Shown one piece after another: positions 1 through 57,552 of a stretch of 57,552 bases of DNA. A model generated the notes under the pieces. The model did no database searches. It was not told the DNA's origin and worked only from the letters and a program-made list of their open reading frames with translations. Position numbers and translations under genes: made by a program. Position 1 is the first letter of the stretch, and each line of letters opens with the position of its first letter. The DNA is from Clostridia bacterium (lineage in GTDB: Bacteria > Bacillota > DTU025): positions 1 through 57,552 of the forward strand of contig JAYFQW010000076.1 in assembly GCA_034926675.1 (NCBI GenBank), read 5' to 3'.

Positions 1-149
1 CCGTCAACGCTCAGCAGTTTCGCAGATGTGACGCACATACCGGAAGAGCTGGGACAAGCGATGAGACTAGAGGAGATTCGGGAGTCTGGATCTGAGGAGA
101 ATCACAGCGGCAATTTACACCACTTGACAAGACGTGACCGCCGATGCCA
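1..149. other. Flank beyond the trailer end of the CRISPR array
   Basis: I see no gene and no degenerate repeat here. The short frame running from position 28 into the array is an artefact of the repeats. This side is distal to the leader, so it is the old end of the array. Confidence 0.4.
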
Positions 150-1448
150 GTTTCAATTCCTCATAGGTAGGCTAAAAACGTTGCGCGCGTGTCGGCAGTA
201 TCGCCGCAGATTGAGGGTTTCAATTCCTCATAGGTAGGCTAAAAACCTTGCTGAGGATGGAGCAAGGTACACCCAATGCTCCAGTTTCAATTCCTCATAG
301 GTAGGCTAAAAACCGTAGTGGGGCAAGTCTGGGGGCGTAAACAAGCAGAGTTTCAATTCCTCATAGGTAGGCTAAAAACGCATCTGCCGCGGATAGGCTG
401 GAGTGCGGATTACCGGTTTCAATTCCTCATAGGTAGGCTAAAAACCAGGGCATCCAAGACGGTTCTCGTTGCCCTTGCGATGTTTCAATTCCTCATAGGT
501 AGGCTAAAAACCCAACATATCCGGGCTGCACAACGCGCATGATCGGCGGGTTTCAATTCCTCATAGGTAGGCTAAAAACCGGACCGGCGCGACTCTCTAC
601 ATCAGAGAGGAGGGCAGGTTTCAATTCCTCATAGGTAGGCTAAAAACCTGTAGAGCGTCCTGCGCTCATCCATATTGAGCACGATGTTTCAATTCCTCAT
701 AGGTAGGCTAAAAACCTGCGAGAACGACCCATACCACGAAACGATGTCCCCATGTTTCAATTCCTCATAGGTAGGCTAAAAACGACTCCTCCTTGGGGGC
801 CAGCTTGCGCCAGCCCCCACAGTTTCAATTCCTCATAGGTAGGCTAAAAACTCGTAGTAGGGCCGGCCCGACAGGGCTCGCCATAGCGTTTCAATTCCTC
901 ATAGGTAGGCTAAAAACGATCATACGGGAGGCGACCACGATGAGCATTCAAGAGTTTCAATTCCTCATAGGTAGGCTAAAAACGTCTTATCGCGCCGGTG
1001 GATCTAGGCTAGTGTGGGCGTTTCAATTCCTCATAGGTAGGCTAAAAACTCATCATCAGCTTCGGGACGCGCCAGGGCCTTGCGAAGTTTCAATTCCTCA
1101 TAGGTAGGCTAAAAACTCGTTGATGCCGTAGCTCTTGTGCGGGTTGTTGGTGTGTTTCAATTCCTCATAGGTAGGCTAAAAACCTCATTGGCTAGGCGCA
1201 CAGCAAGGCGACGTGATTGGTTTCAATTCCTCATAGGTAGGCTAAAAACCATATGACGAGCTCGTGCACGGACGCAACATCCGCGTTTCAATTCCTCATA
1301 GGTAGGCTAAAAACACTGCGCTGTAAGAGTCATATCCAATCCCCATACGGAGTTTCAATTCCTCATAGGTAGGCTAAAAACCCACTGCCGGCGGAGTGCA
1401 TTGAGGCCCTCTACCATCGTTTCAATTCCTCATAGGTAGGCTAAAAAC
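150..1448 (-). CRISPR. CRISPR array, 20 repeats and 19 spacers, type I-B
   Basis: A 30-bp repeat occurs 20 times without visible change. Repeat starts are 150, 217, 284, 350, 416, 482, 550, 618, 686, 754, 822, 888, 954, 1020, 1087, 1154, 1220, 1285, 1352 and 1419. The 19 spacers are 35 to 38 bp. Read on the minus strand, the repeat starts GTTTTTAGCC and ends ATTGAAAC, the eight bases that form the 5' handle of mature crRNA in I-B systems. The array is therefore transcribed leftward, with the leader and newest spacers on the right next to cas2. Even the outermost left repeat is intact. Confidence 0.98.
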
Positions 1449-1816
1449 CGATTTGAGCAGGCATTCGCCGCTGCACAGTCTCCGCATTCTGCGTTTAATC
1501 CAGCAAAGATACCTGTGAAACCCTGCTAAAGCGATATTAGCATTCGGTTCTTCAGTTGTCGATCCCCGGGGGTTTATACGCTACTACAGGTCGACAGCAC
1601 AGCAAATCGCCGCCCTGCACACCAGTAGAAGACCACAGCACTGGCGTACGTCATCTGCAGGCGGCGCAGACCGCATTTCTGGCGAGACGGCCTCAAGAGC
1701 CACCTCAGTGAGCCCGGAGTATGCCACTACGTGACTACCTGCATTATCGCTAGCTTACAATCTGCTACATGCCGCACCCTCGCTGGCCCACTCAGTCAGC
1801 GTTCAGCGTTGCTTCC
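1449..1816 (-). promoter_or_regulatory. Presumed CRISPR leader between cas2 and the array
   Basis: This 368-bp gene-free stretch sits between the first (leader-side) repeat and the 3' end of cas2. Repeat orientation requires the array promoter to lie here, firing leftward. I could not pick a convincing -35/-10 pair. A TATAAA-like box on the minus strand near 1575 is a weak candidate. There is no coding signal on either strand. Confidence 0.6.
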
Positions 1817-2080
1817 TCAGATTATCTGATCCATCCCGCCCTTTTCCACGCCCATGATCTCGCGGGAGTAGTACTTGGTCGTCCTAAGATTGTAGATAAT
1901 CACGGAGTCCTCCTCTGGGTGCATGATGTGCCCAAGCTCCATTTTCAGCTTCTTAAGGCCGGCCCCGGTAATCTCACCTTCGAAGACGGAATTCTGGACC
2001 CAGTAGAGATACTCTCGGCACTTCTTCAGCACCTTGGTGACCCGTACTTGTTTGATGTCGTAAACGAGTATCACAAACAT
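1817..2080 (-). CDS. cas2: CRISPR-associated endonuclease Cas2
   Basis: The 87-residue product has the usual Cas2 size. It opens with the beta strand MFVILVYDI, whose Asp-8 is the conserved metal-site residue. Cas2 dimers bridge two Cas1 dimers in the spacer-integration complex. The start at 2080 was chosen because an upstream extension of the frame runs backwards through cas1 in another frame and has no homology. It begins 10 bp after the cas1 stop, so the two are cotranscribed. It is the last gene of the cas operon and faces the array. Confidence 0.93.
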   Translation of the reverse strand: MFVILVYDIKQVRVTKVLKKCREYLYWVQNSVFEGEITGAGLKKLKMELGHIMHPEEDSVIIYNLRTTKYYSREIMGVEKGGMDQII

Positions 2081-2090
2081 TAATCTGCAC

Positions 2091-3086
2091 CTACCAAGCA
2101 GCAACATAGGGGTCATACTGCTTTTCACCCATGAGGTGCTTCTCCAGCTTGTAGAGCTCCAGCCGAATGAGATGTCTGTACGACACCTGGCGGTTGAGGC
2201 TCTTGTAGTTCTGCGTGGTCTGGAGTTTCTGGTCGAATTCCTCAACAAACATCTTGCGAGCGTTTTCCTTCATTACTACGCCCTCAGTGCCCTTCACGAA
2301 GTCGTTCTCAGATAGTTGCCTTCTCCCAAGCAGAGTGAATATGATACGGTCCACTATGATGGGTTTGAAGATCTCGGCAACGTCCAGGTTCAAAGTGAAC
2401 CTCCTGAAGTTCGTTGCATGAAGGTACCCGATTCTCGGGTCGAGATGTGTGCGATAGATCTGGCTCAGAACTACTGAGTACATCATCGAGTTTCCGAAGC
2501 TGATCAGTGTGTTCATGTAGTTCCTCGGCGGCCGTCTGGTTCTGGACTCAAACGCGAACGCAGGCTGGCCAACTATGGCGTCGAACGCTTCGTAGTAGGT
2601 GTTCCTGACATTGCCCTCGATCGCCATCAGCGTTTCGCCGTTATCGCAGTCAGAGATGTCCGCCCGACGCCGTTCGATCTCCTCCCGTACATTACTGATG
2701 TCCTTCTCACGTTTCTCGTAGTATTTCACCACGCGGAGCATGTTGTCCGCCGCGCCTTTAACGAACCTCTTGGCGAGATCCAGCCTCTTAGAATCATCGA
2801 GATAGTGCTCGGCCTGCCGCAGCGTCATGTATCCGGAATTCATGTGCTCTCTAGGATAGAACGTGCCCATGTAGTATCCGTAGTAGTTGAAGTAGTGAAC
2901 GATGATCTCACTTTGTGACAGGAACTCGAGGAGTCGCTTGTTCAGGCTTACCTCGCCGAAGGCCATGATCTCGCTGATGTCCTCCACAGGCAGGAATCTC
3001 TTTTCACCGTTCTCCGTCTCGAAGTAGATGGTGTTGTCTTTCCGCTTTAGCTCGCCGTTTGAGAAAAGGTAGAAGGTGCGCTTCAC
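2091..3086 (-). CDS. cas1: CRISPR integrase Cas1, subtype I-B
   Basis: The 331-residue protein is the catalytic subunit of the adaptation integrase. The N-terminal beta domain carries the typical YLFSNGELKRKDNTIYFE stretch. The helical domain has the expected catalytic Glu (AIEGNVRNTYYEAF) and the His/Asp pair in YLHATNFRRFTLNLDVAEIF. I chose GTG at 3086 rather than the GTG at 3098, because the AAAGGTGG ribosome site overlaps the upstream codon and is well spaced for the downstream one. It lies between cas4 and cas2, the standard I-B adaptation cassette. Confidence 0.95.
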   Translation of the reverse strand: MKRTFYLFSNGELKRKDNTIYFETENGEKRFLPVEDISEIMAFGEVSLNKRLLEFLSQSEIIVHYFNYYGYYMGTFYPREHMNSGYMTLRQAEHYLDDSKRLDLAKRFVKGAADNMLRVVKYYEKREKDISNVREEIERRRADISDCDNGETLMAIEGNVRNTYYEAFDAIVGQPAFAFESRTRRPPRNYMNTLISFGNSMMYSVVLSQIYRTHLDPRIGYLHATNFRRFTLNLDVAEIFKPIIVDRIIFTLLGRRQLSENDFVKGTEGVVMKENARKMFVEEFDQKLQTTQNYKSLNRQVSYRHLIRLELYKLEKHLMGEKQYDPYVAAW

Positions 3087-3101
3087 TGAGCAACCCACCT
3101 T

Positions 3102-3608
3102 TCATGACCAGCACAGTTCCGCATAGCCACAGCCCCGGCAGTACCTGATCTTCTCCGGCGCCGGCGGTTCCGAGAGATACATGATCCGGAATATGTCACG
3201 TCGCGCCCTGTCCAACTCTGTGTGACTCGCCTCGTCTAGGGTTACGCGTTCCCGTTTGCGCTGTTCAGGAAATCGAAGCTCCCCGACAGCGCTGACACCG
3301 GCGCGGTCAAGCTCGTCCAAATAGAACAGCAACTGCATCCTAGCACTCTTCTCGCCGCGCATGCTCTTCTTGATCTCCCCTACCACGAGCCTGCCATCCT
3401 TTTCGGACAAGACATCAAGCCTCATCCCTGGAAGGGAGATCTCCTTCTTCTCACGCTCGTACACGTGCTCATGAAGGAACCTGCCTAGGTCTATAGACGG
3501 GTTGTCCTCATCCGGATTCACCTGATGGGCCATGAGCCACACTTGGCGTTGGCAGATGTAGTAATACCATACTAGCGTTCCAGTAACGTGCATGTCATCA
3601 CTTGCCAT
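3102..3608 (-). CDS. cas4: CRISPR-associated exonuclease Cas4
   Basis: This RecB-like iron-sulfur exonuclease helps select and trim PAM-bearing prespacers before integration. The four cluster cysteines are visible: one early in WYYYICQRQ and three at the C terminus in YCRGCGYAELC. The nuclease core includes RLVVGEIKKS, the Glu-x-Lys motif. The start at 3608 (ATG) follows GGTGGGTG; an ATG at 3593 and a GTG at 3647 are alternatives. The family normally begins close to the TGTLVWYYYIC motif, which favours 3608 or 3593. It lies 15 bp ahead of the cas1 frame. Confidence 0.93.
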   Translation of the reverse strand: MASDDMHVTGTLVWYYYICQRQVWLMAHQVNPDEDNPSIDLGRFLHEHVYEREKKEISLPGMRLDVLSEKDGRLVVGEIKKSMRGEKSARMQLLFYLDELDRAGVSAVGELRFPEQRKRERVTLDEASHTELDRARRDIFRIMYLSEPPAPEKIRYCRGCGYAELCWS

Positions 3609-3663
3609 CTCACCCACCCATGTCGCCTCCGTTTCAGGTACGAGCACAACCGCTGAGCTCTTG

Positions 3664-6153
3664 TCAGATCATGAACCTGCCCGATGGATCCTCCTCGCCG
3701 GGCGCCGCCTTGAACTGAGCGAGGCCGGTGGCCCGGGAGTAGCTGTTCACATCGGACAGGATGCCAATGGGATGTTCCCTGTCGAACGCGACCCGGCCTA
3801 CGGTGGCTTTGGCATCCAACGGGACTATGAAATGCTGCAGCACGGCCATGAACTGTTTGCGCTGGCGGAATGACAGGCTATTGCGGTAGTGCGGATCCAG
3901 ATATCGCTCATAGAGCTGCATCAGGCCTGACGGAGCGAAGAAATCGAGAAGAGCCCTTACACGACTCCCCAGGAGACTCACGCCGAAGGGCACGAAAACG
4001 CTAGCTTGTGGGTAGTCTTGGCCAAAGGGGTCCGGGCGGCCTAGAGCCGACCATTCTCCGAGTGCAGCGTCCACCAGTCTATCGAGCGGACCGGTAGCAG
4101 TAGTCCGTGCCATTAGCTCTGCGTAGTAGTCGCCCACTATCTCCCTAGACTCAGGTTCGTCCCAGCTCGAGTGGGATTTGGTGCATGCGTCGGTGGCCTG
4201 CAGCAGTGCCCTGGGCCGATAAATGAACTCCCGAGTATCCTTGCCATCGGAGCTACGGGCGAACGGAAACACCGTAACCACACCTCCTGCCATCTCCCCA
4301 TGGCGGTTCACTCGCCCGGCGGCCTGAACTATGGACGGGATGATGGGAAGTGCCCTGATGATCCGGGGGAAGCTAAGGTCCACACCGCACTCGATTATCT
4401 GAGTGCATACGGCCAGCAAGGGTTTGCGGCGGCTGAGGTCTCGCTGGAGTCTCCGTATTTTCGAAGCCTTGTGGGGGCCCGTCATGCATGCGGTGAGAAG
4501 CCGACACGACCGACTTCCGACGAGCTTGCATGCCTCGCTATACACTCGATAAGCGTCACCCACGGTATTCATCACAACTGCCACAGCAGGGAAATTGTTC
4601 TCTTCCATCAGCTTACGAAGGGCTTCAGCTGCCATGCTTGCTGCACCAGCCTCATCGACCGCGATTTCACTCACCTCGATCTTGTATCTGTTATGGCTCG
4701 GCAAGTCTATGGCGTCAGGGGCTAGCGCAACCGCTGGCTCAGAAAGGCCAAGCTGGAGGGGAGGCAGAGTGGCGGTTGAGAGCAGCACTCTCGCGTCACA
4801 TGATCTAGCTGTTGCCTCCAGCATGGCCAGGAACACCGTCCAAGAAGCGTGGTCAATGACCTGCGGTTCGTCGATGACTATGAAGGCTCGACGGAGGGCC
4901 TTGATCCGCATGGTTTGCTGAGCCCTTGATGGGAAGAGGGCGCGGAAGTACTGATTGAAGGTGGTGGCCACCACGGACGCCGCCCATGAATCCAACATCA
5001 CGGCGCCTTCATCCTCGGAGACACCTTCTTCGTATGCACGTTCCTTTCCATCAGGTCCGATCACTGAGAGATGGTGATGCTCCATGGCTCGTATGCCGGT
5101 GGCCCTGCGTATCTCTCTGGACGCTTGAGACAGTATCGACATGTACGGAGCCACGTATACTATCCGCTCGCATAGCCCATCCTTACAGGCTTCGAGCGCA
5201 ACACGCGTGGACGTGACGGTCTTGCCCATTCCGGTGGGAAGCACGAGGGTGAACACGCGAGCATCAGGCTTATCGGCTAGGGCGTGGTGGAATCGCTGGA
5301 CGCACTGATCCTGGAGGGCTCCGCGGGTATCCACTATGGACTGCGAACTGCCGCCAAACGCCAGCGCTTCCGCTCGGGAAGTGCAATAGTCAGATAGAAG
5401 ACGTAGAGCCTTATCGGCCTTCTTCGCTGTGATGATCGGATACTCGAAGTCCGCACTGACGCCAGCCGCGTCCAAACGATCAGCGGCTACCATAGCCGCA
5501 GTGTTCATCCTGACGCACTTCGACGCGGAGTCTACATAGCGCTGCCTAGAGTTCGACAATGCTGCCCGGCACTGTATTTGCGAGGATGCATGCCACCGGC
5601 GCCATGCATCCTCGGCCTCTTCCCGAACCCAGTCGGGGAATCTGTCCACGTCGAACAATACACCCGAGAGGCATGTGCCAACGAAATCGGCGAAACCATC
5701 TAGGTCGCATTCGGCAGCGTGTCGGTAAACGTCTATGTTGATCCAAGGGGGTTCCTCGTTTATGTCACGCAGCTCGCCGTGGTGGTCGTAGATGTCTCGG
5801 GATATCTGCAGGACGAGCCTTCGAGTGTCCGCGTCAGCGTCAATACCACTGTCCCGCCAGATTCCCCGCTGATCGATAGTCTTCATCGCTACGTAGAAGA
5901 AGAGGGCAGATCCTAGTGGGGAGTGATTGGAAGACTCCCTAGATTGCCTGCGGATGTATCTTTGCCAGCTGGCCCGGGCTTTGCCCGCATCGTGCATGAG
6001 CCCGCCCAGAAAGCGGATTCTCGACAGAGCATCGCCTTCAGGTTCTCCGCATCCACGGGCCACATAGAGCAAGTGGTCTGAAAGCAACCTGAACTCGCCC
6101 TGTTCATTACGAGGACGTGCCCAGCACTGATCGAACGGGATGATTCCTCTCAT
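3664..6153 (-). CDS. cas3: CRISPR nuclease-helicase Cas3 (HD domain fused)
   Basis: The 829-residue protein combines an N-terminal HD nuclease and a superfamily 2 helicase and degrades DNA marked by Cascade. HD residues are in DHLLYVA, GGLMHDAGK, NHSPLGSA and YDHHGEL within about the first 140 residues. The helicase shows Walker A (LPTGMGKT, near residue 310), a DEPQ box in place of the usual DEAD/DExH, SATLP, and the motif VI segment QAAGRVNRHGE. The ATG at 6153 overlaps the cas5 stop codon, so translation is probably coupled; a TTG two codons upstream is possible. Confidence 0.95.
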   Translation of the reverse strand: MRGIIPFDQCWARPRNEQGEFRLLSDHLLYVARGCGEPEGDALSRIRFLGGLMHDAGKARASWQRYIRRQSRESSNHSPLGSALFFYVAMKTIDQRGIWRDSGIDADADTRRLVLQISRDIYDHHGELRDINEEPPWINIDVYRHAAECDLDGFADFVGTCLSGVLFDVDRFPDWVREEAEDAWRRWHASSQIQCRAALSNSRQRYVDSASKCVRMNTAAMVAADRLDAAGVSADFEYPIITAKKADKALRLLSDYCTSRAEALAFGGSSQSIVDTRGALQDQCVQRFHHALADKPDARVFTLVLPTGMGKTVTSTRVALEACKDGLCERIVYVAPYMSILSQASREIRRATGIRAMEHHHLSVIGPDGKERAYEEGVSEDEGAVMLDSWAASVVATTFNQYFRALFPSRAQQTMRIKALRRAFIVIDEPQVIDHASWTVFLAMLEATARSCDARVLLSTATLPPLQLGLSEPAVALAPDAIDLPSHNRYKIEVSEIAVDEAGAASMAAEALRKLMEENNFPAVAVVMNTVGDAYRVYSEACKLVGSRSCRLLTACMTGPHKASKIRRLQRDLSRRKPLLAVCTQIIECGVDLSFPRIIRALPIIPSIVQAAGRVNRHGEMAGGVVTVFPFARSSDGKDTREFIYRPRALLQATDACTKSHSSWDEPESREIVGDYYAELMARTTATGPLDRLVDAALGEWSALGRPDPFGQDYPQASVFVPFGVSLLGSRVRALLDFFAPSGLMQLYERYLDPHYRNSLSFRQRKQFMAVLQHFIVPLDAKATVGRVAFDREHPIGILSDVNSYSRATGLAQFKAAPGEEDPSGRFMI

Positions 6154-6866
6154 CACCAAAGCGCGGCCACCGTCCCATCATGGAGTCGCACAATAGAGCA
6201 CAGCCCCTGGGCTCTCTCGGTGTTTGCGACAGGCATGAACCGGATAGGCTTACCCGACGCCTCATATACCAAGTTGACCGCGCCGCGGAATCTCCGCTGG
6301 TCTGGGTCGACGCATTGATGCAGCATTCCGCCGACACGACCGTATCGGGCGCCGCTTTCTGGGATGAGTCTGTCCACCACGTAACTCGGTAGTACTGTGC
6401 GGCATGAAAGCTCATCGACAGTAGCCAGCGGGATTTCCCGGAATTCGTCAATCACTGGGCTATCAGGAACCGTGGGGCAGAACGCACTTCCGAGGTAAGT
6501 GTGATACACGCTCTGCCCGGCGGCCATCATCCCGGCCAGCTTCCCAGCATGCTGGCCGGAGTAGTACACCCTGTAGTGGGGGTTCACCACAAACTCCACC
6601 GAAGTAGGCCTGCTGAACGTGCTCTTTGGTTCCCCCATCCACCCTTTGCCGAGGAGCGACATCTCCTGTACCACTGTAGCAGGGGGAGACAAGAGCTCGA
6701 TCCCCACCACGTTCTCGCCCTCGAGGGATGGTTTACCCAGGACCGACGCCATCATGCCAAGGAGCGCGGTCCTGGAGATAAACGGGTAGGTGGCGTGGGT
6801 CACCGAAGTGTCCGGACGGCGGAAATGCGCCATCTTCCCTCTGAGTTCGAAAACGAGTACTACCAT
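6153..6866 (-). CDS. cas5b: Cascade subunit Cas5, I-B type
   Basis: The 237-residue RAMP-fold protein caps the crRNA 5' handle in the I-B effector complex. The N-terminal segment VLVFELRGKMAHFRRPDT and the following PFISRTALLGMMASVLG are typical of Cas5. The ATG at 6866 overlaps the cas7 stop by 7 bp and the gene ends at the cas3 start, so the three are tightly coupled. The assignment rests on these motifs together with the position between cas7 and cas3. Confidence 0.93.
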   Translation of the reverse strand: MVVLVFELRGKMAHFRRPDTSVTHATYPFISRTALLGMMASVLGKPSLEGENVVGIELLSPPATVVQEMSLLGKGWMGEPKSTFSRPTSVEFVVNPHYRVYYSGQHAGKLAGMMAAGQSVYHTYLGSAFCPTVPDSPVIDEFREIPLATVDELSCRTVLPSYVVDRLIPESGARYGRVGGMLHQCVDPDQRRFRGAVNLVYEASGKPIRFMPVANTERAQGLCSIVRLHDGTVAALW

Positions 6867-7822
6867 GTCGACGCGACCTCTCCTGGCAGTTCTCCTACGA
6901 TACTAGTTTCCGGATTGACCCATCGCCTCACCCTTGCCACCTTGGGACAGTCCTTCAATGCCTGGCCAAGCTTGGAGATATCCAGCGTTACCTCGTTGAG
7001 TGACGTCGGAGGACGTGTCCCGAGCCACGCGTCGCGGTCAGGCGAAAGCCTTATCCGGTCCTCCAAATATCCGATACGGAAGAATGGATCGCTATACTCT
7101 ACATGGACCATCATGACGGGCTGCTGAAAGCCCCGTCCCCTGGCCTGCCTGTGCAAGGTTCCGCGCCAGAGCCCCTCGAGGAGCAGCTCAACGTCGTCTT
7201 CGGTCATGCCGGTGTTGTCGGCGATAGTGGCGTTTATCACAGCCGGCATCGCAAATACTGCAAACGGAAGAGTGTATGTAGTCCAGATGGTGCCTTGAGC
7301 CTTTCCGCCCTCTTCACCCTGGTCAGTAACGCGCCCTTCGTCGCTGGGCATGACTACCGTGCCCTGGACGTACTTTGTCTCCACAGGATGCAGAGAGTGC
7401 GCCCAACCGAACTGGACAGGACCGGTCTGATGGAACCCAGCATCGCCCTTCACGCTGTACACCATTCCGAAGGTTCTGGCATCGAAGGCACTCTTCATGA
7501 GAGCTTGTCGGGCATTCTTGTCGTCGGCTCGGCCAGCACGCTCAAGTATTGCCTTGGCCAAGCTTTCCCTGCCGAGCAGCTTACCGTCGTCGCGCCGTTC
7601 CTCTCGGCAGAACACAAAATACCGTTTGCCCGGCCCGCCGTCGGAGTACTTAGCAAGTACATAGTCGCGGACGTCTCGCTTGATGCTCACATCAGACAGG
7701 GATATTCTTCCGTCTTCCTCCCCAAAGATCCGCCTGGCATCACTCTCGCCGAGAGGATCCCTGTTCGGGATCCCATCCTTAACGCTCTTCACAAACAGAA
7801 TCTCACTGGTCCTAACGTTCAC
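6860..7822 (-). CDS. cas7b: Cascade backbone subunit Cas7 (Csh2 family)
   Basis: The 320-residue DevR/Csh2-like protein polymerises along the crRNA spacer. It opens with a RAMP-like first strand (ILFVKSVKDGIPNRDP) and has the family hallmark VKGDAGFHQTGPVQFGWAHS. The GTG start at 7822 has GGAGGG seven bases upstream. It begins 22 bp after the cas8b stop and overlaps cas5. Its length matches Csh2 proteins. Confidence 0.94.
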   Translation of the reverse strand: MNVRTSEILFVKSVKDGIPNRDPLGESDARRIFGEEDGRISLSDVSIKRDVRDYVLAKYSDGGPGKRYFVFCREERRDDGKLLGRESLAKAILERAGRADDKNARQALMKSAFDARTFGMVYSVKGDAGFHQTGPVQFGWAHSLHPVETKYVQGTVVMPSDEGRVTDQGEEGGKAQGTIWTTYTLPFAVFAMPAVINATIADNTGMTEDDVELLLEGLWRGTLHRQARGRGFQQPVMMVHVEYSDPFFRIGYLEDRIRLSPDRDAWLGTRPPTSLNEVTLDISKLGQALKDCPKVARVRRWVNPETSIVGELPGEVASTW

Positions 7823-7844
7823 GATTCATCCCTCCGTTTAAGAG

Positions 7845-10055
7845 TCATTGATTCTGCAAACTCGCGATCGCGCTCTCTGTGGCCACATCGTCGGACTGGA
7901 CCGTCTTGGCGAACCCGCACAGGTTATATCCCGACCAGAATGCTGCAATGAAGGAGTGAGGGTCTCTCGCGACAACGTCCTTCATCCTCGGATACTCCGC
8001 TAGGGCGATGCCAAGCCGGGTTCGAAAATCCTCTGACAGGTGAAAATCGAGCCTCCTCGAGAGCTCTTCCATCCTAGCGAGCCCTCTAGAGTACAGAACA
8101 CTGGGGGTGAGGTCAGTTCCAAAAGTCATCACTCGGTGTTTGAGGAAGTCCTTGCCCCTATCGCCAACCTTTGTCTTGATCCAGTACTGCCGCGAGAAAA
8201 GCCCCGTTAGGTATCCACATGCGAAACCCAATTCCTCGGAATCTCCGAAGTGCATGTCCGCAGGTGCGCCCGACGACATCATTCGCACGAGTTCTCTCCA
8301 ATCGCGCATGGCCTGAACGTCTCCCTCCTTCGAACCTCCAGACAGCTTCTTCTCATATTCGCCCAGGAACTCCCTGAATGCCAGGTAGAACATCACTTCA
8401 TCCTGCAGTCTGGCCCTGGCCTGTTGCTGGTTTCCGGTCGACCCACCGGCCCCATGGCGCGCCGCAGCGCTCATGCGCAGTGCGCTGTTCATAATGAACC
8501 TCGACCGGCTCAGAGGTTCTCTGTGTAGGGCTCGCGAAAGAGAACTCCAGAGATACGGGCCCCCGTAGGCCGTAGCCAACATGTACGGCAGCGAGCCATA
8601 CCGCGACAGTAGGTAACCCATCTCCTTATCGGTCGCCTCTCTGCCCTTCACCGCTGAGATCAATGGCTCGGCCATGTACGACGCCTTCCGCACTATCCGA
8701 GTGAGTTCGATCGCAGTGGACGGGATCACATCCTCTATCGTAGACCTTAGGTGAATGTCGCCCTTGGACACGCTCCCACTGAAGTAGGTTACGGTGAGAC
8801 GGAAATCATCCCTGTCGAAGCCCTCCGGCAGGTAGCATTCGAGGCCGGTGATGGCCTTCAAATGCCTTTCCTCTCTGGACTTGGCACGGTCTCTGGAGAG
8901 CAACTCGCCTACGGTGGTGACAAACATCTGCTGCTTATGGGGATCGTCGATGAACCGGTCAAGAATCGGGAGGGCAATGGCCGAGCCCAGTATGGACTCC
9001 ACATTCGCCGACTGCCGGGCAGTCTCTTTGCCTCCGGGACTTGCAGACGGCGAGAACAGCTCTTTCACGAGCCAGTTGTCTATCCTGGCAGCGAGTTTGA
9101 GAAAGACGTTGGCTCCATAAGTGAGCGCCTTATAGCAGCTGTCGCAAAGAGCAATCCCATACACCATTCGGTCGATATCGTTGCCCTTCTTCTCAGCCGC
9201 CCATACAGCGGCAAATGGAGGTTCCCATGTTGGGGACATCCATGGCCAGGCCTTGCAGTAGGACGATACAACGTGGCCGGTGCTGCCACACACCGAGCAC
9301 ACGGCGTCGACCCCGGTGAGTTCCCCGCCGGTGGCGCCCTCTTCGATCTTCGCTGCCCAGAAAGGCTCCACCACTTTGTCGAGGTCAGTCACGATGTATG
9401 CACCGGGATGGAGCATCGAGTTCCCGACTAGCGCTTTTCCAGATCCGGGGATGGGCATCCGGTCCATTCGGGAGAAAGGGCCATTGGGGGTTAACACCGC
9501 CAGTATCACCAGGCCATCAGGCGCCGTCTTGTCGTCTGTCGTTATACCAAGGGACCTAACGGCCTCTGCGAGTCTCTTTCCGATGATAGTCAGCTGGGAA
9601 TCTGTGAGCTTCAGCGTGGATGTACGCTGGGCACGAAGGGCAACGAAGTCTCCTGCCAGTTTGGCTGCGTCGTCATCAGACTGAGCCTGAGCTATGGAGC
9701 TTACGGTGTGAGAGTAGATAGGATACACCGGCACCCCGTAAGCGCCCTGGGCGAGTGTGGGGTTCCCCCCCATCGGCAGGACAAAAGGAGCCCCGACAGC
9801 CCTCGTAAGATCCGTTACGAACCTGGTCTTCTTGGAAGTCGGACTGATTGGCTGGTACTCCCCCCATTGCTGGGTGGGAAGCGCTGCCGCGCTGAACTCC
9901 CCTGGCGACGGATCTATCTCTATCGCGAATACATTGCTGAAGAAACGTGCAGCTCTGTCCTGGGCAACATCGGTGATCTGTTTGACGATCTCATCCGCGT
10001 TGCTGCCGCCAGCCACCAGAGGCCTTCCAAGCCTTATCAGGCTCTCGATTAGCAT
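7845..10055 (-). CDS. cas8b: Cascade large subunit Cas8b (Csh1/TM1802-like)
   Basis: The 736-residue large subunit recognises the PAM and recruits Cas3. A zinc-binding pair of Cys-x2-Cys motifs is visible: CSVC near residue 252 and CDSC near residue 303, as in Csh1/TM1802 proteins. Otherwise the sequence diverges strongly, as is normal for Cas8. The ATG at 10055 is preceded by GGAGGGG six bases away, a strong site. The frame begins 65 bp inside the end of cas6, an unusually long overlap for this operon. It defines the locus as subtype I-B. Confidence 0.92.
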   Translation of the reverse strand: MLIESLIRLGRPLVAGGSNADEIVKQITDVAQDRAARFFSNVFAIEIDPSPGEFSAAALPTQQWGEYQPISPTSKKTRFVTDLTRAVGAPFVLPMGGNPTLAQGAYGVPVYPIYSHTVSSIAQAQSDDDAAKLAGDFVALRAQRTSTLKLTDSQLTIIGKRLAEAVRSLGITTDDKTAPDGLVILAVLTPNGPFSRMDRMPIPGSGKALVGNSMLHPGAYIVTDLDKVVEPFWAAKIEEGATGGELTGVDAVCSVCGSTGHVVSSYCKAWPWMSPTWEPPFAAVWAAEKKGNDIDRMVYGIALCDSCYKALTYGANVFLKLAARIDNWLVKELFSPSASPGGKETARQSANVESILGSAIALPILDRFIDDPHKQQMFVTTVGELLSRDRAKSREERHLKAITGLECYLPEGFDRDDFRLTVTYFSGSVSKGDIHLRSTIEDVIPSTAIELTRIVRKASYMAEPLISAVKGREATDKEMGYLLSRYGSLPYMLATAYGGPYLWSSLSRALHREPLSRSRFIMNSALRMSAAARHGAGGSTGNQQQARARLQDEVMFYLAFREFLGEYEKKLSGGSKEGDVQAMRDWRELVRMMSSGAPADMHFGDSEELGFACGYLTGLFSRQYWIKTKVGDRGKDFLKHRVMTFGTDLTPSVLYSRGLARMEELSRRLDFHLSEDFRTRLGIALAEYPRMKDVVARDPHSFIAAFWSGYNLCGFAKTVQSDDVATESAIASLQNQ

Positions 10056-10803
10056 GGGATCCCCCCTCCGGAGCGTATTCCAAACATCCGAAACCCTGGG
10101 AATTTTTAGAACCTAGCCCTGCGTCGAGCGCCATTTGAAGCAGAACGCTGGGCCCTTGAAGGCCAAGACGCCCTGAGTAGCCCTTTATGACTGTTCCTTT
10201 ATAATCTATAATGCTCATCCTGAGCTGTTCCACAGGACGGACTGTTGCCTCGCCCGCAATCGATGTGAGACCGGCTAGCGCCTGGGCCTTTTTGATCAGA
10301 TTAGCTGACGCCAGCCTGGCGAATTCCGGTTCGCCAGGCTGATAGTAGACAGTGTATCGCGACCCGTCAGCCTTCTGCATGGTGCTGTATGACACTACCG
10401 GAGAGAGGGTGCGCACAGCGATCGATTCAGATTGGACCTTCGGTTCACTTGCCGTGACACTGACTGTGCGGACACTGGAACTGTGTAGCCGAACGCCGCC
10501 GCCCACCAGAAGGCGAGTAGCCAGGGCATCGCAGAATCCCTTTATAGGTGAAGAGATCACAAGACGAAGCCGACCAGTGAAGACTATGGCGCCTGCTTGT
10601 GGTTGCAGGCTGAACTGCCCCATTAGCCGCGAGAACGTGAACCCCTTGAAAACGCGACCGCCAGCAGAAAAGCCTACGTTGTGAAGGAATTCTGCCTGGG
10701 CCAAGTCAAGAAGAGAGTATATCGCAGACTGAACGACGTAGTTGTAATGAATAGGAAGCACAAGCTCCGCCGATTCCGGTTCAAGGTAGATCTCCAGACG
10801 CAC
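9991..10803 (-). CDS. cas6: pre-crRNA endoribonuclease Cas6
   Basis: The 270-residue RAMP protein cuts the repeat transcript to leave the ATTGAAAC handle. It begins MRLEIYLEPE and carries the C-terminal glycine-rich loop GSKNSQGFGCLEY. HYNYVVQSAIYSLL in the first 35 residues holds a His, which is a candidate catalytic residue by analogy with other Cas6 proteins. The start is GTG at 10803 with GGAG nine bases upstream. It is the first gene of the operon. The last ~22 residues overlap the start of cas8b and are not part of the fold. Confidence 0.92.
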   Translation of the reverse strand: MRLEIYLEPESAELVLPIHYNYVVQSAIYSLLDLAQAEFLHNVGFSAGGRVFKGFTFSRLMGQFSLQPQAGAIVFTGRLRLVISSPIKGFCDALATRLLVGGGVRLHSSSVRTVSVTASEPKVQSESIAVRTLSPVVSYSTMQKADGSRYTVYYQPGEPEFARLASANLIKKAQALAGLTSIAGEATVRPVEQLRMSIIDYKGTVIKGYSGRLGLQGPSVLLQMALDAGLGSKNSQGFGCLEYAPEGGSHANREPDKAWKASGGWRQQRG

Positions 10804-10827
10804 TGGTCATCACTCCGATCGGATGTG

Positions 10828-10856
10828 ACTCTATGCTTGTAATGTGTGGCAATCAA
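10828..10856 (-). promoter_or_regulatory. Candidate sigma-A promoter of the cas operon
   Basis: On the minus strand TTGATT (10851-10856) and TAGAGT (10828-10833) lie 17 bp apart, upstream of the cas6 start at 10803. Each matches the consensus at four of six positions. An alternative is a GATAAT box a little further upstream. Position relative to the first gene is the main support. Confidence 0.35.
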
Positions 10857-11280
10857 ATGGAGTATTATCACATGGGCATTGGGTTTACTTAGGCAGTCGA
10901 GTGGTCCACCTCTTGATCGACGCACCCGATAGACGCCTCTGGAATGCATCGGGAAATCCCCAAGATCATGGAGAAGGCCCGGGGCGCGCCCGTTTTCATT
11001 GGCGTTCAGCCTGCGGTCCCTAATCTGGAACTAATGGTCTTATGTGCATTATTCGCCAGTTTCCTTGGTTCATCCTCTGCATTTTCAGGATATCATCGTA
11101 GATTCGCGCTCCATCGCAATTTCCCAAGAACTGTGAACCCGGCATCCTGAGACATATCTGCCCCACCCCATGCCCCCCACACCGAGTGACAACTGAACTG
11201 CATGGTTAGTCCATCTGTACTGTTCCATGTGCTGATGGGAGGCATAACATGAACCACACTAGATGTGGAGGTGAAAACAG
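10857..11280. other. Gene-poor spacer between the cas operon and the small-peptide genes
   Basis: The two flanking units diverge here. A 68-residue frame at 10944-11150 on the plus strand has no ribosome site and a composition I do not trust. A GGAGGTG ribosome site ends this stretch, just before the ATG at 11281. Confidence 0.4.
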
Positions 11281-11406
11281 ATGGCTGATGTCAAGGCGGA
11301 GAAGTTCTGTTTCCTCTGGTGGCTCAACTGGATAATCCGCATCCTGCTTATACTTCTCACGATCGCCATACTGCTGTGGTTCATCTTCGTGATCCTAGGC
11401 ATATAG
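11281..11406 (+). CDS. 41-residue single-span membrane peptide A
   Basis: The frame starts at ATG with GGAGGTG eight bases upstream and encodes 41 residues. The protein has a short charged head (MADVKAEKF) followed by a tryptophan-rich, almost wholly hydrophobic tail (LWWLNWIIRILLILLT and onward) ending in LGI. It probably inserts as one transmembrane helix. The next gene has the same length, the same head (M-x-D-x-KA) and a similar tail, so the two look like tandem paralogues. I do not recognise the family. Toxin-like peptide, holin-like peptide or membrane-stress peptide are all possible; none is shown. Confidence 0.65.
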   Translation: MADVKAEKFCFLWWLNWIIRILLILLTIAILLWFIFVILGI

Positions 11407-11465
11407 CCTGGTCGATAGCTGATTGACTTGACCCGAATTCACATCTTCGCGGAGGTGAGCAAATA

Positions 11466-11591
11466 ATGTCGGATGCGAAGGCGGCATGTGTCTTCTTCGT
11501 TCCCTGGTGGCTCTGGTGGCTGATCGCGCTTGCTGTGATCTCGCTCATCATCCTGTTCATCCTGATCTTCTTCTTCGGCATCTGCATCTAG
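11466..11591 (+). CDS. 41-residue single-span membrane peptide B
   Basis: This second frame also encodes exactly 41 residues. It starts at ATG 11466 after GGAGGTG with a nine-base gap. The head is MSDAKAACVFF and the body is PWWLWWLIALAVISLI followed by a phenylalanine-rich end. The Trp-Trp pair aligns with that of peptide A sixty bases upstream. The strong ribosome sites on both, the equal length and the preserved head argue for real genes rather than chance frames. The function is unknown. Confidence 0.65.
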   Translation: MSDAKAACVFFVPWWLWWLIALAVISLIILFILIFFFGICI

Positions 11592-11680
11592 GGCGACGAC
11601 GTCTTGGTCCTGCTCTCAGCCCTCTTGGCCAAAGCGCCGCCGAGGCCAGCAGCACTCCACCGTGGGTCTGGATCAACAGA

Positions 11681-11702
11681 GGAGGCGGACAGTCCCGCCT
11701 CC
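11681..11702 (+). terminator. Weak hairpin downstream of the small-peptide pair
   Basis: GGAGGCGG and CCGCCTCC form an 8-bp stem with a six-base loop, followed by TTCT. The T-run is poor, so termination would be partial. Confidence 0.3.
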
Positions 11703-11862
11703 TTCTGCGTGGGCGGCGGGCGGTCCACGCCAACCCGGCCTCTGTTGCGCAGCCTCTGGATGAATGGCCTGTGCATGATGGGTTTGCCTACGGGATCTTT
11801 CCGGCGCTCGGCATCGTCTCACAATGGTGTACAGTATTCGTGAGATAGCGAGGGATGGTGGC

Positions 11863-12939
11863 ATGAGAACACGGACGGTTCAGATCATCGCAGCAGCGCT
11901 CCTGGCCTTCATGGTGTTCGGGGCCTGCAGCGGCGCCAGCGTGGCCCACGCGGCAGCGGCTGACGCATGGACAGGCATTCCCAGAGGATGGCGCCTCGCC
12001 GGGAGCATAGGAGACTCTAAGGCCTCATATGCCATTCAGGCGGATATCAGGATCATCAACTCACAGGTCATGGGAGAGTACTACTACCTCTCGTCCGGGA
12101 AGCTTCTGGAGATATACGGAGACCTCAAAGGAACCGCATTCGACGCTTCGGAGTATGAGAGATGGGATCACGTCACTGGCAAGTGGACGGGAAAGATAGA
12201 CATGGCGACGGGAAGAGTCACAGGAACCTGGACGTCGCCAGATGAATCGAGGTCCTTCAGCATCGCCCTTGAACCAGTCGCCTCATACGTATGGGATGCC
12301 CGGGTGGAGCACAGGATCGTAGATGTAGATAGCTCCCTGCCGGTATTCTCGGCGAGAACCCGGATCGCCTCATCTGCAGAGGATCTGGCGGCATCTGTAT
12401 CAGCAGCAGCCCAGAAAGCCGCTTTGGCTGATCTCCCCTTGGAGTACGCCCCCGACCCCAGCGACCCTGATAGAGGCGATCAGCGCTGGGCTGTGTCCAC
12501 ATTTGGCAAGGTCGTCTACTGGTCGGACAGTGTGATCAGCATGATGCACGAGATCTATACATTCTCCGGCGGCGCGCATGGTATGACGGCCTACGAATCG
12601 ATCAACACATGGATGCAGAACGGCACTCCCAAAAGGGTGTACCTGCAGGATGTTCTGTTGAACGGATCTGGCTATCAGAAGGCCATCGAGAAGCATATTC
12701 TTGCCGATCTCAAGGCCCAGGGCGCGGCATTCGTGGCCAGCGGAGAAGTGCAGAGCGTGCCTGAGGAGTCCCTGGAGCGGTTCGTCCTCCTCCCCAAGGG
12801 GATCGCCTTCTACTTCGGACCGTACGAAATGGGTTCTTACGCAGAAGGCGTGTATGTTTCCATCGTCCCGTGGAAGACCCTCACGCCATACCTGAATGCC
12901 AATGGGCCAGCAGCGGACCTGATGAAGGTCAAGTTCTAG
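11863..12939 (+). CDS. Exported protein with DUF4163/DUF3298-like domains
   Basis: The 358-residue product has an N-terminal export signal (RTRTVQIIAAALLAFMVFGA). It could be cut by signal peptidase I after VAHA or perhaps lipidated at the Cys in FGAC, though that lipobox is weak. The C-terminal half contains EIYTFSGGAHGMTAYESIN, the hallmark of DUF3298 proteins such as PdaC and RsiV, and VYVSIVPWKTLTPYL at the end. It acts outside the membrane; the substrate cannot be told. The ATG at 11863 sits just after GAGGGATGG; a frame extension to 11824 lacks a ribosome site. A terminator follows. Confidence 0.8.
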   Translation: MRTRTVQIIAAALLAFMVFGACSGASVAHAAAADAWTGIPRGWRLAGSIGDSKASYAIQADIRIINSQVMGEYYYLSSGKLLEIYGDLKGTAFDASEYERWDHVTGKWTGKIDMATGRVTGTWTSPDESRSFSIALEPVASYVWDARVEHRIVDVDSSLPVFSARTRIASSAEDLAASVSAAAQKAALADLPLEYAPDPSDPDRGDQRWAVSTFGKVVYWSDSVISMMHEIYTFSGGAHGMTAYESINTWMQNGTPKRVYLQDVLLNGSGYQKAIEKHILADLKAQGAAFVASGEVQSVPEESLERFVLLPKGIAFYFGPYEMGSYAEGVYVSIVPWKTLTPYLNANGPAADLMKVKF

Positions 12940-12961
12940 TCGCTGTTCCACCCAGAGGCAG

Positions 12962-12999
12962 GAGCCCTAATCCCACTGGGTTAGGGCTCTTTCGGTTTT
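12962..12999 (+). terminator. Rho-independent terminator
   Basis: The 9-bp arms GAGCCCTAA (12962-12970) and TTAGGGCTC (12981-12989) are perfectly complementary and are followed by TTTCGGTTTT. It lies 23 bp past the DUF3298 gene. Confidence 0.85.
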
Positions 13000-13183
13000 C
13001 TCGGGACGATGGGAATCGGCGCTGCCCTCCCCGCGGGCTCCCTGGGTGGAGCAATAGTCGCTCTTGCACAGTTGATGAGAGGTGTGCCAACCTGCAACGC
13101 GAATATCTAGTTGATTCGTTCAACGCCAACGAATCCGGGCGATTCCGGCAGCAGCACTTGCAGTCCTCAGACGATCTAGAGCC

Positions 13184-13387
13184 AAGTCGCCTTTTCGAGC
13201 AACGTCCGTCTTTAATGCATCGGTCACGGTGATGGAAAACGGGTTCACCGCAATGGAACTCACCTTGATGCTTGAAATAGCCGGGCTTACTGTAGAGCAT
13301 ATCTGGGGCGGCACCGCGGGTCAGTGGGGACGCAGGCCTCTTCTTATGGATGAGATGGAGCTCATGATCGTGGCCAAGCTGGGCTAG
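13184..13387 (+). pseudogene. C-terminal remnant of a SAM-dependent methyltransferase
   Basis: The last ~65 codons before the TAG at 13385 read as the end of a class I methyltransferase. FTAMELTLMLEIAGL, then VEHIWGGTAGQWGRRPL, then DEMELMIVAKLG is the usual C-terminal pattern in which the residues after the last helix form the final two strands. No catalytic core or SAM-binding motif lies upstream, and reading frames break before about 13150. An internal ATG at 13232 would give only 51 residues. I read this as a gene that has lost its front part. Confidence 0.6.
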
Positions 13388-13394
13388 GAAGGCT

Positions 13395-14387
13395 GTGTGT
13401 TCAGATGGGGTGACCATACAGGAGACTTCATGCAAGTCTGCGCTGACCCGCACTGGAATCCCAGGGGTGGAGTACGCTCTCAACCCGTACGTTGGATGTG
13501 CCCATGCATGCGTGTACTGCTACGCATCGTTCATGACCAGGTTCTCGAGCCACACTGGCGCCTGGGGGAGCTGGGTGGATGCCAAGGTGAACATCCCGGA
13601 TGTCCTCGAGAAAGAGGTCACGCGCCTGATCTCGCGGCAGAGCAAACGGAGGCCAGACGGCCAGGGAGTGCTTGTGAACATCCCCGAGGCATCGGCGCCG
13701 CCAGTCGCACCCACGATCACCATCTCTAGCGTAACCGATCCTTATCAGCCTCTCGAGGGCACTTGCCAGCTGACGCGCGCCTGTCTCGAGGCGCTGGCCA
13801 GGGCTGCCAACTGCAGTCCGGGAGCAGATCCTGGGGCAGATTCTGTGGCAGATTCTGTGGCAAATCCCCGGGCGAATCTCCGGGCGAATGCAGTTCGTCC
13901 CGTCATTCCCAGAGCATCCATACTGACCAAATCCGCTCTGGTCGTGAGGGACATCCCCATACTCAGGGATCTCCCCGGCAGTGAGGTTGGCATGACCATA
14001 ACCACTCTGGACGATTCCCTTGCTAGGCTCGTCGAACCTGGCGCATCCCCTCCGAGCTTGAGGCTTCAGGCCCTGGAGCGGCTGTCCAGTGAATCGATTC
14101 CCACCTGGGGTTTCATCAGTCCTGTTCTTCCCTACTACAGCGATTCACTGACGGCGCTGGAGGCCATGATGAAGCGCTTGTCGGAAGCGGGAGTATCCAG
14201 GATTCTGGTAGACCGGATGAACCCGTACCCTGCGGCAGTATCGGGATTCACCAGGGTAGCGCGCCCGGAAGCAATAAGGGCCCTCGCAGGCTACAGGTCC
14301 TCACCAGAAGCCTACCTGGCCCGCCTGAAAGATGCTGCTCTCACAGCCTCATCCGGACTGGACGTGGAGATCCGGGTGCTATTCTAG
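13395..14387 (+). CDS. SPL-family radical SAM protein (Rv2578c-like)
   Basis: The 330-residue protein has the radical SAM cluster motif CAHACVYC (Cys-x3-Cys-x2-Cys) near residue 35, preceded by GVEYALNPYVGC as in spore-photoproduct-lyase-like proteins. Other family marks are SSVTDPYQPLE, ILTKSALVVRDIPIL and STLD-like ITTLDDSLARLVEP. The family is often found near DNA repair genes, but its substrate is unknown. Residues ~137-165 are a low-complexity insert built from short DNA repeats (GAD, VAD, VAN, RAN units). GTG at 13395 is the frame's first start; a GTG at 13410 is an alternative. Confidence 0.85.
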   Translation: MCSDGVTIQETSCKSALTRTGIPGVEYALNPYVGCAHACVYCYASFMTRFSSHTGAWGSWVDAKVNIPDVLEKEVTRLISRQSKRRPDGQGVLVNIPEASAPPVAPTITISSVTDPYQPLEGTCQLTRACLEALARAANCSPGADPGADSVADSVANPRANLRANAVRPVIPRASILTKSALVVRDIPILRDLPGSEVGMTITTLDDSLARLVEPGASPPSLRLQALERLSSESIPTWGFISPVLPYYSDSLTALEAMMKRLSEAGVSRILVDRMNPYPAAVSGFTRVARPEAIRALAGYRSSPEAYLARLKDAALTASSGLDVEIRVLF

Positions 14388-14446
14388 CGCCTCTCTGCCT
14401 GCTGCCTGGTCGAATCCTACCCGGAGCAGACGCGCAAAGCACCGCC

Positions 14447-15010
14447 GCCGCGCCGCCTTCCTTCATGTCCAGCTACGCGCGTTCTGCCCATCGCGGGCAT
14501 TCTTGCACTGGCGATCCACTAACGGCATTCAGTCGCGCCTCGATGGCGCGCGCCCGGAGAACGGGCGGAGTTTCCCATTTTTGAGTGTGATCCGCCGGAA
14601 AATCCTCACGGATGAGTATCTCCACCCGCCATTTCACTCAAAAATGAGAATCCCGGCGCCGTCACCCGCGACTGCTCGCCCGAACGAGTACAAGCGCATA
14701 TGCGGTAGGCGGCGCCGCCGCGCCGCCCTTCCCCCGCCATTCCTTTGTGTCCAGCTACGCGCGTTCTGCCCATCGCGGGCATTCTTGCACTGGCGATCCA
14801 CTAACGGCATTCAGTCGCGCCTCGATGGCGCGCGCCCGGGGAACGGTCGGAGTTTCCCATTTTTGAGCGTAAGCCGCCGCGAAATCCTCACGGATGAGAA
14901 TCCGCACCCGCCATTTCACTCAAAAATGAGAATCCCGGCACCGTCACCCGCGACTGCTCGCCCGAACGAGTACAAGCGCATATGCGGTAGGCGGCGCCGC
15001 CGCGCCGCCT
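14447..15010. repeat. 282-bp element in tandem, two copies with an internal hairpin
   Basis: Two nearly identical copies lie head to tail (about 14447-14728 and 14729-15010), with the matching word TGTCCAGCTACGCGC at 14466 and 14748. Each copy contains an inverted repeat: CATTTTTGAGTG at 14576-14587 with CACTCAAAAATG at 14635-14646, and the same at 14858-14869 and 14917-14928 with one mismatch. Each ends in a GC-rich GGCGGCGCCGCCGCGCCGCC-like run. Because 282 is a multiple of three, long frames cross both copies, but their composition is poor in hydrophobic order and I do not regard them as genes. Confidence 0.85.
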
Positions 15011-15029
15011 TTCCTTTTTCATGCCTGCG

Positions 15030-15115
15030 TTTGATGGGTCTGCGTCGGATGAGCCTGCGTCGCATGGGTCTGCGTCGCATGGGTGTAAAGTTGCATGGGT
15101 GTAAAGTTGCATGAG
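15030..15115. repeat. Short tandem repeats (15-bp and 16-bp units)
   Basis: Three units of the type ATGGGTCTGCGTCGC (15 bp, with small changes) are followed by two units of CATGGGTGTAAAGTTG (16 bp). They adjoin the 282-bp element and end six bases before the stop of the HNH-like gene. Confidence 0.8.
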
Positions 15116-15120
15116 CATCA

Positions 15121-16035
15121 TCAGTGCTGGTTGCGCGTGTCGTCGAGGGCCTGTGGCTCAGCTGCCTTGGGCAGATGTCTCAGGTCGGCGCGTGTCACGT
15201 TCAATGCAGCAGCATCTGGTCCGTTGGAGGGTGTGACGACATGTAGTGTATCTGGGTCTATGGCAAACAGCCCTGCTTCGTATGCTCTATGATGTAGTGC
15301 GCAAAGCACAAGCCCATGCGTGGGATCGTCGTCCGCCTTGCGGCGGTTGGGCTTCAGGCTGACGACATCGAGCAGCTCTGGAACTGCGATGTTGCACACA
15401 GCGCATTTGTAGCCATAACGCCTGAACACGCCAAATCGAAACCTGGTGCTGGAGGCTCTGCGCTTGCTGGAATGCGGCAGGCAGTCGCAGGCTGGCTGAG
15501 CTGGTGGAAATAGCCGTCCAGGGTCTTGGGCGACGCAAGCCATTGGCTGTTCCACCGCGCCGAACATGACAAGGAATGCCCCGCCGGCATCGTCCCAGTC
15601 CTCCACCCAGCCTATGCGCACGTCGCGAAGGGACTTGCCCGGCCCGGCCGTCGTGACCACGAAAACGGGGAGCCTCAAGAGGCCAGCATTCTTCGTGGCG
15701 CTGATCTCCTGAAGATCTCGGCCCAGTGGACGAGACGTCCTGGCATAGTGATAGATGACTCCGTCAGCAGATAGGTAGTTGCGGTGCTCACCGGTGTGGA
15801 GCAGACCTACAGTGACACCGCGTCCGTCTGGCGACACTGAGCCTGTGATTGCCTTGTCCACCCAGATGCCCTGGCCGCCGCCGTAGACTCTTAGGTCCCT
15901 GAGCAGGCCTGGATGAACGTCGTGAGGCCCACGAGCCTCTTTCAGCTTCGCCCACATTTCCAAACGGCGTTGGTATTCCGCTGCAACTGGGCCTTCATGG
16001 ACGCACCTAATCGACTCTTCCAACTGCAACACCAC
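15121..16035 (-). CDS. YDG/SRA-like and HNH-like protein with altered HNH residues
   Basis: The 304-residue protein has an N-terminal segment of about 150 residues reminiscent of YDG/SRA modified-base readers (GGGQGIWVDKAITGSV, then TGEHRNYLSADGVIYHY, then ATKNAGLLRLPVFVVT). The C-terminal part resembles an HNH nuclease: CAVCNI, then LLDVVSLKPNRRKADDDP, then THGLVLCALHHRAYEAGLF. In the family the middle reads AHI and NGL; here the first His is a Ser and the Asn is a His, while the CxxC and final LCxxHH remain. It may be inactive or changed in mechanism. GTG start with GGAG five bases upstream. Confidence 0.75.
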   Translation of the reverse strand: MVLQLEESIRCVHEGPVAAEYQRRLEMWAKLKEARGPHDVHPGLLRDLRVYGGGQGIWVDKAITGSVSPDGRGVTVGLLHTGEHRNYLSADGVIYHYARTSRPLGRDLQEISATKNAGLLRLPVFVVTTAGPGKSLRDVRIGWVEDWDDAGGAFLVMFGAVEQPMACVAQDPGRLFPPAQPACDCLPHSSKRRASSTRFRFGVFRRYGYKCAVCNIAVPELLDVVSLKPNRRKADDDPTHGLVLCALHHRAYEAGLFAIDPDTLHVVTPSNGPDAAALNVTRADLRHLPKAAEPQALDDTRNQH

Positions 16036-16322
16036 TCAAACTCCACTGCTAGGTGGGACTATTCGTCAAAGTAGTCCACAACACCTCCGCAGTTGTGCAT
16101 TCCTATCCATTGACGAAGCCGTCGATAGGCACAATTGTCACTTCTTCGCCCAAGCGCACGCTTAACCACGCTCTCTGGACCGCATACGAATATACCCCCG
16201 TGGCCATAGGAGGAGACGGCGTGAGACTCTCGAACACATCAATTGACCCCGCTGGTCAGTGATTCGCGGTCCTGAGGGCAGCCGATGCCCTGAACGTCAT
16301 GGAAACCATCGGAGGTGTTCGA

Positions 16323-18122
16323 ATGGCTGGAAGGTTAACTCGGAGAGAAGTGCCAGAGGATGAGACATGGCAGCTTGAAGACCTTTTCCCGACTATCGCC
16401 CAGTGGGAAGCGGCGTTAGCAAATGTGGACTCGGAAATCGCCACGGTAACGCGCTACCGCGGTCGACTCGCAGAAGGGCCGATTACGCTAATGCAATGCC
16501 TCGAGGCGGCCGAGGCCCTTGCTCGGCGGTTCTACCACGTGGAGTTATATGCAGAGATGCTCTTATCAGGCGACGGAACTGATCCCGCGAACCAAGCCAT
16601 GGCGGGACGGGCCGCCGCCGCCCGCGCGCGCGTCGGAGCCGGGCTGTCGTTCATCGAACCCGAGGTCCTAGGGCTTCCCGACGGAACCATACAGCGATGC
16701 CTGGAGGCCGAACCCGGTCTGAAGTCGTTCCAGCGCTACCTGGAGAAGGTCCTCAGCAATAAGCCTCATGTCCTCTCCCTGCAGACCGAGGCGATCCTGG
16801 CCTCCCTCGGCGAGGTCATGGAGGCGCCATACTTGCTCTACAATCGAGCCAAGAGCTCCGACATGCAGTTCGAGCCGGTCACCGATTCGACGGGGCGCGA
16901 GGCGCCAGTTTCGTTCGCTGCCTACGAGGTTACGCTGGAGAAGTCGTCCGATGCCGTCCTCCGGCGCAACGCATTTGCGTCTTTCACGCGCGGCCTGTCT
17001 GCCTACCAGAACGTGCTTGGAGGCGCGTTCGGAACGGAGATCAAGAAGAACGTTGTGCTCGCGAAGGTCCGCGGATTCAAGTCGGCAACCCACATGTTCC
17101 TGCACCATCAGGAGAGCTCGATGGCTGCATACACCGTTCTGCTGGACGTGATCCAGCGGGACATCGCCCCTCACATACGCCGGTATGTTGAGCTCCGCAA
17201 GAGAGTGCTAGGCCTGGACAGGATCATGTACTGCGATATCGAGGCGCCGCTGGACCCCGGGTTCGACCCCGAGCTGAGCTTCGAAGAAGCGGGCAAGCAG
17301 ATAGTCGAGTCAGCCAAGATCATGGGCGAGGAGTACACCCAGGTCATCCGCACCGCCCTTGCCGACAGGTGGATCGACCGCGCCGACAATGTCGGCAAAT
17401 CCACAGGAGCCTTCTGCGCTAGCGCCTATGACGCACATCCTTACGTACTCACCACCTGGGGCAACCGTGCTCGCTCCATGTTCACCCTTGCGCACGAGCT
17501 AGGACACGCAGTTGCGGATGTGCTCACCGCCCGTAACCAGCGCTTCGCGAACATCGACATGTCCATGTTCATTGTGGAAGGCCCATCCACATTCAACGAG
17601 ATGGTTCTGGCCAAGTATGTGCTGTCGCAGAACAACGATGGGAACGTGCGCCGCTGGGTGCTCATGCAGGTGCTGGGCACTTACTACCACGACTACGTCA
17701 GGCACATGCTCGAAGCTGAGCTGTTGCGGCGAATCTACGATCTCGCCGAAGCCGGGACCCCCATAACGGCATCAGTGCTCTCTGCGACCCAGGGCGACAT
17801 CCTGAACAGGTTCTGGGATGGACTTGTTGAAGTAGACGAAGGCGCCCGCCTCACATGGATGCGCCAACCCCATTACTACATGGGGCTATACCCCTACACC
17901 TACTCCGCCGGCCTAACCTGCTCAACGCTGATGGCGCAGGCCATCGACGAGGAGGGGCAGCCCGCCGTGAACAGGTGGCTTGAAGTGCTGAAATCAGGCG
18001 GCTCCGTGAAGCCCCTTGATCTGATGCGCCGCGCAGGCATAGACCTTGAGGACCCCGACACCGTCACAAAAGCCATCGCTTACGTTGGTCAGCTTGTTGA
18101 TGAAGTGGAGAAGTCATTCTGA
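16323..18122 (+). CDS. pepF: Oligoendopeptidase F (M3B metallopeptidase)
   Basis: The 599-residue cytoplasmic zinc peptidase cleaves short peptides. The zinc site HELGH is in SMFTLAHELGHAVADVL, and the downstream Glu ligand lies in IVEGPSTFNEMVLAKYVL. The N-terminal ETWQLEDLFPTIAQWEAAL is the standard PepF opening and the C-terminal YMGLYPYTYSAGL is also typical. The ATG at 16323 has GGAGGTG five bases upstream; an upstream ATG at 16299 lacks one. It is a monocistronic gene, divergent from the HNH-like gene and convergent with the GlcD-like gene. Confidence 0.95.
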   Translation: MAGRLTRREVPEDETWQLEDLFPTIAQWEAALANVDSEIATVTRYRGRLAEGPITLMQCLEAAEALARRFYHVELYAEMLLSGDGTDPANQAMAGRAAAARARVGAGLSFIEPEVLGLPDGTIQRCLEAEPGLKSFQRYLEKVLSNKPHVLSLQTEAILASLGEVMEAPYLLYNRAKSSDMQFEPVTDSTGREAPVSFAAYEVTLEKSSDAVLRRNAFASFTRGLSAYQNVLGGAFGTEIKKNVVLAKVRGFKSATHMFLHHQESSMAAYTVLLDVIQRDIAPHIRRYVELRKRVLGLDRIMYCDIEAPLDPGFDPELSFEEAGKQIVESAKIMGEEYTQVIRTALADRWIDRADNVGKSTGAFCASAYDAHPYVLTTWGNRARSMFTLAHELGHAVADVLTARNQRFANIDMSMFIVEGPSTFNEMVLAKYVLSQNNDGNVRRWVLMQVLGTYYHDYVRHMLEAELLRRIYDLAEAGTPITASVLSATQGDILNRFWDGLVEVDEGARLTWMRQPHYYMGLYPYTYSAGLTCSTLMAQAIDEEGQPAVNRWLEVLKSGGSVKPLDLMRRAGIDLEDPDTVTKAIAYVGQLVDEVEKSF

Positions 18123-18248
18123 AGTGCACCGAGATGCACGCGTAGGACTCCATGGAGTGCCCGAGGCACAGGCATGGGCAAGGGCATAGGCGCTGGACAC
18201 TGAGGAACGACTTCAATGGCCCCCGCCGTTCCGCTCCATTCCCCAGGT

Positions 18249-19661
18249 CTAGCGCACTACCTTGCCCGGGTTGAGTATGCCGTTAGGATCCAGGGCGGCC
18301 TTGATGGACTTAGTCACTGTGATTTGCGCCGGGTTAGCGAACTTGCTCCATGAAGCAAGCCTCTTGGCGCCGATGCCGTGCTCCCCTGAGAGGTTGCCGC
18401 CGCGGCTGTATGTGGCGGTGTAGATCTCTTCCAGCAGACGGTCGCGCACACGCTCCCACGTGAGCTCGTCCATGTCGCCCCGGAGCAGCGTCGCGTGGAT
18501 GTTCCCGTCCCCTGCATGGCCGAAACATGGTATGGCCACCCCATGCCTTGAAGACATGGCGGTTATCTCCGAAAGCAGACCCGGTATCTCGGATGTGGGA
18601 ACAGTGATGTCCTCCATGCAGTACACCGGGCTCACCAGCCGCAATGCCTCTGCGATGCACTTTCGGGCCTTCCATATCCGATCATGTGTCGACAGATTGT
18701 CGGCCACGAACACCTCGAGCGCGCCGCTTTCCGCGCACAGCTTCCCGATGAACTCGTATTCCGACTCCACTTGGGTTTCCGAGTTGCCCTCAAGCTCGAT
18801 CACGATGTAGGCGCCGGCATCGCTATACGGCAGCGACGAGTTCAGGTAACGCTCAGATGCTTTGATGGAAGGGCTGTCCATGAACTCCACGGATGTCGGG
18901 ATGATGCCGCCGGCAGTCATGATCTTCGGGACGACCTCTATCGCCGTCTGCATCGACTGGAACGGGACCAGCAGAGCCACGCTGAACCGCGGAAGCGGGA
19001 GAAGCTTGAGCCAGGCCCGCGTGATTACACCGAGCGTTCCCTCCGAGCCCACCATCAGGTGGATCAAGTCGTATCCGGTGACGTCCTTAACGCATTTGCC
19101 ACCCAGCCTCATAATCTCGCCGCTGGGCAGCACCACTTCCAGCCCATAGACATGTCGTGCTGTGGTCCCGTACTTCACGGCCTTGTTGCCGCCGGCGTTC
19201 TCGGCCAGATTCCCACCTATCTGTGAACTCTCTGCTGAGCACGGATCTCCTGCGTAGAGCAGTCCTTCCTCTCGTGCCTTCCTTTGGATCTCCCCCGTGG
19301 TGACCCCAGGTTCGACCACGATGAATAGGTTCTGACGGTCCAGATCGATGATCCGGTTCATTCGCTCCATGGACAGCACGATCCCGCCGCACATTGGCAC
19401 GCATCCCCCGGAAAGCCCCGTGCCTGCGCCTCTCGGAGTAACGGGAACCATCTCTCTGTTTGCCAGTCTCAGTACCTCCGAGACCTCCGCGGCGTCCTGC
19501 GGCTTCACCACGACCTCGGGCATCCGAACGTAAGCCGCCTCCGAAGTCTCGTCATGAGAGTACACACATAGCCTCTCCGGGTCGGTGACCACGCCGCGAG
19601 GGCCCGTTATGCTCTCCAATTGCTTGAGGATCTCCGGCGTCACCGGATTGTAGCGATTCAC
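18249..19661 (-). CDS. glcD: FAD-linked oxidase, GlcD (glycolate/lactate dehydrogenase) family
   Basis: The 470-residue protein belongs to the VAO/PCMH flavoenzymes that oxidise 2-hydroxyacids such as glycolate or D-lactate. FAD-domain marks are VTPRGAGTGLSGGCVP, AGDPCSAESSQIGGNLAENAGG and GSEGTLGVITRAWLKLLP. The C-terminal cap has GHAGDGNIHATLL and SGEHGIGAKR. GTG at 19661 follows GGGGAGG with a seven-base gap, just after the etfA remnant. In related anaerobes such dehydrogenases sit next to etfB and etfA, which would bifurcate or transfer the electrons; here the Etf genes are collapsed, so its electron acceptor is unclear. Confidence 0.92.
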   Translation of the reverse strand: MNRYNPVTPEILKQLESITGPRGVVTDPERLCVYSHDETSEAAYVRMPEVVVKPQDAAEVSEVLRLANREMVPVTPRGAGTGLSGGCVPMCGGIVLSMERMNRIIDLDRQNLFIVVEPGVTTGEIQRKAREEGLLYAGDPCSAESSQIGGNLAENAGGNKAVKYGTTARHVYGLEVVLPSGEIMRLGGKCVKDVTGYDLIHLMVGSEGTLGVITRAWLKLLPLPRFSVALLVPFQSMQTAIEVVPKIMTAGGIIPTSVEFMDSPSIKASERYLNSSLPYSDAGAYIVIELEGNSETQVESEYEFIGKLCAESGALEVFVADNLSTHDRIWKARKCIAEALRLVSPVYCMEDITVPTSEIPGLLSEITAMSSRHGVAIPCFGHAGDGNIHATLLRGDMDELTWERVRDRLLEEIYTATYSRGGNLSGEHGIGAKRLASWSKFANPAQITVTKSIKAALDPNGILNPGKVVR

Positions 19662-19666
19662 CGCAG

Positions 19667-19955
19667 TCACCTCCCCGTCTCCTTGCGGAGTTTCTCGATC
19701 ATCTCCGGGACTACGTCGAACAAATCCCCCACTATGCCGTAGTCGGCCACCTTGAGGATCTGCGCATCTTTGTCTTTGTTGATCGCCACGATCGTTTCAG
19801 ACGTCTGCATGCCTGCCAAGTGCTGTACTGATCCGGATAGGCCGATGCCGACGTAAAGACGTGGCGACACCGTTTTGCCTGAAAGGCCTATCTGATGGGG
19901 ATAGCTGATCCAGCCGAGATCCACTACATCGCGCGTGGCGCCAACCGCAGCGCCT
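19667..19955 (-). pseudogene. etfA: C-terminal remnant of electron transfer flavoprotein alpha subunit
   Basis: About 90 codons match the FAD-binding end of Etf[40 protein letters not shown] and [20 protein letters not shown] are near-textbook. The front two thirds of the gene are absent. On the 5' side the DNA runs straight into the head of etfB in another frame, at about 19946-19955. An ATG-like start at 19924 exists but would encode only 85 residues, lacking the alpha/beta domain. The remaining piece can still form part of an FAD site but not an Etf heterodimer. Confidence 0.85.
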
Positions 19956-20160
19956 TCACCGCAGGCTGAGGCCCCATGCTCATGGCGATGACTGTGGAGC
20001 CGGGTATCGACTCCCTGATGCGCAGCGCCTCTCCGAGAGCATTCTCGTCGAGCGGGTTTGCCACATTCTCATGCTCTGTCCGAATCATCGTGCCGGTCTT
20101 CTCGTCCATCTTGACGTTGGAGGTCCCCGGCACTTGCTTCATGAGAACGAAGATATTCAT
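19924..20160 (-). pseudogene. etfB: N-terminal remnant of electron transfer flavoprotein beta subunit
   Basis: The frame begins MNIFVLMKQVPGTSNVKMD and continues with [20 protein letters not shown], a standard EtfB opening, up to [11 protein letters not shown]. EtfB normally runs to about 260 residues; here homology stops after ~70, where etfA sequence begins in a shifted frame and a stop follows. The ATG overlaps the RpiR-gene stop as ATGA, so the gene still has its original coupling. I infer one deletion of roughly 1.4 kb that removed the end of etfB and the front of etfA. Confidence 0.85.
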
Positions 20161-21104
20161 CGGCCACTCCCCTGTTCCTGCCTCTCGTTCTCCTTCCGGG
20201 GCAGCGCTCGATCGCTCCTATTCGACTGCGGCGAGGCGTTTGAGCAGCCCCTCAGCTTAGCGAGAAGTGCGGCCCTGGTCTTGGCGAACTGACCGGAGAA
20301 CACATCGGGCCTCCTGCTGACTGTGCCCACGAAGATCAAGTCGATCACAGCCAGCTGAGCCGTGCGCGACGCCATGGCGCCTCCCTGGAAGAGCGACTCA
20401 TCAGCACTGGTGCATATGACGATATCCGCCGCGTCGCATATGGGCATGTCGTGAAAATTCGTCACCGCAACCGTGGTCGCCCCGGTGTTCCTAGCGATGG
20501 TCAACGCGTCGATGGTGTCTCGAGTAGAACCTGAATATGAGATCCCGACCGCCACATCCAGCGGTGTCAGCACTGCGGCCGAAACGGCCTGCAAGTGGGC
20601 GTTGGAGTTGTACCCTGTTGACAATCCTATCCGCATGAACTTGATATACGCGTCCATTGCGACAACGCTGGAGGGGCCTGCCCCGTAGAAGTCCACTCTC
20701 CTAGCACTGGCCAGCGCATCGATTGCCCGGTTTACTGCCTCGTAATCCAGCGAGTTCAAGGTGGCCTGGAGGGCCCTGATATTGTTGGAGAACACACTCT
20801 CAGCGAGTGTTCCCATCTCGCGCGCCGTGTCGAGCTCGCCCACGACGAGCTCCGGTATCAGAGCCCCTAATTCCTGAGCTATGGCAATGCGAAATTCCTT
20901 GTATCCGTCCAGACCCAGGTTCTTACAGAATCGCACTACAGTCGATTCCGAGACGTCACACTCGCGAGCCAGTTCGGTTATTGTGGACTGAACGACTTTC
21001 CTCGGGTGCTCCAGCACGCGCAGAGCCACCCTCTGTTCACTTGGAGGCAATGTGGCCAGCACACCTTGCACCTTTAGGAGGCAAGCCCCCTCAACCTTGC
21101 CCAC
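20157..21104 (-). CDS. RpiR/MurR-family regulator with SIS domain
   Basis: The 315-residue protein has an N-terminal RpiR helix-turn-helix (STITELARECDVSESTVVRFCKNLG, residues ~40-65) and a C-terminal SIS phosphosugar-binding domain (VDFYGAGPSSVVAMDAYIK, then VGISYSGSTRDTID). It likely controls this sugar cluster in response to a phosphorylated intermediate. It starts 3 bp after the aldolase gene, so it is translated from the same transcript. The C terminus has a basic, probably unstructured tail. GTG at 21104 is taken as the start; the ribosome site is weak and the LLKVQG segment suggests the true start is close by. Confidence 0.9.
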   Translation of the reverse strand: MGKVEGACLLKVQGVLATLPPSEQRVALRVLEHPRKVVQSTITELARECDVSESTVVRFCKNLGLDGYKEFRIAIAQELGALIPELVVGELDTAREMGTLAESVFSNNIRALQATLNSLDYEAVNRAIDALASARRVDFYGAGPSSVVAMDAYIKFMRIGLSTGYNSNAHLQAVSAAVLTPLDVAVGISYSGSTRDTIDALTIARNTGATTVAVTNFHDMPICDAADIVICTSADESLFQGGAMASRTAQLAVIDLIFVGTVSRRPDVFSGQFAKTRAALLAKLRGCSNASPQSNRSDRALPRKENERQEQGSGR

Positions 21105-21107
21105 ACA

Positions 21108-21908
21108 TCAACCCTGCCTTCCGCAGTAGCTATCCGCCTGTTCCGCGCTCCATCCCTCATGTACGATGCCACGAAGCGCCTCTATCATCCTCGTTGGGTC
21201 GGGCTGGCCCCACACGTTCCTACCCATGGCTACGCCCGCTGCGCCCGCCTTCATAGCCGACTCGACCATCTGGAATGTCTCAATAGGCGCATCGACCTTC
21301 TCGCCTCCAAGCACCACCACAGGCACAGGGCACCCCGCGACCACCTCGGCACAACCCTCTTCGGAGCCAGGGTAGAAGGTCTTCACGATATCAGTGCCGA
21401 ATTCGGCCGCAGCCCGGGCGCCCAGTTTCACTGCTGAAAGATTGGAAGGCTTATCTACATTCTTGCCTGCCGGCCACACCTCGGTCATCAGCGGCATGCC
21501 CCAGTCATAGCAATCGTCAGCAACAAGCGATGCCTGCCGCGTGAACTCGTCTTCCCTCTCATGGCCGTACTTCACAGTCACGGCGACCCCAGTAGCGCCG
21601 AGTTTCAGCGCGTGCGAAACCGAACTGATCAGCGCCTCCTCGAACTTGCCTCCGAGAACAGTGAAACCTCCAGTGATGCGGATCATGAGGCCAATTGCGG
21701 GATCGAGCGCTTCCCAGCCCCGCTCCACCATGCCGCGCGTAGTCAGTATGGCGTCGGGTTTGCCCTTGACCACGCGGCGGAACGCTTCAAGCGGGTTTTC
21801 AAGCCCATGCGCGGGCCCTATGATCTGTCCGTGGTCCATGGCGACAATGACCGTGCGCCCGGTTCGGGGGTTGATGAGAGACTTCATCCTAACGTTTTTT
21901 CCGATCAT
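21108..21908 (-). CDS. DhnA-type class I aldolase (FbaB/LsrF-like)
   Basis: The 266-residue TIM-barrel protein resembles archaeal-type class I fructose-bisphosphate aldolases and LsrF. Marks are VIVAMDHGQIIGPAHGLENP at the N terminus, TGVAVTVKYGHEREDEF, and the Schiff-base lysine in FGTDIVKTFYPG (near residue 175). GGEKVDAPIETF and AGAAGVAMGRNVW form the phosphate site. It probably cleaves a ketose phosphate made by the adjacent dehydrogenase and isomerase. ATG at 21908 follows AAAGGCG; the upstream GTG overlaps that site. The substrate is not certain. Confidence 0.88.
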   Translation of the reverse strand: MIGKNVRMKSLINPRTGRTVIVAMDHGQIIGPAHGLENPLEAFRRVVKGKPDAILTTRGMVERGWEALDPAIGLMIRITGGFTVLGGKFEEALISSVSHALKLGATGVAVTVKYGHEREDEFTRQASLVADDCYDWGMPLMTEVWPAGKNVDKPSNLSAVKLGARAAAEFGTDIVKTFYPGSEEGCAEVVAGCPVPVVVLGGEKVDAPIETFQMVESAMKAGAAGVAMGRNVWGQPDPTRMIEALRGIVHEGWSAEQADSYCGRQG

Positions 21909-21959
21909 GACTATCACGCCTTTCGGTCAAGATTGCAGTTTGAGGTCGCCGGCCCCGAA

Positions 21960-22994
21960 TCACTGAGCGTCCATAGAGAGCACCACGCGCATTGTGTCAA
22001 CGGATGCATTCTCCGACAGAGCCTTCGCAACATCGTCAAGCGGAACAACTTTGGAGACCATGGATCTCACATTCACGATGCCAGACGATATGGCGCGAAC
22101 CGCGGTGAGGAAGTCCAGCGGTGTCCGACTCTCGCTCCCCATCACCTGTACTTCTGAGTAATGGATCTTGTTAGGATCCGCGTCCCACATGGCGCCTTTC
22201 GGGAACATGCCGAAAAGCACTATCCTAGAGGTATTCCCCGCCACCGCCAAAGCCGAGTGAACAGCGGCGATCACTGGAGCAGTGACGATCACAATATCAG
22301 GCGATGCTCCGAATCCATCAGTCACAGTCTGCTTGAGCTCAGCATCAGGCCCAGATGCTGCGGCGAACCTGGCGCCTAACGACAAGGCTATCTGCCTCCT
22401 CGCCGGATCAGGATCTACAACACCCACTTCGAGGCCCATCGCAGCTCCAACGATGACGTGAAGCATACCCATGGGTCCCACACCGTACACCAGCATGGTC
22501 TCTGTAAAGCGTGCCCCGGCCTTGTTCAGCGAATGGATGGTGCATGCCGTGGGCTCAGCGAGGGCCGCTTCCTCGAAGCTAATGGATTCGCTTATTTCAA
22601 ACACCTGCTCCGACGGCACGGAAACGTACTGGCCGAAGCCTCCGAGCAGATTCAGGTGACCCCGGTACATATACTTGCACAGATTGCCCCTGCCAGTGCG
22701 GCAGAACTCACATTCACCGCACCTGTTCAGCAGGTCTAGCGCCACTCGAGTCCCAGGCGCCAGAGTACGTCTTACCGCCTCTCCTACCTCCACGACCACG
22801 CCCGACGCCTCATGCCCCGGAACCACCGGGTACCCTATGCTCTTCTCCCCGCTGTATAGCCGCCTCTCGAAACTGCATATCCCGCAGGCTCTCACCTTTA
22901 CGAGAACCTCGTTGGGCCCCACTGATGGCATCTCTCTCTCCTGAATCTCTATCTTGCCCGGTGCAAGCAGAACCGCAGCCTTCATGGTAGACAT
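21960..22994 (-). CDS. Zinc-dependent medium-chain dehydrogenase
   Basis: The 344-residue MDR protein resembles sorbitol and threonine dehydrogenases. The catalytic zinc site is in RACGICSFERR with GHEASGVVVEVG, and the structural zinc site is CGECEFCRTGRGNLC. The Rossmann part begins MLVYGVGPMGMLHV. Unlike most polyol dehydrogenases, the position after GICS is FERR rather than SDxH, also seen in the second dehydrogenase of this window at 39.8 kb. With the isomerase and aldolase it probably oxidises the sugar taken up by the neighbouring ABC transporter. The start has GGAGGGAGGG upstream. Confidence 0.9.
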   Translation of the reverse strand: MSTMKAAVLLAPGKIEIQEREMPSVGPNEVLVKVRACGICSFERRLYSGEKSIGYPVVPGHEASGVVVEVGEAVRRTLAPGTRVALDLLNRCGECEFCRTGRGNLCKYMYRGHLNLLGGFGQYVSVPSEQVFEISESISFEEAALAEPTACTIHSLNKAGARFTETMLVYGVGPMGMLHVIVGAAMGLEVGVVDPDPARRQIALSLGARFAAASGPDAELKQTVTDGFGASPDIVIVTAPVIAAVHSALAVAGNTSRIVLFGMFPKGAMWDADPNKIHYSEVQVMGSESRTPLDFLTAVRAISSGIVNVRSMVSKVVPLDDVAKALSENASVDTMRVVLSMDAQ

Positions 22995-23033
22995 AGTAGA
23001 GTCCCTCCCTCCGTGTTCGAGCCACCCCAGAAC

Positions 23034-23825
23034 CTAATCGAATAGCCGGGCCAACTTCCGCTTTTCATCAGCCAGGGCGTCTTCATCACCCGGTATGTAG
23101 GTCTCAAGCGAGTATATGCCCGAAAATCGATGCTCCTCGAGTGATCGCGCAATGGCCGGCAAATCCAGCGTCCCTTCGCCTATTCGAAGGTGGAGGGCCT
23201 TGTCAGTGGCGTCGCTCACATGCACGTGAGCGATCCTCGGTCCGAGGTTCTCTATGAACCGCAGTACGACCTTGGTATCCCGCATGTGCGCGGTATCGAG
23301 GGTTATCTTGAGATCCTCCACGCCGCAGTCTTTCACGACCCTCAGCATGTCGGGGTAATCTGTTACGGACGCTACACCCTTGTCGATCTCCATGTTTTCC
23401 AGGGCCAGCGTCACTCCAAGCGACGCGCCCTTGTCGAACGCACGTCCAAGTGCCTCCACCTGTGCCTTCCAGTGCTCCGTGAAGGGCTCCTTCACTGAAA
23501 ACCGTCTGCCTGGGTGAACGACCACGAGTCGGGCGCCTATCTCGTGCGCGAACTCTATGCAGTCAAGGAGCTGCCTGATGGATTCGTTCCTTATGCCGAT
23601 GTTGGGCGAGGTGATATTCACGTCCATGACCGGGCAGTGGACGGTGGCCCCAATTCCGGACTTCTCGAGCACCCGGCGCACGCCCTCTGCGGGGCGGCTG
23701 GGGAAGTCCCTCCATACCTGGTCCATCCAAAGCTCTGCGAAGTCGTACCCGCACCTGGCTATGGCTTGAATGGCCTCATCGAGCGGCCTTGAGTAGAACA
23801 CCATTGTTGTTACGCCGAATTGCAT
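23034..23825 (-). CDS. Sugar phosphate isomerase/epimerase (AP endonuclease 2 fold)
   Basis: The 263-residue TIM-barrel protein is of the xylose-isomerase-like family. The metal-site Glu and His residues are in VTLALENMEI, ITLDTAHMRD, IAHVHVSDATD and YSLETYIPGDED. It starts MQFGVTTMVFYSRPLDEAI, the usual opening. It would act on a sugar or sugar acid in the cytoplasm. It is separated from the ABC binding-protein gene by a 12-bp-stem hairpin, so it may be expressed less than the transporter. Confidence 0.88.
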   Translation of the reverse strand: MQFGVTTMVFYSRPLDEAIQAIARCGYDFAELWMDQVWRDFPSRPAEGVRRVLEKSGIGATVHCPVMDVNITSPNIGIRNESIRQLLDCIEFAHEIGARLVVVHPGRRFSVKEPFTEHWKAQVEALGRAFDKGASLGVTLALENMEIDKGVASVTDYPDMLRVVKDCGVEDLKITLDTAHMRDTKVVLRFIENLGPRIAHVHVSDATDKALHLRIGEGTLDLPAIARSLEEHRFSGIYSLETYIPGDEDALADEKRKLARLFD

Positions 23826-23852
23826 GTGTTAATCACTTCCACGATTCCAATT

Positions 23853-23902
23853 CACGGTTCCGGGCGCCAACCCCGGTTGCCGGGGCTACACCCGGAACCG
23901 TG
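23853..23902 (-). terminator. Double hairpin between the binding-protein gene and the catabolic genes
   Basis: Outer arms CACGGTTCCGGG (23853-23864) and CCCGGAACCGTG (23891-23902) pair perfectly over 12 bp. Inside, CCCCGG (23871-23876) and CCGGGG (23880-23885) form a second stem. There is no T-run, so it is more likely an mRNA-stabilising or processing hairpin, or a partial terminator, than a full stop. Confidence 0.7.
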
Positions 23903-23957
23903 AGCATTTTGTCGAACCGACATCATGTCGGATTAGATGTTGCTTTCACCGTCAGTG

Positions 23958-25253
23958 CTACTTCTTGACAATGGACTTGATGGCCTCGTTGGCCTCTGCT
24001 GCGGCCTCGTCGAGCAGCTGCTTTGGATCGGCCTTTGAGAACAGGGCTTTCTCAACCGCCAGCCCCAGAATACGCGATACCTCGGGGTAGGTCTCGTTGT
24101 TAGGACGCGGCTTGGCGAATGCCATCTGGGCAGCCATCGTGGCCACCTCCGGATTGGCCTTGAGATAGTCCTTGTAGACCTGGGAGTTGACCACAGATGT
24201 CCTGAGTGGTGTGTATCCCGTCATGGTGCTCCACCTGAGGTTCATTTCCGGGCTGCTCATCCACTTCACGAACTTCCAGGCTGCAGCTTCCTTCTCGGGG
24301 GAGTTCTTGAATATGGCCAGGTTGTTTCCGCCCACTCCGGTAACCTTGTTCTTCCCAGCCGGCATGTGCGCCACACCGATGGGGAACTTGCACTTGGCCT
24401 GCCTGGTTTCTAGAGTTGATGAACTCGCCATTTCCATGGCGATTCTTCCCACCGTGAAGCCCTCGGTCGGCGGGGCCACCGGGAGGACGCCATGCTTATT
24501 AACGAGATCGACCCAGAACTTGAGCGCCTCCACACCGGCGGGGCTGTTGAACGCAACCTTGCTGAAGTCGCTGTTGTACAGCTCTCCGCCCGCCTGCCAC
24601 AGGAAGGCTATGTAGTAGTAGACGGTTCCGGCGTCCGCCTTGACTGGGAATGACAGGCCCCACTCGTCGACCTTGCCGTCCCCGTTCACATCGCGGGTAA
24701 GTTTCTTGGCGCAATCCACCAGCTCCGTCCATGTGGTCGGAGGCTTCTCCGGATCCAGTCCGGCAGCCTTGAAAGCGTCCTTGTTATAGTAGAGTACAAT
24801 ATTGCTCATGGCATATGGCATGGTCCATATCTCGCCGTCCACAGTGGCGGTCATCCACGCGGTCTTGTTTACATCCGCCTTGTCGATCCCGTCGGAGCCG
24901 TCAATCAGCGTCTGCATCTTGACGATGGCTCCGGTGGACGCAAGTTGAGCCGCCCAGAACTGATCGATCATCGATACGTCCGGGGGCTGCTTCCCTGCTA
25001 CAGCGGTGAGCAGCTTGTCCCGCATGGTCCAGGCGTTGCCAGAATAGAGCGGCTCCACCTCGATGTCGGGGTTTGCCTTGTTGAACTCCTTGATCAGCGT
25101 CTCATGACGTTTGCCCATATCTCCGCCGAGGAAATGCCAGTAGCTCAGCTTGATCCTGGCGGGTCCCGCCGCGACGGAGCCCACACAGAGCGCCAGAAGT
25201 GCAATCGCAGCGACGCAAGAGATCACGATCCGTTTCGCAGCACACCGTCTCAT
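23958..25253 (-). CDS. Sugar ABC transporter substrate-binding protein
   Basis: The 431-residue product is an exported family 1 binding protein. Its signal peptide is MRRCAAKRIVISCVAAIALL, with likely cleavage near SVAA-GPARI. Typical marks are IKLSYWHFLGG, LIKEFNKANPDIEVEPLYSG, PYAMSNIVLYYNKDAFKAAG and NNLAIFKNSPEKEAAAWKFV. ATG at 25253 follows GAGGAG with nine bases; the upstream GTG/ATG extension adds seven residues without benefit. It delivers an oligosaccharide or sugar to the two permeases encoded just upstream. No ATPase gene is present in this cluster, so a shared MsmX-type ATPase elsewhere is expected. Confidence 0.93.
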   Translation of the reverse strand: MRRCAAKRIVISCVAAIALLALCVGSVAAGPARIKLSYWHFLGGDMGKRHETLIKEFNKANPDIEVEPLYSGNAWTMRDKLLTAVAGKQPPDVSMIDQFWAAQLASTGAIVKMQTLIDGSDGIDKADVNKTAWMTATVDGEIWTMPYAMSNIVLYYNKDAFKAAGLDPEKPPTTWTELVDCAKKLTRDVNGDGKVDEWGLSFPVKADAGTVYYYIAFLWQAGGELYNSDFSKVAFNSPAGVEALKFWVDLVNKHGVLPVAPPTEGFTVGRIAMEMASSSTLETRQAKCKFPIGVAHMPAGKNKVTGVGGNNLAIFKNSPEKEAAAWKFVKWMSSPEMNLRWSTMTGYTPLRTSVVNSQVYKDYLKANPEVATMAAQMAFAKPRPNNETYPEVSRILGLAVEKALFSKADPKQLLDEAAAEANEAIKSIVKK

Positions 25254-25368
25254 TGAGTCCAGCTCCTCTCGCAAGATAGTGTTTGATGCGCCTTGGGCGC
25301 CATGGTCAGCATCTCCGAAGGATCCAGGGAATACTGCCCTCCTCTCATCCGTGACAGTCGAATGCGCA

Positions 25369-26253
25369 CTAGTACTTCAGCCCGGTGAAAGCGATACTCT
25401 CGATAAATTGCCTCTGTGCGGCCAGGAAGGCCACCAGTACTGGCACTGTTGCCAAGACCGTGGCAGCCATGAGCATCGGCCAGTTGGTCGATGCCTCTGC
25501 ACGCAGCAGAGCCAGACCAACTTGGAGGGTCCTCATGGACATCTTATTTGTTACTATCAGTGGCCACATGAAGTCGTTCCATGCAAACATGAACTGGAAT
25601 AGTCCTAGAGTAACCATTGCAGGTTTGCACAGAGGCAATACTACGTGTCGTAGAACTCCGAATCGGGAGCAACCATCGATGATCGCTGCTTCCTCCAAAG
25701 ACCTGGGCATTCCCAGGAAGAATTGCCTTAGCATGAACGCGCCGAAAGGTCCGGCTGCAAATGGAAGTATGAGCGCGGAGTACTTGTCGACCATTCCTAG
25801 GTTCCGAACCAGTATGAACGAGGGTATGACAGTGGCCTGGTGCGGTATCATCATGGCTGAGAGGTAGATCATGAAGACCGTGTCCCGGCCGGGGAAATCC
25901 AGCCTCGCGAACGCATACCCCGCCAGAGCGCTCGTGATGAGCTGGCATATGGTGATGCCCCCTGCCACAATGAAGCTATTCAGATACATGCGCGCAAAAG
26001 ATATCTCCGTCCATACCTCTTTGTAGCCGTCGAAGTTGAGTTTGGATGGAAGCCACTGGAGCGAATACGTGAACACTTCGCTATCGTCTTTGAGCGACGT
26101 AAGTATCATCCATACAAACGGCAGCGCCATGAATATCGCGCCGACTATCAGCACTGCATGCACCAGCGCCGTGCCCGCGGTCTTGGACACAACACGCCTG
26201 GCGTGGGCGGCGTTGGCTCCCCTGCTGTTGCCCATGATTGCGTTTGTAGGCAT
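25369..26253 (-). CDS. Sugar ABC permease, MalG type
   Basis: The 294-residue inner-membrane protein has six predicted membrane spans and the EAA loop EEAAIIDGCSRFGVLRHVVLP that docks the ATPase. The first span is HAVLIVGAIFMALPFVWMIL, followed by the MalG-like TSLKDDSEVF. It ends VAFLAAQRQFIESIAFTGLK, the usual MalG terminus. The start ATG at 26253 has GAGGTG upstream. It pairs with the MalF-type protein encoded 25 bp upstream. Confidence 0.93.
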   Translation of the reverse strand: MPTNAIMGNSRGANAAHARRVVSKTAGTALVHAVLIVGAIFMALPFVWMILTSLKDDSEVFTYSLQWLPSKLNFDGYKEVWTEISFARMYLNSFIVAGGITICQLITSALAGYAFARLDFPGRDTVFMIYLSAMMIPHQATVIPSFILVRNLGMVDKYSALILPFAAGPFGAFMLRQFFLGMPRSLEEAAIIDGCSRFGVLRHVVLPLCKPAMVTLGLFQFMFAWNDFMWPLIVTNKMSMRTLQVGLALLRAEASTNWPMLMAATVLATVPVLVAFLAAQRQFIESIAFTGLKY

Positions 26254-26278
26254 CCCTCTGGCACCTCGTCCTTTCTCT

Positions 26279-27163
26279 TCAGTCCTCAGCCTTGAGGAGT
26301 CTCTTCTGAAGCATGGTCAGAACAAGTATCAAAGCGAACAAGAACCAGGCCACAGCGGAAGCGTACCCGCTCTTGTAGAACTCAAACGCCTGCCTGTAGA
26401 TATAGTAGACAAGGACCATGGTCGAGTTCATGGGCCCGCCGCCTGTCATCACGTAGACCTGCCCGAATACCTGGAACGACTTGATAGTGCTCATGACCAA
26501 CACGAACCCGATCGTCGTGCGCATCAGCGGCATAGTCACATAGAGAAACTTCTGCCAAGCCCCGGCGCCGTCTATCTCAGCGCTCTCATAGTACTCCGCG
26601 GGCACATCCTGCAGACCCGCCAGGAAGATCACCATGTTGTAGCCGAGGTTTTTCCATATGCCAAGCATTATCACCGAAGGCAATGACCAGCGCGGATCGG
26701 CGAGCCACGCAGGCCCCGAGATTCCAACTTTCTCCAGAAGCGCGTTGAATAGGCCGTAATACGGGTCGAACACCCACATCCACACGATGGCCACCGCCAC
26801 CATCGATGTGACCACCGGCATGAAGTAAGCTACTCTGTATAAGCCGCGGCCCCTCAGCTTCATGTTGAGCAATACTGCCACGAACATTGAGAGCGTTGCG
26901 CCGATTGGAACTGTTCCGATGGCGTACTTTGCGGTATTGGCCAGCGCCACCCTGAAATCAGAGCTCGCCATCATCCTCGCGTAGTTTCCGAAGCCTATGA
27001 ACGTCTTCTGACCGCCCAACAACGAGCAGTCGAAGAAACTGAGATAGAGGGAGTAGATGACAGGATACACAGTGAAGAGACAGAAAATGGCCATCGACGG
27101 CAAGAGGGCCACAAACGCCGTCTTCCTCTCCTCGGAGTGCAAGCGAGCGCCGCACGTGTTCAT
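26279..27163 (-). CDS. Sugar ABC permease, MalF type
   Basis: The 294-residue permease starts MNTCGARLHSEERKTAFVAL and shows six hydrophobic spans, from LLPSMAIFCLFTVYPVIYSL to the final WFLFALILVLTMLQ. The EAA loop is ESAEIDGAGAWQKFLYVTMP. Other marks are TGGGPMNSTMVLVYYIYRQAF. I placed the start at ATG 27163; the frame extends to 27268 into the end of the EamA gene, but no ribosome site supports that. It acts with the MalG-type partner and the binding protein. Confidence 0.92.
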   Translation of the reverse strand: MNTCGARLHSEERKTAFVALLPSMAIFCLFTVYPVIYSLYLSFFDCSLLGGQKTFIGFGNYARMMASSDFRVALANTAKYAIGTVPIGATLSMFVAVLLNMKLRGRGLYRVAYFMPVVTSMVAVAIVWMWVFDPYYGLFNALLEKVGISGPAWLADPRWSLPSVIMLGIWKNLGYNMVIFLAGLQDVPAEYYESAEIDGAGAWQKFLYVTMPLMRTTIGFVLVMSTIKSFQVFGQVYVMTGGGPMNSTMVLVYYIYRQAFEFYKSGYASAVAWFLFALILVLTMLQKRLLKAED

Positions 27164-27237
27164 CGACCTAGTCAACCCCCATGCAACGTTTTCCGCGCCG
27201 ATCGCGGCAACCAGCGGCAGGAGCCGGCGCGGGTCCG

Positions 27238-28254
27238 TCAGTCGTTTTCCACCTGAGTCCACACACATGAAGACGTTACTAACAGTATCCCGACGATGCC
27301 CGTTACTGTGACCGATTCACCGAGGAAAGCCCATGAGAGTACGTTTACGATAGCTGGATATGACGCGCTTATCAACATGACCTTGGAGATGGGGCACATC
27401 GCCAGCGCCCTGTACATGAAACCCATGGCCACCACGCCCGCCAACACGCCAGCGCACATGATCATGCCTATCCTGGCCAGGCCGAGAGAGGCAAGGGGCG
27501 CTGGATCGGCAGCAGCTCTGGCCGCCAGCAGAATGGATGCTGTGAGGTACTGGACCACGAATCCGATTCCCTGATCGGCTCCCCTGGATAAGCCTCGCCT
27601 GATCAGGACGGATGACCCGGCAAAACAGAGCGAAGCCAGCACCGCCCAGGGAAGGCCGGACGACAGGAAAGCGGACACATCAGATAGACTCTGCTGCTGA
27701 GTGGATATTAAGAGTATGCCGACCAGAGACGCGGGAACACCGATCGCAAGCCGCCAGCTGCCCTTCTCTTTGAGCAGCAGTATACCCATGAGTATCGCCC
27801 ACAGGCTCCATGTTTGGACGATTGCTACAGTGAACCCGACCCCTCCGAGCCTCATAGCAGTGAGGAAGCTATGGGTTCCGGTGACTGGCCCCAGAAGCCC
27901 TGCTGCCGCGAAGTGCCAAAGCTCAATGGTGCGCGCAGCGGGACGCCCCTCAGCCTTCACCGCGCTTCCTGCCCCATCCGCACGTGCCTGCAACCTGGCC
28001 TGGACCCACCGAAACAGAATCGACACGGCAGCAGTCGTCCAAACCTCGATTGATGTGACCGCTGCCGGAGGCGCCGCCGCCACAGCTACCCGTTCGATCA
28101 TGTTCGCGGCCGAATTGGACAGAACATACAGGGCCATGCAAGCGCGCCCGCGACGAAACCCCTCGGCGTCTCGTTCGAGGGGCAGCGGGCCATCCAGAAA
28201 GCGGGCGCCCGTTCTGTTACGGGCAGTTGAGCTTCCCTCACCTCGTGCTGCCAT
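27238..28254 (-). CDS. DMT-superfamily (EamA) transporter
   Basis: The 338-residue protein has about ten membrane spans in two EamA repeats, e.g. TWSLWAILMGILLLKEKGSW and VLSWAFLGESVTVTGIVGILLV. The first ~35 residues are charged, low in hydrophobicity and unlike the family, so the real start may be the GTG/ATG codon closer to MALYVLSNSAANMIERV at about 28137. It might move a metabolite of this pathway. It is the most upstream gene of the leftward cluster and ends 74 bp before the MalF start. Confidence 0.8.
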   Translation of the reverse strand: MAARGEGSSTARNRTGARFLDGPLPLERDAEGFRRGRACMALYVLSNSAANMIERVAVAAAPPAAVTSIEVWTTAAVSILFRWVQARLQARADGAGSAVKAEGRPAARTIELWHFAAAGLLGPVTGTHSFLTAMRLGGVGFTVAIVQTWSLWAILMGILLLKEKGSWRLAIGVPASLVGILLISTQQQSLSDVSAFLSSGLPWAVLASLCFAGSSVLIRRGLSRGADQGIGFVVQYLTASILLAARAAADPAPLASLGLARIGMIMCAGVLAGVVAMGFMYRALAMCPISKVMLISASYPAIVNVLSWAFLGESVTVTGIVGILLVTSSCVWTQVEND

Positions 28255-28261
28255 GAGAGCA

Positions 28262-29080
28262 TCACTGCTCCTTTCTGGCTTGCTCCAACCTATGTATCAA
28301 GTACAAGCTCAATTCGGCGGCGCGTTCGGAAATTCCTTCTGACACTTGGAACTTTCTTTGCACCGCGGTGAGTTTCGCGAGGAGGCGCCATGCCGACCAA
28401 CCGACCGGAGGCGGTTTGCACTCATGATTGATAGACTCTCGGCGTTGGTCACGTTCTGACTTTTGGACTATAGCGTATGCCTCATCATGACCTTCAACCC
28501 TGTACCCCATCTTCGGCGCCCTTGACGGGATCGGAACGGAAGTTCTTCCACTCGAACACAGAGTCCCAGTTTCCTCCCGGATTCGCGCGCGCCGCATACC
28601 CAACACGGTATCCAGGTGCAAGCTGGACGCGGAGTGACCAAGTTCCTGCGGGAGATGGGCGCTTACAACCCAGGTTTACCGCCACAGTGCATGCCTACGG
28701 GGGATTTCGGACCCGGCAACGCCCCAAAAGCGCTCCCAGCAATCTCGTTTCGCCTAGATTTTGTCATATCCGCGTCTACTGTGGCCAATTTGAGCCAACT
28801 CGAGCCGTCATATACCCCCCCATTCCGCACGATCCAGCGTGAGAATGAGCCCAGCTGATCCGATTTCAACCACCTTGCGGGATAGCCTGGGTCAGATCCG
28901 TACACCTTAGCGGGAAACCTCACAGAAACGCGCTCGGGCCGCTTCGGGCCCTCCAGGCTTCCGGAGAGCGCCCAGGTTTGCGACCGCTGTGTGGCTCGCT
29001 TCGTCGTGATCGCCGGGGGCGTTGCTGCCAGACTGCGAGACTGCCAGGCCAGAGGCGTGTGCAGGGCTGCACGCCCGCGC
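28262..29080 (-). pseudogene. Decayed coding region, unidentified
   Basis: On the minus strand three overlapping frames each carry a protein-like stretch but none is complete. Frame one has VRFPAKVYGSDPGYPARWL and RWIVRNGGVYDGSSWLKLA. Frame two has PAGTWSLRVQLAPGYRVGYA and NPGGNWDSVFEWKNF. Frame three ends LLAKLTAVQRKFQVSEG onward to a stop at 28262. The first two look like beta-sandwich modules of a secreted protein broken by frameshifts. I cannot name the family, and parts may be chance. Confidence 0.35.
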
Positions 29081-29122
29081 TGCCTGACGAGGCGCGACCG
29101 GCACGACCGAGTCCTGGGGCGA

Positions 29123-29250
29123 TGATATCGACGAATCCAGCAGTGAGACGAGCTCAATGTCGATGGAATCGACGTTGAAACGCCCGCAATGTCGATGGAA
29201 TCGACGTTGAAACGCCCGCAATGTCGATGAATCCAGCATTGAGGCCCTCT
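29123..29250. repeat. Four tandem 32-bp units
   Basis: Units start at 29123, 29155, 29187 and 29219. The middle two are identical and contain the near-palindrome GTCGATGGAATCGAC. The outer two share GAATCCAGCA in the centre instead. The word CAATGTCGA also recurs at about 29405 and 29441, outside the array. No gene spans the repeat. Confidence 0.85.
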
Positions 29251-29700
29251 AAACGTCAGCTCTCGCAGAATCCGGGACGGGGAGCTTTCGCGGCGAACCG
29301 CATGGCATAATGTGGCGTGGCTGACTCGCAGGTAGACGCGTTTTCAGGGATGGGCCGGGTGCGCGATGCAGTTCACGTGTACCTCGACAGCGGGAGCCGG
29401 ACCGTCAATGTCGACGAAATGGACACTGACCCCGTGGTCAATGTCGAACTGAGTGGCATTCAGCTCGCGACGATGCCGGTTTGGTCGGCATTGACCGCCT
29501 GCGAGAAGACGTTGAGTTCGATGTGGTGAACAATGAGTCGGTGCATGTGGCTGATGGCGCTCGGACTCTTTCGGAATCAAAGCTGTTCCCGGATAAGACG
29601 CTCCGCGCCCTGGGAGTGTCGCCGTCCGTCTGTGTTGCGGCCCCACGGAACGTTCGTTTCCCTTGAGAAACGAGCGGTTGAATGCCCAAGGGTGCGGAAT
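29251..29700. other. Gene-free spacer before the TRAP remnant
   Basis: Frames on both strands here are short, lack ribosome sites and overlap each other. The plus strand shows Val-Asp-rich stretches that come from the recurring CAATGTCGA word. I see no gene I would defend. Confidence 0.4.
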
Positions 29701-29705
29701 ATGGG

Positions 29706-29740
29706 ACAAAGGGAGGCTGCCGATGCTCCGGCAGCCTCCC
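29706..29740 (-). terminator. Terminator of the aldehyde dehydrogenase / dctM-tail transcript
   Basis: A perfect 12-bp stem is formed by GGGAGGCTGCCG (29711-29722) and CGGCAGCCTCCC (29729-29740) with a six-base loop. Read leftward it ends in TTTGT. The same hairpin recurs behind the other dctM remnant at 55.8 kb. Confidence 0.75.
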
Positions 29741-29763
29741 CGAGATTTCCGTATCGCCGGACC

Positions 29764-29859
29764 TTAGTGCATGAAGAGTCTCGGCAGCAACAGCACAGTA
29801 TCCGGCGCCAGTAGGATGACCACTACTGCAACAATCATCACTGCACCAACAGACTTCAT
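29764..29859 (-). pseudogene. Tail fragment of a TRAP transporter large permease (DctM)
   Basis: The 31 codons AVMIVAVVVILLAPDTVLLL plus PRLFMH match, with few changes, the C terminus of the DctM remnant at 55.83 kb. Its apparent ATG overlaps the stop of the aldehyde dehydrogenase gene as ATGA. The rest of the permease is missing. Homology with the other copy continues through the terminator. I infer that a TRAP operon once followed the dehydrogenase gene and was deleted to this stump. Confidence 0.75.
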
Positions 29860-31352
29860 TGGGGCGGCAGAGTTCCTTCACTCATATCCATGAACACCGT
29901 TTTAGACCTCATGTATTTCTGAATGCCGGCAATGCCGAGACCGCTCTCTTTCCAGCCGGCTCCGGGAGACTCGTTAATGGCTTTGCTGAAGTAGGTGTTA
30001 ACATAGATTTGACCGGCCTTAATCGCTTCCGCTACCCGTAAAGCCCGTCGGCAATCATTGGTGAACACGGCTCCAGCTAGTCCAAAAGGCGTACCGTTGG
30101 CCAAATCTATCGCTTCTTGCTCAGTTTCAAAAGGCGTTACTGTAAGAACTGGACCAAAGATCTCTTCCTGGAAAATGGTCATTTCCGGAGTAACATCCGC
30201 AAATACGGTAGGAGGAACGAAGTTGCCCTTAGCCAGCGCCGGGTCGGTGTAGGGCACACCACCGGTAATCAGGCGGGCTCCCTCTGCTTTGCCCTTTTCA
30301 ATGTAACTCCATACCTTGGCGGCATGTTGCTTATGAATGAGGGGCGGTAGGTTTACCCCTTTTTCATAGTCGAAACCGTCGCCGGGGATCATCTTCTCGC
30401 ATTCGATCTTCAGTTGGGTCAAGAATTCATCATATATGGATCGATGCAAAATGAGGCGGGCGCCGGAAACGCAAACCTGTCCGGAGCTTAGGGTAAAACC
30501 GAAACGAGTCCACTTGACAGCGGATTCCCACTCAATATCCGGGAAAACGATGTTGGGGCTTTTGCCGCCCAGCTCCAAAGCAATGTCCTTGACAGTCTTG
30601 CTGGAATCAGCAATGACCTTCTTGCCTGTCTCGGTGCCGCCGGTCATGGATACCATATCCACTAACGGACTTTCAACCAATGCGCTGCCGACTTCACCGC
30701 CGGAACCGGTTACAACGTTGACAACTCCCGGCGGGAATCCGGCTTCGTGAAATAGCTCCGCCATGGCCAGGATGCTTAAGGAAGCCCAAGACGAAGGCTT
30801 GATGATGACAGTATTACCGGCAGCCAAAATGGACGCAACTTTGAAAGCGCCCATCATCAGTGGACCGTTCCAGGGCAATATCTCACCAACGACTCCCTGG
30901 GGTTGCCAGATTACATAGTTGAAGTATCTGCCTTCTCCGTCAACCGGCACGACCTTGCCTTCCAGGCAGCGAGCCTTGCCAGCACTATACTCAAAACCGT
31001 CTAGTCCCTTAACTGCTTCATAGTACAAGGAACTGGTAAAGATCTTGCCACAGTCCAACGCCTCCAGCGCGGCGAATTCCTCCAGTCGCTGCGACATTAG
31101 GTCTCTGGTCTTCAGCAAGAGCTGGCTTCTCTGGTAGTTGGTCGTCTTGCCCCAAGGACCGTGGTCGAAAGCATCCCTGGCTGCCAGAATCGCTTTTTCA
31201 ACATCTGCTTTGCCGCCTCTGTAAGCTGTGGCAAATCTCTCGTTATTGACAGGGTTGATGATATCAAAAGTCTCTCCGGATGCAGACGGAACGAATTCGC
31301 CGTTGATATAAAGCTTATAGGGTTCCTTCTTAACATAATCATACGGGTTCAT
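29856..31352 (-). CDS. NAD(P)-dependent aldehyde dehydrogenase
   Basis: The 498-residue protein is a full-length ALDH-superfamily member close to betaine/phenylacetaldehyde types. LPWNGPLMMGAFKVASILAA and NTVIIKPSSWASLS form the cofactor site. The catalytic Glu is in ALELGGKSPNIVF and the Cys in SSGQVCVSGARL; IFGPVLTVTPFE and GLAGAVFT follow. It would oxidise an aldehyde released or made during use of the substrate of the neighbouring reductase-type proteins. Start ATG with AAAGGGG upstream, 26 bp after the GrdE-like gene. Base composition is visibly lower in GC than genes on either side of the module. Confidence 0.93.
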   Translation of the reverse strand: MNPYDYVKKEPYKLYINGEFVPSASGETFDIINPVNNERFATAYRGGKADVEKAILAARDAFDHGPWGKTTNYQRSQLLLKTRDLMSQRLEEFAALEALDCGKIFTSSLYYEAVKGLDGFEYSAGKARCLEGKVVPVDGEGRYFNYVIWQPQGVVGEILPWNGPLMMGAFKVASILAAGNTVIIKPSSWASLSILAMAELFHEAGFPPGVVNVVTGSGGEVGSALVESPLVDMVSMTGGTETGKKVIADSSKTVKDIALELGGKSPNIVFPDIEWESAVKWTRFGFTLSSGQVCVSGARLILHRSIYDEFLTQLKIECEKMIPGDGFDYEKGVNLPPLIHKQHAAKVWSYIEKGKAEGARLITGGVPYTDPALAKGNFVPPTVFADVTPEMTIFQEEIFGPVLTVTPFETEQEAIDLANGTPFGLAGAVFTNDCRRALRVAEAIKAGQIYVNTYFSKAINESPGAGWKESGLGIAGIQKYMRSKTVFMDMSEGTLPPQ

Positions 31353-31378
31353 CGCCTGTGCCCCTTTCGAAACTGTTC

Positions 31379-32668
31379 TTAGTGATCACGTGCCGCAATC
31401 AAACCGAAGCCGGTCTGGTTGGCGCCGCAGTACATCTCGTGAGAGATATCAAACTCCAAACTGCCGGATGCGTCCATCCTGATCCCACCCAGTTCCCTTG
31501 CCAACCTCAGTTCCCCGCCTCCAACCGGCGTGAGCGGCGGAAGGACTATCTTCTTCTCGATACTCCCCGCACTCACTATGGCATCGGCCTCTTCCACGCT
31601 GTCCAGCAGGGCAATGGCATCCCCTTCAGGTCCACCCATCTCATAGGCAATGATCACCGCCTTGATGCCCACTTCTTCACATGCCTTGACTGTCTGCATC
31701 GCCTCAATTGCCGAGTTGCCGCCTCCTTCCCATGTTATGATGGCGCCCTGGGCATCCAGTTCCTTGGCCAGTTTGGCTGCATATTGTGCAGAACGAAGCT
31801 TCTCGTAGAATGTATAGTTATGTCCCCGGGCAATAACCACTCCGGCGAAATTGTGGTTGATCCCGTGCCCTTTGTATAGCTCCAACACCACAGGGTTGTT
31901 ACAGTGTAGATAGGTCGGTGTCTTGAAACAGGCATAGGCATAGTTCCCGCTGACCAGGCCACCGTCAATCATCTCATTGGGGTTGATCACTGTAGGCAAG
32001 TTGTCGTACATATCCTTGCCATAGCAATATGTATGGGCATATGTTCCTTGCGATTGATACTGGTGGATATAGACTACATTCGGAAGATCACTTCGCCTGT
32101 TCTCAGTACTGAAAACATCCATCACATCGGGTGTTAAGCTCCGGACGGTTTCCGCCAGGTATTTCGATACCTTGATGCCCGCCAGGCGAACAGCGACATC
32201 ATACTCCATATCTGACCTGCCTTCAGCCAGTTCAAAGGAGAGGACGATGTTGATCGTCTTGTGGAATGGACTGTAGTATTTTCCGGGCCCAACCATATCG
32301 ATTATTCCTTCTCGGGGTATCAGCAATCCCCCAGCATCCCAGGGCAGTTCCGCGCTTTCCATCACTGCGACTCCACTTAGCCGATGCGTTGTCCCTCTCC
32401 CAACTGTTATGGGGGCGGACATGAACCCCGGAAAGGATTCCAGCCCACTGTCTAGTTTGATTCGTGGCTCAATAACATCAAGGACATGAATGATCCTTTT
32501 TCGCTCCCCTGGTTTTACGATGTCTACTCGCACACCAGCGAGATTGCCGTCCTGCACAACCAGGTCCTTGATCTCCTGTTCATTGAGCCTAAGAACACCG
32601 TCCGCGAATGCCGTTTCACTATCGAACACAACGTCTTCTACTTCGAAAGCGCCTAGATTCAGCTTCAT
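31379..32668 (-). CDS. GrdE/GrdG/GrdI-family proprotein (reductase protein B, pyruvoyl subunit)
   Basis: The 429-residue protein matches the protein B alpha/beta proprotein of glycine, sarcosine and betaine reductases. In that family the chain is cut at an internal Cys to create a pyruvoyl group that binds the amine substrate. Here the matching place is YAYACFKTPTYLHCNNP, with Cys-247 as the likely pyruvoyl precursor; Pro-GrdE is cut at a similar position. INPNEMIDGGLVSGNY precedes it and GHGINHNFAGVVIARGHN follows. It is encoded 33 bp after the selenoprotein gene and surely works with it. The substrate cannot be told from the sequence. Confidence 0.88.
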   Translation of the reverse strand: MKLNLGAFEVEDVVFDSETAFADGVLRLNEQEIKDLVVQDGNLAGVRVDIVKPGERKRIIHVLDVIEPRIKLDSGLESFPGFMSAPITVGRGTTHRLSGVAVMESAELPWDAGGLLIPREGIIDMVGPGKYYSPFHKTINIVLSFELAEGRSDMEYDVAVRLAGIKVSKYLAETVRSLTPDVMDVFSTENRRSDLPNVVYIHQYQSQGTYAHTYCYGKDMYDNLPTVINPNEMIDGGLVSGNYAYACFKTPTYLHCNNPVVLELYKGHGINHNFAGVVIARGHNYTFYEKLRSAQYAAKLAKELDAQGAIITWEGGGNSAIEAMQTVKACEEVGIKAVIIAYEMGGPEGDAIALLDSVEEADAIVSAGSIEKKIVLPPLTPVGGGELRLARELGGIRMDASGSLEFDISHEMYCGANQTGFGLIAARDH

Positions 32669-32701
32669 AAGGCCCTTCCTCCTCTCAATGCCTTAGTCGT
32701 T

Positions 32702-34009
32702 TCATGCAGAGAATACTGTCGGCTTTTCGACTTCGGTACACAAGGCATCAAGTGCGGCCCTTACAAGCTTCCTCCTATACTCGATTTCTCGTTCCCATGG
32801 AAGAGAAGCATTACTGCACGTATAAGGAATACGACCGCCAATAACAATCCTGCTCGCTCCAACTGCTTCTGCAATTGAGCTCATCGCTGTAATACATGCC
32901 GCAGGTATTCCGGCTTTTTCTATTTCCTTGGTTAGCGTTGCACCGCAACGCGTGCCAGTCGCTCAGGTGGAGGGGATGAGAACGCCATCCACCTTTGCCT
33001 CCAGCAGTTCCCTGGCAATTTCCTCACCGAATCTCATGCTTCTATCAACCGGTGTACCGTTGCCCACAGTAGCGTAGTAGATATCATGCAGTTTACCAAT
33101 ATATCCTTCTCTTTCGAAATACCTCAAAGCGTCCACAGGCAGAACCCTATCTGGGTCCTCGTTGGCGAAACTGGCATCAAACCCTCCGTGAACGGCTTCA
33201 TACTGTCCCTTTTCTAGATCGGTGATCCCCCTTAAGGAATATGACGCCCAGTTCGTTGCATTGGCATGCCTAATCCTATCCGGATTCCCAAAGGGGACAA
33301 TTCCCGCTTCAGTCACCAAGGCGATGGTTGCTTGTGAAAGATCCTTGATCGGTTTGGCGGGCGCCACTTCCTCATATTTCTCTACTACCACCTCTGTCTT
33401 GAAGGGCTCGCCTTTCAGTTTCTTCTGCAGCATCTGCACGGCCCTCACGGCTGCAGGCTCATCTACTATCTGGTTAAGCCGTTTGCCGCGAGGGATATGG
33501 CCTTCCTCCTCGGCCGACAGAATCTCCTCGCCATTCATTATCTTTTTTCCCAACCTCGCCATATTGCGTATGGCGTCTTTCATGCCGGCTGCCGAGGCTG
33601 CCGCAGCTACGATGAGCAGGTCCTTCCTATAGATCTCCACTGCAGGGTTTTCAGGGTGCATGGCCGTAATCACGGGGATGCTGAGACGCTTGGCGACACT
33701 AGTACAGATCCCGCCGCAAGCCAGCCCATATCGTCCAGCATTGAAAGCTGGCCCTGCTGCCAGCAGATCCACACCCTTCTCACCAATTGCCTTGCAGACC
33801 TCATCAATAACTTGCTCACTATTCTCGCTATAGTAGTTATCACCGCAGATGATGGTTATCACGATCTCGTAGCCATCGCCCAGTTCTCTTTGCAGCGCTA
33901 TGCCCGGCCCAATATGCCCTTCTTTGATCGTAAGCGGCGTACCAGCAGCATCTTCACCGCCAATTCCGCCGTAAAACTGGTTGATATAGTGAGCTATTCG
34001 TTTCGTCAT
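32702..34009 (-). CDS. GrdB/GrdF/GrdH-family selenoprotein (reductase protein B, gamma subunit) with in-frame UGA
   Basis: The gene reads through a TGA at 32963-32965 as selenocysteine, giving 435 residues with Sec-349. Upstream it begins MTKRIAHYINQFYGGIGGED; it includes TIICGDNYYSENSEQ and AGPAFNAGRYGLACGGIC, typical of GrdB. After the UGA it continues ATGTRCGATLTKEIEKAG and ends GGRIPYTCSNASLPWERE. The family has Sec-x2-Cys-x2-Cys; here the middle Cys is Gly, leaving Sec-x5-Cys. ATG at 34009 follows GGAGG. A simple gene finder would split it into two frames (32963-34201 and 32702-32884). Protein B cleaves the C-N bond of an amine bound to its pyruvoyl partner. Confidence 0.9.
32935..32965 (-). 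promoter_or_regulatory. Candidate bacterial SECIS hairpin following the UGA codon
   Basis: Eleven bases after the UGA (32963-32965), GCGTTGC and GCAACGC form a perfect 7-bp stem around a GGT loop (hairpin 32935-32951). Bacterial SECIS elements that bind SelB lie just downstream of the UGA and carry a GU in the apical loop, as here. The stem also encodes protein, so its perfection is not forced by the amino acids. Confidence 0.75.
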
Positions 34010-34074
34010 ATGGCTTTCTACCTCCGTTGCACGTTCTATGCCGGCAGCAATGGTTTCAGTCCTCTGCATTTCGC

Positions 34075-34716
34075 CTACATCTGCTTGCGCCCCAGTTCCA
34101 GGGCTAGGGCCACCTTTGCTATGAACTCGCCATGCAGCCTGCCCAGGTTCTTTTCGTAATCGTGCACCGGACGCATCGCCTCTCCTCCACCAACTGCGCA
34201 ACTCGCTCCGTACTGGGTCCCGCCGACAACAACATCGATCTGTCTCATTTCGAATATGTCATGCCGGTTCGGCATTGGAACAACCACCATTCCAAAGTGC
34301 ATCAGTGTAGTTTGCATCCCTCTGATGGTTTCTTCAGCTCCACCATTCTGGCTTGCGGTTGAGGTAAAGGCGGCCCCAACCTTGCCGATCAGATCCCCGT
34401 TCAGCCACGGCGGAGCGGCGGTATGGTCCAGATAGTCCTGAAGCTGTGATGACATCCTGCCAAAATGCGTTGGAGCGCCCAGTATTATGGCATCTGCTTC
34501 CAGGATAGGTTCCGCGTCTCCCCACTGAGCCACTGGAATATGATCAAAACGTTCGCTCTCCGAACCCAATCTGGTCAAAGTCTCTTCGTCAAAGGTTTCT
34601 GGAACACGATACAAACTGGCTTCACAACCTGGAACTCTCCTTACCCCTTCTGCTATCGCCTCAGCTAGGTCGTATGTGTGCCCGCCGATACTGTGAAAGA
34701 TGATGTGCGCTCTCAT
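34075..34716 (-). CDS. WrbA-like flavodoxin-fold NAD(P)H:quinone oxidoreductase
   Basis: The 213-residue protein has the flavodoxin phosphate loop variant HSIGGHTYDLAEAIAEG and the WrbA signatures ADAIILGAPTHFGRMSSQL and GKVGAAFTSTASQNGGAEET. It probably carries FMN and handles two-electron transfer, perhaps to or from the reductase proteins. It begins after GGAGG and sits 65 bp upstream of the selenoprotein gene, on the same strand, within the low-GC module. Confidence 0.88.
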   Translation of the reverse strand: MRAHIIFHSIGGHTYDLAEAIAEGVRRVPGCEASLYRVPETFDEETLTRLGSESERFDHIPVAQWGDAEPILEADAIILGAPTHFGRMSSQLQDYLDHTAAPPWLNGDLIGKVGAAFTSTASQNGGAEETIRGMQTTLMHFGMVVVPMPNRHDIFEMRQIDVVVGGTQYGASCAVGGGEAMRPVHDYEKNLGRLHGEFIAKVALALELGRKQM

Positions 34717-34731
34717 TTGCTCCAGCCTCCG

Positions 34732-34881
34732 TTACTGATGTTGACTTCTCGATTGCTCAACAGGTTTTTCGCCGCAGTACACATCAATAAGCATTTGACG
34801 CGCCTGTTCTTGCGTCGGCGTAGTCGGCGCCAGTTTCGCGGACACCACATCAAGAGCCGGCTCATGGCCATACCCTGCCAT
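34732..34881 (-). CDS. Small unidentified protein, 49 residues
   Basis: The frame from ATG 34881 encodes MAGYGHEPALDVVSAKLAP followed by TTPTQEQARQMLIDVYCGEK and a short tail. The composition looks like a real soluble protein and a strong GGAGG for the next gene comes right after its TAA. A possible TTG start lies slightly upstream behind AGGAGG. A competing 65-residue frame (GTG at 34910) uses the same ribosome site but is Arg/Trp-rich and looks like a shadow. It may be a gene fragment; the family is unknown. Confidence 0.4.
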   Translation of the reverse strand: MAGYGHEPALDVVSAKLAPTTPTQEQARQMLIDVYCGEKPVEQSRSQHQ

Positions 34882-34953
34882 GCTGGCGGAACTGAGCAAT
34901 CCAGATTCACTCAGCCTCCTGCAATCGTCTATTGACTAGAGAAGGCTACGCCC

Positions 34954-35526
34954 TTACAGGAGGAAATCGCCATAGGGAGGGCTAGCTACCAAAAGGAAAC
35001 GCGCTGGCAAATCTTCAGTGTAGATCGAGTGCCTCATACTCGAACTGAACATGATAGGATCTCCCTTTTCCAGCTCATACGTTGTATCCTCTACCATCAC
35101 AAAGAGCTTTCCTTCTAGTACTGTGATGAACTCCTCACCTTCCTGATCGTGACAGTAGACCCTTCTTTCAGATGGGGTATGGGGTGGATGGTATACTTCC
35201 ATGACCTGCATGTTCTTCGAGCGCCCTGAAGTAATGAGGTTGAACCTCAATCCATCCTGTGTGTGGTATGTCGTTGTGTCGTCTCTGCCCACAAGCGAGA
35301 CAGGACCCTGACTTGCAGTTTTGAAGAAGTACACGAGGTCTACGTTGAAAAACTCCGATAATCTTTGCAGATTAGCAATTGAAATCGAGTGCTTGCTGTG
35401 CTCCAAACCCCACAGATACGAATAGCTCATGCCAGTCGCTTCTGCTGCCGCCTTCAAGGATATTCCTTTTACCTGCCGGAGCTTCTTCAGTTTGCCTCCG
35501 ACATCCACATTCTCGGCATTGCTCAC
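34954..35526 (-). CDS. XRE-family regulator with C-terminal cupin domain
   Basis: The 190-residue protein has an N-terminal helix-turn-helix (KLRQVKGISLKAAAEATGMS, then YLWGLEHSKHSISIANLQRL) and a C-terminal cupin that probably binds the inducer (HDQEGEEFITVLEGKLFVMV, then LEKGDPIMFSSSMRHSI). This PuuR-like architecture is common for control of amine and amino-acid catabolism. GTG at 35526 lies nine bases after AAAGGGAG; the longer frame to 35568 starts without a site. It heads the low-GC module and probably controls it and itself. Confidence 0.9.
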   Translation of the reverse strand: MSNAENVDVGGKLKKLRQVKGISLKAAAEATGMSYSYLWGLEHSKHSISIANLQRLSEFFNVDLVYFFKTASQGPVSLVGRDDTTTYHTQDGLRFNLITSGRSKNMQVMEVYHPPHTPSERRVYCHDQEGEEFITVLEGKLFVMVEDTTYELEKGDPIMFSSSMRHSIYTEDLPARFLLVASPPYGDFLL

Positions 35527-35548
35527 TTTCAATACTCCCTTTTTACAG

Positions 35549-35585
35549 GCTATACTGTTAACTAGCAACTGTCAACGCTATTATA
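35549..35585 (-). promoter_or_regulatory. Candidate promoter and direct-repeat operator of the XRE-cupin gene
   Basis: The minus strand has a TATAAT box (35580-35585) and, closer to the gene, TTGACA (35570-35575) with TATAGC (35549-35554) 15 bp away. On the plus strand ACTGTTAAC (35554-35562) and ACTGTCAAC (35568-35576) form a direct repeat with 14-bp period overlapping these boxes. Autoregulation is a plausible reading. Confidence 0.35.
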
Positions 35586-35728
35586 CTATCAATAGGATGA
35601 CTGCTTGTGGCATTTGGCATTACGAGTATCTACATGTCTTATCAATGAGATAGTTCTCTGGACATAATCAACAACCTTCCCTCCTTGGTGTTTCTCGATC
35701 AGTCCGTCTCTACGCGATCTGCTCGTGA

Positions 35729-35771
35729 AACCGACCGCAGCGAAGCGCAATGCGCGACGGTGCGGTCGGTT
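35729..35771 (-). terminator. Terminator after ptsI
   Basis: AACCGACCGCA (35729-35739) and TGCGGTCGGTT (35761-35771) form an 11-bp perfect stem. The enclosed bases GCGAAGCGCAATGCGC can fold further. Read leftward it is followed by TTTC only, so the T-run is short. Confidence 0.5.
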
Positions 35772-35818
35772 AGTTATCTGTACTCGTTATCCAAGACTAC
35801 CTTTGAGGACAAGCCGCG

Positions 35819-37549
35819 TCAGCGCATGCCCGGCAACCCTTCCAGATATGACCGTATCTCACCGCCGGTGCTCATGGACTTGATTCGTTCCCAGATCAAT
35901 GACGCATTCCGGGAATCGAGGCTTCTGACAATCTGCTTTGCCTTGGGCAAGGAAGAGGATGCCATGCTGAGTTCATCTATCCCCATTCCCACCAGAAAGG
36001 GAATGGCCATGGGCATCCCAGCCATCTCGCCGCACATGCCCACGTGCATCTGGTTGTTATGACCTTCCTGAATGGTTCTGGCGATGAGCCTCAGCACTGC
36101 AGGGGATAGGGGATCGTTGAGGTATCCAACATGCGGATTTCCACGATCACATGCCATGGTGTACTGGACTAGATCATTGGTGCCAATACTGAAGAAGTCG
36201 CACTCCTTCGCCAATATGTCTGCGGTCACGACCGCGGACGGTATTTCGACCATGATGCCGACAGGAATGTCGCTCTGCACCTCGACTCCCTCGCATGACA
36301 GCTCGCGTTTAACGCTCTCCAGCACGAACTTGGCGGCTCTGAGGTCTTCGACATTCGCAACCATGGGGAACATTATCTTCAGGTTGCCGTAGACTGATGC
36401 TCGCAAGAGGGCCCTGAGCTGAGTTTTGAAAAGCCGCTCCTCCTTGAGGCACAGGCGGACAGCCCTCAGCCCCAGAAAAGGATTGGCTTCGTTGGGCATG
36501 GCCAGATACGGGATGAACTTGTCGCCGCCCGCATCTAGAGTTCTCACAATCACCGGACGGGGGTCCATCTCGCAGAGCACTTGTTTGTAGGCCTCGAACT
36601 GCTCGTTTTCATCTGGGGCAGAGGTCCTATCAAGAAACAGAAACTCGGTGCGGAACAGGCCCACTCCTTCGGCGCCTGCAGCCTTCACCATCTTCGTGTC
36701 ATTAGGTCCACCGATGTTGGCAGCGAGCTGCACGCGCCTGCCATCAGCCGTGACCGAAGGCAGGTTGCAGAGAAGCATAAGCCTTCGCTTTTCCTCCCTG
36801 ATGGCCTCGACTCTTACTTGGCAATCTGCGCACTCTCTATCATCAGGAGTCACGATCACCTCACCGCTGTCACCATCCACTACCACCACATCACCATCGG
36901 CTATTGCCTTCGTCGCAGCGCCTACTGCCATGACAGCCGGAATGCCTAGGGCTCTCACAAGGATGGCCGTGTGCGATGTGGCTCCACCTCTATCCAAAAC
37001 CACCGCTGAAACCCTTGTTGCATCAAGGCCTGCAGTATCAGAAGGAGATAGATCATCGGCGACGATGACTGGGTTTTCGGGCATACCTGTTCCCGGAATC
37101 CCCATAGCGCCGCCCGTAAGGCAGCAGACTAGTCTTCGCCCGATGTCTCTGATATCCTGGGCTCTAGCTGCAAGATACTGATCCTCAAGCGCCTGAAGCG
37201 TCTTGGCGTTCTCCTCGCACACCATCGTGCAGGCTATCTCAGCGGAAACAAGATCATGCCGTATTCTGTCCTCAACCGACTCTTCAATAGTTGGATCCTG
37301 CACCATCAGCAGTTGTGCTTCGAAGATTGCCGACTCATGCTCGCCAACTCTAGCCAGGGTTTCCCTCTGGATCTCCGCGAGCTCACAACAGGCCCTCTGA
37401 ACTGCATCCTTGAATCTTGCTATCTCGGTTTCCGCTTCCGCCTCAACTATGTGTCGTCCTACGTCATCCGCATGAATGGCCCTCAGCACAACAGCGCGAC
37501 CAACGCATAGCCCTGGAGATACCGGAGTGCCCACTAGCTTCCTGCTCAT
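35819..37549 (-). CDS. ptsI: PTS enzyme I (phosphoenolpyruvate-protein phosphotransferase)
   Basis: The 576-residue protein takes phosphate from PEP and passes it to HPr. The phosphorylated His-193 is in DRGGATSHTAILVRALGIPA. The PEP site includes GVGLFRTEFLFLDR and the C-terminal marks FFSIGTNDLVQYTMACDRGN and GMCGEMAGMP. ATG at 37549 follows AGGGGGG; an upstream frame extension overlaps ptsH. It lies 10 bp after ptsH at the end of the mannose-class PTS operon, a place where general PTS genes are not usually found. Confidence 0.96.
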   Translation of the reverse strand: MSRKLVGTPVSPGLCVGRAVVLRAIHADDVGRHIVEAEAETEIARFKDAVQRACCELAEIQRETLARVGEHESAIFEAQLLMVQDPTIEESVEDRIRHDLVSAEIACTMVCEENAKTLQALEDQYLAARAQDIRDIGRRLVCCLTGGAMGIPGTGMPENPVIVADDLSPSDTAGLDATRVSAVVLDRGGATSHTAILVRALGIPAVMAVGAATKAIADGDVVVVDGDSGEVIVTPDDRECADCQVRVEAIREEKRRLMLLCNLPSVTADGRRVQLAANIGGPNDTKMVKAAGAEGVGLFRTEFLFLDRTSAPDENEQFEAYKQVLCEMDPRPVIVRTLDAGGDKFIPYLAMPNEANPFLGLRAVRLCLKEERLFKTQLRALLRASVYGNLKIMFPMVANVEDLRAAKFVLESVKRELSCEGVEVQSDIPVGIMVEIPSAVVTADILAKECDFFSIGTNDLVQYTMACDRGNPHVGYLNDPLSPAVLRLIARTIQEGHNNQMHVGMCGEMAGMPMAIPFLVGMGIDELSMASSSLPKAKQIVRSLDSRNASLIWERIKSMSTGGEIRSYLEGLPGMR

Positions 37550-37559
37550 CCATACCCCC

Positions 37560-37826
37560 CTATATCCCGTCGGCTGACTCATTTACTATTGACACGAGCT
37601 GCTGCAGTGCTTCAACTTCTCCTGTGCCGTCGGTTCGAATCACGACCTCCTGCCCGCATTGAACTCCCAAAGCCAGTACCTGGATCATGCTCCTGGCATC
37701 AGCCTTCTTCCCTGAAGCCATGAGCGTTATCTTGCACCTGTGCCTCATTGCTTCCTGAACGAGGCGCGCGGCAGGCCGGGCATGCAATCCCACCTTGCTC
37801 TTGATAGTCACCATGGCCTCAGTCAA
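37560..37826 (-). CDS. ptsH: PTS phosphocarrier protein HPr
   Basis: The 88-residue HPr carries phosphate from enzyme I to EIIA. I chose the TTG start at 37826 because it is eight bases after GGAGGA and because it places the active His at exactly residue 15 (VGLHARPAARL) and the regulatory Ser at residue 46 (ADARSMIQVLALG), the canonical numbers. Ser-46 suggests control by HPr kinase, as in other Bacillota. The start overlaps the end of the EIIA gene. Frames beginning at 37850 or ATG 37814 are less well supported. Confidence 0.93.
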   Translation of the reverse strand: MTEAMVTIKSKVGLHARPAARLVQEAMRHRCKITLMASGKKADARSMIQVLALGVQCGQEVVIRTDGTGEVEALQQLVSIVNESADGI

Positions 37827-38238
37827 TGTGCGTCTCCTCCGTTCCTCCATCGCTCAGGTTCACAGCTTGGATTCCCTCAATGCCGGCACCACAGGCAAGC
37901 CCGGAGAGATCGTCTATGTCCACTCCTTCACGGGATAAGAGCACAGTCACAAGCATCGGAACATTGACTCCAGTCACTACGCGGCTATTTCTCATAGTTG
38001 AGGCCAACGCAGCAACATTGCACGGCGTCCCGCCCTGCAAATCAGCAAGAAAAAGGGCTCCGTCACCGCAGTCCACCGTTTCCGAGGCCATGGCCACTGA
38101 ATCCCTGTAATCTTCCAGGCTCATGTCGGCCGTGAATGGAACACTAGCGACTTGAGCATGTGGCCCGACTATCATCTCGGCAGTCTCGAGGAGAGCCTCT
38201 GCCATTCGACCGTGGCACAACACTACTATGCCAACCAA
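37819..38238 (-). CDS. PTS mannose-class EIIA
   Basis: The 139-residue protein has the EIIA-Man opening VGIVVLCHGRMAEALLETA with the phosphorylated His in LCHG (His-9), and FLADLQGGTPCNVAAL, the standard second motif. TTG start at 38238 behind GGAGGG. It is a separate EIIA rather than fused to EIIB. Phosphate flows from HPr to this protein and then to EIIB, encoded 36 bp upstream. Confidence 0.93.
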   Translation of the reverse strand: MVGIVVLCHGRMAEALLETAEMIVGPHAQVASVPFTADMSLEDYRDSVAMASETVDCGDGALFLADLQGGTPCNVAALASTMRNSRVVTGVNVPMLVTVLLSREGVDIDDLSGLACGAGIEGIQAVNLSDGGTEETHID

Positions 38239-38274
38239 GACGCACCCTCCCCCACAAATAGGATATGTGCCATG

Positions 38275-38748
38275 CTAGAGCTTGTGGCGAATGTCGTTTT
38301 TGGGAGACGAAGGAGTCATCTGAGAGAACACGACGATGCCCGCTCCCAGCATCTCCCTCAGAATCTCTATCTCCTCGGGATCCGCGCAAACAGACTCGTC
38401 CAGTCTGGCCCTTCCAGGGCCTGAAGGCATGTTGCCGAGGTTGACCTTCTTGATGTTGATGCCCCCATCGACAAGGCCCTTAACATCTCTTGGCGTTCGC
38501 GCTATCAGCATCACCTTGTCCCCGGAATTGTCCTTGTTGATGACGCCTATCGCCTGGGCAACAGTCAATACGTCAAGAGTCGCGATGCTCCTTGGCTTCG
38601 CCATCTTCAGAAGCGCCCTCTCCATTGGGTCATTGGCTGCTTTGTCGTTGACCACCATGAGCCTGTTGACGCCTGTGCCGTGAACCCATGCGGTAGACAC
38701 TTGCCCATGAATGAGCCTGCTATCGACTCTGACAAAGACCAGTTCCAT
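38275..38748 (-). CDS. PTS mannose/sorbose-class EIIB
   Basis: The 157-residue protein starts MELVFVRVDSRLIHGQVSTA, in which the His of LIHGQV is the phosphorylated residue. It continues MVVNDKAANDPMERALLKMA, typical of EIIB-Man/Sor. ATG at 38748 is preferred over 38757 because AGGAGG lies too close to the latter. It donates phosphate to the sugar crossing EIIC/EIID. Confidence 0.92.
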   Translation of the reverse strand: MELVFVRVDSRLIHGQVSTAWVHGTGVNRLMVVNDKAANDPMERALLKMAKPRSIATLDVLTVAQAIGVINKDNSGDKVMLIARTPRDVKGLVDGGINIKKVNLGNMPSGPGRARLDESVCADPEEIEILREMLGAGIVVFSQMTPSSPKNDIRHKL

Positions 38749-38827
38749 CCGTTTCATATCCTCCTATGTGAGTAGGTTCATTTCCAGATGGACCTCCATT
38801 GCACAGTGCCAGCGCGCCGTGCCCGAA

Positions 38828-38863
38828 GACCTGCTCACGTCATCCCATGATGATGAGCAGGTC
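38828..38863 (-). terminator. Intercistronic hairpin between aldolase and EIIB genes
   Basis: GACCTGCTCA (38828-38837) and TGAGCAGGTC (38854-38863) form a perfect 10-bp stem. No T-run follows on the minus strand, so processing or mRNA stability is more likely than termination. Confidence 0.55.
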
Positions 38864-38911
38864 CCACAGGCATTACGACGGCTTCTCCGATCACGCCTGG
38901 GTCATCCAATT

Positions 38912-39769
38912 CTAGCGGTCGAGGGCGCCGCTAGACCCAAATACCGTAATATAGTGCATTACCATCTTCTTGTATGCTTCGACGCCCGCTCCGTAAACCA
39001 TGCTCAATGGCAGGAACCCAAGGGCGGTAGTCTTGCCGCTTAACAGAAGTGCTTTGATGGCATTGGCGCCCGCCGACGACAAGTCGCTGAACAGATTTAT
39101 CTTGCTGATGCCTGTTCTGACCGCAAGGGCAAGCTTGTCGTCGCCTGTTGATGAACCGCCGTGAAGCACCAGGGGCACGGGTACGGCTTCGCGGAGTTCC
39201 GAAAGACGCCCAAAATCCAGTTGAGGCGTCTCCCCTTCATACAGCCCGTGCGCGGTTCCGACTGCAACAGCCAGGCAATCCACTGAAGTCAGTTTGACAA
39301 ACTCAACTGCCTCAGCTGGATCAGTAAGAGGGGCAGTACGATCCTCAGCATAATTGCGGGCGCTTCCAACTCGACCGAGTTCGGCCTCGACCGAGATTCC
39401 TGCTGCGTGCGCCATTTTCACGACCTCAGCCGTGATCTTCACGTTCTCTTCGAAGGGCAGCTTGGAGCAATCGATCATCACCGAAGTGAACCCGGCTCGT
39501 ATCGCCTTGGCGCAAACGTCAAAGGTGTGCCCGTGGTCGAGGTTGAGAGCAGCAGGGACCTCCGGATATCTTGCAGCGAAGAACCTGGCGATGTCGGCTA
39601 CTGCCTCGAAGTCGTTCATCTCAACGCAGTCTAGGATGATCGGAGACCTCAGTTCACTCGCAGCCTGAAACACCGCGTTCACTGTTTGCATGTCGTTGAC
39701 TCCCGGAGCTGCTACGCCGTACCGCTTCTGCCGCGCATCCTGCAACAACACATTCATAGTTGTAAGCAT
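38912..39769 (-). CDS. Class II fructose-bisphosphate/tagatose-bisphosphate aldolase family
   Basis: The 285-residue zinc aldolase has ALNLDHGHTFDVCAKAIRAG with the zinc His residues, MIDCSKLPFEENV, VEAELGRVGSARNY, and PLVLHGGSSTGDDKL. The usual zinc ligand Asp-His-Gly and the GGSS phosphate site are intact. It splits the phosphorylated sugar made by this PTS after oxidation or isomerisation. ATG at 39769 follows GAGGAGG; the upstream TTG lies inside that site. Confidence 0.92.
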   Translation of the reverse strand: MLTTMNVLLQDARQKRYGVAAPGVNDMQTVNAVFQAASELRSPIILDCVEMNDFEAVADIARFFAARYPEVPAALNLDHGHTFDVCAKAIRAGFTSVMIDCSKLPFEENVKITAEVVKMAHAAGISVEAELGRVGSARNYAEDRTAPLTDPAEAVEFVKLTSVDCLAVAVGTAHGLYEGETPQLDFGRLSELREAVPVPLVLHGGSSTGDDKLALAVRTGISKINLFSDLSSAGANAIKALLLSGKTTALGFLPLSMVYGAGVEAYKKMVMHYITVFGSSGALDR

Positions 39770-39805
39770 CAGATTAGTCCTCCTCAATTAGCTCATAGAC
39801 GGCTA

Positions 39806-40864
39806 CTACATCGTAATCACAATACGATAGGTGTCTGCCTTAATCGCTTCTTCAAAGGCTTGCTGAGCCTCATCAAGCGGCATGACCTTCTCGATCATCG
39901 GTTTGACGTCGATAATGCCGCGCGAAATCAGCAATGCGGCCTGATAGAGGGCCTTTCGGTTCTTGCTCGTTGATCCGGTGATCCAGATTCCTGACCTGTG
40001 TACGAAATTGGGGTCGATTGATATGGGCACAGCCGGATGAGCCGATGCAAACAGCATCATCTTGCCGTGAGGCGCCAGAAGCCTTAGGGCATCGTCATTG
40101 GCCGGCTTCACGCCTATCGCCACTATAACTACGTCAGCTCCACGCCCGTCGTTTACGGCCTTCAGTTGCTCAACGATGTCGTCGTTGATAGGGTCGAGAA
40201 CAGCGTGCGCTCCAGCCTTCAGGGCATGCGCGCGCCTGTTGGGATCCAGATCGCTTACCACAACAAATGCGCCCCTCGCCCGAGCAACCAGGACATTGGC
40301 TAATCCCATGGCGCCTGCTCCGATTACCACAACTGTTTGACCCAACTCAATGTCAAGCTTATCGGCGCTGTTGACAGCACAGGCAATCGGCTCTGCCAGA
40401 GCAGCCTCCTCAAAAGGTATGCTCTCCGACATCTTGACGAGGTCATGCGGATCCACGGAAGCGTACTCCGACATGCCAAAAATGCCCGCTATCCCATCTG
40501 GCCTGCCCGTATTCTGCTGTTTCTGCAGGCGTTCTTTCTCAGCTGGGCAAAAGGAGTCTTGCCCCACAGCGCACTCATGGCACTCACCACAGGCACTTCC
40601 TCCGCCGCGAGCTACATGGTCTCCAACCTTCAGAGGAGTGTGGGTGTCTGGGCCTATTGCTTCAACGATGCCCGACACCTCATGGCCCCAGCATCCTGGA
40701 TAGCGAGGAAAGACTCCAGTGAAGAACCTCTGCTCCAAGGTGCACAGTGCCACGGCCTTCTGCCTAACGAGCACCTCCCCTCGCTTTGGTGCAGGCATGT
40801 CGATCTCCCGCATTTCCACCCTTTCTTGTGCTACGATCACTGCTGCTCTTGACTTGACTAACAT
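39806..40864 (-). CDS. Zinc-dependent medium-chain polyol-type dehydrogenase
   Basis: The 352-residue MDR enzyme has CTLEQRFFTG at the catalytic-zinc Cys, GHEVSGIVEAIGPD, and a structural zinc set CGECHECAVGQDSFC. The nucleotide fold is TVVVIGAGAMGLANVLVARA. As in the first dehydrogenase (21.96 kb), an E-x-R replaces the more common SDxH after the zinc Cys. In this operon it likely oxidises a polyol phosphate to a ketose phosphate for the class II aldolase. The start has GAGGGGG upstream. Confidence 0.9.
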   Translation of the reverse strand: MLVKSRAAVIVAQERVEMREIDMPAPKRGEVLVRQKAVALCTLEQRFFTGVFPRYPGCWGHEVSGIVEAIGPDTHTPLKVGDHVARGGGSACGECHECAVGQDSFCPAEKERLQKQQNTGRPDGIAGIFGMSEYASVDPHDLVKMSESIPFEEAALAEPIACAVNSADKLDIELGQTVVVIGAGAMGLANVLVARARGAFVVVSDLDPNRRAHALKAGAHAVLDPINDDIVEQLKAVNDGRGADVVIVAIGVKPANDDALRLLAPHGKMMLFASAHPAVPISIDPNFVHRSGIWITGSTSKNRKALYQAALLISRGIIDVKPMIEKVMPLDEAQQAFEEAIKADTYRIVITM

Positions 40865-40892
40865 TGGTGAACCCCCTCTACACTATCGGACT

Positions 40893-40928
40893 CGGTGTGG
40901 GCCCGGCCTTCTGGTGGGGCCCACACCG
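40893..40928 (-). terminator. Intercistronic hairpin between EIID and the dehydrogenase gene
   Basis: CGGTGTGGGCCC (40893-40904) and GGGCCCACACCG (40917-40928) pair perfectly over 12 bp with a 12-base loop. There is no T-run. It follows the membrane-subunit genes, as does the hairpin at 23.85 kb after the ABC genes. Confidence 0.65.
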
Positions 40929-40956
40929 AACGATACTCCGCCATGGAAAACGGAAG

Positions 40957-41793
40957 CTATGCCAAGATACCTAAAGCGCCAAGGATAGTGCCAGCCACGA
41001 AAACGCCCCAGATGATGTTGGTGACCTTGGCGCCCTTCTTGAGCAAATGCCATATGATCAGCACTGTCGCCAGGGGCAGGAGCCCGGGCATCAATCTGTC
41101 GAACACCTGCGTCTGGAGGCTGAAAGCGGTAATGTCTGAGATCTTCAGCTCATATGCGAACCTGAAGTTCACGTATCTGGCTGTTAAGCCGCCTGTAGCG
41201 ATAAGGCCCACGAACCCCGCGGCATCGGAAAGCCGCTCGAGTAGGCCGCTTTCGTACATGCGCTCAACCAGATTGCCGCCATGTACATAGCCCTGCATGT
41301 ACGCCCAATACGAGAATGCGTATGCGTACGCCGAAGCACCCACCGCGTAGATCAGTGGGCCTAGGCCGTTGCCCTCCAGGCCAAGAGAGATGCCTATTGC
41401 GAGCAGAATCGGAACCACCATGCCCTGAGTAATGGTGTCGCCAAGGCCTGCAAGAGGGCCCATGAGCGAGGTCTTCACTGAGTTGATAGTGTCATCATCC
41501 AATGGAACTCCGTTAGCGCGTTGCTCTTCCATAGAAGCTGCCAGACCTGCCGCCAGAGCTCCAACCTGAGGACTGGTGTTGAAGAATACAAGGTGGCGTT
41601 TGAGGGCAGCAGATATCTCTTCCTTGGTTTCATACAGATCCTCGATGATGGGAACCATTGCGTGAGCGAATCCAACCGCCTGCATGCGTTCCCAGTTGTA
41701 GAGACCATGCAGAAACGCCGACCAGTTGAACCAGGATTTCAGCAGCGCACGACGGGAGATTTTCTTCCTCGCCTGTGTTTTCTCAGCCGACAT
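40957..41793 (-). CDS. PTS mannose-class EIID membrane subunit
   Basis: The 278-residue protein has the EIID marks LLKSWFNWSAFLHGLYNWER, FNTSPQVGALAAGLAASMEE and SLMGPLAGLGDTITQG. It ends with a hydrophobic span (IIWGVFVAGTILGALGILA). It forms the sugar channel with EIIC. ATG at 41793 follows AAGGGGG and overlaps the EIIC stop by 11 bp; the frame extends to 41817 without a site. Confidence 0.93.
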   Translation of the reverse strand: MSAEKTQARKKISRRALLKSWFNWSAFLHGLYNWERMQAVGFAHAMVPIIEDLYETKEEISAALKRHLVFFNTSPQVGALAAGLAASMEEQRANGVPLDDDTINSVKTSLMGPLAGLGDTITQGMVVPILLAIGISLGLEGNGLGPLIYAVGASAYAYAFSYWAYMQGYVHGGNLVERMYESGLLERLSDAAGFVGLIATGGLTARYVNFRFAYELKISDITAFSLQTQVFDRLMPGLLPLATVLIIWHLLKKGAKVTNIIWGVFVAGTILGALGILA

Positions 41794-42538
41794 TCTCAGA
41801 GGCCCCCTTCCCATCATGCCTGAAGTACAGAAGAGCGGCAGTGCACATGCCTAGGATTACGATTCCGATGATGTCGAGCTTGAGATACGCTGCAAAAACG
41901 AACCCTATCAGGTAAATCGACAGATCCATAGTGTCGCGAGCCATGTAGCGGAACAGCATAGCGTAGCCTACGGCTGGCAGAAGCTTGCCAGTAACGCTCA
42001 AACCAGTCATTAGTTTCACCGGCATGGCCGAAATGAGGGCCTGAACTGGCTCGGCGCCAAACGCCACAATAAGGAATATGGGAATGGCCGGATACAGGAG
42101 CGCGGCAATCGTGCCTGGAATGAGGTTCAATCGCACAATGCCTCTGAGATTGCCCTCTTCTGCATATGCATCAGCCTTGTGAACGAACAACGACTTGACT
42201 GCCATCATCAGAGGATTCACTGCATTTCCCAGAAGTCCGATGGGTATGGCAAAAGCTAGCGCGGTCTCTACGCTCATGTTGGCGAGAATGCCCATGGCGG
42301 TGCCGACGATGCCTGCACTGGTCATATCTCCGGTAGCTGCGCCGCCAACGTTCATGTAGCCAATGTAAACAGCGTTGATAGCTGCGCCAATCCGAATTCC
42401 CTTGGCGACGTCACCGAGAATGAGGCCTACGACGGCTCCAGAGACCAATGGCCGCATGAACACCATGAAGCTTAGGTTGATGCTGAAAGGACTCGCTACC
42501 CACCAAGTGAACAGCCCGATGAGCAATGCTTGAAACAA
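41783..42538 (-). CDS. PTS mannose/sorbose-class EIIC membrane subunit
   Basis: The 251-residue membrane protein shows the EIIC-Man motif FMRPLVSGAVVGLILGDVAK, then AINAVYIGYMNVGGAATGD. I chose TTG at 42538, which lies about nine bases after AAAGGAGGT; the frame to 42574 has no site. It is the first gene of the operon. Confidence 0.92.
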   Translation of the reverse strand: MFQALLIGLFTWWVASPFSINLSFMVFMRPLVSGAVVGLILGDVAKGIRIGAAINAVYIGYMNVGGAATGDMTSAGIVGTAMGILANMSVETALAFAIPIGLLGNAVNPLMMAVKSLFVHKADAYAEEGNLRGIVRLNLIPGTIAALLYPAIPIFLIVAFGAEPVQALISAMPVKLMTGLSVTGKLLPAVGYAMLFRYMARDTMDLSIYLIGFVFAAYLKLDIIGIVILGMCTAALLYFRHDGKGASENVG

Positions 42539-42670
42539 CCTCTGCCTACCTCCTTTGTGTTGTGCCTGCAGCACGACTGAGTAGACACCCTGCCCTCCTC
42601 CGCATTTGCGCTAGCTGGCGCTCACCTCCCTCGACTTTTGCCTGATAATGCACTCTATTCCACACTGGTT

Positions 42671-42738
42671 TTGAAATTCCTTTCTGACATTTGTTCAAAC
42701 CGCCGAAATCCCGTTGATCAGCAGGGAAGGAATTTCAA
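42671..42738. promoter_or_regulatory. Long inverted repeat between the PTS operon and its SorC regulator
   Basis: TTGAAATTCCTT (42671-42682) and AAGGAATTTCAA (42727-42738) are perfect inverted copies, 56 bp centre to centre. They lie in the divergent promoter region. SorC-family proteins act as tetramers, so two half-sites about five helical turns apart fit cooperative or looped binding. Confidence 0.7.
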
Positions 42739-42808
42739 TGACCATGTCTAATAGTCAATCCACGAACTGCTAAAGCGTTCGCATTGATTCACTGCAGGAG
42801 GGGCTTGA

Positions 42809-43756
42809 GTGTCAGACAATGACGGCGCGGCTGAACACGATCTCAGCATTCTCGTGTTGATAAGCGAGATGTACTATATTCACGGAAGGACGCAGAAGGA
42901 TATCGCCGACGACCTCGGATTGTCTCGACCCGCTGTATCAAGGCTTCTGCAGACGGCTAGAGACCAGGGAATAGTCAACATATCCATCGTTGACCCTTCG
43001 AAACGGCTGAAAGAGCTTGAAGAGGAGCTCATGTTGGCCTTCGGCCTCAAGGGTTGCAGGCTCTGTCCATCAGGCGAAGACTGCGGAATCCTCAAGGCAC
43101 GCCTTGGCTACCGCGGAGCGGAGCTGCTTCGCGCAAGCCTGCAACCGGGTGACGTAATAGGAGTCGGAGCCAGTTCCACTGTTTATGAGGTCATCAAGGC
43201 GCTCTCCGAAACAAGGGATTGCCCCTGCCTACGAGTTGTTCCACTGTCAGGCGGCAATCTTGGCATCGACGGCCAGCCTCAGATCAACCAGGTGGTGCAC
43301 GTGGCGGCTCAGCGGCTGAATGCAGAGTTCAAATACCTCAATGCTCCCCTCTATATCGGTGAACCCAGCATCGCTGAGTCCTTGATGGAGGATGCATCCA
43401 TCCGGCAGTGCACTAGCCTGTGGGACCAGCTTGGATGCGCCTTGATTGGCGTCGGCAATGGCAACATTGCCGACATCCATGATCCTTACTTCATGGCGGC
43501 CCTTGAAGCAGTTGGGCACTCGCGTGTGGCAGCTGCAGTCTGCGGGTGGTTTCTTGATGCAGATGGCCACGGAATCAAGGGCAAGAGCACCACATCGGTA
43601 AGTCCTGATCAGCTGAAGAAGGCGCGCAACGTGTTTGCCATCGCAGGTGGAAAGGCCAAGGCGAGGGCGATCCTATCAGTTCTGCGAAGCGAGTTTGTAA
43701 CACACCTCGTCACCGATGAAGACGTGGCTCGAGCGGTCTTGTTCATGAAATCGTAG
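42809..43756 (+). CDS. SorC-family sugar-binding transcription regulator
   Basis: The 315-residue protein starts with a helix-turn-helix (YYIHGRTQKDIADDLGLSRP, then AVSRLLQTARDQGIVNI) and continues into the SorC phosphosugar-binding fold: PGDVIGVGASSTVYEVIKAL, VVPLSGGNLGIDGQPQINQV and GCALIGVGNGNIADIHDPYF. GTG at 42809 has GGAGGGG upstream. It is divergent from the PTS operon and likely responds to a phosphorylated intermediate of that pathway. Confidence 0.93.
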   Translation: MSDNDGAAEHDLSILVLISEMYYIHGRTQKDIADDLGLSRPAVSRLLQTARDQGIVNISIVDPSKRLKELEEELMLAFGLKGCRLCPSGEDCGILKARLGYRGAELLRASLQPGDVIGVGASSTVYEVIKALSETRDCPCLRVVPLSGGNLGIDGQPQINQVVHVAAQRLNAEFKYLNAPLYIGEPSIAESLMEDASIRQCTSLWDQLGCALIGVGNGNIADIHDPYFMAALEAVGHSRVAAAVCGWFLDADGHGIKGKSTTSVSPDQLKKARNVFAIAGGKAKARAILSVLRSEFVTHLVTDEDVARAVLFMKS

Positions 43757-43763
43757 CCTACGA

Positions 43764-44082
43764 TGAGTTCTACACCAAGCACCATCGGGCGGCATATGAG
43801 TATCTGGGTGGCTTGCTTGCCAGGCTGGGCGAAGCCTATCAGGTTCTCTCCTCTGCGCCCCACTACTCGCTCGAGGCTGCACGGCAGGAGATGGGGTGGA
43901 TGCAGGCTTTGCTCCCCGCAGTGTGCGAGCTGGAAGAGAAAGGCCTGAGGCACATGTGGGAGGCTGAGTACGGCGGCAGTTCGTCAATGGCGGCGAGGTC
44001 CTTTCCACCTGCAGCCTCTGACCCAGGCTATCCCGTCATAGGCGCCGTTCAGAGCCTATCGCGCTCTCACTCTCACCACTAG
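43764..44082 (+). other. Unassigned frame after the SorC gene, possibly a gene tail
   Basis: A frame shifted against sorC continues for about 105 codons: YDEFYTKHHRAAYEYLGGLL, ARLGEAYQVLSSAPHYS, EAARQEMGWMQALLPAVCEL and so on. The amphipathic order looks protein-like and the opening resembles the last helix of FGGY carbohydrate kinases, but I see no ATG/GTG start with a ribosome site; TTG at 43813 is the first possible start. The last nine codons overlap the end of the convergent hydrolase gene. It may be a C-terminal remnant. Confidence 0.35.
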
Positions 44083-46017
44083 AACGCTCTTCTCACCGAG
44101 CGCCACCTTCAGCCCGGCTCCCGCCCTGATCGTGCCGAGCCGCTCCCCGGTCAAGTAGTTGTCGGCCTCCCAATCTCCGCCCCTGTTGTCTCTGGGCGCG
44201 ATTTCTCCTTCCACAGGCTGCCAGAGGTGATTAACCGCCCAGACCAGGCGGCAGTCAGGGTCGTACGTGCTCAGCACGGACGTCTCGACGCCAGTTCCAT
44301 ACTTGGGTTTGCCGGGCCGAAACTCCCACCCCCCGGCCAGCCCCGCCTCGCGGAAGAGAGCCCGGTATATCGTCGCGCATTCCGCGCGGTTCGGGGAGTC
44401 CACCGAGGCGGCAAGGTAGTATTCGATGGGGTAGGTGCAGAAGTACACTGTTCCCTTCCCGAGCGCATTTTTCAGCAGAACCGGCCATCCGCCCTGGTCG
44501 CGAGCTATCACCCGCGCCGAAGTGGGCTCCACCGGGCAGTATGCCTGGCCGGTCCATGATCCCTCAGGGTCCAGCACACAACTGGCGCCGGGGCGGATAT
44601 CGCCGAAGCCTTCTTCGAATTCCACTTCCACCGGGCGGGGCGGACTATCCACGAGTCCGTATGTCAGCCGGTGTCGGCAGCCGAAGAGCCTCTCGAAACC
44701 GAAGGCCCACATCCCGACATGCACTGGAACTGCTCCTGCGAAGTAGGAGCAGTAGAACGTGCCTCCTGCCCGGACATACTCCTCTATCTGTTTCCAGTAA
44801 GACGCTGTGAGCTTCTGCGTGCTCGGGGCCATAACGAGGCGCTTCTCACCCGGGCGGAGCGGATCAGCGTCTTCCCTAATGAAATTGGTCCGGACCCCCG
44901 CACACCTTGTCAACACATGCGCCTCGAGCATGATCGCCCTCATGGCATCTCGGTCTTGCCAAGAGAACGGGTAGTCAACGTGGTAGTATGACGGCACGAT
45001 GATGTCTGCCTCAGGATCGCACACCCTCCCCCGGTCCGCCTCGACCCGCCGGACCAGGCCGGCGAACTCCCCAAGCTCGAGGCCTGCCGGCTTTGCAGTC
45101 CCGTCTGTGCGGGTGACCCCGAAGGATAGCTCGAATGGGTGATGCGAATATGGCGCCTGCTCGGGAAGGTCGAAATCGGAGTAACACCAGCCCAAGGCCC
45201 CGGACGCCCCGGCCAGCAAGGTGGAGTGAAGGCATGTCCGGTAGTACGCAGCTGCGTTGTCGTCGCTGGCATGATCACTCGAGCATCCGAACTCCTCGAG
45301 GATGCATGGCTTCCCATACCGTCTGACCGCAGCCACGAGGGAAGATGCGGTGAAAGAGTGCCTGAGCGCGTCCCTTTCCACTGGATAGGTGTGAGGCCCG
45401 AGAAAGTCAACAACCGGCGCGATCTCGTCAAGCGAGAACCCACTCTCCCGGCCCGACACCTCCGGACCCCAGGCGCCGTCGCCGGCGCCCACGGGATGAA
45501 CGGGGTCGACCTTGCGTATGGCCTCCGCGAGCCTGCTGGCCCATGCCGCCACGTCTGCCCTCTCGCCCGGCCCGCCGTAAAGGGGCATCTCGTTTGAGAG
45601 AATCCAGCCGCGCAGGGCCGGGTGATTTCCGTAACGACTGGCAACACGTGTGCAGAGCAGTTCGAAGGCGCCCACTACCTCCGGATCAGAGTAGAGGCTC
45701 CGGCCTCCACGCCATGGAACGTCCCAATTCTCCCCGGACATGTGGCCCACTATCAGAGTGGGTATGGCGCCGATCCCAGTCTCTTTGCATATGTCGAGGA
45801 ACTCCCCGAGGCGCTCCATCATGACCTCGTTCACCTCGACCGGAGAAGGCAAGAAGTCGGGAGTGAAAAGGAAGAACCTCACCACGTTGAGGCCCATTTC
45901 AGCCATCTGCCTGACTTCGCCCCGGATGAGGCCGGGGCGCCAGTCCCTCCACATGAACGGCCCTGAGTGCCTGGGCCAGTAATTCAGGCCCACCAGGTAT
46001 TCCGCATTCTCTGCCAC
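44056..46017 (-). CDS. GH5-like (clan GH-A) glycoside hydrolase, no signal peptide
   Basis: The 653-residue protein starts with a TIM barrel (EYLVGLNYWPRHSGPFMWRD). The acid/base Glu is in GWILSNEMPLYGG and the nucleophile Glu in PCILEEFGCSSDH. After ~residue 330 it has a flavodoxin-like domain (DIIVPSYYHVDYPFSW, then RLVMAPSTQKLTASYWKQIE) like that of beta-galactosidase/mannosidase multidomain enzymes. It likely hydrolyses oligosaccharides brought in by the ABC importer. GTG at 46017 follows GAGGTGG; GTG at 46035 is also possible. Substrate is uncertain; beta-mannosides or beta-glucosides are likely. Confidence 0.82.
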   Translation of the reverse strand: MAENAEYLVGLNYWPRHSGPFMWRDWRPGLIRGEVRQMAEMGLNVVRFFLFTPDFLPSPVEVNEVMMERLGEFLDICKETGIGAIPTLIVGHMSGENWDVPWRGGRSLYSDPEVVGAFELLCTRVASRYGNHPALRGWILSNEMPLYGGPGERADVAAWASRLAEAIRKVDPVHPVGAGDGAWGPEVSGRESGFSLDEIAPVVDFLGPHTYPVERDALRHSFTASSLVAAVRRYGKPCILEEFGCSSDHASDDNAAAYYRTCLHSTLLAGASGALGWCYSDFDLPEQAPYSHHPFELSFGVTRTDGTAKPAGLELGEFAGLVRRVEADRGRVCDPEADIIVPSYYHVDYPFSWQDRDAMRAIMLEAHVLTRCAGVRTNFIREDADPLRPGEKRLVMAPSTQKLTASYWKQIEEYVRAGGTFYCSYFAGAVPVHVGMWAFGFERLFGCRHRLTYGLVDSPPRPVEVEFEEGFGDIRPGASCVLDPEGSWTGQAYCPVEPTSARVIARDQGGWPVLLKNALGKGTVYFCTYPIEYYLAASVDSPNRAECATIYRALFREAGLAGGWEFRPGKPKYGTGVETSVLSTYDPDCRLVWAVNHLWQPVEGEIAPRDNRGGDWEADNYLTGERLGTIRAGAGLKVALGEKSVLVVRVRAR

Positions 46018-46064
46018 TCTACCACCTCGTCGCACTGCTGATCTTCCTGTGCCCTGACTTCAGT

Positions 46065-46913
46065 TTAGCCCTTGATGCCTGTGAGCGCGATGCCCTTTAT
46101 CACCTGCTTCTGGAACAGAAGGAATATCACCACAAGCGGAGCAGTGGCTATCACGGACGCGGCCATCAGCCGCCCGAAGTACCACCCGTACTGCCCGTTG
46201 AGCACGGCGAGCACCAGCGGGAGAGTTCTCCGCTCGTTCGACTGTATCACGATGAGAGGCCAGGTGAAGCTGTTCCAGCTGCCCATGAAGGTCATGATGC
46301 CCAGCGTGGCGAGGCCCGGGCCGGAGAGCGGCATCACTACCCGCATGAAGATGCCGAACTCCCCGCACCCGTCTATCCGCGCCGCGTCGAGCAGGTCATC
46401 GGGTATCGTCAACATGAACTGGCGCATCATGAACGTTCCGAACACGCCCCAGAGCCCGGGTATTGTGAGAGCTTTGAGCGAATCTATCCATCCCAGATAC
46501 TTGTAGAGTATGAACCCTGGAACCAGCGTCACCTGGGACGGAACCATAAGAGAAGCTAGAAAGGCCCCGAAGATGAAGTCTCGCCCTGGGAACTTCCTCT
46601 TGGCAAAGGCGTAGGCTGCAAGGGAGCAGAAGAACAGCTGGCCGATGGTTACGAAGCACGCAACAACCAGGGAGTTCATGAAGTATCTGCCGAAGGAGAT
46701 CATGCTGAAAAGCTCAGTGTAGTTCAACAGAGTGGGGTGTACCGCGTAGAATTTGGGCGGAAATGCCATCACCTCAGCCTTGGGCTTGAAGGAGGTAATC
46801 ACCATGTAGTAGAGGGGAATGAGCTCCAGTATGGCCCCAACTACCAGGATAGCGTAGAACCATCGCTTCGCCTGCCTGCTCGAGGTCCTGGCTATGTCGG
46901 TCTCGCCGGCCAT
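46065..46913 (-). CDS. Oligosaccharide ABC permease, MalG type
   Basis: The 282-residue protein has six spans, the MalG-like ITSFKPKAEVMAFPPKFYAV loop and the EAA loop LDAARIDGCGEFGIFMRVVM. It ends FLLFQKQVIKGIALTGIKG. ATG at 46913 is chosen; a GTG two codons upstream is the alternative. It starts 15 bp after the MalF-type gene and pairs with it. Confidence 0.93.
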   Translation of the reverse strand: MAGETDIARTSSRQAKRWFYAILVVGAILELIPLYYMVITSFKPKAEVMAFPPKFYAVHPTLLNYTELFSMISFGRYFMNSLVVACFVTIGQLFFCSLAAYAFAKRKFPGRDFIFGAFLASLMVPSQVTLVPGFILYKYLGWIDSLKALTIPGLWGVFGTFMMRQFMLTIPDDLLDAARIDGCGEFGIFMRVVMPLSGPGLATLGIMTFMGSWNSFTWPLIVIQSNERRTLPLVLAVLNGQYGWYFGRLMAASVIATAPLVVIFLLFQKQVIKGIALTGIKG

Positions 46914-46928
46914 GAGCACCGTCTCCCC

Positions 46929-47831
46929 TCAGTAGATGTCGTGCGGCTTGAGTATCTTGAGGTTGATCACCGTCATCACCATGATGATGAGGAACAAGAT
47001 CCAAGCTATAGCGCATGCATAGCCCATGTTGAACTGGTTGATCCCCTGGTAGTACACGTACATGACCACCGTGAGCGCGGAATGGAGCACTCCGCCGAGG
47101 GCGTTTGAGCCGCTGAATATGTATGCGGATTCAAAGGTCTGAAACGCCCCGATCACAGATGTGACCACCACGAAGAGGAGCGTGGGCGTGAGGAGCGGGA
47201 GGGTTATGCCAAAGAACCTCTGGCTGGCCGACGCTCCATCGAGCTCAGCGGCTTCGTAGAGGTCCGACGGTATCGCCTGAAGCCCGGCCAGAAAGAGTAT
47301 CATGTTCCACCCGAGCCCGCCCCAGATTCCCATAGTCATCAGTGACGGCTTAACAAGCCTTGGATCGCCGATCCAGTTGTATGGTCCGAGCCTCGCGAAG
47401 TGCAACAGGTAGTTCAGAAGCCCGTACTCCTGCGGGGAGAGGAGCCATGTCCACATCACCGACATGGCCACTGCAGAACACACCCCGGGCAGGAAGTACA
47501 CCGCTTTGAAGAACTGCTTGAATCTGTCGGTGTTGTCGATGGCCACAGCTAGCAGCAAGGAGAGGGCTATCCCGATGGGAAGCCCCATCATCAGGAACAC
47601 CGTGTTCCCAAGAGCAGTCCAGAAAAGCTCGTCGTGAACGAGTTCCACGTAGTTCCCGAGCCCCACCCACTCAGGAGTGGAGAGGAAGTCGTACCTTGCG
47701 AAGCTCAGAACCAGAGAGGCTATGAGTGGGCCTATCAGGAACACTACGAAATACACGATTGGAAGGGCCACGAAGAGGTATGAGTACCCGTGGTCGCGCA
47801 AGACCCTCCTCCTGTGCATGCGGCTCACCAT
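46929..47831 (-). CDS. Oligosaccharide ABC permease, MalF type
   Basis: The 300-residue permease has six spans starting YLFVALPIVYFVVFLIGPLI and the EAA loop YEAAELDGASASQRFFGITL. RYDFLSTPEWVGLGNYVELV is the periplasmic loop typical of this family. ATG at 47831 follows GGAGGTG. No ATPase gene lies in the locus; as with the other sugar ABC set, a shared ATPase is expected. Confidence 0.93.
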   Translation of the reverse strand: MVSRMHRRRVLRDHGYSYLFVALPIVYFVVFLIGPLIASLVLSFARYDFLSTPEWVGLGNYVELVHDELFWTALGNTVFLMMGLPIGIALSLLLAVAIDNTDRFKQFFKAVYFLPGVCSAVAMSVMWTWLLSPQEYGLLNYLLHFARLGPYNWIGDPRLVKPSLMTMGIWGGLGWNMILFLAGLQAIPSDLYEAAELDGASASQRFFGITLPLLTPTLLFVVVTSVIGAFQTFESAYIFSGSNALGGVLHSALTVVMYVYYQGINQFNMGYACAIAWILFLIIMVMTVINLKILKPHDIY

Positions 47832-47890
47832 CCTCTCACCTCCAGCAGGCAGCTACTCAGCCACTGCCGCCGCCTACGCCCCTACTGTAT

Positions 47891-49159
47891 CTACCGCATC
47901 TCCTTGATCTTCCGGTTCATCGTGGCCGTCAGCGAGGCCAGGGTCTCGACCGGGTCGGCCCCGTTCACGATTATCTTCTGAATGGCCTCGTCGATGTATC
48001 TCTGCGCCGCCCTGAACGACAGCACAGTCACGTCCGGGCCTCGCGAATCCTTGAGCTGTCGGTATAGCGCGTCCTTCAAGGACGGGTCGGGCAGCTCTAT
48101 CTCTTCCCAGGCCTTAAGATTAGACGGCAGCAGGAGCGAGTCTTTGAGCATGGCTTTGTAGTAGGCCACCTGAGCTTCGGGGCTCATAAGATACTTGATG
48201 AGTTTCCAGGCGGCCTCAGGGTTCTTAGTCTTCTTGAACATGGCGATCTGCTCTCCGCCGAGGAACGTCGTTCTCCTTCCAGATGGGCCAGCGGGCATCA
48301 TGGCTATGCTCCACTTCCCTTTCATCTCGGGGAAGCCCTGGTCGAGATAGCCTGCCACCCACAGGCCGGAGATTCCTATCGGAATCTTGCCGCTCGTGAG
48401 GCCCTTTTCCATCTCAGGCCAGCCACCCTTATCCACGCCGTACTTGAGCCATAGATCGCCATATTGCTTCATGGCGGTCAGGGCCTCAGGCGTGTCGAGC
48501 GTGGCCACGGCGCCGTCCTTGCTGTAGAAATCGCCGCCTGCCTGCCAGAGAAACGGCGCGAACGACATCCAGCCCATGTTGCCCCACTGCACCGTTACGC
48601 CCTTCATGCCCTTGGCCTGCATTTTCTCGACGCACGAGTTGAACTCGGCCCAGGTGTCGGGGAACTGGGTGTAGCCCAGGCTCTTCAATATGTCTTTGCG
48701 GTAGTACATCACCATGAAAGTCCCGTCGGCCGTAGGAAGGCTGTATGCAGCTCCCCTGAACCTCGGGATACCCTGCTGCACGAGGTCGCGCGTGGCCTCT
48801 TCGAAGTCAGGGAAAGAGGTGAGGTCATACACAATCCCTTTGCGGCCGTACTCGATCCAGTTTCCCGAGGTGGCTATGTCGGGCGGGTTCGCACTTACCG
48901 CAGCCGTGAGCATCTTGGTTTCTGCGTCATTCCATGGAACCGTTCGGATCACGAGGTGGATCCCGTTCGCCTCGCACCACTTGGCCGTCACGGCCTTCCA
49001 GGCCTCGGCCTTCTCCTCGGCGTCCACCTTAAGCCAGGTGATAGTAGTTTTCGGTGCAGCCGCAGCCGGAGCCGTGGCCGAAGCTTCTGTCGCAATCGGG
49101 GCAAGGAGAAGCGTGAGAACTGCCAGGGCCGCCGCAAACCAAAGCGCCCGCTTCGTCAT
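47891..49159 (-). CDS. Oligosaccharide ABC substrate-binding protein
   Basis: The 422-residue exported family 1 protein has signal sequence MTKRALWFAAALAVLTLLLA with cleavage near ATEASA. It continues KTTITWLKVDAEEKAEAWKA and has LPTADGTFMVMYYRKDILKS and FLGGEQIAMFKKTKNPEAAW. ATG at 49159 follows AAGGAG. It starts 7 bp after the large secreted hydrolase, so the pair is translated together and it probably captures that enzyme's products. Confidence 0.93.
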   Translation of the reverse strand: MTKRALWFAAALAVLTLLLAPIATEASATAPAAAAPKTTITWLKVDAEEKAEAWKAVTAKWCEANGIHLVIRTVPWNDAETKMLTAAVSANPPDIATSGNWIEYGRKGIVYDLTSFPDFEEATRDLVQQGIPRFRGAAYSLPTADGTFMVMYYRKDILKSLGYTQFPDTWAEFNSCVEKMQAKGMKGVTVQWGNMGWMSFAPFLWQAGGDFYSKDGAVATLDTPEALTAMKQYGDLWLKYGVDKGGWPEMEKGLTSGKIPIGISGLWVAGYLDQGFPEMKGKWSIAMMPAGPSGRRTTFLGGEQIAMFKKTKNPEAAWKLIKYLMSPEAQVAYYKAMLKDSLLLPSNLKAWEEIELPDPSLKDALYRQLKDSRGPDVTVLSFRAAQRYIDEAIQKIIVNGADPVETLASLTATMNRKIKEMR

Positions 49160-49166
49160 ACCCAAA

Positions 49167-52100
49167 TCACTCCTTGATAAGCTTAATTGCGATATCGCCG
49201 TGAATCGGCACAAGAACTACTCGGACCTCTCCCGAACTCGACCCTACACAATCCGTACCCACAATCTCACCTGTGAGAGTGTTCCAGAATTCAACCTTGT
49301 ACGCCCCTGGCGCCATGCCCGAAAGCACCAGTATGCCACCTTTCACAGTGGGGAATTCCACAGCTAATCCGGCGCCTTTCTCCGCACCAGTCAATTGCCC
49401 GACCGTAGCCTGCGTAGTGCTCCCCTCCGAAGTGCTAGCCTGCGAGCCGCTCTGCTCCTGCCCTACCTTTTCCCAGAGAGCATCCTGGAGCAGGCGGTTG
49501 TATCCGTCATAGGTGTATGCCTTCGACGACACCCGAATCAGGCTCCGGCCTGGGGAGGTGATGCCGTGCGCCTCGAGCTGGTCCGTGCCGAGCACCTCAA
49601 TGCGGCTCTGGGTGAACTCTTCAGTGTTCAGCGGTTCGCCCGCTACGAACCTGGCCAGGCCTGCATACTGGGGGTACAAGTCGTTCGGCTCTACGTAACT
49701 ATCCCACCACCAGAGCATGCCAGTTCCGGCAGATCCCGACGTAAGGCCAGCCCAGAGCCCATCATGGAGGTGGATCCCGCTGGGGTCTATGGGCTCCTTG
49801 CTTGGAACGCCGAATTCTGCGAAGAGCACGGGCTTGCCGTACTCACTCAGTTTATCGACTGTGCCACCGAAAAAGGCGCCCCACGCAGTGTTGGAGTAAT
49901 CGTGGACCTGGCAGTACGAGATCTCAGGCATATCCCACACCGATCCTCCCGAAGCGCCGGCCCCGGCGTACGACAGGCTGATGAGATGGGAATATGGATC
50001 GACCGACCTCATGTACGCGGTCATCTCTTTGACCCACGGCTTGAGCAGCGCGTCATTGGAAAGACCGTCGGTGAGGTCTACTTCGTTCCACCACTCCCAG
50101 GAGAAGAGATGAGTGGAGTAGCCCCACCTTGCGGCGATGTACCGCACCTTCTGCTCAAAGAGCCTAATTGACTCCGGATCAGTGAGGAAATCCACAGGCT
50201 GAGCGAGAGGCCCGCCATTCTTGGCGTTGTATGGGTTGCATGCCCACTCAGAGTCAACTCTCGTTCCGAACTGCCCATGGCTTATGAGGCATAGCATCAG
50301 GTAGATGCCCTTCTCCTCTGCGAGTTCAAACACGTGATCGAGCTGGTACGCCCTGTCTTGCCGGGCGTCGTAGTTGCCAAGGCGAGTATTCTGCCATTCC
50401 GGGGCGAAGCCCCATGATGCAAGCCAGATCCGGGCATAGTTGGCCCCGTTCCCCGACATCTCGCGGAACCACTTGTCGTAGGCCGCGGTCCCCCGCGCAT
50501 CATACCAGGCCACGTTCTGCCCTATCAGGAAGGCTGGCGAGCCGTTGTCGAACTCGAACATGCGTGGGTTGGCGCAAGACACCCGAACGAACCCCGGATC
50601 CCAGGTATCGTTCGCCATGAACGGCATCACGTCGCTCTCCACCTGCCCCGTGCGGTCTTTCGCCCGCACAGCGCACTGCCATATTCCTACCTCGGTGGGA
50701 GTGAACCTCACCTTCCACACCGGCTGGCCGGCCTTGGTCAGGAACTCGCGCCCAGCCGATACCTTGCGTTCGAAGTCCTGATAGTAGAAGCCGGGCGCCT
50801 CTATCACTGTACCCGACGGAGATGTAAAGACCCCGATCACCTCGATTTGCCTGGGGTCATAGGGGTTATCGAAATTCGCGTCTATCTTCGCAGTGACCTC
50901 GAACTTGTGGCAGGCCTCCACGATCAGGCTGGCATCCAGGTTGTTAGCCACGGATTTGATCTCCAACTTCACATCAGCCTTCTTTGCAGGCGCGAGCTTG
51001 CTCAGCCTGACGTTGTCGATGAACAGCGAACCCGAGACGGCCCCAGACATGAAGAATTTGAACACCAGCCTGTGGACGTCCGTGGCGTCGGGAAGGTCCA
51101 CTTCATTTCTCCAGCCGCTTGCGGAGTTTTTCCATGTCTTGGCCGTTATGTCAAACGTGATATCGCGGTTCCACCCCGGCGCGATGGCCACTGCAGGAGT
51201 CTCGTTCCAGCTCCAACTGGAGCCTGTGCACGCCGCCATGCTAAGCTGCATGGGAGCGCCTGTGGGATTGAAGATGTCTACCTTGAGAGTGGTCACTTCA
51301 CTCCAGTTGGACCAGCTTGACAGGTCCTCAGTGATGAACGTGGCGGCTCCCTGTTTGGGCAGGGCGAAGACGGCCTCGAGCGAATGGCTGCCTTCCGAGG
51401 CGTTTTCGGCAGAGATGCGGGCCTCTTTCGACTGATCCCCATCGCCCCATGATGCGCCGACCGCCTTCCACTTGAGGCTCTTCTCGAAGCTTTCTGAGTA
51501 CAGAAGCGCCTCCTCCATGGGGCCTCGCTTGCCCGCCCCACTCTCTTCCGGCCCCGGTCCGGCCTCAGGCAGAGGCAGCGTTCGGGCCCTGTCTACGAAG
51601 ACCGATCCACCGTTTGAGTCTGCGGGGAACACCATTATCACCAGGCGCTTGATCTCACCCGCATCGACGAGTGTTGCAGTGTTCTGCCATCCCGACGCGG
51701 CTGATTTGAACTTGGGCGCAGTGAGGTCGAACGACACTGCCGTATTCCAACCCGGAGCTGCTGGCACAGGCGCCGACTCTTGCCAGGTCCATGCCGACCC
51801 CGTGCAAAGCGCGATCGAGACCCCGACAGGCTTCTCCCCCGGGTTGAAGAGGTCAATCCGCAGCTCGCCTGCGCCAGAGAGGTTGATGTCACGATTAACG
51901 TATGCGATTCCCCGGCCTTCTCTTGCGCCCCACGCTATCTCGAGAGAATGGCCGCCCTCGGTGAAGTTCTCCGTCGCCACGGCCACCCTTTCAGTGGCGT
52001 TGCCTTCCCACGACGCCTCGGCCGCGACCCACGCCGCTGCACCCTCGAACCCGTCCAACAGAGTCGACCCGTCGACCATTGGGCCAGCGGGCACATCGGT

Positions 52101-52796
52101 GTTCTCATTGAAGCCCACGGTGACGAAGGTCATGGCGAAGATGTGCACGTCGGGCATTTCGGGCAGGCTCACTTGCACGAGTTCCCTGTTCGAGTCCACG
52201 TGGAAACTGACCCTGAACAAGCACGGGGCTGGGGAGTTGTCTTTGTCGTTGATCCCATCATGCCTGTGGTCCATCCTGATCACAGCAGCCTCGCCCTGCT
52301 GCGATTCGCGGCACCAGTCGGTGATCCCCACCTTAACTGCCTCTGTGGACCCATCCGAGTACCCGAGAACGATCTCAGGCATGAAGCTGCCATTAGACGC
52401 AGCCGCCAGCAGGCAGCATGCCTTATACGTCCCAGTTGGCACTCGAATCTCCTGGCCCATGGCCGACACCATGTTGAGAGCATCGCTAGCCTTATCCGGG
52501 AACCTGAAAACCACGTTCCCGTAGGTCACAGTCGACCCTGAAGCCGGCAGAAGCTCGGCGGCGAATGTGCCCTTCCACCCGTCGAAATCGCCGTTGGATC
52601 TTTCGCGGTTCGAGGAGATCCCATCGCCGTTGAAGCAGGCAGCCAAATCCACCATCACCTGGGATTGCGCCTCGGCAGCAGCGAAGGCAGGCGCTCCGCC
52701 GATAGCGATCGCCAAACCCATCACCAGCATCCCAATGACGATAGCCGTCGTGACAGTTACAGATGCCTGTGAAGCTGACACCTTATTGGCTTTCAA
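49167..52796 (-). CDS. Large secreted multidomain glycoside hydrolase (two CBM-like repeats, DUF5060, GH5-like barrel)
   Basis: The 1209-residue product has a signal peptide (VTTAIVIGMLVMGLAIAIGG, then APAFAAAEA). An N-terminal beta-sandwich follows (CFNGDGISSNRERSNGDFDG). Two related jelly-roll modules come next, at about residues 250-430 and 445-620 (TGSAWTWQESAPV and TGSSWSWNETPAV). A DUF5060-like domain precedes a GH-A barrel with acid/base Glu in FSWEWWNEVDL and nucleophile in PVLFAEFGVPSKE. A Ser/Thr/Gln-rich linker leads to a short last domain. TTG at 52796 is set by GGAGGTG; ATG/GTG further up run into the lacI end. It degrades an extracellular plant-type glycan. Confidence 0.85.
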   Translation of the reverse strand: MKANKVSASQASVTVTTAIVIGMLVMGLAIAIGGAPAFAAAEAQSQVMVDLAACFNGDGISSNRERSNGDFDGWKGTFAAELLPASGSTVTYGNVVFRFPDKASDALNMVSAMGQEIRVPTGTYKACCLLAAASNGSFMPEIVLGYSDGSTEAVKVGITDWCRESQQGEAAVIRMDHRHDGINDKDNSPAPCLFRVSFHVDSNRELVQVSLPEMPDVHIFAMTFVTVGFNENTDVPAGPMVDGSTLLDGFEGAAAWVAAEASWEGNATERVAVATENFTEGGHSLEIAWGAREGRGIAYVNRDINLSGAGELRIDLFNPGEKPVGVSIALCTGSAWTWQESAPVPAAPGWNTAVSFDLTAPKFKSAASGWQNTATLVDAGEIKRLVIMVFPADSNGGSVFVDRARTLPLPEAGPGPEESGAGKRGPMEEALLYSESFEKSLKWKAVGASWGDGDQSKEARISAENASEGSHSLEAVFALPKQGAATFITEDLSSWSNWSEVTTLKVDIFNPTGAPMQLSMAACTGSSWSWNETPAVAIAPGWNRDITFDITAKTWKNSASGWRNEVDLPDATDVHRLVFKFFMSGAVSGSLFIDNVRLSKLAPAKKADVKLEIKSVANNLDASLIVEACHKFEVTAKIDANFDNPYDPRQIEVIGVFTSPSGTVIEAPGFYYQDFERKVSAGREFLTKAGQPVWKVRFTPTEVGIWQCAVRAKDRTGQVESDVMPFMANDTWDPGFVRVSCANPRMFEFDNGSPAFLIGQNVAWYDARGTAAYDKWFREMSGNGANYARIWLASWGFAPEWQNTRLGNYDARQDRAYQLDHVFELAEEKGIYLMLCLISHGQFGTRVDSEWACNPYNAKNGGPLAQPVDFLTDPESIRLFEQKVRYIAARWGYSTHLFSWEWWNEVDLTDGLSNDALLKPWVKEMTAYMRSVDPYSHLISLSYAGAGASGGSVWDMPEISYCQVHDYSNTAWGAFFGGTVDKLSEYGKPVLFAEFGVPSKEPIDPSGIHLHDGLWAGLTSGSAGTGMLWWWDSYVEPNDLYPQYAGLARFVAGEPLNTEEFTQSRIEVLGTDQLEAHGITSPGRSLIRVSSKAYTYDGYNRLLQDALWEKVGQEQSGSQASTSEGSTTQATVGQLTGAEKGAGLAVEFPTVKGGILVLSGMAPGAYKVEFWNTLTGEIVGTDCVGSSSGEVRVVLVPIHGDIAIKLIKE

Positions 52797-52815
52797 TTCT
52801 GTCACCTCCAACCTT

Positions 52816-52831
52816 GATCCCTGCAGGGATC
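52816..52831. promoter_or_regulatory. Perfect 16-bp palindrome upstream of the secreted hydrolase
   Basis: GATCCCTGCAGGGATC is its own reverse complement and lies about 8 bp upstream of the GGAGGT ribosome site. It could be an operator or a leader hairpin that limits translation. It does not match the LacI-type operators further up. Confidence 0.45.
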
Positions 52832-52903
52832 TATCATGCCGGTGCACAGTCTGCCCTCCCCCACCCGCGCCTTGGCTCGGCCCCGGCGTGGGGCAACAGC
52901 AAC

Positions 52904-53929
52904 TCACCTCCCATCGTTACAGCCACAGCTTCTCCGCAGTACCAACGACGTGTCGAGAATCTCGGATCTCTTTTGCGGCTCTTCCCCGGAGATAAGCGAC
53001 AGCAACATCCTGGTAGCGTGTGTCCCAAGCTCATATACGGGTTGATGCACTGTGGAAATGGGCGGGTCGGTCTGCCCGGCGAGGCTGGCATCGTCGAAGC
53101 CCATCACGGCTACGTCCTCCGGCGCCCGAAGACCTGCGTCACGCAGCGCCATGATCGCGCCCATAGCCATCAGATCACTCGCCGCAAACACCGCCCTCAC
53201 TGCTCTGCCGTTCGCAAGGAGAGCCTGCATGGCGGTGTATCCACCTCTGTGGGTGTAGTCGCCCTGCGCGACAAGGCCCTCGCTGTAGTCGATAGATGCC
53301 TCCTTGAGCGCCCGACGGTATCCCTGCAGCCTATCTACTGAGTTCGCATATGCTGGAGGCCCGGCGATCATCCCGATTCTGTCGTACCCGTGACCGATGA
53401 GATGACGAGTGATTTCGTAGCCGCCCGCTGTGTTATCAATATCCACACTGAAGACATCGAGCCCCGCGCGCGGCCTGCCAACGAGCACAAACGGAAACCT
53501 TACCTTGCTGAGTTCGCTCACGTATGCGTCGTCAAGACGAGAGCAGATGAGCAGAAGACCGTCGGCCCTCTTTCCTTTGAACATCTTCGAGTAGGCTGAC
53601 TCTGTTTCGGCCTCGGTGGTGGCCGTGGAAAGGAGTATCACATGGCCGCTCGGGGCCAGGGTATCGCCGATGCCCCTCAGAAGCTCCGAGAAGTACGGAT
53701 CGGAGAAAATGTAACTCGCAGTGTGCGGTATCACGATCCCGATGGCATCGGTCCGTTGCGTCGCGAGAGCCTGGGCAAGCACATTCGGCTCGTAGCCCAG
53801 CTCGGCGATGACCTTCAGGACGTTATCTCGAGTGTCGACCCCCACCCTGTTGGTGCCGTTGAGAACGTATGATACGGTGGCCGGCGAGACCCCGGCCGCT
53901 GCCGCGACATCCTTGATGGTTACTGACAT
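52904..53929 (-). CDS. LacI-family transcription regulator
   Basis: The 341-residue regulator starts VTIKDVAAAAGVSPATVSYV followed by LNGTNRVGVDTRDNVLKVI, a classic LacI DNA-binding head and hinge (GYEPNVLAQALATQRTDAIG). The rest is the periplasmic-binding-protein-like inducer domain, ending with IPHTASYIF near its front and VMGFDDASLAGQTDPPISTV in the C-terminal half. It is first in the glycan-use cluster, 107 bp upstream of the secreted hydrolase, and divergent from an esterase gene. The C-terminal LRRSCGC is usual for the family. Confidence 0.95.
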   Translation of the reverse strand: MSVTIKDVAAAAGVSPATVSYVLNGTNRVGVDTRDNVLKVIAELGYEPNVLAQALATQRTDAIGIVIPHTASYIFSDPYFSELLRGIGDTLAPSGHVILLSTATTEAETESAYSKMFKGKRADGLLLICSRLDDAYVSELSKVRFPFVLVGRPRAGLDVFSVDIDNTAGGYEITRHLIGHGYDRIGMIAGPPAYANSVDRLQGYRRALKEASIDYSEGLVAQGDYTHRGGYTAMQALLANGRAVRAVFAASDLMAMGAIMALRDAGLRAPEDVAVMGFDDASLAGQTDPPISTVHQPVYELGTHATRMLLSLISGEEPQKRSEILDTSLVLRRSCGCNDGR

Positions 53930-53978
53930 ATCTTCAACACCTTCTTCAACTCTCAGACCAGGCCGATCTACGAAGGCT

Positions 53979-53996
53979 TGCTTAATCGATTCAGCA
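53979..53996. promoter_or_regulatory. LacI-type operator, site 1
   Basis: TGCTTAATCGATTCAGCA is a palindrome at 16 of 18 positions with the central CG step favoured by LacI-family proteins. It lies 50 bp upstream of the lacI start in the divergent region. Confidence 0.55.
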
Positions 53997-54115
53997 TCGC
54001 ACGCAGCACCCCGACTTCTCCAGAGCCATGAGACACGCGTTGCCTTCCCTCAAGCACTGTGGTCCATTGTTTTGATTCGCCTACCAACGGGAAACTCCTC
54101 TCTTCGCAGGCAGCA

Positions 54116-54131
54116 GCTTAATCGGATAAGC
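54116..54131. promoter_or_regulatory. LacI-type operator, site 2
   Basis: GCTTAATCGGATAAGC shares GCTTAATCG with site 1 and has 5-bp perfect arms (GCTTA/TAAGC) around a CG centre. It is 136 bp from site 1 and 139 bp upstream of the esterase start. Confidence 0.5.
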
Positions 54132-54269
54132 ATCCCAGGCCGAGACCGCCATCTGAATGTTTCCGTGCACACTACATCCGGGCAGCGGCAGGAGGGGTCG
54201 CTGCCCGGATGCCGAATATCCTTGCCAACATCGTCGACCCGATCCGCGATCAGAGGGAGGCTTGTATAT

Positions 54270-54929
54270 ATGACCCAGAGCGCGATGAGGCTCGAAAAAG
54301 AGATCGTTCGGAAGATCAGCCTCGACTGCCTTCTCTATGTTCCACAGAGCTACGACCGGGCAAAGGCCTGGCCTCTCGTGGTTTTCCTGCATGGCTCTGG
54401 GGAAAAGGGCAACGACCTCGATCTTGTGAAGGTGCACGGCATCCCGAGAGTCGCCGAGCATGACCCGGACCTGCCTTTCCTCGCGGTTTCACCGCAATGC
54501 CCGCATAACTCCTGCTGGGATGCGCTTCTGACCGAGCTGTATGAGCTTGTCTGCACCGTAAAGGGTGAGTACAGCGTAGATGCAAATCGGGTGTATCTCA
54601 CGGGCCTGAGCATGGGAGGCCACGGCACATGGCTGTTCGCCCTGGAGCACCCACGTGAGTTCGCCGCCATCGTGCCCATCTGCGGCTGGCTCGACAATCT
54701 GGAGGATGTGTGCAAACTCAAAGGCATTCCGACATGGGCCTTTCATGGCGCCATGGACCCAGTAGTTCCCTTGCGCGAGTCCGAGCGAGTAGTCGACGCA
54801 TTGAAAGGCTGCGGCGGCGATGTGAGATTCACTGTTCTCCCCAAGGCAGAACATGATTCCTGGACCGCAGCGTATGATGACCCTGCCCTTTACAGCTGGA
54901 TGCTCGCCCAGACTCGAGTGAGCCGCTGA
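54270..54929 (+). CDS. Alpha/beta hydrolase, esterase (phospholipase/carboxylesterase or CE1-like)
   Basis: The 219-residue protein has the oxyanion segment WPLVVFLHGSGEKGNDLDLV, the nucleophile elbow TGLSMGGHGTWLFA, the acid in FHGAMDPVVPLRESE and the His in LPKAEHDSWTAAYD. There is no signal peptide, so it acts inside the cell, perhaps removing acetyl or feruloyl groups from imported oligosaccharides. ATG at 54270 follows GGGAGG; the longer frame to 53808 runs through the operators and lacI. Confidence 0.88.
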   Translation: MTQSAMRLEKEIVRKISLDCLLYVPQSYDRAKAWPLVVFLHGSGEKGNDLDLVKVHGIPRVAEHDPDLPFLAVSPQCPHNSCWDALLTELYELVCTVKGEYSVDANRVYLTGLSMGGHGTWLFALEHPREFAAIVPICGWLDNLEDVCKLKGIPTWAFHGAMDPVVPLRESERVVDALKGCGGDVRFTVLPKAEHDSWTAAYDDPALYSWMLAQTRVSR

Positions 54930-55063
54930 ATTCCGGCGGCCTGGCAGGAATATGCGGCCCGATATGCAATTAGTAGGTTTACCGACACGGAGGGCAGTTT
55001 TTATCGCCCGCATTGAATGAGCTGGTGTCGTATTTCGCGACTACATAGGGGGTCATATCAAAA

Positions 55064-55711
55064 ATGGCCAACGTAGTTCTTGGGGTCTTCGGGGGAATTC
55101 TGGCGATCCAGCTCTTTGCGGCAGCGGCGGAAAGCACCAGAGCGCGGCAGATCACGAAGCCCCTTCTGATGCCGCTTCTCCTTCTGTTCTACTGGCTCCG
55201 GGCCGCCGAGCCCGCCGCTCTGGTCATGCTTGCGCTCGTCTTCAGCACCATGGGCGACGTCCTCCTGCTCCGGCCCAACAAGCAGGGTACGTTCATCGCC
55301 GGCCTGCTCTCCTTTCTAGCGGCCCATGTTCTGTACATCGTCGTATTCGCAAGCAACATCGCGCGCGCGGATGGGCTTCCGGTGTGGTTCTACATCATAA
55401 TCGTTCCCTACATGCTCTACTGCATAGGGCTCTTTCTGGCGCTCAGGCCGCATCTGGGCCCGATGAAGGCGCCTTTCGTCCTGTATTGCCTGATAATTTC
55501 GGCCATGAGCCTCATCAGTCTACTTCGCGTTCCCAGCTTCTCAGGTGCAGGTTTCTACCTGCCATTCATCGGATCGCTGCTCTTCATGGCCTCCGATTCC
55601 ATACTGGCAATCGACACCTTCAGGTCAAAGATCCCTTACGGCAACATGTACATCATGGCCACCTACGTTGCAGCCCAGGTCCTGATCATAACCGGCATGA
55701 TCATGTCGTAG
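55064..55711 (+). CDS. YhhN/TMEM86-family membrane protein (lysoplasmalogenase-like)
   Basis: The 215-residue protein has about seven to eight spans and the family motifs TKPLLMPLLLLFYW, FSTMGDVLLLRPNKQGTFIAG and LLFMASDSILAIDTF, the two Asp-rich segments proposed to be catalytic. It ends MYIMATYVAAQVLI. Some family members are lysoplasmalogenases, which fits a plasmalogen-making anaerobe. It stands alone; the ribosome site is AGGGGG. Confidence 0.88.
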   Translation: MANVVLGVFGGILAIQLFAAAAESTRARQITKPLLMPLLLLFYWLRAAEPAALVMLALVFSTMGDVLLLRPNKQGTFIAGLLSFLAAHVLYIVVFASNIARADGLPVWFYIIIVPYMLYCIGLFLALRPHLGPMKAPFVLYCLIISAMSLISLLRVPSFSGAGFYLPFIGSLLFMASDSILAIDTFRSKIPYGNMYIMATYVAAQVLIITGMIMS

Positions 55712-55770
55712 ACGTATCAGGGCGCCTGTGTAAGAGCGCAAATGGACCTAGCTATGCTCGCCCGACCTGC

Positions 55771-55805
55771 ACAAAGGGAGGCCGCCGATGCTCCGGCAGC
55801 CTCCC
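55771..55805 (-). terminator. Terminator after the TRAP remnant
   Basis: GGGAGGCCGCCG (55776-55787) and CGGCAGCCTCCC (55794-55805) form a 12-bp stem with one G-T pair and the loop ATGCTC, followed leftward by TTTGT. It is the near-twin of the hairpin at 29.71-29.74 kb and may also stop yhhN transcripts from the left. Confidence 0.75.
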
Positions 55806-55828
55806 ACAGATTCTCGTGTCGTCTGACC

Positions 55829-56272
55829 TCAGTGCATGAACAGTCTTGGCAGCAACAGCACAGTATCTGGCGCCATTAGGATGACCACTAGTGCGACAAT
55901 CATCACTGCGCACACCCACAGAATGTCGGGGAATGTGTCTTCAATGGATATGCCGAGTATCTTCGTGGATGTGAACAGGCTGACTGCCAGCGGAGGCGTT
56001 GCACCGCCTATTGCCAGGTTAAGCATGAGCGCGACGCCGAAGTGAACCAGATCAATGCCAAAGTGCTGGAGCACTGGCACAATGATCGGCGTCATTATCA
56101 GAACCACCGCAATCGTCTCCATGAAGGTTCCAAGCACCAACATCAAGAGGTTGATCAGAAGCAGGATCACGATGCGGTTCGTAGTTATCGAAAGGAGCGC
56201 GGAAGTCATGGCATCCGGTATGTGCTCAAAGGCCATAATCCAGCTGAACGTTGCGGCTGTTGCCACAATCGT
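55829..56272 (-). pseudogene. dctM: C-terminal third of TRAP large permease DctM
   Basis: About 145 residues match the end of DctM: ILLLINLLMLVLGTFMETIA, IMTPIIVPVLQHFGIDLVHF, LAIGGATPPLAVSLF and APDTVLLLPRLFMH. DctM normally has ~430 residues. The upstream part is replaced by dctP sequence in another frame near 56265-56272, so the ATG at 56281 is fortuitous. Confidence 0.85.
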
Positions 56273-56657
56273 ATGCTGCATACGCCTGCTCTCTGGAACT
56301 CCAGAGGAAGGGCAGCTCTTCTATGGCGGTCACAGGCGCCATGCCCTGGAACAGCGACACTCCATATAGCAGTGCGAAATCGAGAGCCCCCATCTTGATC
56401 TGGTCGATTTCGTCCTTCTCTCCTCCAAGGGCGCCGCCGCTGATGATGGATATCTGTATGCGGCCGTCTGTTTCTTTCTTTACAGCTTCGGCGAACTGTG
56501 TCAGAGCCAGGTGGCACGGGTGGCTGGACGCAAGAACGTGGGCAAGGTTCAGCTTCTCGACGCGAGGGGCGGCCTCGCCTAACCCAGAGCTAACAGCGAT
56601 CAGGATTATACATGCCATCATTGGTACGATTCTTCTTGTTAGTCCTGCGTTTTTCAC
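56262..56657 (-). pseudogene. dctP: N-terminal part of TRAP binding protein DctP
   Basis: The frame starts MKNAGLTRRIVPMMACIILI, a signal peptide, then LNLAHVLASSHPCHLALTQF, KKETDGRIQISIISGGALGG and KMGALDFALLYGVSLFQGMA, matching the first ~130 residues of DctP. After REQAYAAYD homology stops and the frame runs on into dctM DNA out of frame. The rest of dctP, the small permease dctQ and the front of dctM, about 2 kb, are gone. Confidence 0.85.
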
Positions 56658-56690
56658 TGCAATGGCCTCCTTGAAGTGTAGATGCCTGTA

Positions 56691-57413
56691 CTACTTGAAT
56701 TCGCCTGCGGCTTCAGCAGCGAGTTTCATAGCGCTTGCAAGGAACATCTTGTCTCCGCCCACGATCGCGACTGATGAACCCATTCCGGTCCACTTCTTAA
56801 GCTGGGCCTTTATGTCAGACGGCTGCAGCTCAAAAACCACGCCTGCCAGCGCTACACCGTTCTTGCTAGCAAGCCGGCACATAGACGCGAGCTTCTCCTC
56901 CACCAGGGGATGATGAACCTGTCCTCCAACTCCCAGTGACACGGAAAGGTCAAAGGGCCCCAGTATGACCATGTCGACACCGGGAACCGTTATGATCTTC
57001 TCGAAGTTCGCCACGCCTTCAGTGCCTTCTACGAGCAGACACACCATGTTGTTCTCGTTAGAGTCCTTGGCGTGCGCGGCCCAATCCCATGCGGTATGAC
57101 CCGCTGCACGAACGTACGGACATGCTCCGCGGTCTCCCTCAGGAGGGTATTTCGAGGCGCGAACTGCCATTTCAGCATCTTCCCTAGTTGACACGCCAGG
57201 AACAACGATGCCCCTCGCTCCCATGTCCAGCGATTTCATAATCAGCGTGGGGTTCTTCTCCGACACCCTGATGAATGGGACTATGCCCGTTGCGTCAGCA
57301 GCGCGGACGAGATTCTCAGCTATGTCGAGCCCGAAATAGCCATGCTCAGTATCCATGATGACGAAATCGAACCCCGCCTTGCCAGCCATCTCCACAGCTT
57401 CTGCACTGGCCAT
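56691..57413 (-). CDS. HpcH/HpaI-family class II aldolase, 5' end cut off
   Basis: The 240-residue frame is most of a pyruvate-type aldolase acting on 2-keto acids. Marks are FDFVIMDTEHGYFGLDIA, the Arg in PFIRVSEKNP, MGARGIVVPGVSTREDAE, the Glu in CLLVEGTEGVANF and the Asp in MVILGPFDLSVSLG. Family proteins start about 20 residues earlier; here the codon before ASAEAVEMAGKAG is an ATG next to the end of an insertion sequence, so the true start seems lost. It may still be made from that ATG, though without a ribosome site. Confidence 0.85.
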   Translation of the reverse strand: MASAEAVEMAGKAGFDFVIMDTEHGYFGLDIAENLVRAADATGIVPFIRVSEKNPTLIMKSLDMGARGIVVPGVSTREDAEMAVRASKYPPEGDRGACPYVRAAGHTAWDWAAHAKDSNENNMVCLLVEGTEGVANFEKIITVPGVDMVILGPFDLSVSLGVGGQVHHPLVEEKLASMCRLASKNGVALAGVVFELQPSDIKAQLKKWTGMGSSVAIVGGDKMFLASAMKLAAEAAGEFK

Positions 57414-57415
57414 CT

Positions 57416-57552
57416 ATAGTGGACCCGGGAATTTGGACACTGCAGCGAGGAGAAATAAGATAGACTGTGGCCATGAGGAAGAGCTATACACCATCGTTCA
57501 AGGCTGAAGTCGTAATTGCGCTTCTCAGGGAGGACAAGCCCCTATCCAGGAT
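57416..57552 (+). mobile_element. Left end of an IS3-family insertion sequence
   Basis: The aldolase reading ends at 57413 and is followed by TAGTGGACCCGGGAATTTGG and then ACACTGC, which resembles an IS3-family terminal repeat. An OrfA start follows at 57473. The element runs off the window. Confidence 0.75.
57473..57552 (+). CDS. IS3-family transposase OrfA, partial
   Basis: The first 26 codons read MRKSYTPSFKAEVVIALLRE followed by DKPLSR, the usual opening of IS3/IS911-type OrfA with its helix-turn-helix. The frame is cut by the end of the window. A GAGGAG site precedes it. Confidence 0.85.
   Translation, partial: MRKSYTPSFKAEVVIALLREDKPLSR

Follow-up and report, generated by a model that had tools for sequence, protein, structure and literature searches.

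The window, by which we mean the whole stretch of 57,552 nucleotides analyzed here, comes from a Clostridia bacterium and carries a minus-strand block that runs from an XRE-cupin regulator through WrbA and the GrdB- and GrdE-type subunits of a protein B to an aldehyde dehydrogenase (ALDH; Table 1). The original prediction had named these five genes, and profile scores (TIGR01755, PF07355, PF09338, and PF00171) bear out their presence. GrdB has WrbA 65 bp upstream and the GrdE-type gene 33 bp downstream. Further upstream on the same strand, up to position 42574, we found genes absent from that prediction, encoding a mannose-type PTS, a zinc-dependent dehydrogenase, and a class II aldolase. A gap of 250 bp separates this run from the XRE-cupin-to-ALDH block; as two gaps of 237 to 250 bp and one regulator lie between the PTS genes and GrdB, the latter may belong to a separate transcription unit. 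Promoter and terminator scans gave matches no more numerous than in shuffled sequences. The gene run shows no sugar-phosphate kinase, in keeping with the release of an unphosphorylated aldehyde.

Table 1. Features of the protein B block and its neighbors in the window
Feature	Position	Strand	Evidence
ALDH, aldehyde dehydrogenase	29856..31352	-	PF00171 E 2e-155, ortholog alignment, phylum survey
GrdE-type subunit of protein B, GNC to GNY	31379..32668	-	PF09338 E 3e-131, motif alignment, tree
GrdB-type selenoprotein subunit of protein B	32702..34009	-	PF07355 E 5e-146, TGA=Sec translation, codon-position test, motif survey
In-frame TGA read as selenocysteine (GrdB)	32963..32965	-	
WrbA, NAD(P)H:quinone oxidoreductase type IV	34075..34716	-	TIGR01755 165 bits, cut-off 132.5
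XRE-cupin transcriptional regulator	34954..35568	-	PF01381, PF07883
PTS enzyme I	35819..37582	-	PF05524, PF00391, PF02896
HPr	37560..37850	-	Sequence; 55% match adjoining EI in L162
PTS EIIA, mannose family	37819..38238	-	PF03610
PTS EIIB, mannose/sorbose family	38275..38757	-	PF03830
Class II ketose-phosphate aldolase	38912..39787	-	PF01116
Zinc-dependent polyol-type dehydrogenase	39806..40864	-	PF08240, PF00107
PTS EIID	40957..41817	-	PF03613
PTS EIIC	41783..42574	-	PF03609
SorC-family regulator, divergent	42809..43756	+	PF04198

The apparent stop within GrdB is an in-frame TGA in the context PST-U-ATGTRCGA, which is the Sec position of GrdB and here falls at residue 349; the true stop follows at 32704–32702. 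Beyond the UGA, the amino acid identity to two orthologs is 86% and 79%, and 39 of 51 and 48 of 72 differences, respectively, are changes at third codon positions, a dominance indicating that the tail is translated. A codon-position test across the three genomes found purifying selection on the codons both before and after the UGA, and the same genome gave a strong match for tRNA-Sec (76.8 bits). A 7-bp hairpin (GCGUUGC-GGU-GCAACGC) is located 11 nt 3' of the UGA, the place expected for a bacterial SECIS; its folding was no better than that of shuffled sequences and we therefore left it out as proof of Sec insertion. Judged from its sequence, GrdB is a selenoprotein in which UGA is read as Sec. 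The motif after Sec is UATGTRC (UxxGxxC) in place of the canonical UxxCxxC, and a GrdB without UxxCxxC has been termed a likely pseudogene (PMC6778437). The lost Cys could accordingly mark a decaying or nonfunctional grd paralog, a reading that we consider extremely unlikely: UATGTRC is kept in all three genomes with a pair of the window's type, the codon-position test rules against a pseudogene, and these Cys are also lacking from FarB of fluoroacetate reductase, the operon of which responds to fluoroacetate with strong induction (PMC10838667).

Both subunits clearly exceeded the broad family cut-offs (GrdB, 508 bits vs. 65.45 for TIGR01918 and 487 vs. 22 for PF07355; GrdE type, 438 vs. 22.2 for PF09338), but GrdB stayed far below those of the substrate-specific models for glycine reductase (equivalog TIGR01917, 457.8 vs. 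602.2), betaine GrdH (485.8 vs. 775), and sarcosine GrdF (498.6 vs. 800); the GrdG model score was 312.5 vs. 780. In phylogeny, it fell outside the betaine, sarcosine, and glycine clades, the first represented by the GrdH loci L114 and L068 that exceed the cut-off. FarBE identity was rejected on the FarE model score (123.2 vs. 675), and a PDB sequence search found no homologs of GrdB or GrdE. We denote the kind of pair found in the window as type A and its sister type as type B. In an alignment of 73 GrdE sequences, the canonical form shows GNCVSACDK or close variants, but the pyruvoyl-forming Cys is missing from types A and B, Cys242 being lost through GNC to GNY in the window and both orthologs. 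The GrdE tree joined the two types alone with support of only 94/71, and a quick GrdB tree did not place them in one clade. Betaine-type GrdI, whose GrdH partner exceeds the curated cut-off, also lacks the Cys, and its loss alone does not name a substrate. Combined with the adjoining sugar genes, the loss suggests that the substrate is probably a sugar-derived acid other than glycine.

A profile search of the window gave no match to grdA, grdC/D, or trx, as originally predicted. The genome does contain a complete grd operon on another contig (contig 3, locus L004), with GrdA carrying a TGA Sec codon, a GrdC-GrdD fusion, TrxB-Trx, and its own GrdB-GrdE pair. Proteins A and C can thus be borrowed by the window pair, as had been proposed, and the gene content supports its assignment as a substrate-specific protein B that would need them. 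GrdA was found in every tested Bacillota genome with a pair of this kind. Two related loci even have their own grdA, located between GrdE and EIIA and showing a CFVU motif in L101, and beside ALDH, Fe-ADH, and APC genes in L174. These observations bear on the alternative of a pair working without GrdA, with WrbA or another flavoprotein supplying the electrons for direct reduction of the substrate, in the manner of D-proline reductase. The position of WrbA next to GrdB and the lack of grdA in the window would suit this, but WrbA is missing from all seven other type A and B loci, both orthologous ones included, and D-proline reductase gave only a weak, partial match; with GrdA present in the carriers, we find it very unlikely. 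Of the gene order put forward originally, GrdB-GrdE-ALDH is kept in two other genomes while the WrbA part is not; WrbA was therefore rejected as an electron carrier and is probably not part of the mechanism. The combination named at the outset as refuting the prediction, a full grd operon short of a protein B plus an unconserved gene set, did not occur, since the operon on contig 3 has a protein B and the core genes recur.

The linkage to aldehyde oxidation is a stable trait of these pairs. We compared 8 type A and B loci with 52 other grd loci and found an aldehyde oxidizer in 8/8 and 1/52, respectively (Fisher test, 3.5e-9); AOR takes the place of ALDH at one of the eight, L101. The window ALDH is 62 to 84% identical to the ALDHs adjoining other type A and B pairs, and among 398 genomes, its subfamily occurs in five of the six with such pairs but in only one of the remaining 392 (Fisher test, 4e-10). 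One genome, G284, has the subfamily without any GrdB, which counts against the explanation favored below. Betaine aldehyde dehydrogenase (BADH) is the nearest relative among solved structures and curated models, but the enzyme scores below the BADH cut-off (472.2 vs. 668.6 bits), and the Tyr of the AWNYP motif in the solved BADH (2wme) is replaced by Gly or Cys in all seven ALDHs (WNGP or WNCP; WNGP in the window). A plain route from betaine aldehyde through betaine to GrdHI was rejected because both GrdB and ALDH are under their cut-offs, GrdB is outside the GrdH clade, and the WNYP Tyr is lacking.

The sugar genes recur at related loci. The window aldolase is 74% identical to the one directly upstream of GrdB in the ortholog locus L038, L101 combines GrdB-GrdE-GrdA with PTS, Zn-dehydrogenase, and class I aldolase genes, and L102 has a class I aldolase and a Zn-dehydrogenase. 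Relatives of the latter enzyme occur in L101, L102, L161, and L162, a SorC-family regulator being kept beside it in L161 and L162, while homologs of the XRE-cupin regulator (41 to 49% identity) precede or flank GrdB-GrdE in L102, L103, and L105. The aldolase unit of G001 lies on a different contig from its GrdB-GrdE-ALDH unit, so the pair need not be coupled to this aldolase. The type B loci L005, L043, L102, L103, and L174 carry APC permeases, with Fe-ADH in four of the five; in L005, L043, and L103, no aldolase is nearby, which counts against the sugar reading. Relatives of G141 and G214 yielded no further type B members.

An amine substrate, which the original prediction had derived from a PuuR-like regulator, has lost that basis: the regulator reached 68.7 bits where the PuuR model requires 211 and was rejected as PuuR, Cys242 is lost, and the neighbors are sugar-uptake and sugar-cleavage genes. 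An amine may still be the substrate, given the frequent APC permeases of type B loci. The pair could be a reductase of N-substituted or quaternary glycine, for example an alternative betaine or dimethylglycine reductase, with an imported amino alcohol oxidized by Fe-ADH and the resulting aldehyde by ALDH; the sugar genes would then supply an amino-polyol or form a pathway of their own. C–N bonds are the target of most known GrdB relatives, the ALDH is closest to BADH, and GrdI also works without a pyruvoyl Cys (PMC10838667). We nevertheless hold this to be possible but doubtful, given the model scores and clades of GrdB, the score and altered motif of the ALDHs, and the PTS and aldolase genes that adjoin type A and L101 instead.

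We lean toward the window pair being a dedicated, pyruvoyl-free protein B of a glycine-reductase-type system, fed by aldolase and ALDH and yielding acetyl phosphate. A sugar-like compound would be imported, here by the mannose-family PTS, and oxidized by the Zn-dehydrogenase; the class II aldolase would split the product into DHAP and an unphosphorylated aldehyde, X-CH2-CHO, which ALDH would convert to X-CH2-COO-. With the assistance of GrdE, the GrdB selenolate (Sec349) would displace X, and GrdA would take over the carboxymethyl group on its Sec. The main grd operon would supply GrdC/GrdD for the formation of acetyl phosphate, with thioredoxin as the electron source. We infer the reaction order, the product, and the carboxymethyl transfer to GrdA, to which grdA within L101 and L174 points indirectly. 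Methylthioacetaldehyde and sulfoacetaldehyde were rejected as X-CH2-CHO, as they found no support among the nearby genes. The narrower proposal that GrdB-GrdE strips a sugar-derived acid of a nonamine group, such as the hydroxyl in glycolate, giving acetyl phosphate from the aldehyde left by the aldolase, is more tentative and in our view somewhat unlikely.

A special case of the favored explanation has X = OH, the pair being a selenium-dependent 2-hydroxyacid reductase that turns glycolate or lactate, formed from aldolase-released glycolaldehyde or lactaldehyde, into acetyl or propionyl phosphate. Aldolase, ALDH, and Fe-ADH are the classic gene set around these aldehydes: in the fucose and rhamnose pathways, the aldehyde product of the aldolase is handled by AldA (an ALDH) and FucO (an Fe-ADH), much as the window suggests, except that in the present case a selenoprotein reductase apparently uses up the acid. 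Lactaldehyde reductase models also match the Fe-ADH of L102, although below cut-off, PTS and Zn-dehydrogenase without a kinase would give a ketose 1-phosphate from an alditol phosphate, and loss of the pyruvoyl site suits a nonamine. Yet hydroxide is a poor leaving group and we know of no Grd-type enzyme that displaces it; this version also leaves the type B APC permeases without explanation and takes the sugar from gene context, and we regard it as unlikely.

Compared with known systems, the pair shares PF07355 and PF09338, the Sec position, and the presence of grdA and grdC/D in the genome with clostridial glycine reductase, but differs in lacking the pyruvoyl Cys in GrdE, in having UxxGxxC for UxxCxxC, in scoring below the glycine model cut-off, and in its link to ALDH and sugar genes instead of a place within a grdA-grdC operon. 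Betaine GrdH-GrdI is similar in its GrdE-type subunit without pyruvoyl Cys, Sec in the GrdB-type subunit, and shared GrdA/GrdC, but belongs to a separate clade, has the signature GSFMPCSSKW, and retains UxxCxxC. FarB-FarE of Synergistota is likewise a stand-alone B pair that uses GrdA/GrdC encoded elsewhere, lacks the pyruvoyl Cys in FarE and the Cys after Sec in FarB, and acts on X-CH2-COO- where X is not an amine; in contrast, it adjoins genes for an antiporter and a radical SAM protein instead of ALDH, aldolase, and PTS. D-proline reductase PrdA-PrdB, a Sec and pyruvoyl pair working without GrdA, is a distant homolog with weak, partial matches (48 and 90 bits vs. cut-offs of 700 and 300).

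The substrates known so far for glycine-reductase-type enzymes are amino acids, methylated amino acids, and fluoroacetate. Subtypes A and B are pyruvoyl-free and linked to aldehyde oxidation, with a further link to genes for sugar uptake or cleavage in four genomes; a search of the openly accessible literature, leaving subscription papers aside, found no report of a link between GrdBE, aldolase, and PTS. With aldolase, ALDH, and GrdBE as the gene set, a handful of purified proteins would allow a direct test of which substrate is used. If the favored explanation is true, selenium-dependent substrate-level phosphorylation would reach carbohydrates, and pipelines naming such genes glycine, sarcosine, or betaine reductase would predict wrong substrates. 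If the nonamine reading is true, these enzymes would reduce a kind of bond new to their family, and sugars or sugar alcohols would feed a new energy-yielding pathway under anaerobic conditions.

A standard ORF caller cuts the GrdB-type gene of the window short. A TGA at 32965–32963 sits in PST-U-ATGTRCGA, the selenocysteine position of GrdB proteins, and the reading frame continues past it to a second TGA; an in-frame TGA was found in every GrdB homolog whose locus spans the site. After the UGA, the differences at codon positions 1, 2, and 3 numbered 8, 4, and 39 against the ortholog L042 and 14, 10, and 48 against the ortholog L038, and the amino acid identities were 86% and 79%, respectively, vs. 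79% and 67% before it. As the changes are mostly at third positions and the amino acids are conserved, the tail is translated. A tRNA-Sec match in the window genome scores 76.8 bits. A hairpin 11 nt downstream of the UGA is present in the window-type genes (type A: window, L038, L042), folding no better than shuffles. The second half of the type A Sec motif is altered, with UxxGxxC in place of UxxCxxC; FarB, linked to fluoroacetate reduction, likewise lacks cysteines after Sec (PMC10838667).

Genes of the GrdB block in the window, in transcription order
Feature	Coordinates	Strand	Remark
XRE-cupin regulator	35568-34954	minus	first
WrbA	34716-34075	minus	second
GrdB-type gene		minus	third, between WrbA and the GrdE-type gene; ends at second TGA 32704-32702
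GrdE-type gene	32668-31379	minus	fourth
Aldehyde dehydrogenase (ALDH)	31352-29856	minus	fifth, last of block

From WrbA to ALDH, the genes are separated by 65, 33, and 26 bp. The block may be an insertion, since its G+C is lower (51.7%) than that of the flanking DNA (55–58%). The 1.6 kb between ALDH and EamA (28255–29855) contain no recognised gene; 59 bp of them (~28301–28359) match the DNA upstream of the L042 GrdB at 85%.

In Clostridioides difficile GrdE, the pyruvoyl peptide starts at residue 242 (PMC9908766). Canonical GrdE proteins show GNCVSACDKN or a close variant at this site, the window protein and its two orthologs GNYAYACFKT, and the sister type (type B, e.g., L005, L043, L102, L103, and L174) GNYVWPAFKV. 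GrdI-type partners of GrdH proteins passing the betaine model also lack the pyruvoyl Cys (GSFMPCSSKW), in agreement with the statement that grdI and farE do not encode pro-proteins (PMC10838667). In the GrdE tree, types A (three rows) and B (five rows) were each supported at 100/100 and by themselves joined at 94/71; together with further pyruvoyl-free rows, they formed a 13-row group (100/96) that excluded every canonical and betaine row. A quick GrdB tree placed both types outside the glycine/sarcosine/betaine set, yet did not join them to each other. The loss of the pyruvoyl site makes a primary or secondary amine requiring a Schiff base a less likely substrate, an argument short of strict proof because the role of the pyruvoyl group itself is debated (PMC9908766). 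Curated models (TIGR01918, PF07355, and PF09338) place the window pair within the broad family, under the cut-offs of the glycine, sarcosine, betaine, and fluoroacetate members; by analogy, it would work like these while being identical to none of them.

Other pyruvoyl-free GrdB–GrdE pairs were observed. L104 (G194:C15, 4661–17972) has the motif UGSGTRC, its own grdA, and surroundings that look purine-related (xanthine-dehydrogenase-like subunits, a BmpA-type nucleoside ABC transporter, and an amidohydrolase), with tandem duplication shown by a second copy of BmpA and a partial one of GrdB; the pair may reduce a purine-derived relative of glycine. Three Myxococcota/Deltaproteobacteria loci (L039, L040, and L041) have Sec-containing pairs (UGTGTRSGA) that lack the two post-Sec cysteines as well as the pyruvoyl Cys; grdA lies away from the pair in two of these genomes, and none was found in the other. 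The long-branch pair of L106 (G113:C76, 9322–11958; UGTCTRAG) adjoins an MFS transporter, with an amidohydrolase and a TetR regulator nearby.

The original prediction that proteins A and C could be borrowed from elsewhere is supported by the window genome (3.38 Mb, 97% complete), where one of three GrdB genes belongs to a full grd operon, located on contig 3 (TrxB-Trx, GrdE, GrdA with TGA, GrdB, and a GrdC-GrdD fusion). The fusion is a single 921-aa protein (L004, 5948–8713), and L051, L052, and L055 likewise give one long match spanning the two parts; the thioredoxin reductase of the operon is fused with a thioredoxin domain (12362–13603). Contig 57 carries a second stand-alone pair with ALDH and an APC permease. 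Its Fe-dependent alcohol dehydrogenase (Fe-ADH; L005, 6449–7378) looks truncated. In the corresponding locus of G001 (L043, 7280–7564), only the first 95 residues of the APC permease remain. GrdA was present in the L038 genome and in all eight Bacillota genomes with metadata bearing pyruvoyl-free pairs of the superclade that includes types A and B. A second grdA lies within the related locus L101 of G214, between GrdE and EIIA (motif CFVU), and G218 likewise has a second grdA, beside ALDH, Fe-ADH, and APC. Given this presence in the genomes and in or near related loci, the pyruvoyl-free pairs most likely pass their product to GrdA, as other protein Bs do.

The order WrbA-GrdB-GrdE-ALDH was not conserved: among the A/B loci, WrbA was seen in the window only, an aldolase precedes GrdB in L038, and the ~500 bp available upstream of the L042 GrdB gave no WrbA match. 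The conserved partner is the aldehyde oxidiser, found in 8/8 A/B loci (seven ALDH and one replacement, AOR) vs. 1/52 other grd loci (Fisher 3.5e-9). The A/B ALDHs are 62–84% identical to that of the window, the accompanying GrdE proteins being less alike (43–85%). ALDHs of this kind occurred in six of the 398 genomes surveyed in the phylum, five of which also have an A/B pair; the one remaining A/B genome carries AOR. A lone ALDH (G284:C87:9444–10919, L173; 66% identity to that of the window) lies in a 1.5-Mb Bacillota genome in which GrdB was not found. XRE-cupin homologs also accompany L102, L103, and L105.

The XRE gene is preceded on its strand by sugar genes (PTS enzyme I, HPr, EIIA, EIIB, class II aldolase [PF01116], Zn-dehydrogenase, EIID, and EIIC), from which a SorC regulator diverges; the first reading left the sugar genes unconnected to the GrdB block. 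Three other places support a connection. L038 has the order aldolase, GrdB, GrdE, ALDH, its aldolase being 74% identical to that of the window and ending 52 bp ahead of the GrdB start codon. In L101, ferredoxin and AOR precede GrdB, GrdE, GrdA, EIIA, EIIB, EIIC, EIID, Zn-dehydrogenase, class I aldolase, and SorC; by their gene orders, L101 and the window reach the same combination with aldolases from different families. L102 (G141) has XRE-cupin, GrdB, GrdE, ALDH, Fe-ADH, SorC, class I aldolase, Zn-dehydrogenase, and APC permease. Against the connection, the SorC/Zn-dehydrogenase/aldolase unit of G001 is on a different contig from its GrdB-GrdE-ALDH, G004 carries such a unit plus HPr and EI while no window-type GrdE was found there, and no aldolase was seen in L005, L043, and L103. 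In G001, the class II aldolase is directly followed by EamA, a sugar ABC transporter, a TIM-barrel protein, a second Zn-dehydrogenase, and a class I aldolase, a run that in the window (28254–20157) is located at the opposite side of the GrdB block. With RpiR, these genes are one unit in the window and in L161; the unit shares synteny with G001:C70, in which it directly adjoins the SorC/Zn-dehydrogenase/class II aldolase unit, and the GrdB and PTS block separates the two in the window.

Judging by gene content, the PTS would phosphorylate a sugar or polyol, the Zn-dehydrogenase would convert it to a ketone, and the aldolase would cleave this. As no sugar-phosphate kinase was seen in the gene run, the second aldolase product is expected to be an unphosphorylated aldehyde, which ALDH or AOR would oxidise to the acid. 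By the mechanism known for glycine reductase (PMC13188914, PMC10838667), Sec349 of GrdB would then displace the alpha substituent of the acid, and GrdA with GrdC/D would finish acetyl phosphate. The GrdBE-ALDH-aldolase-PTS combination was not described in the open-access papers searched; papers outside that set could hold a description. The leaving group could be a hydroxyl (from glycolate or lactate), a tertiary or quaternary amine, or a different group. For type B, the APC permeases and Fe-ADH point to a nitrogen compound, and for type A and L101, the PTS and aldolase point to a sugar or polyol.
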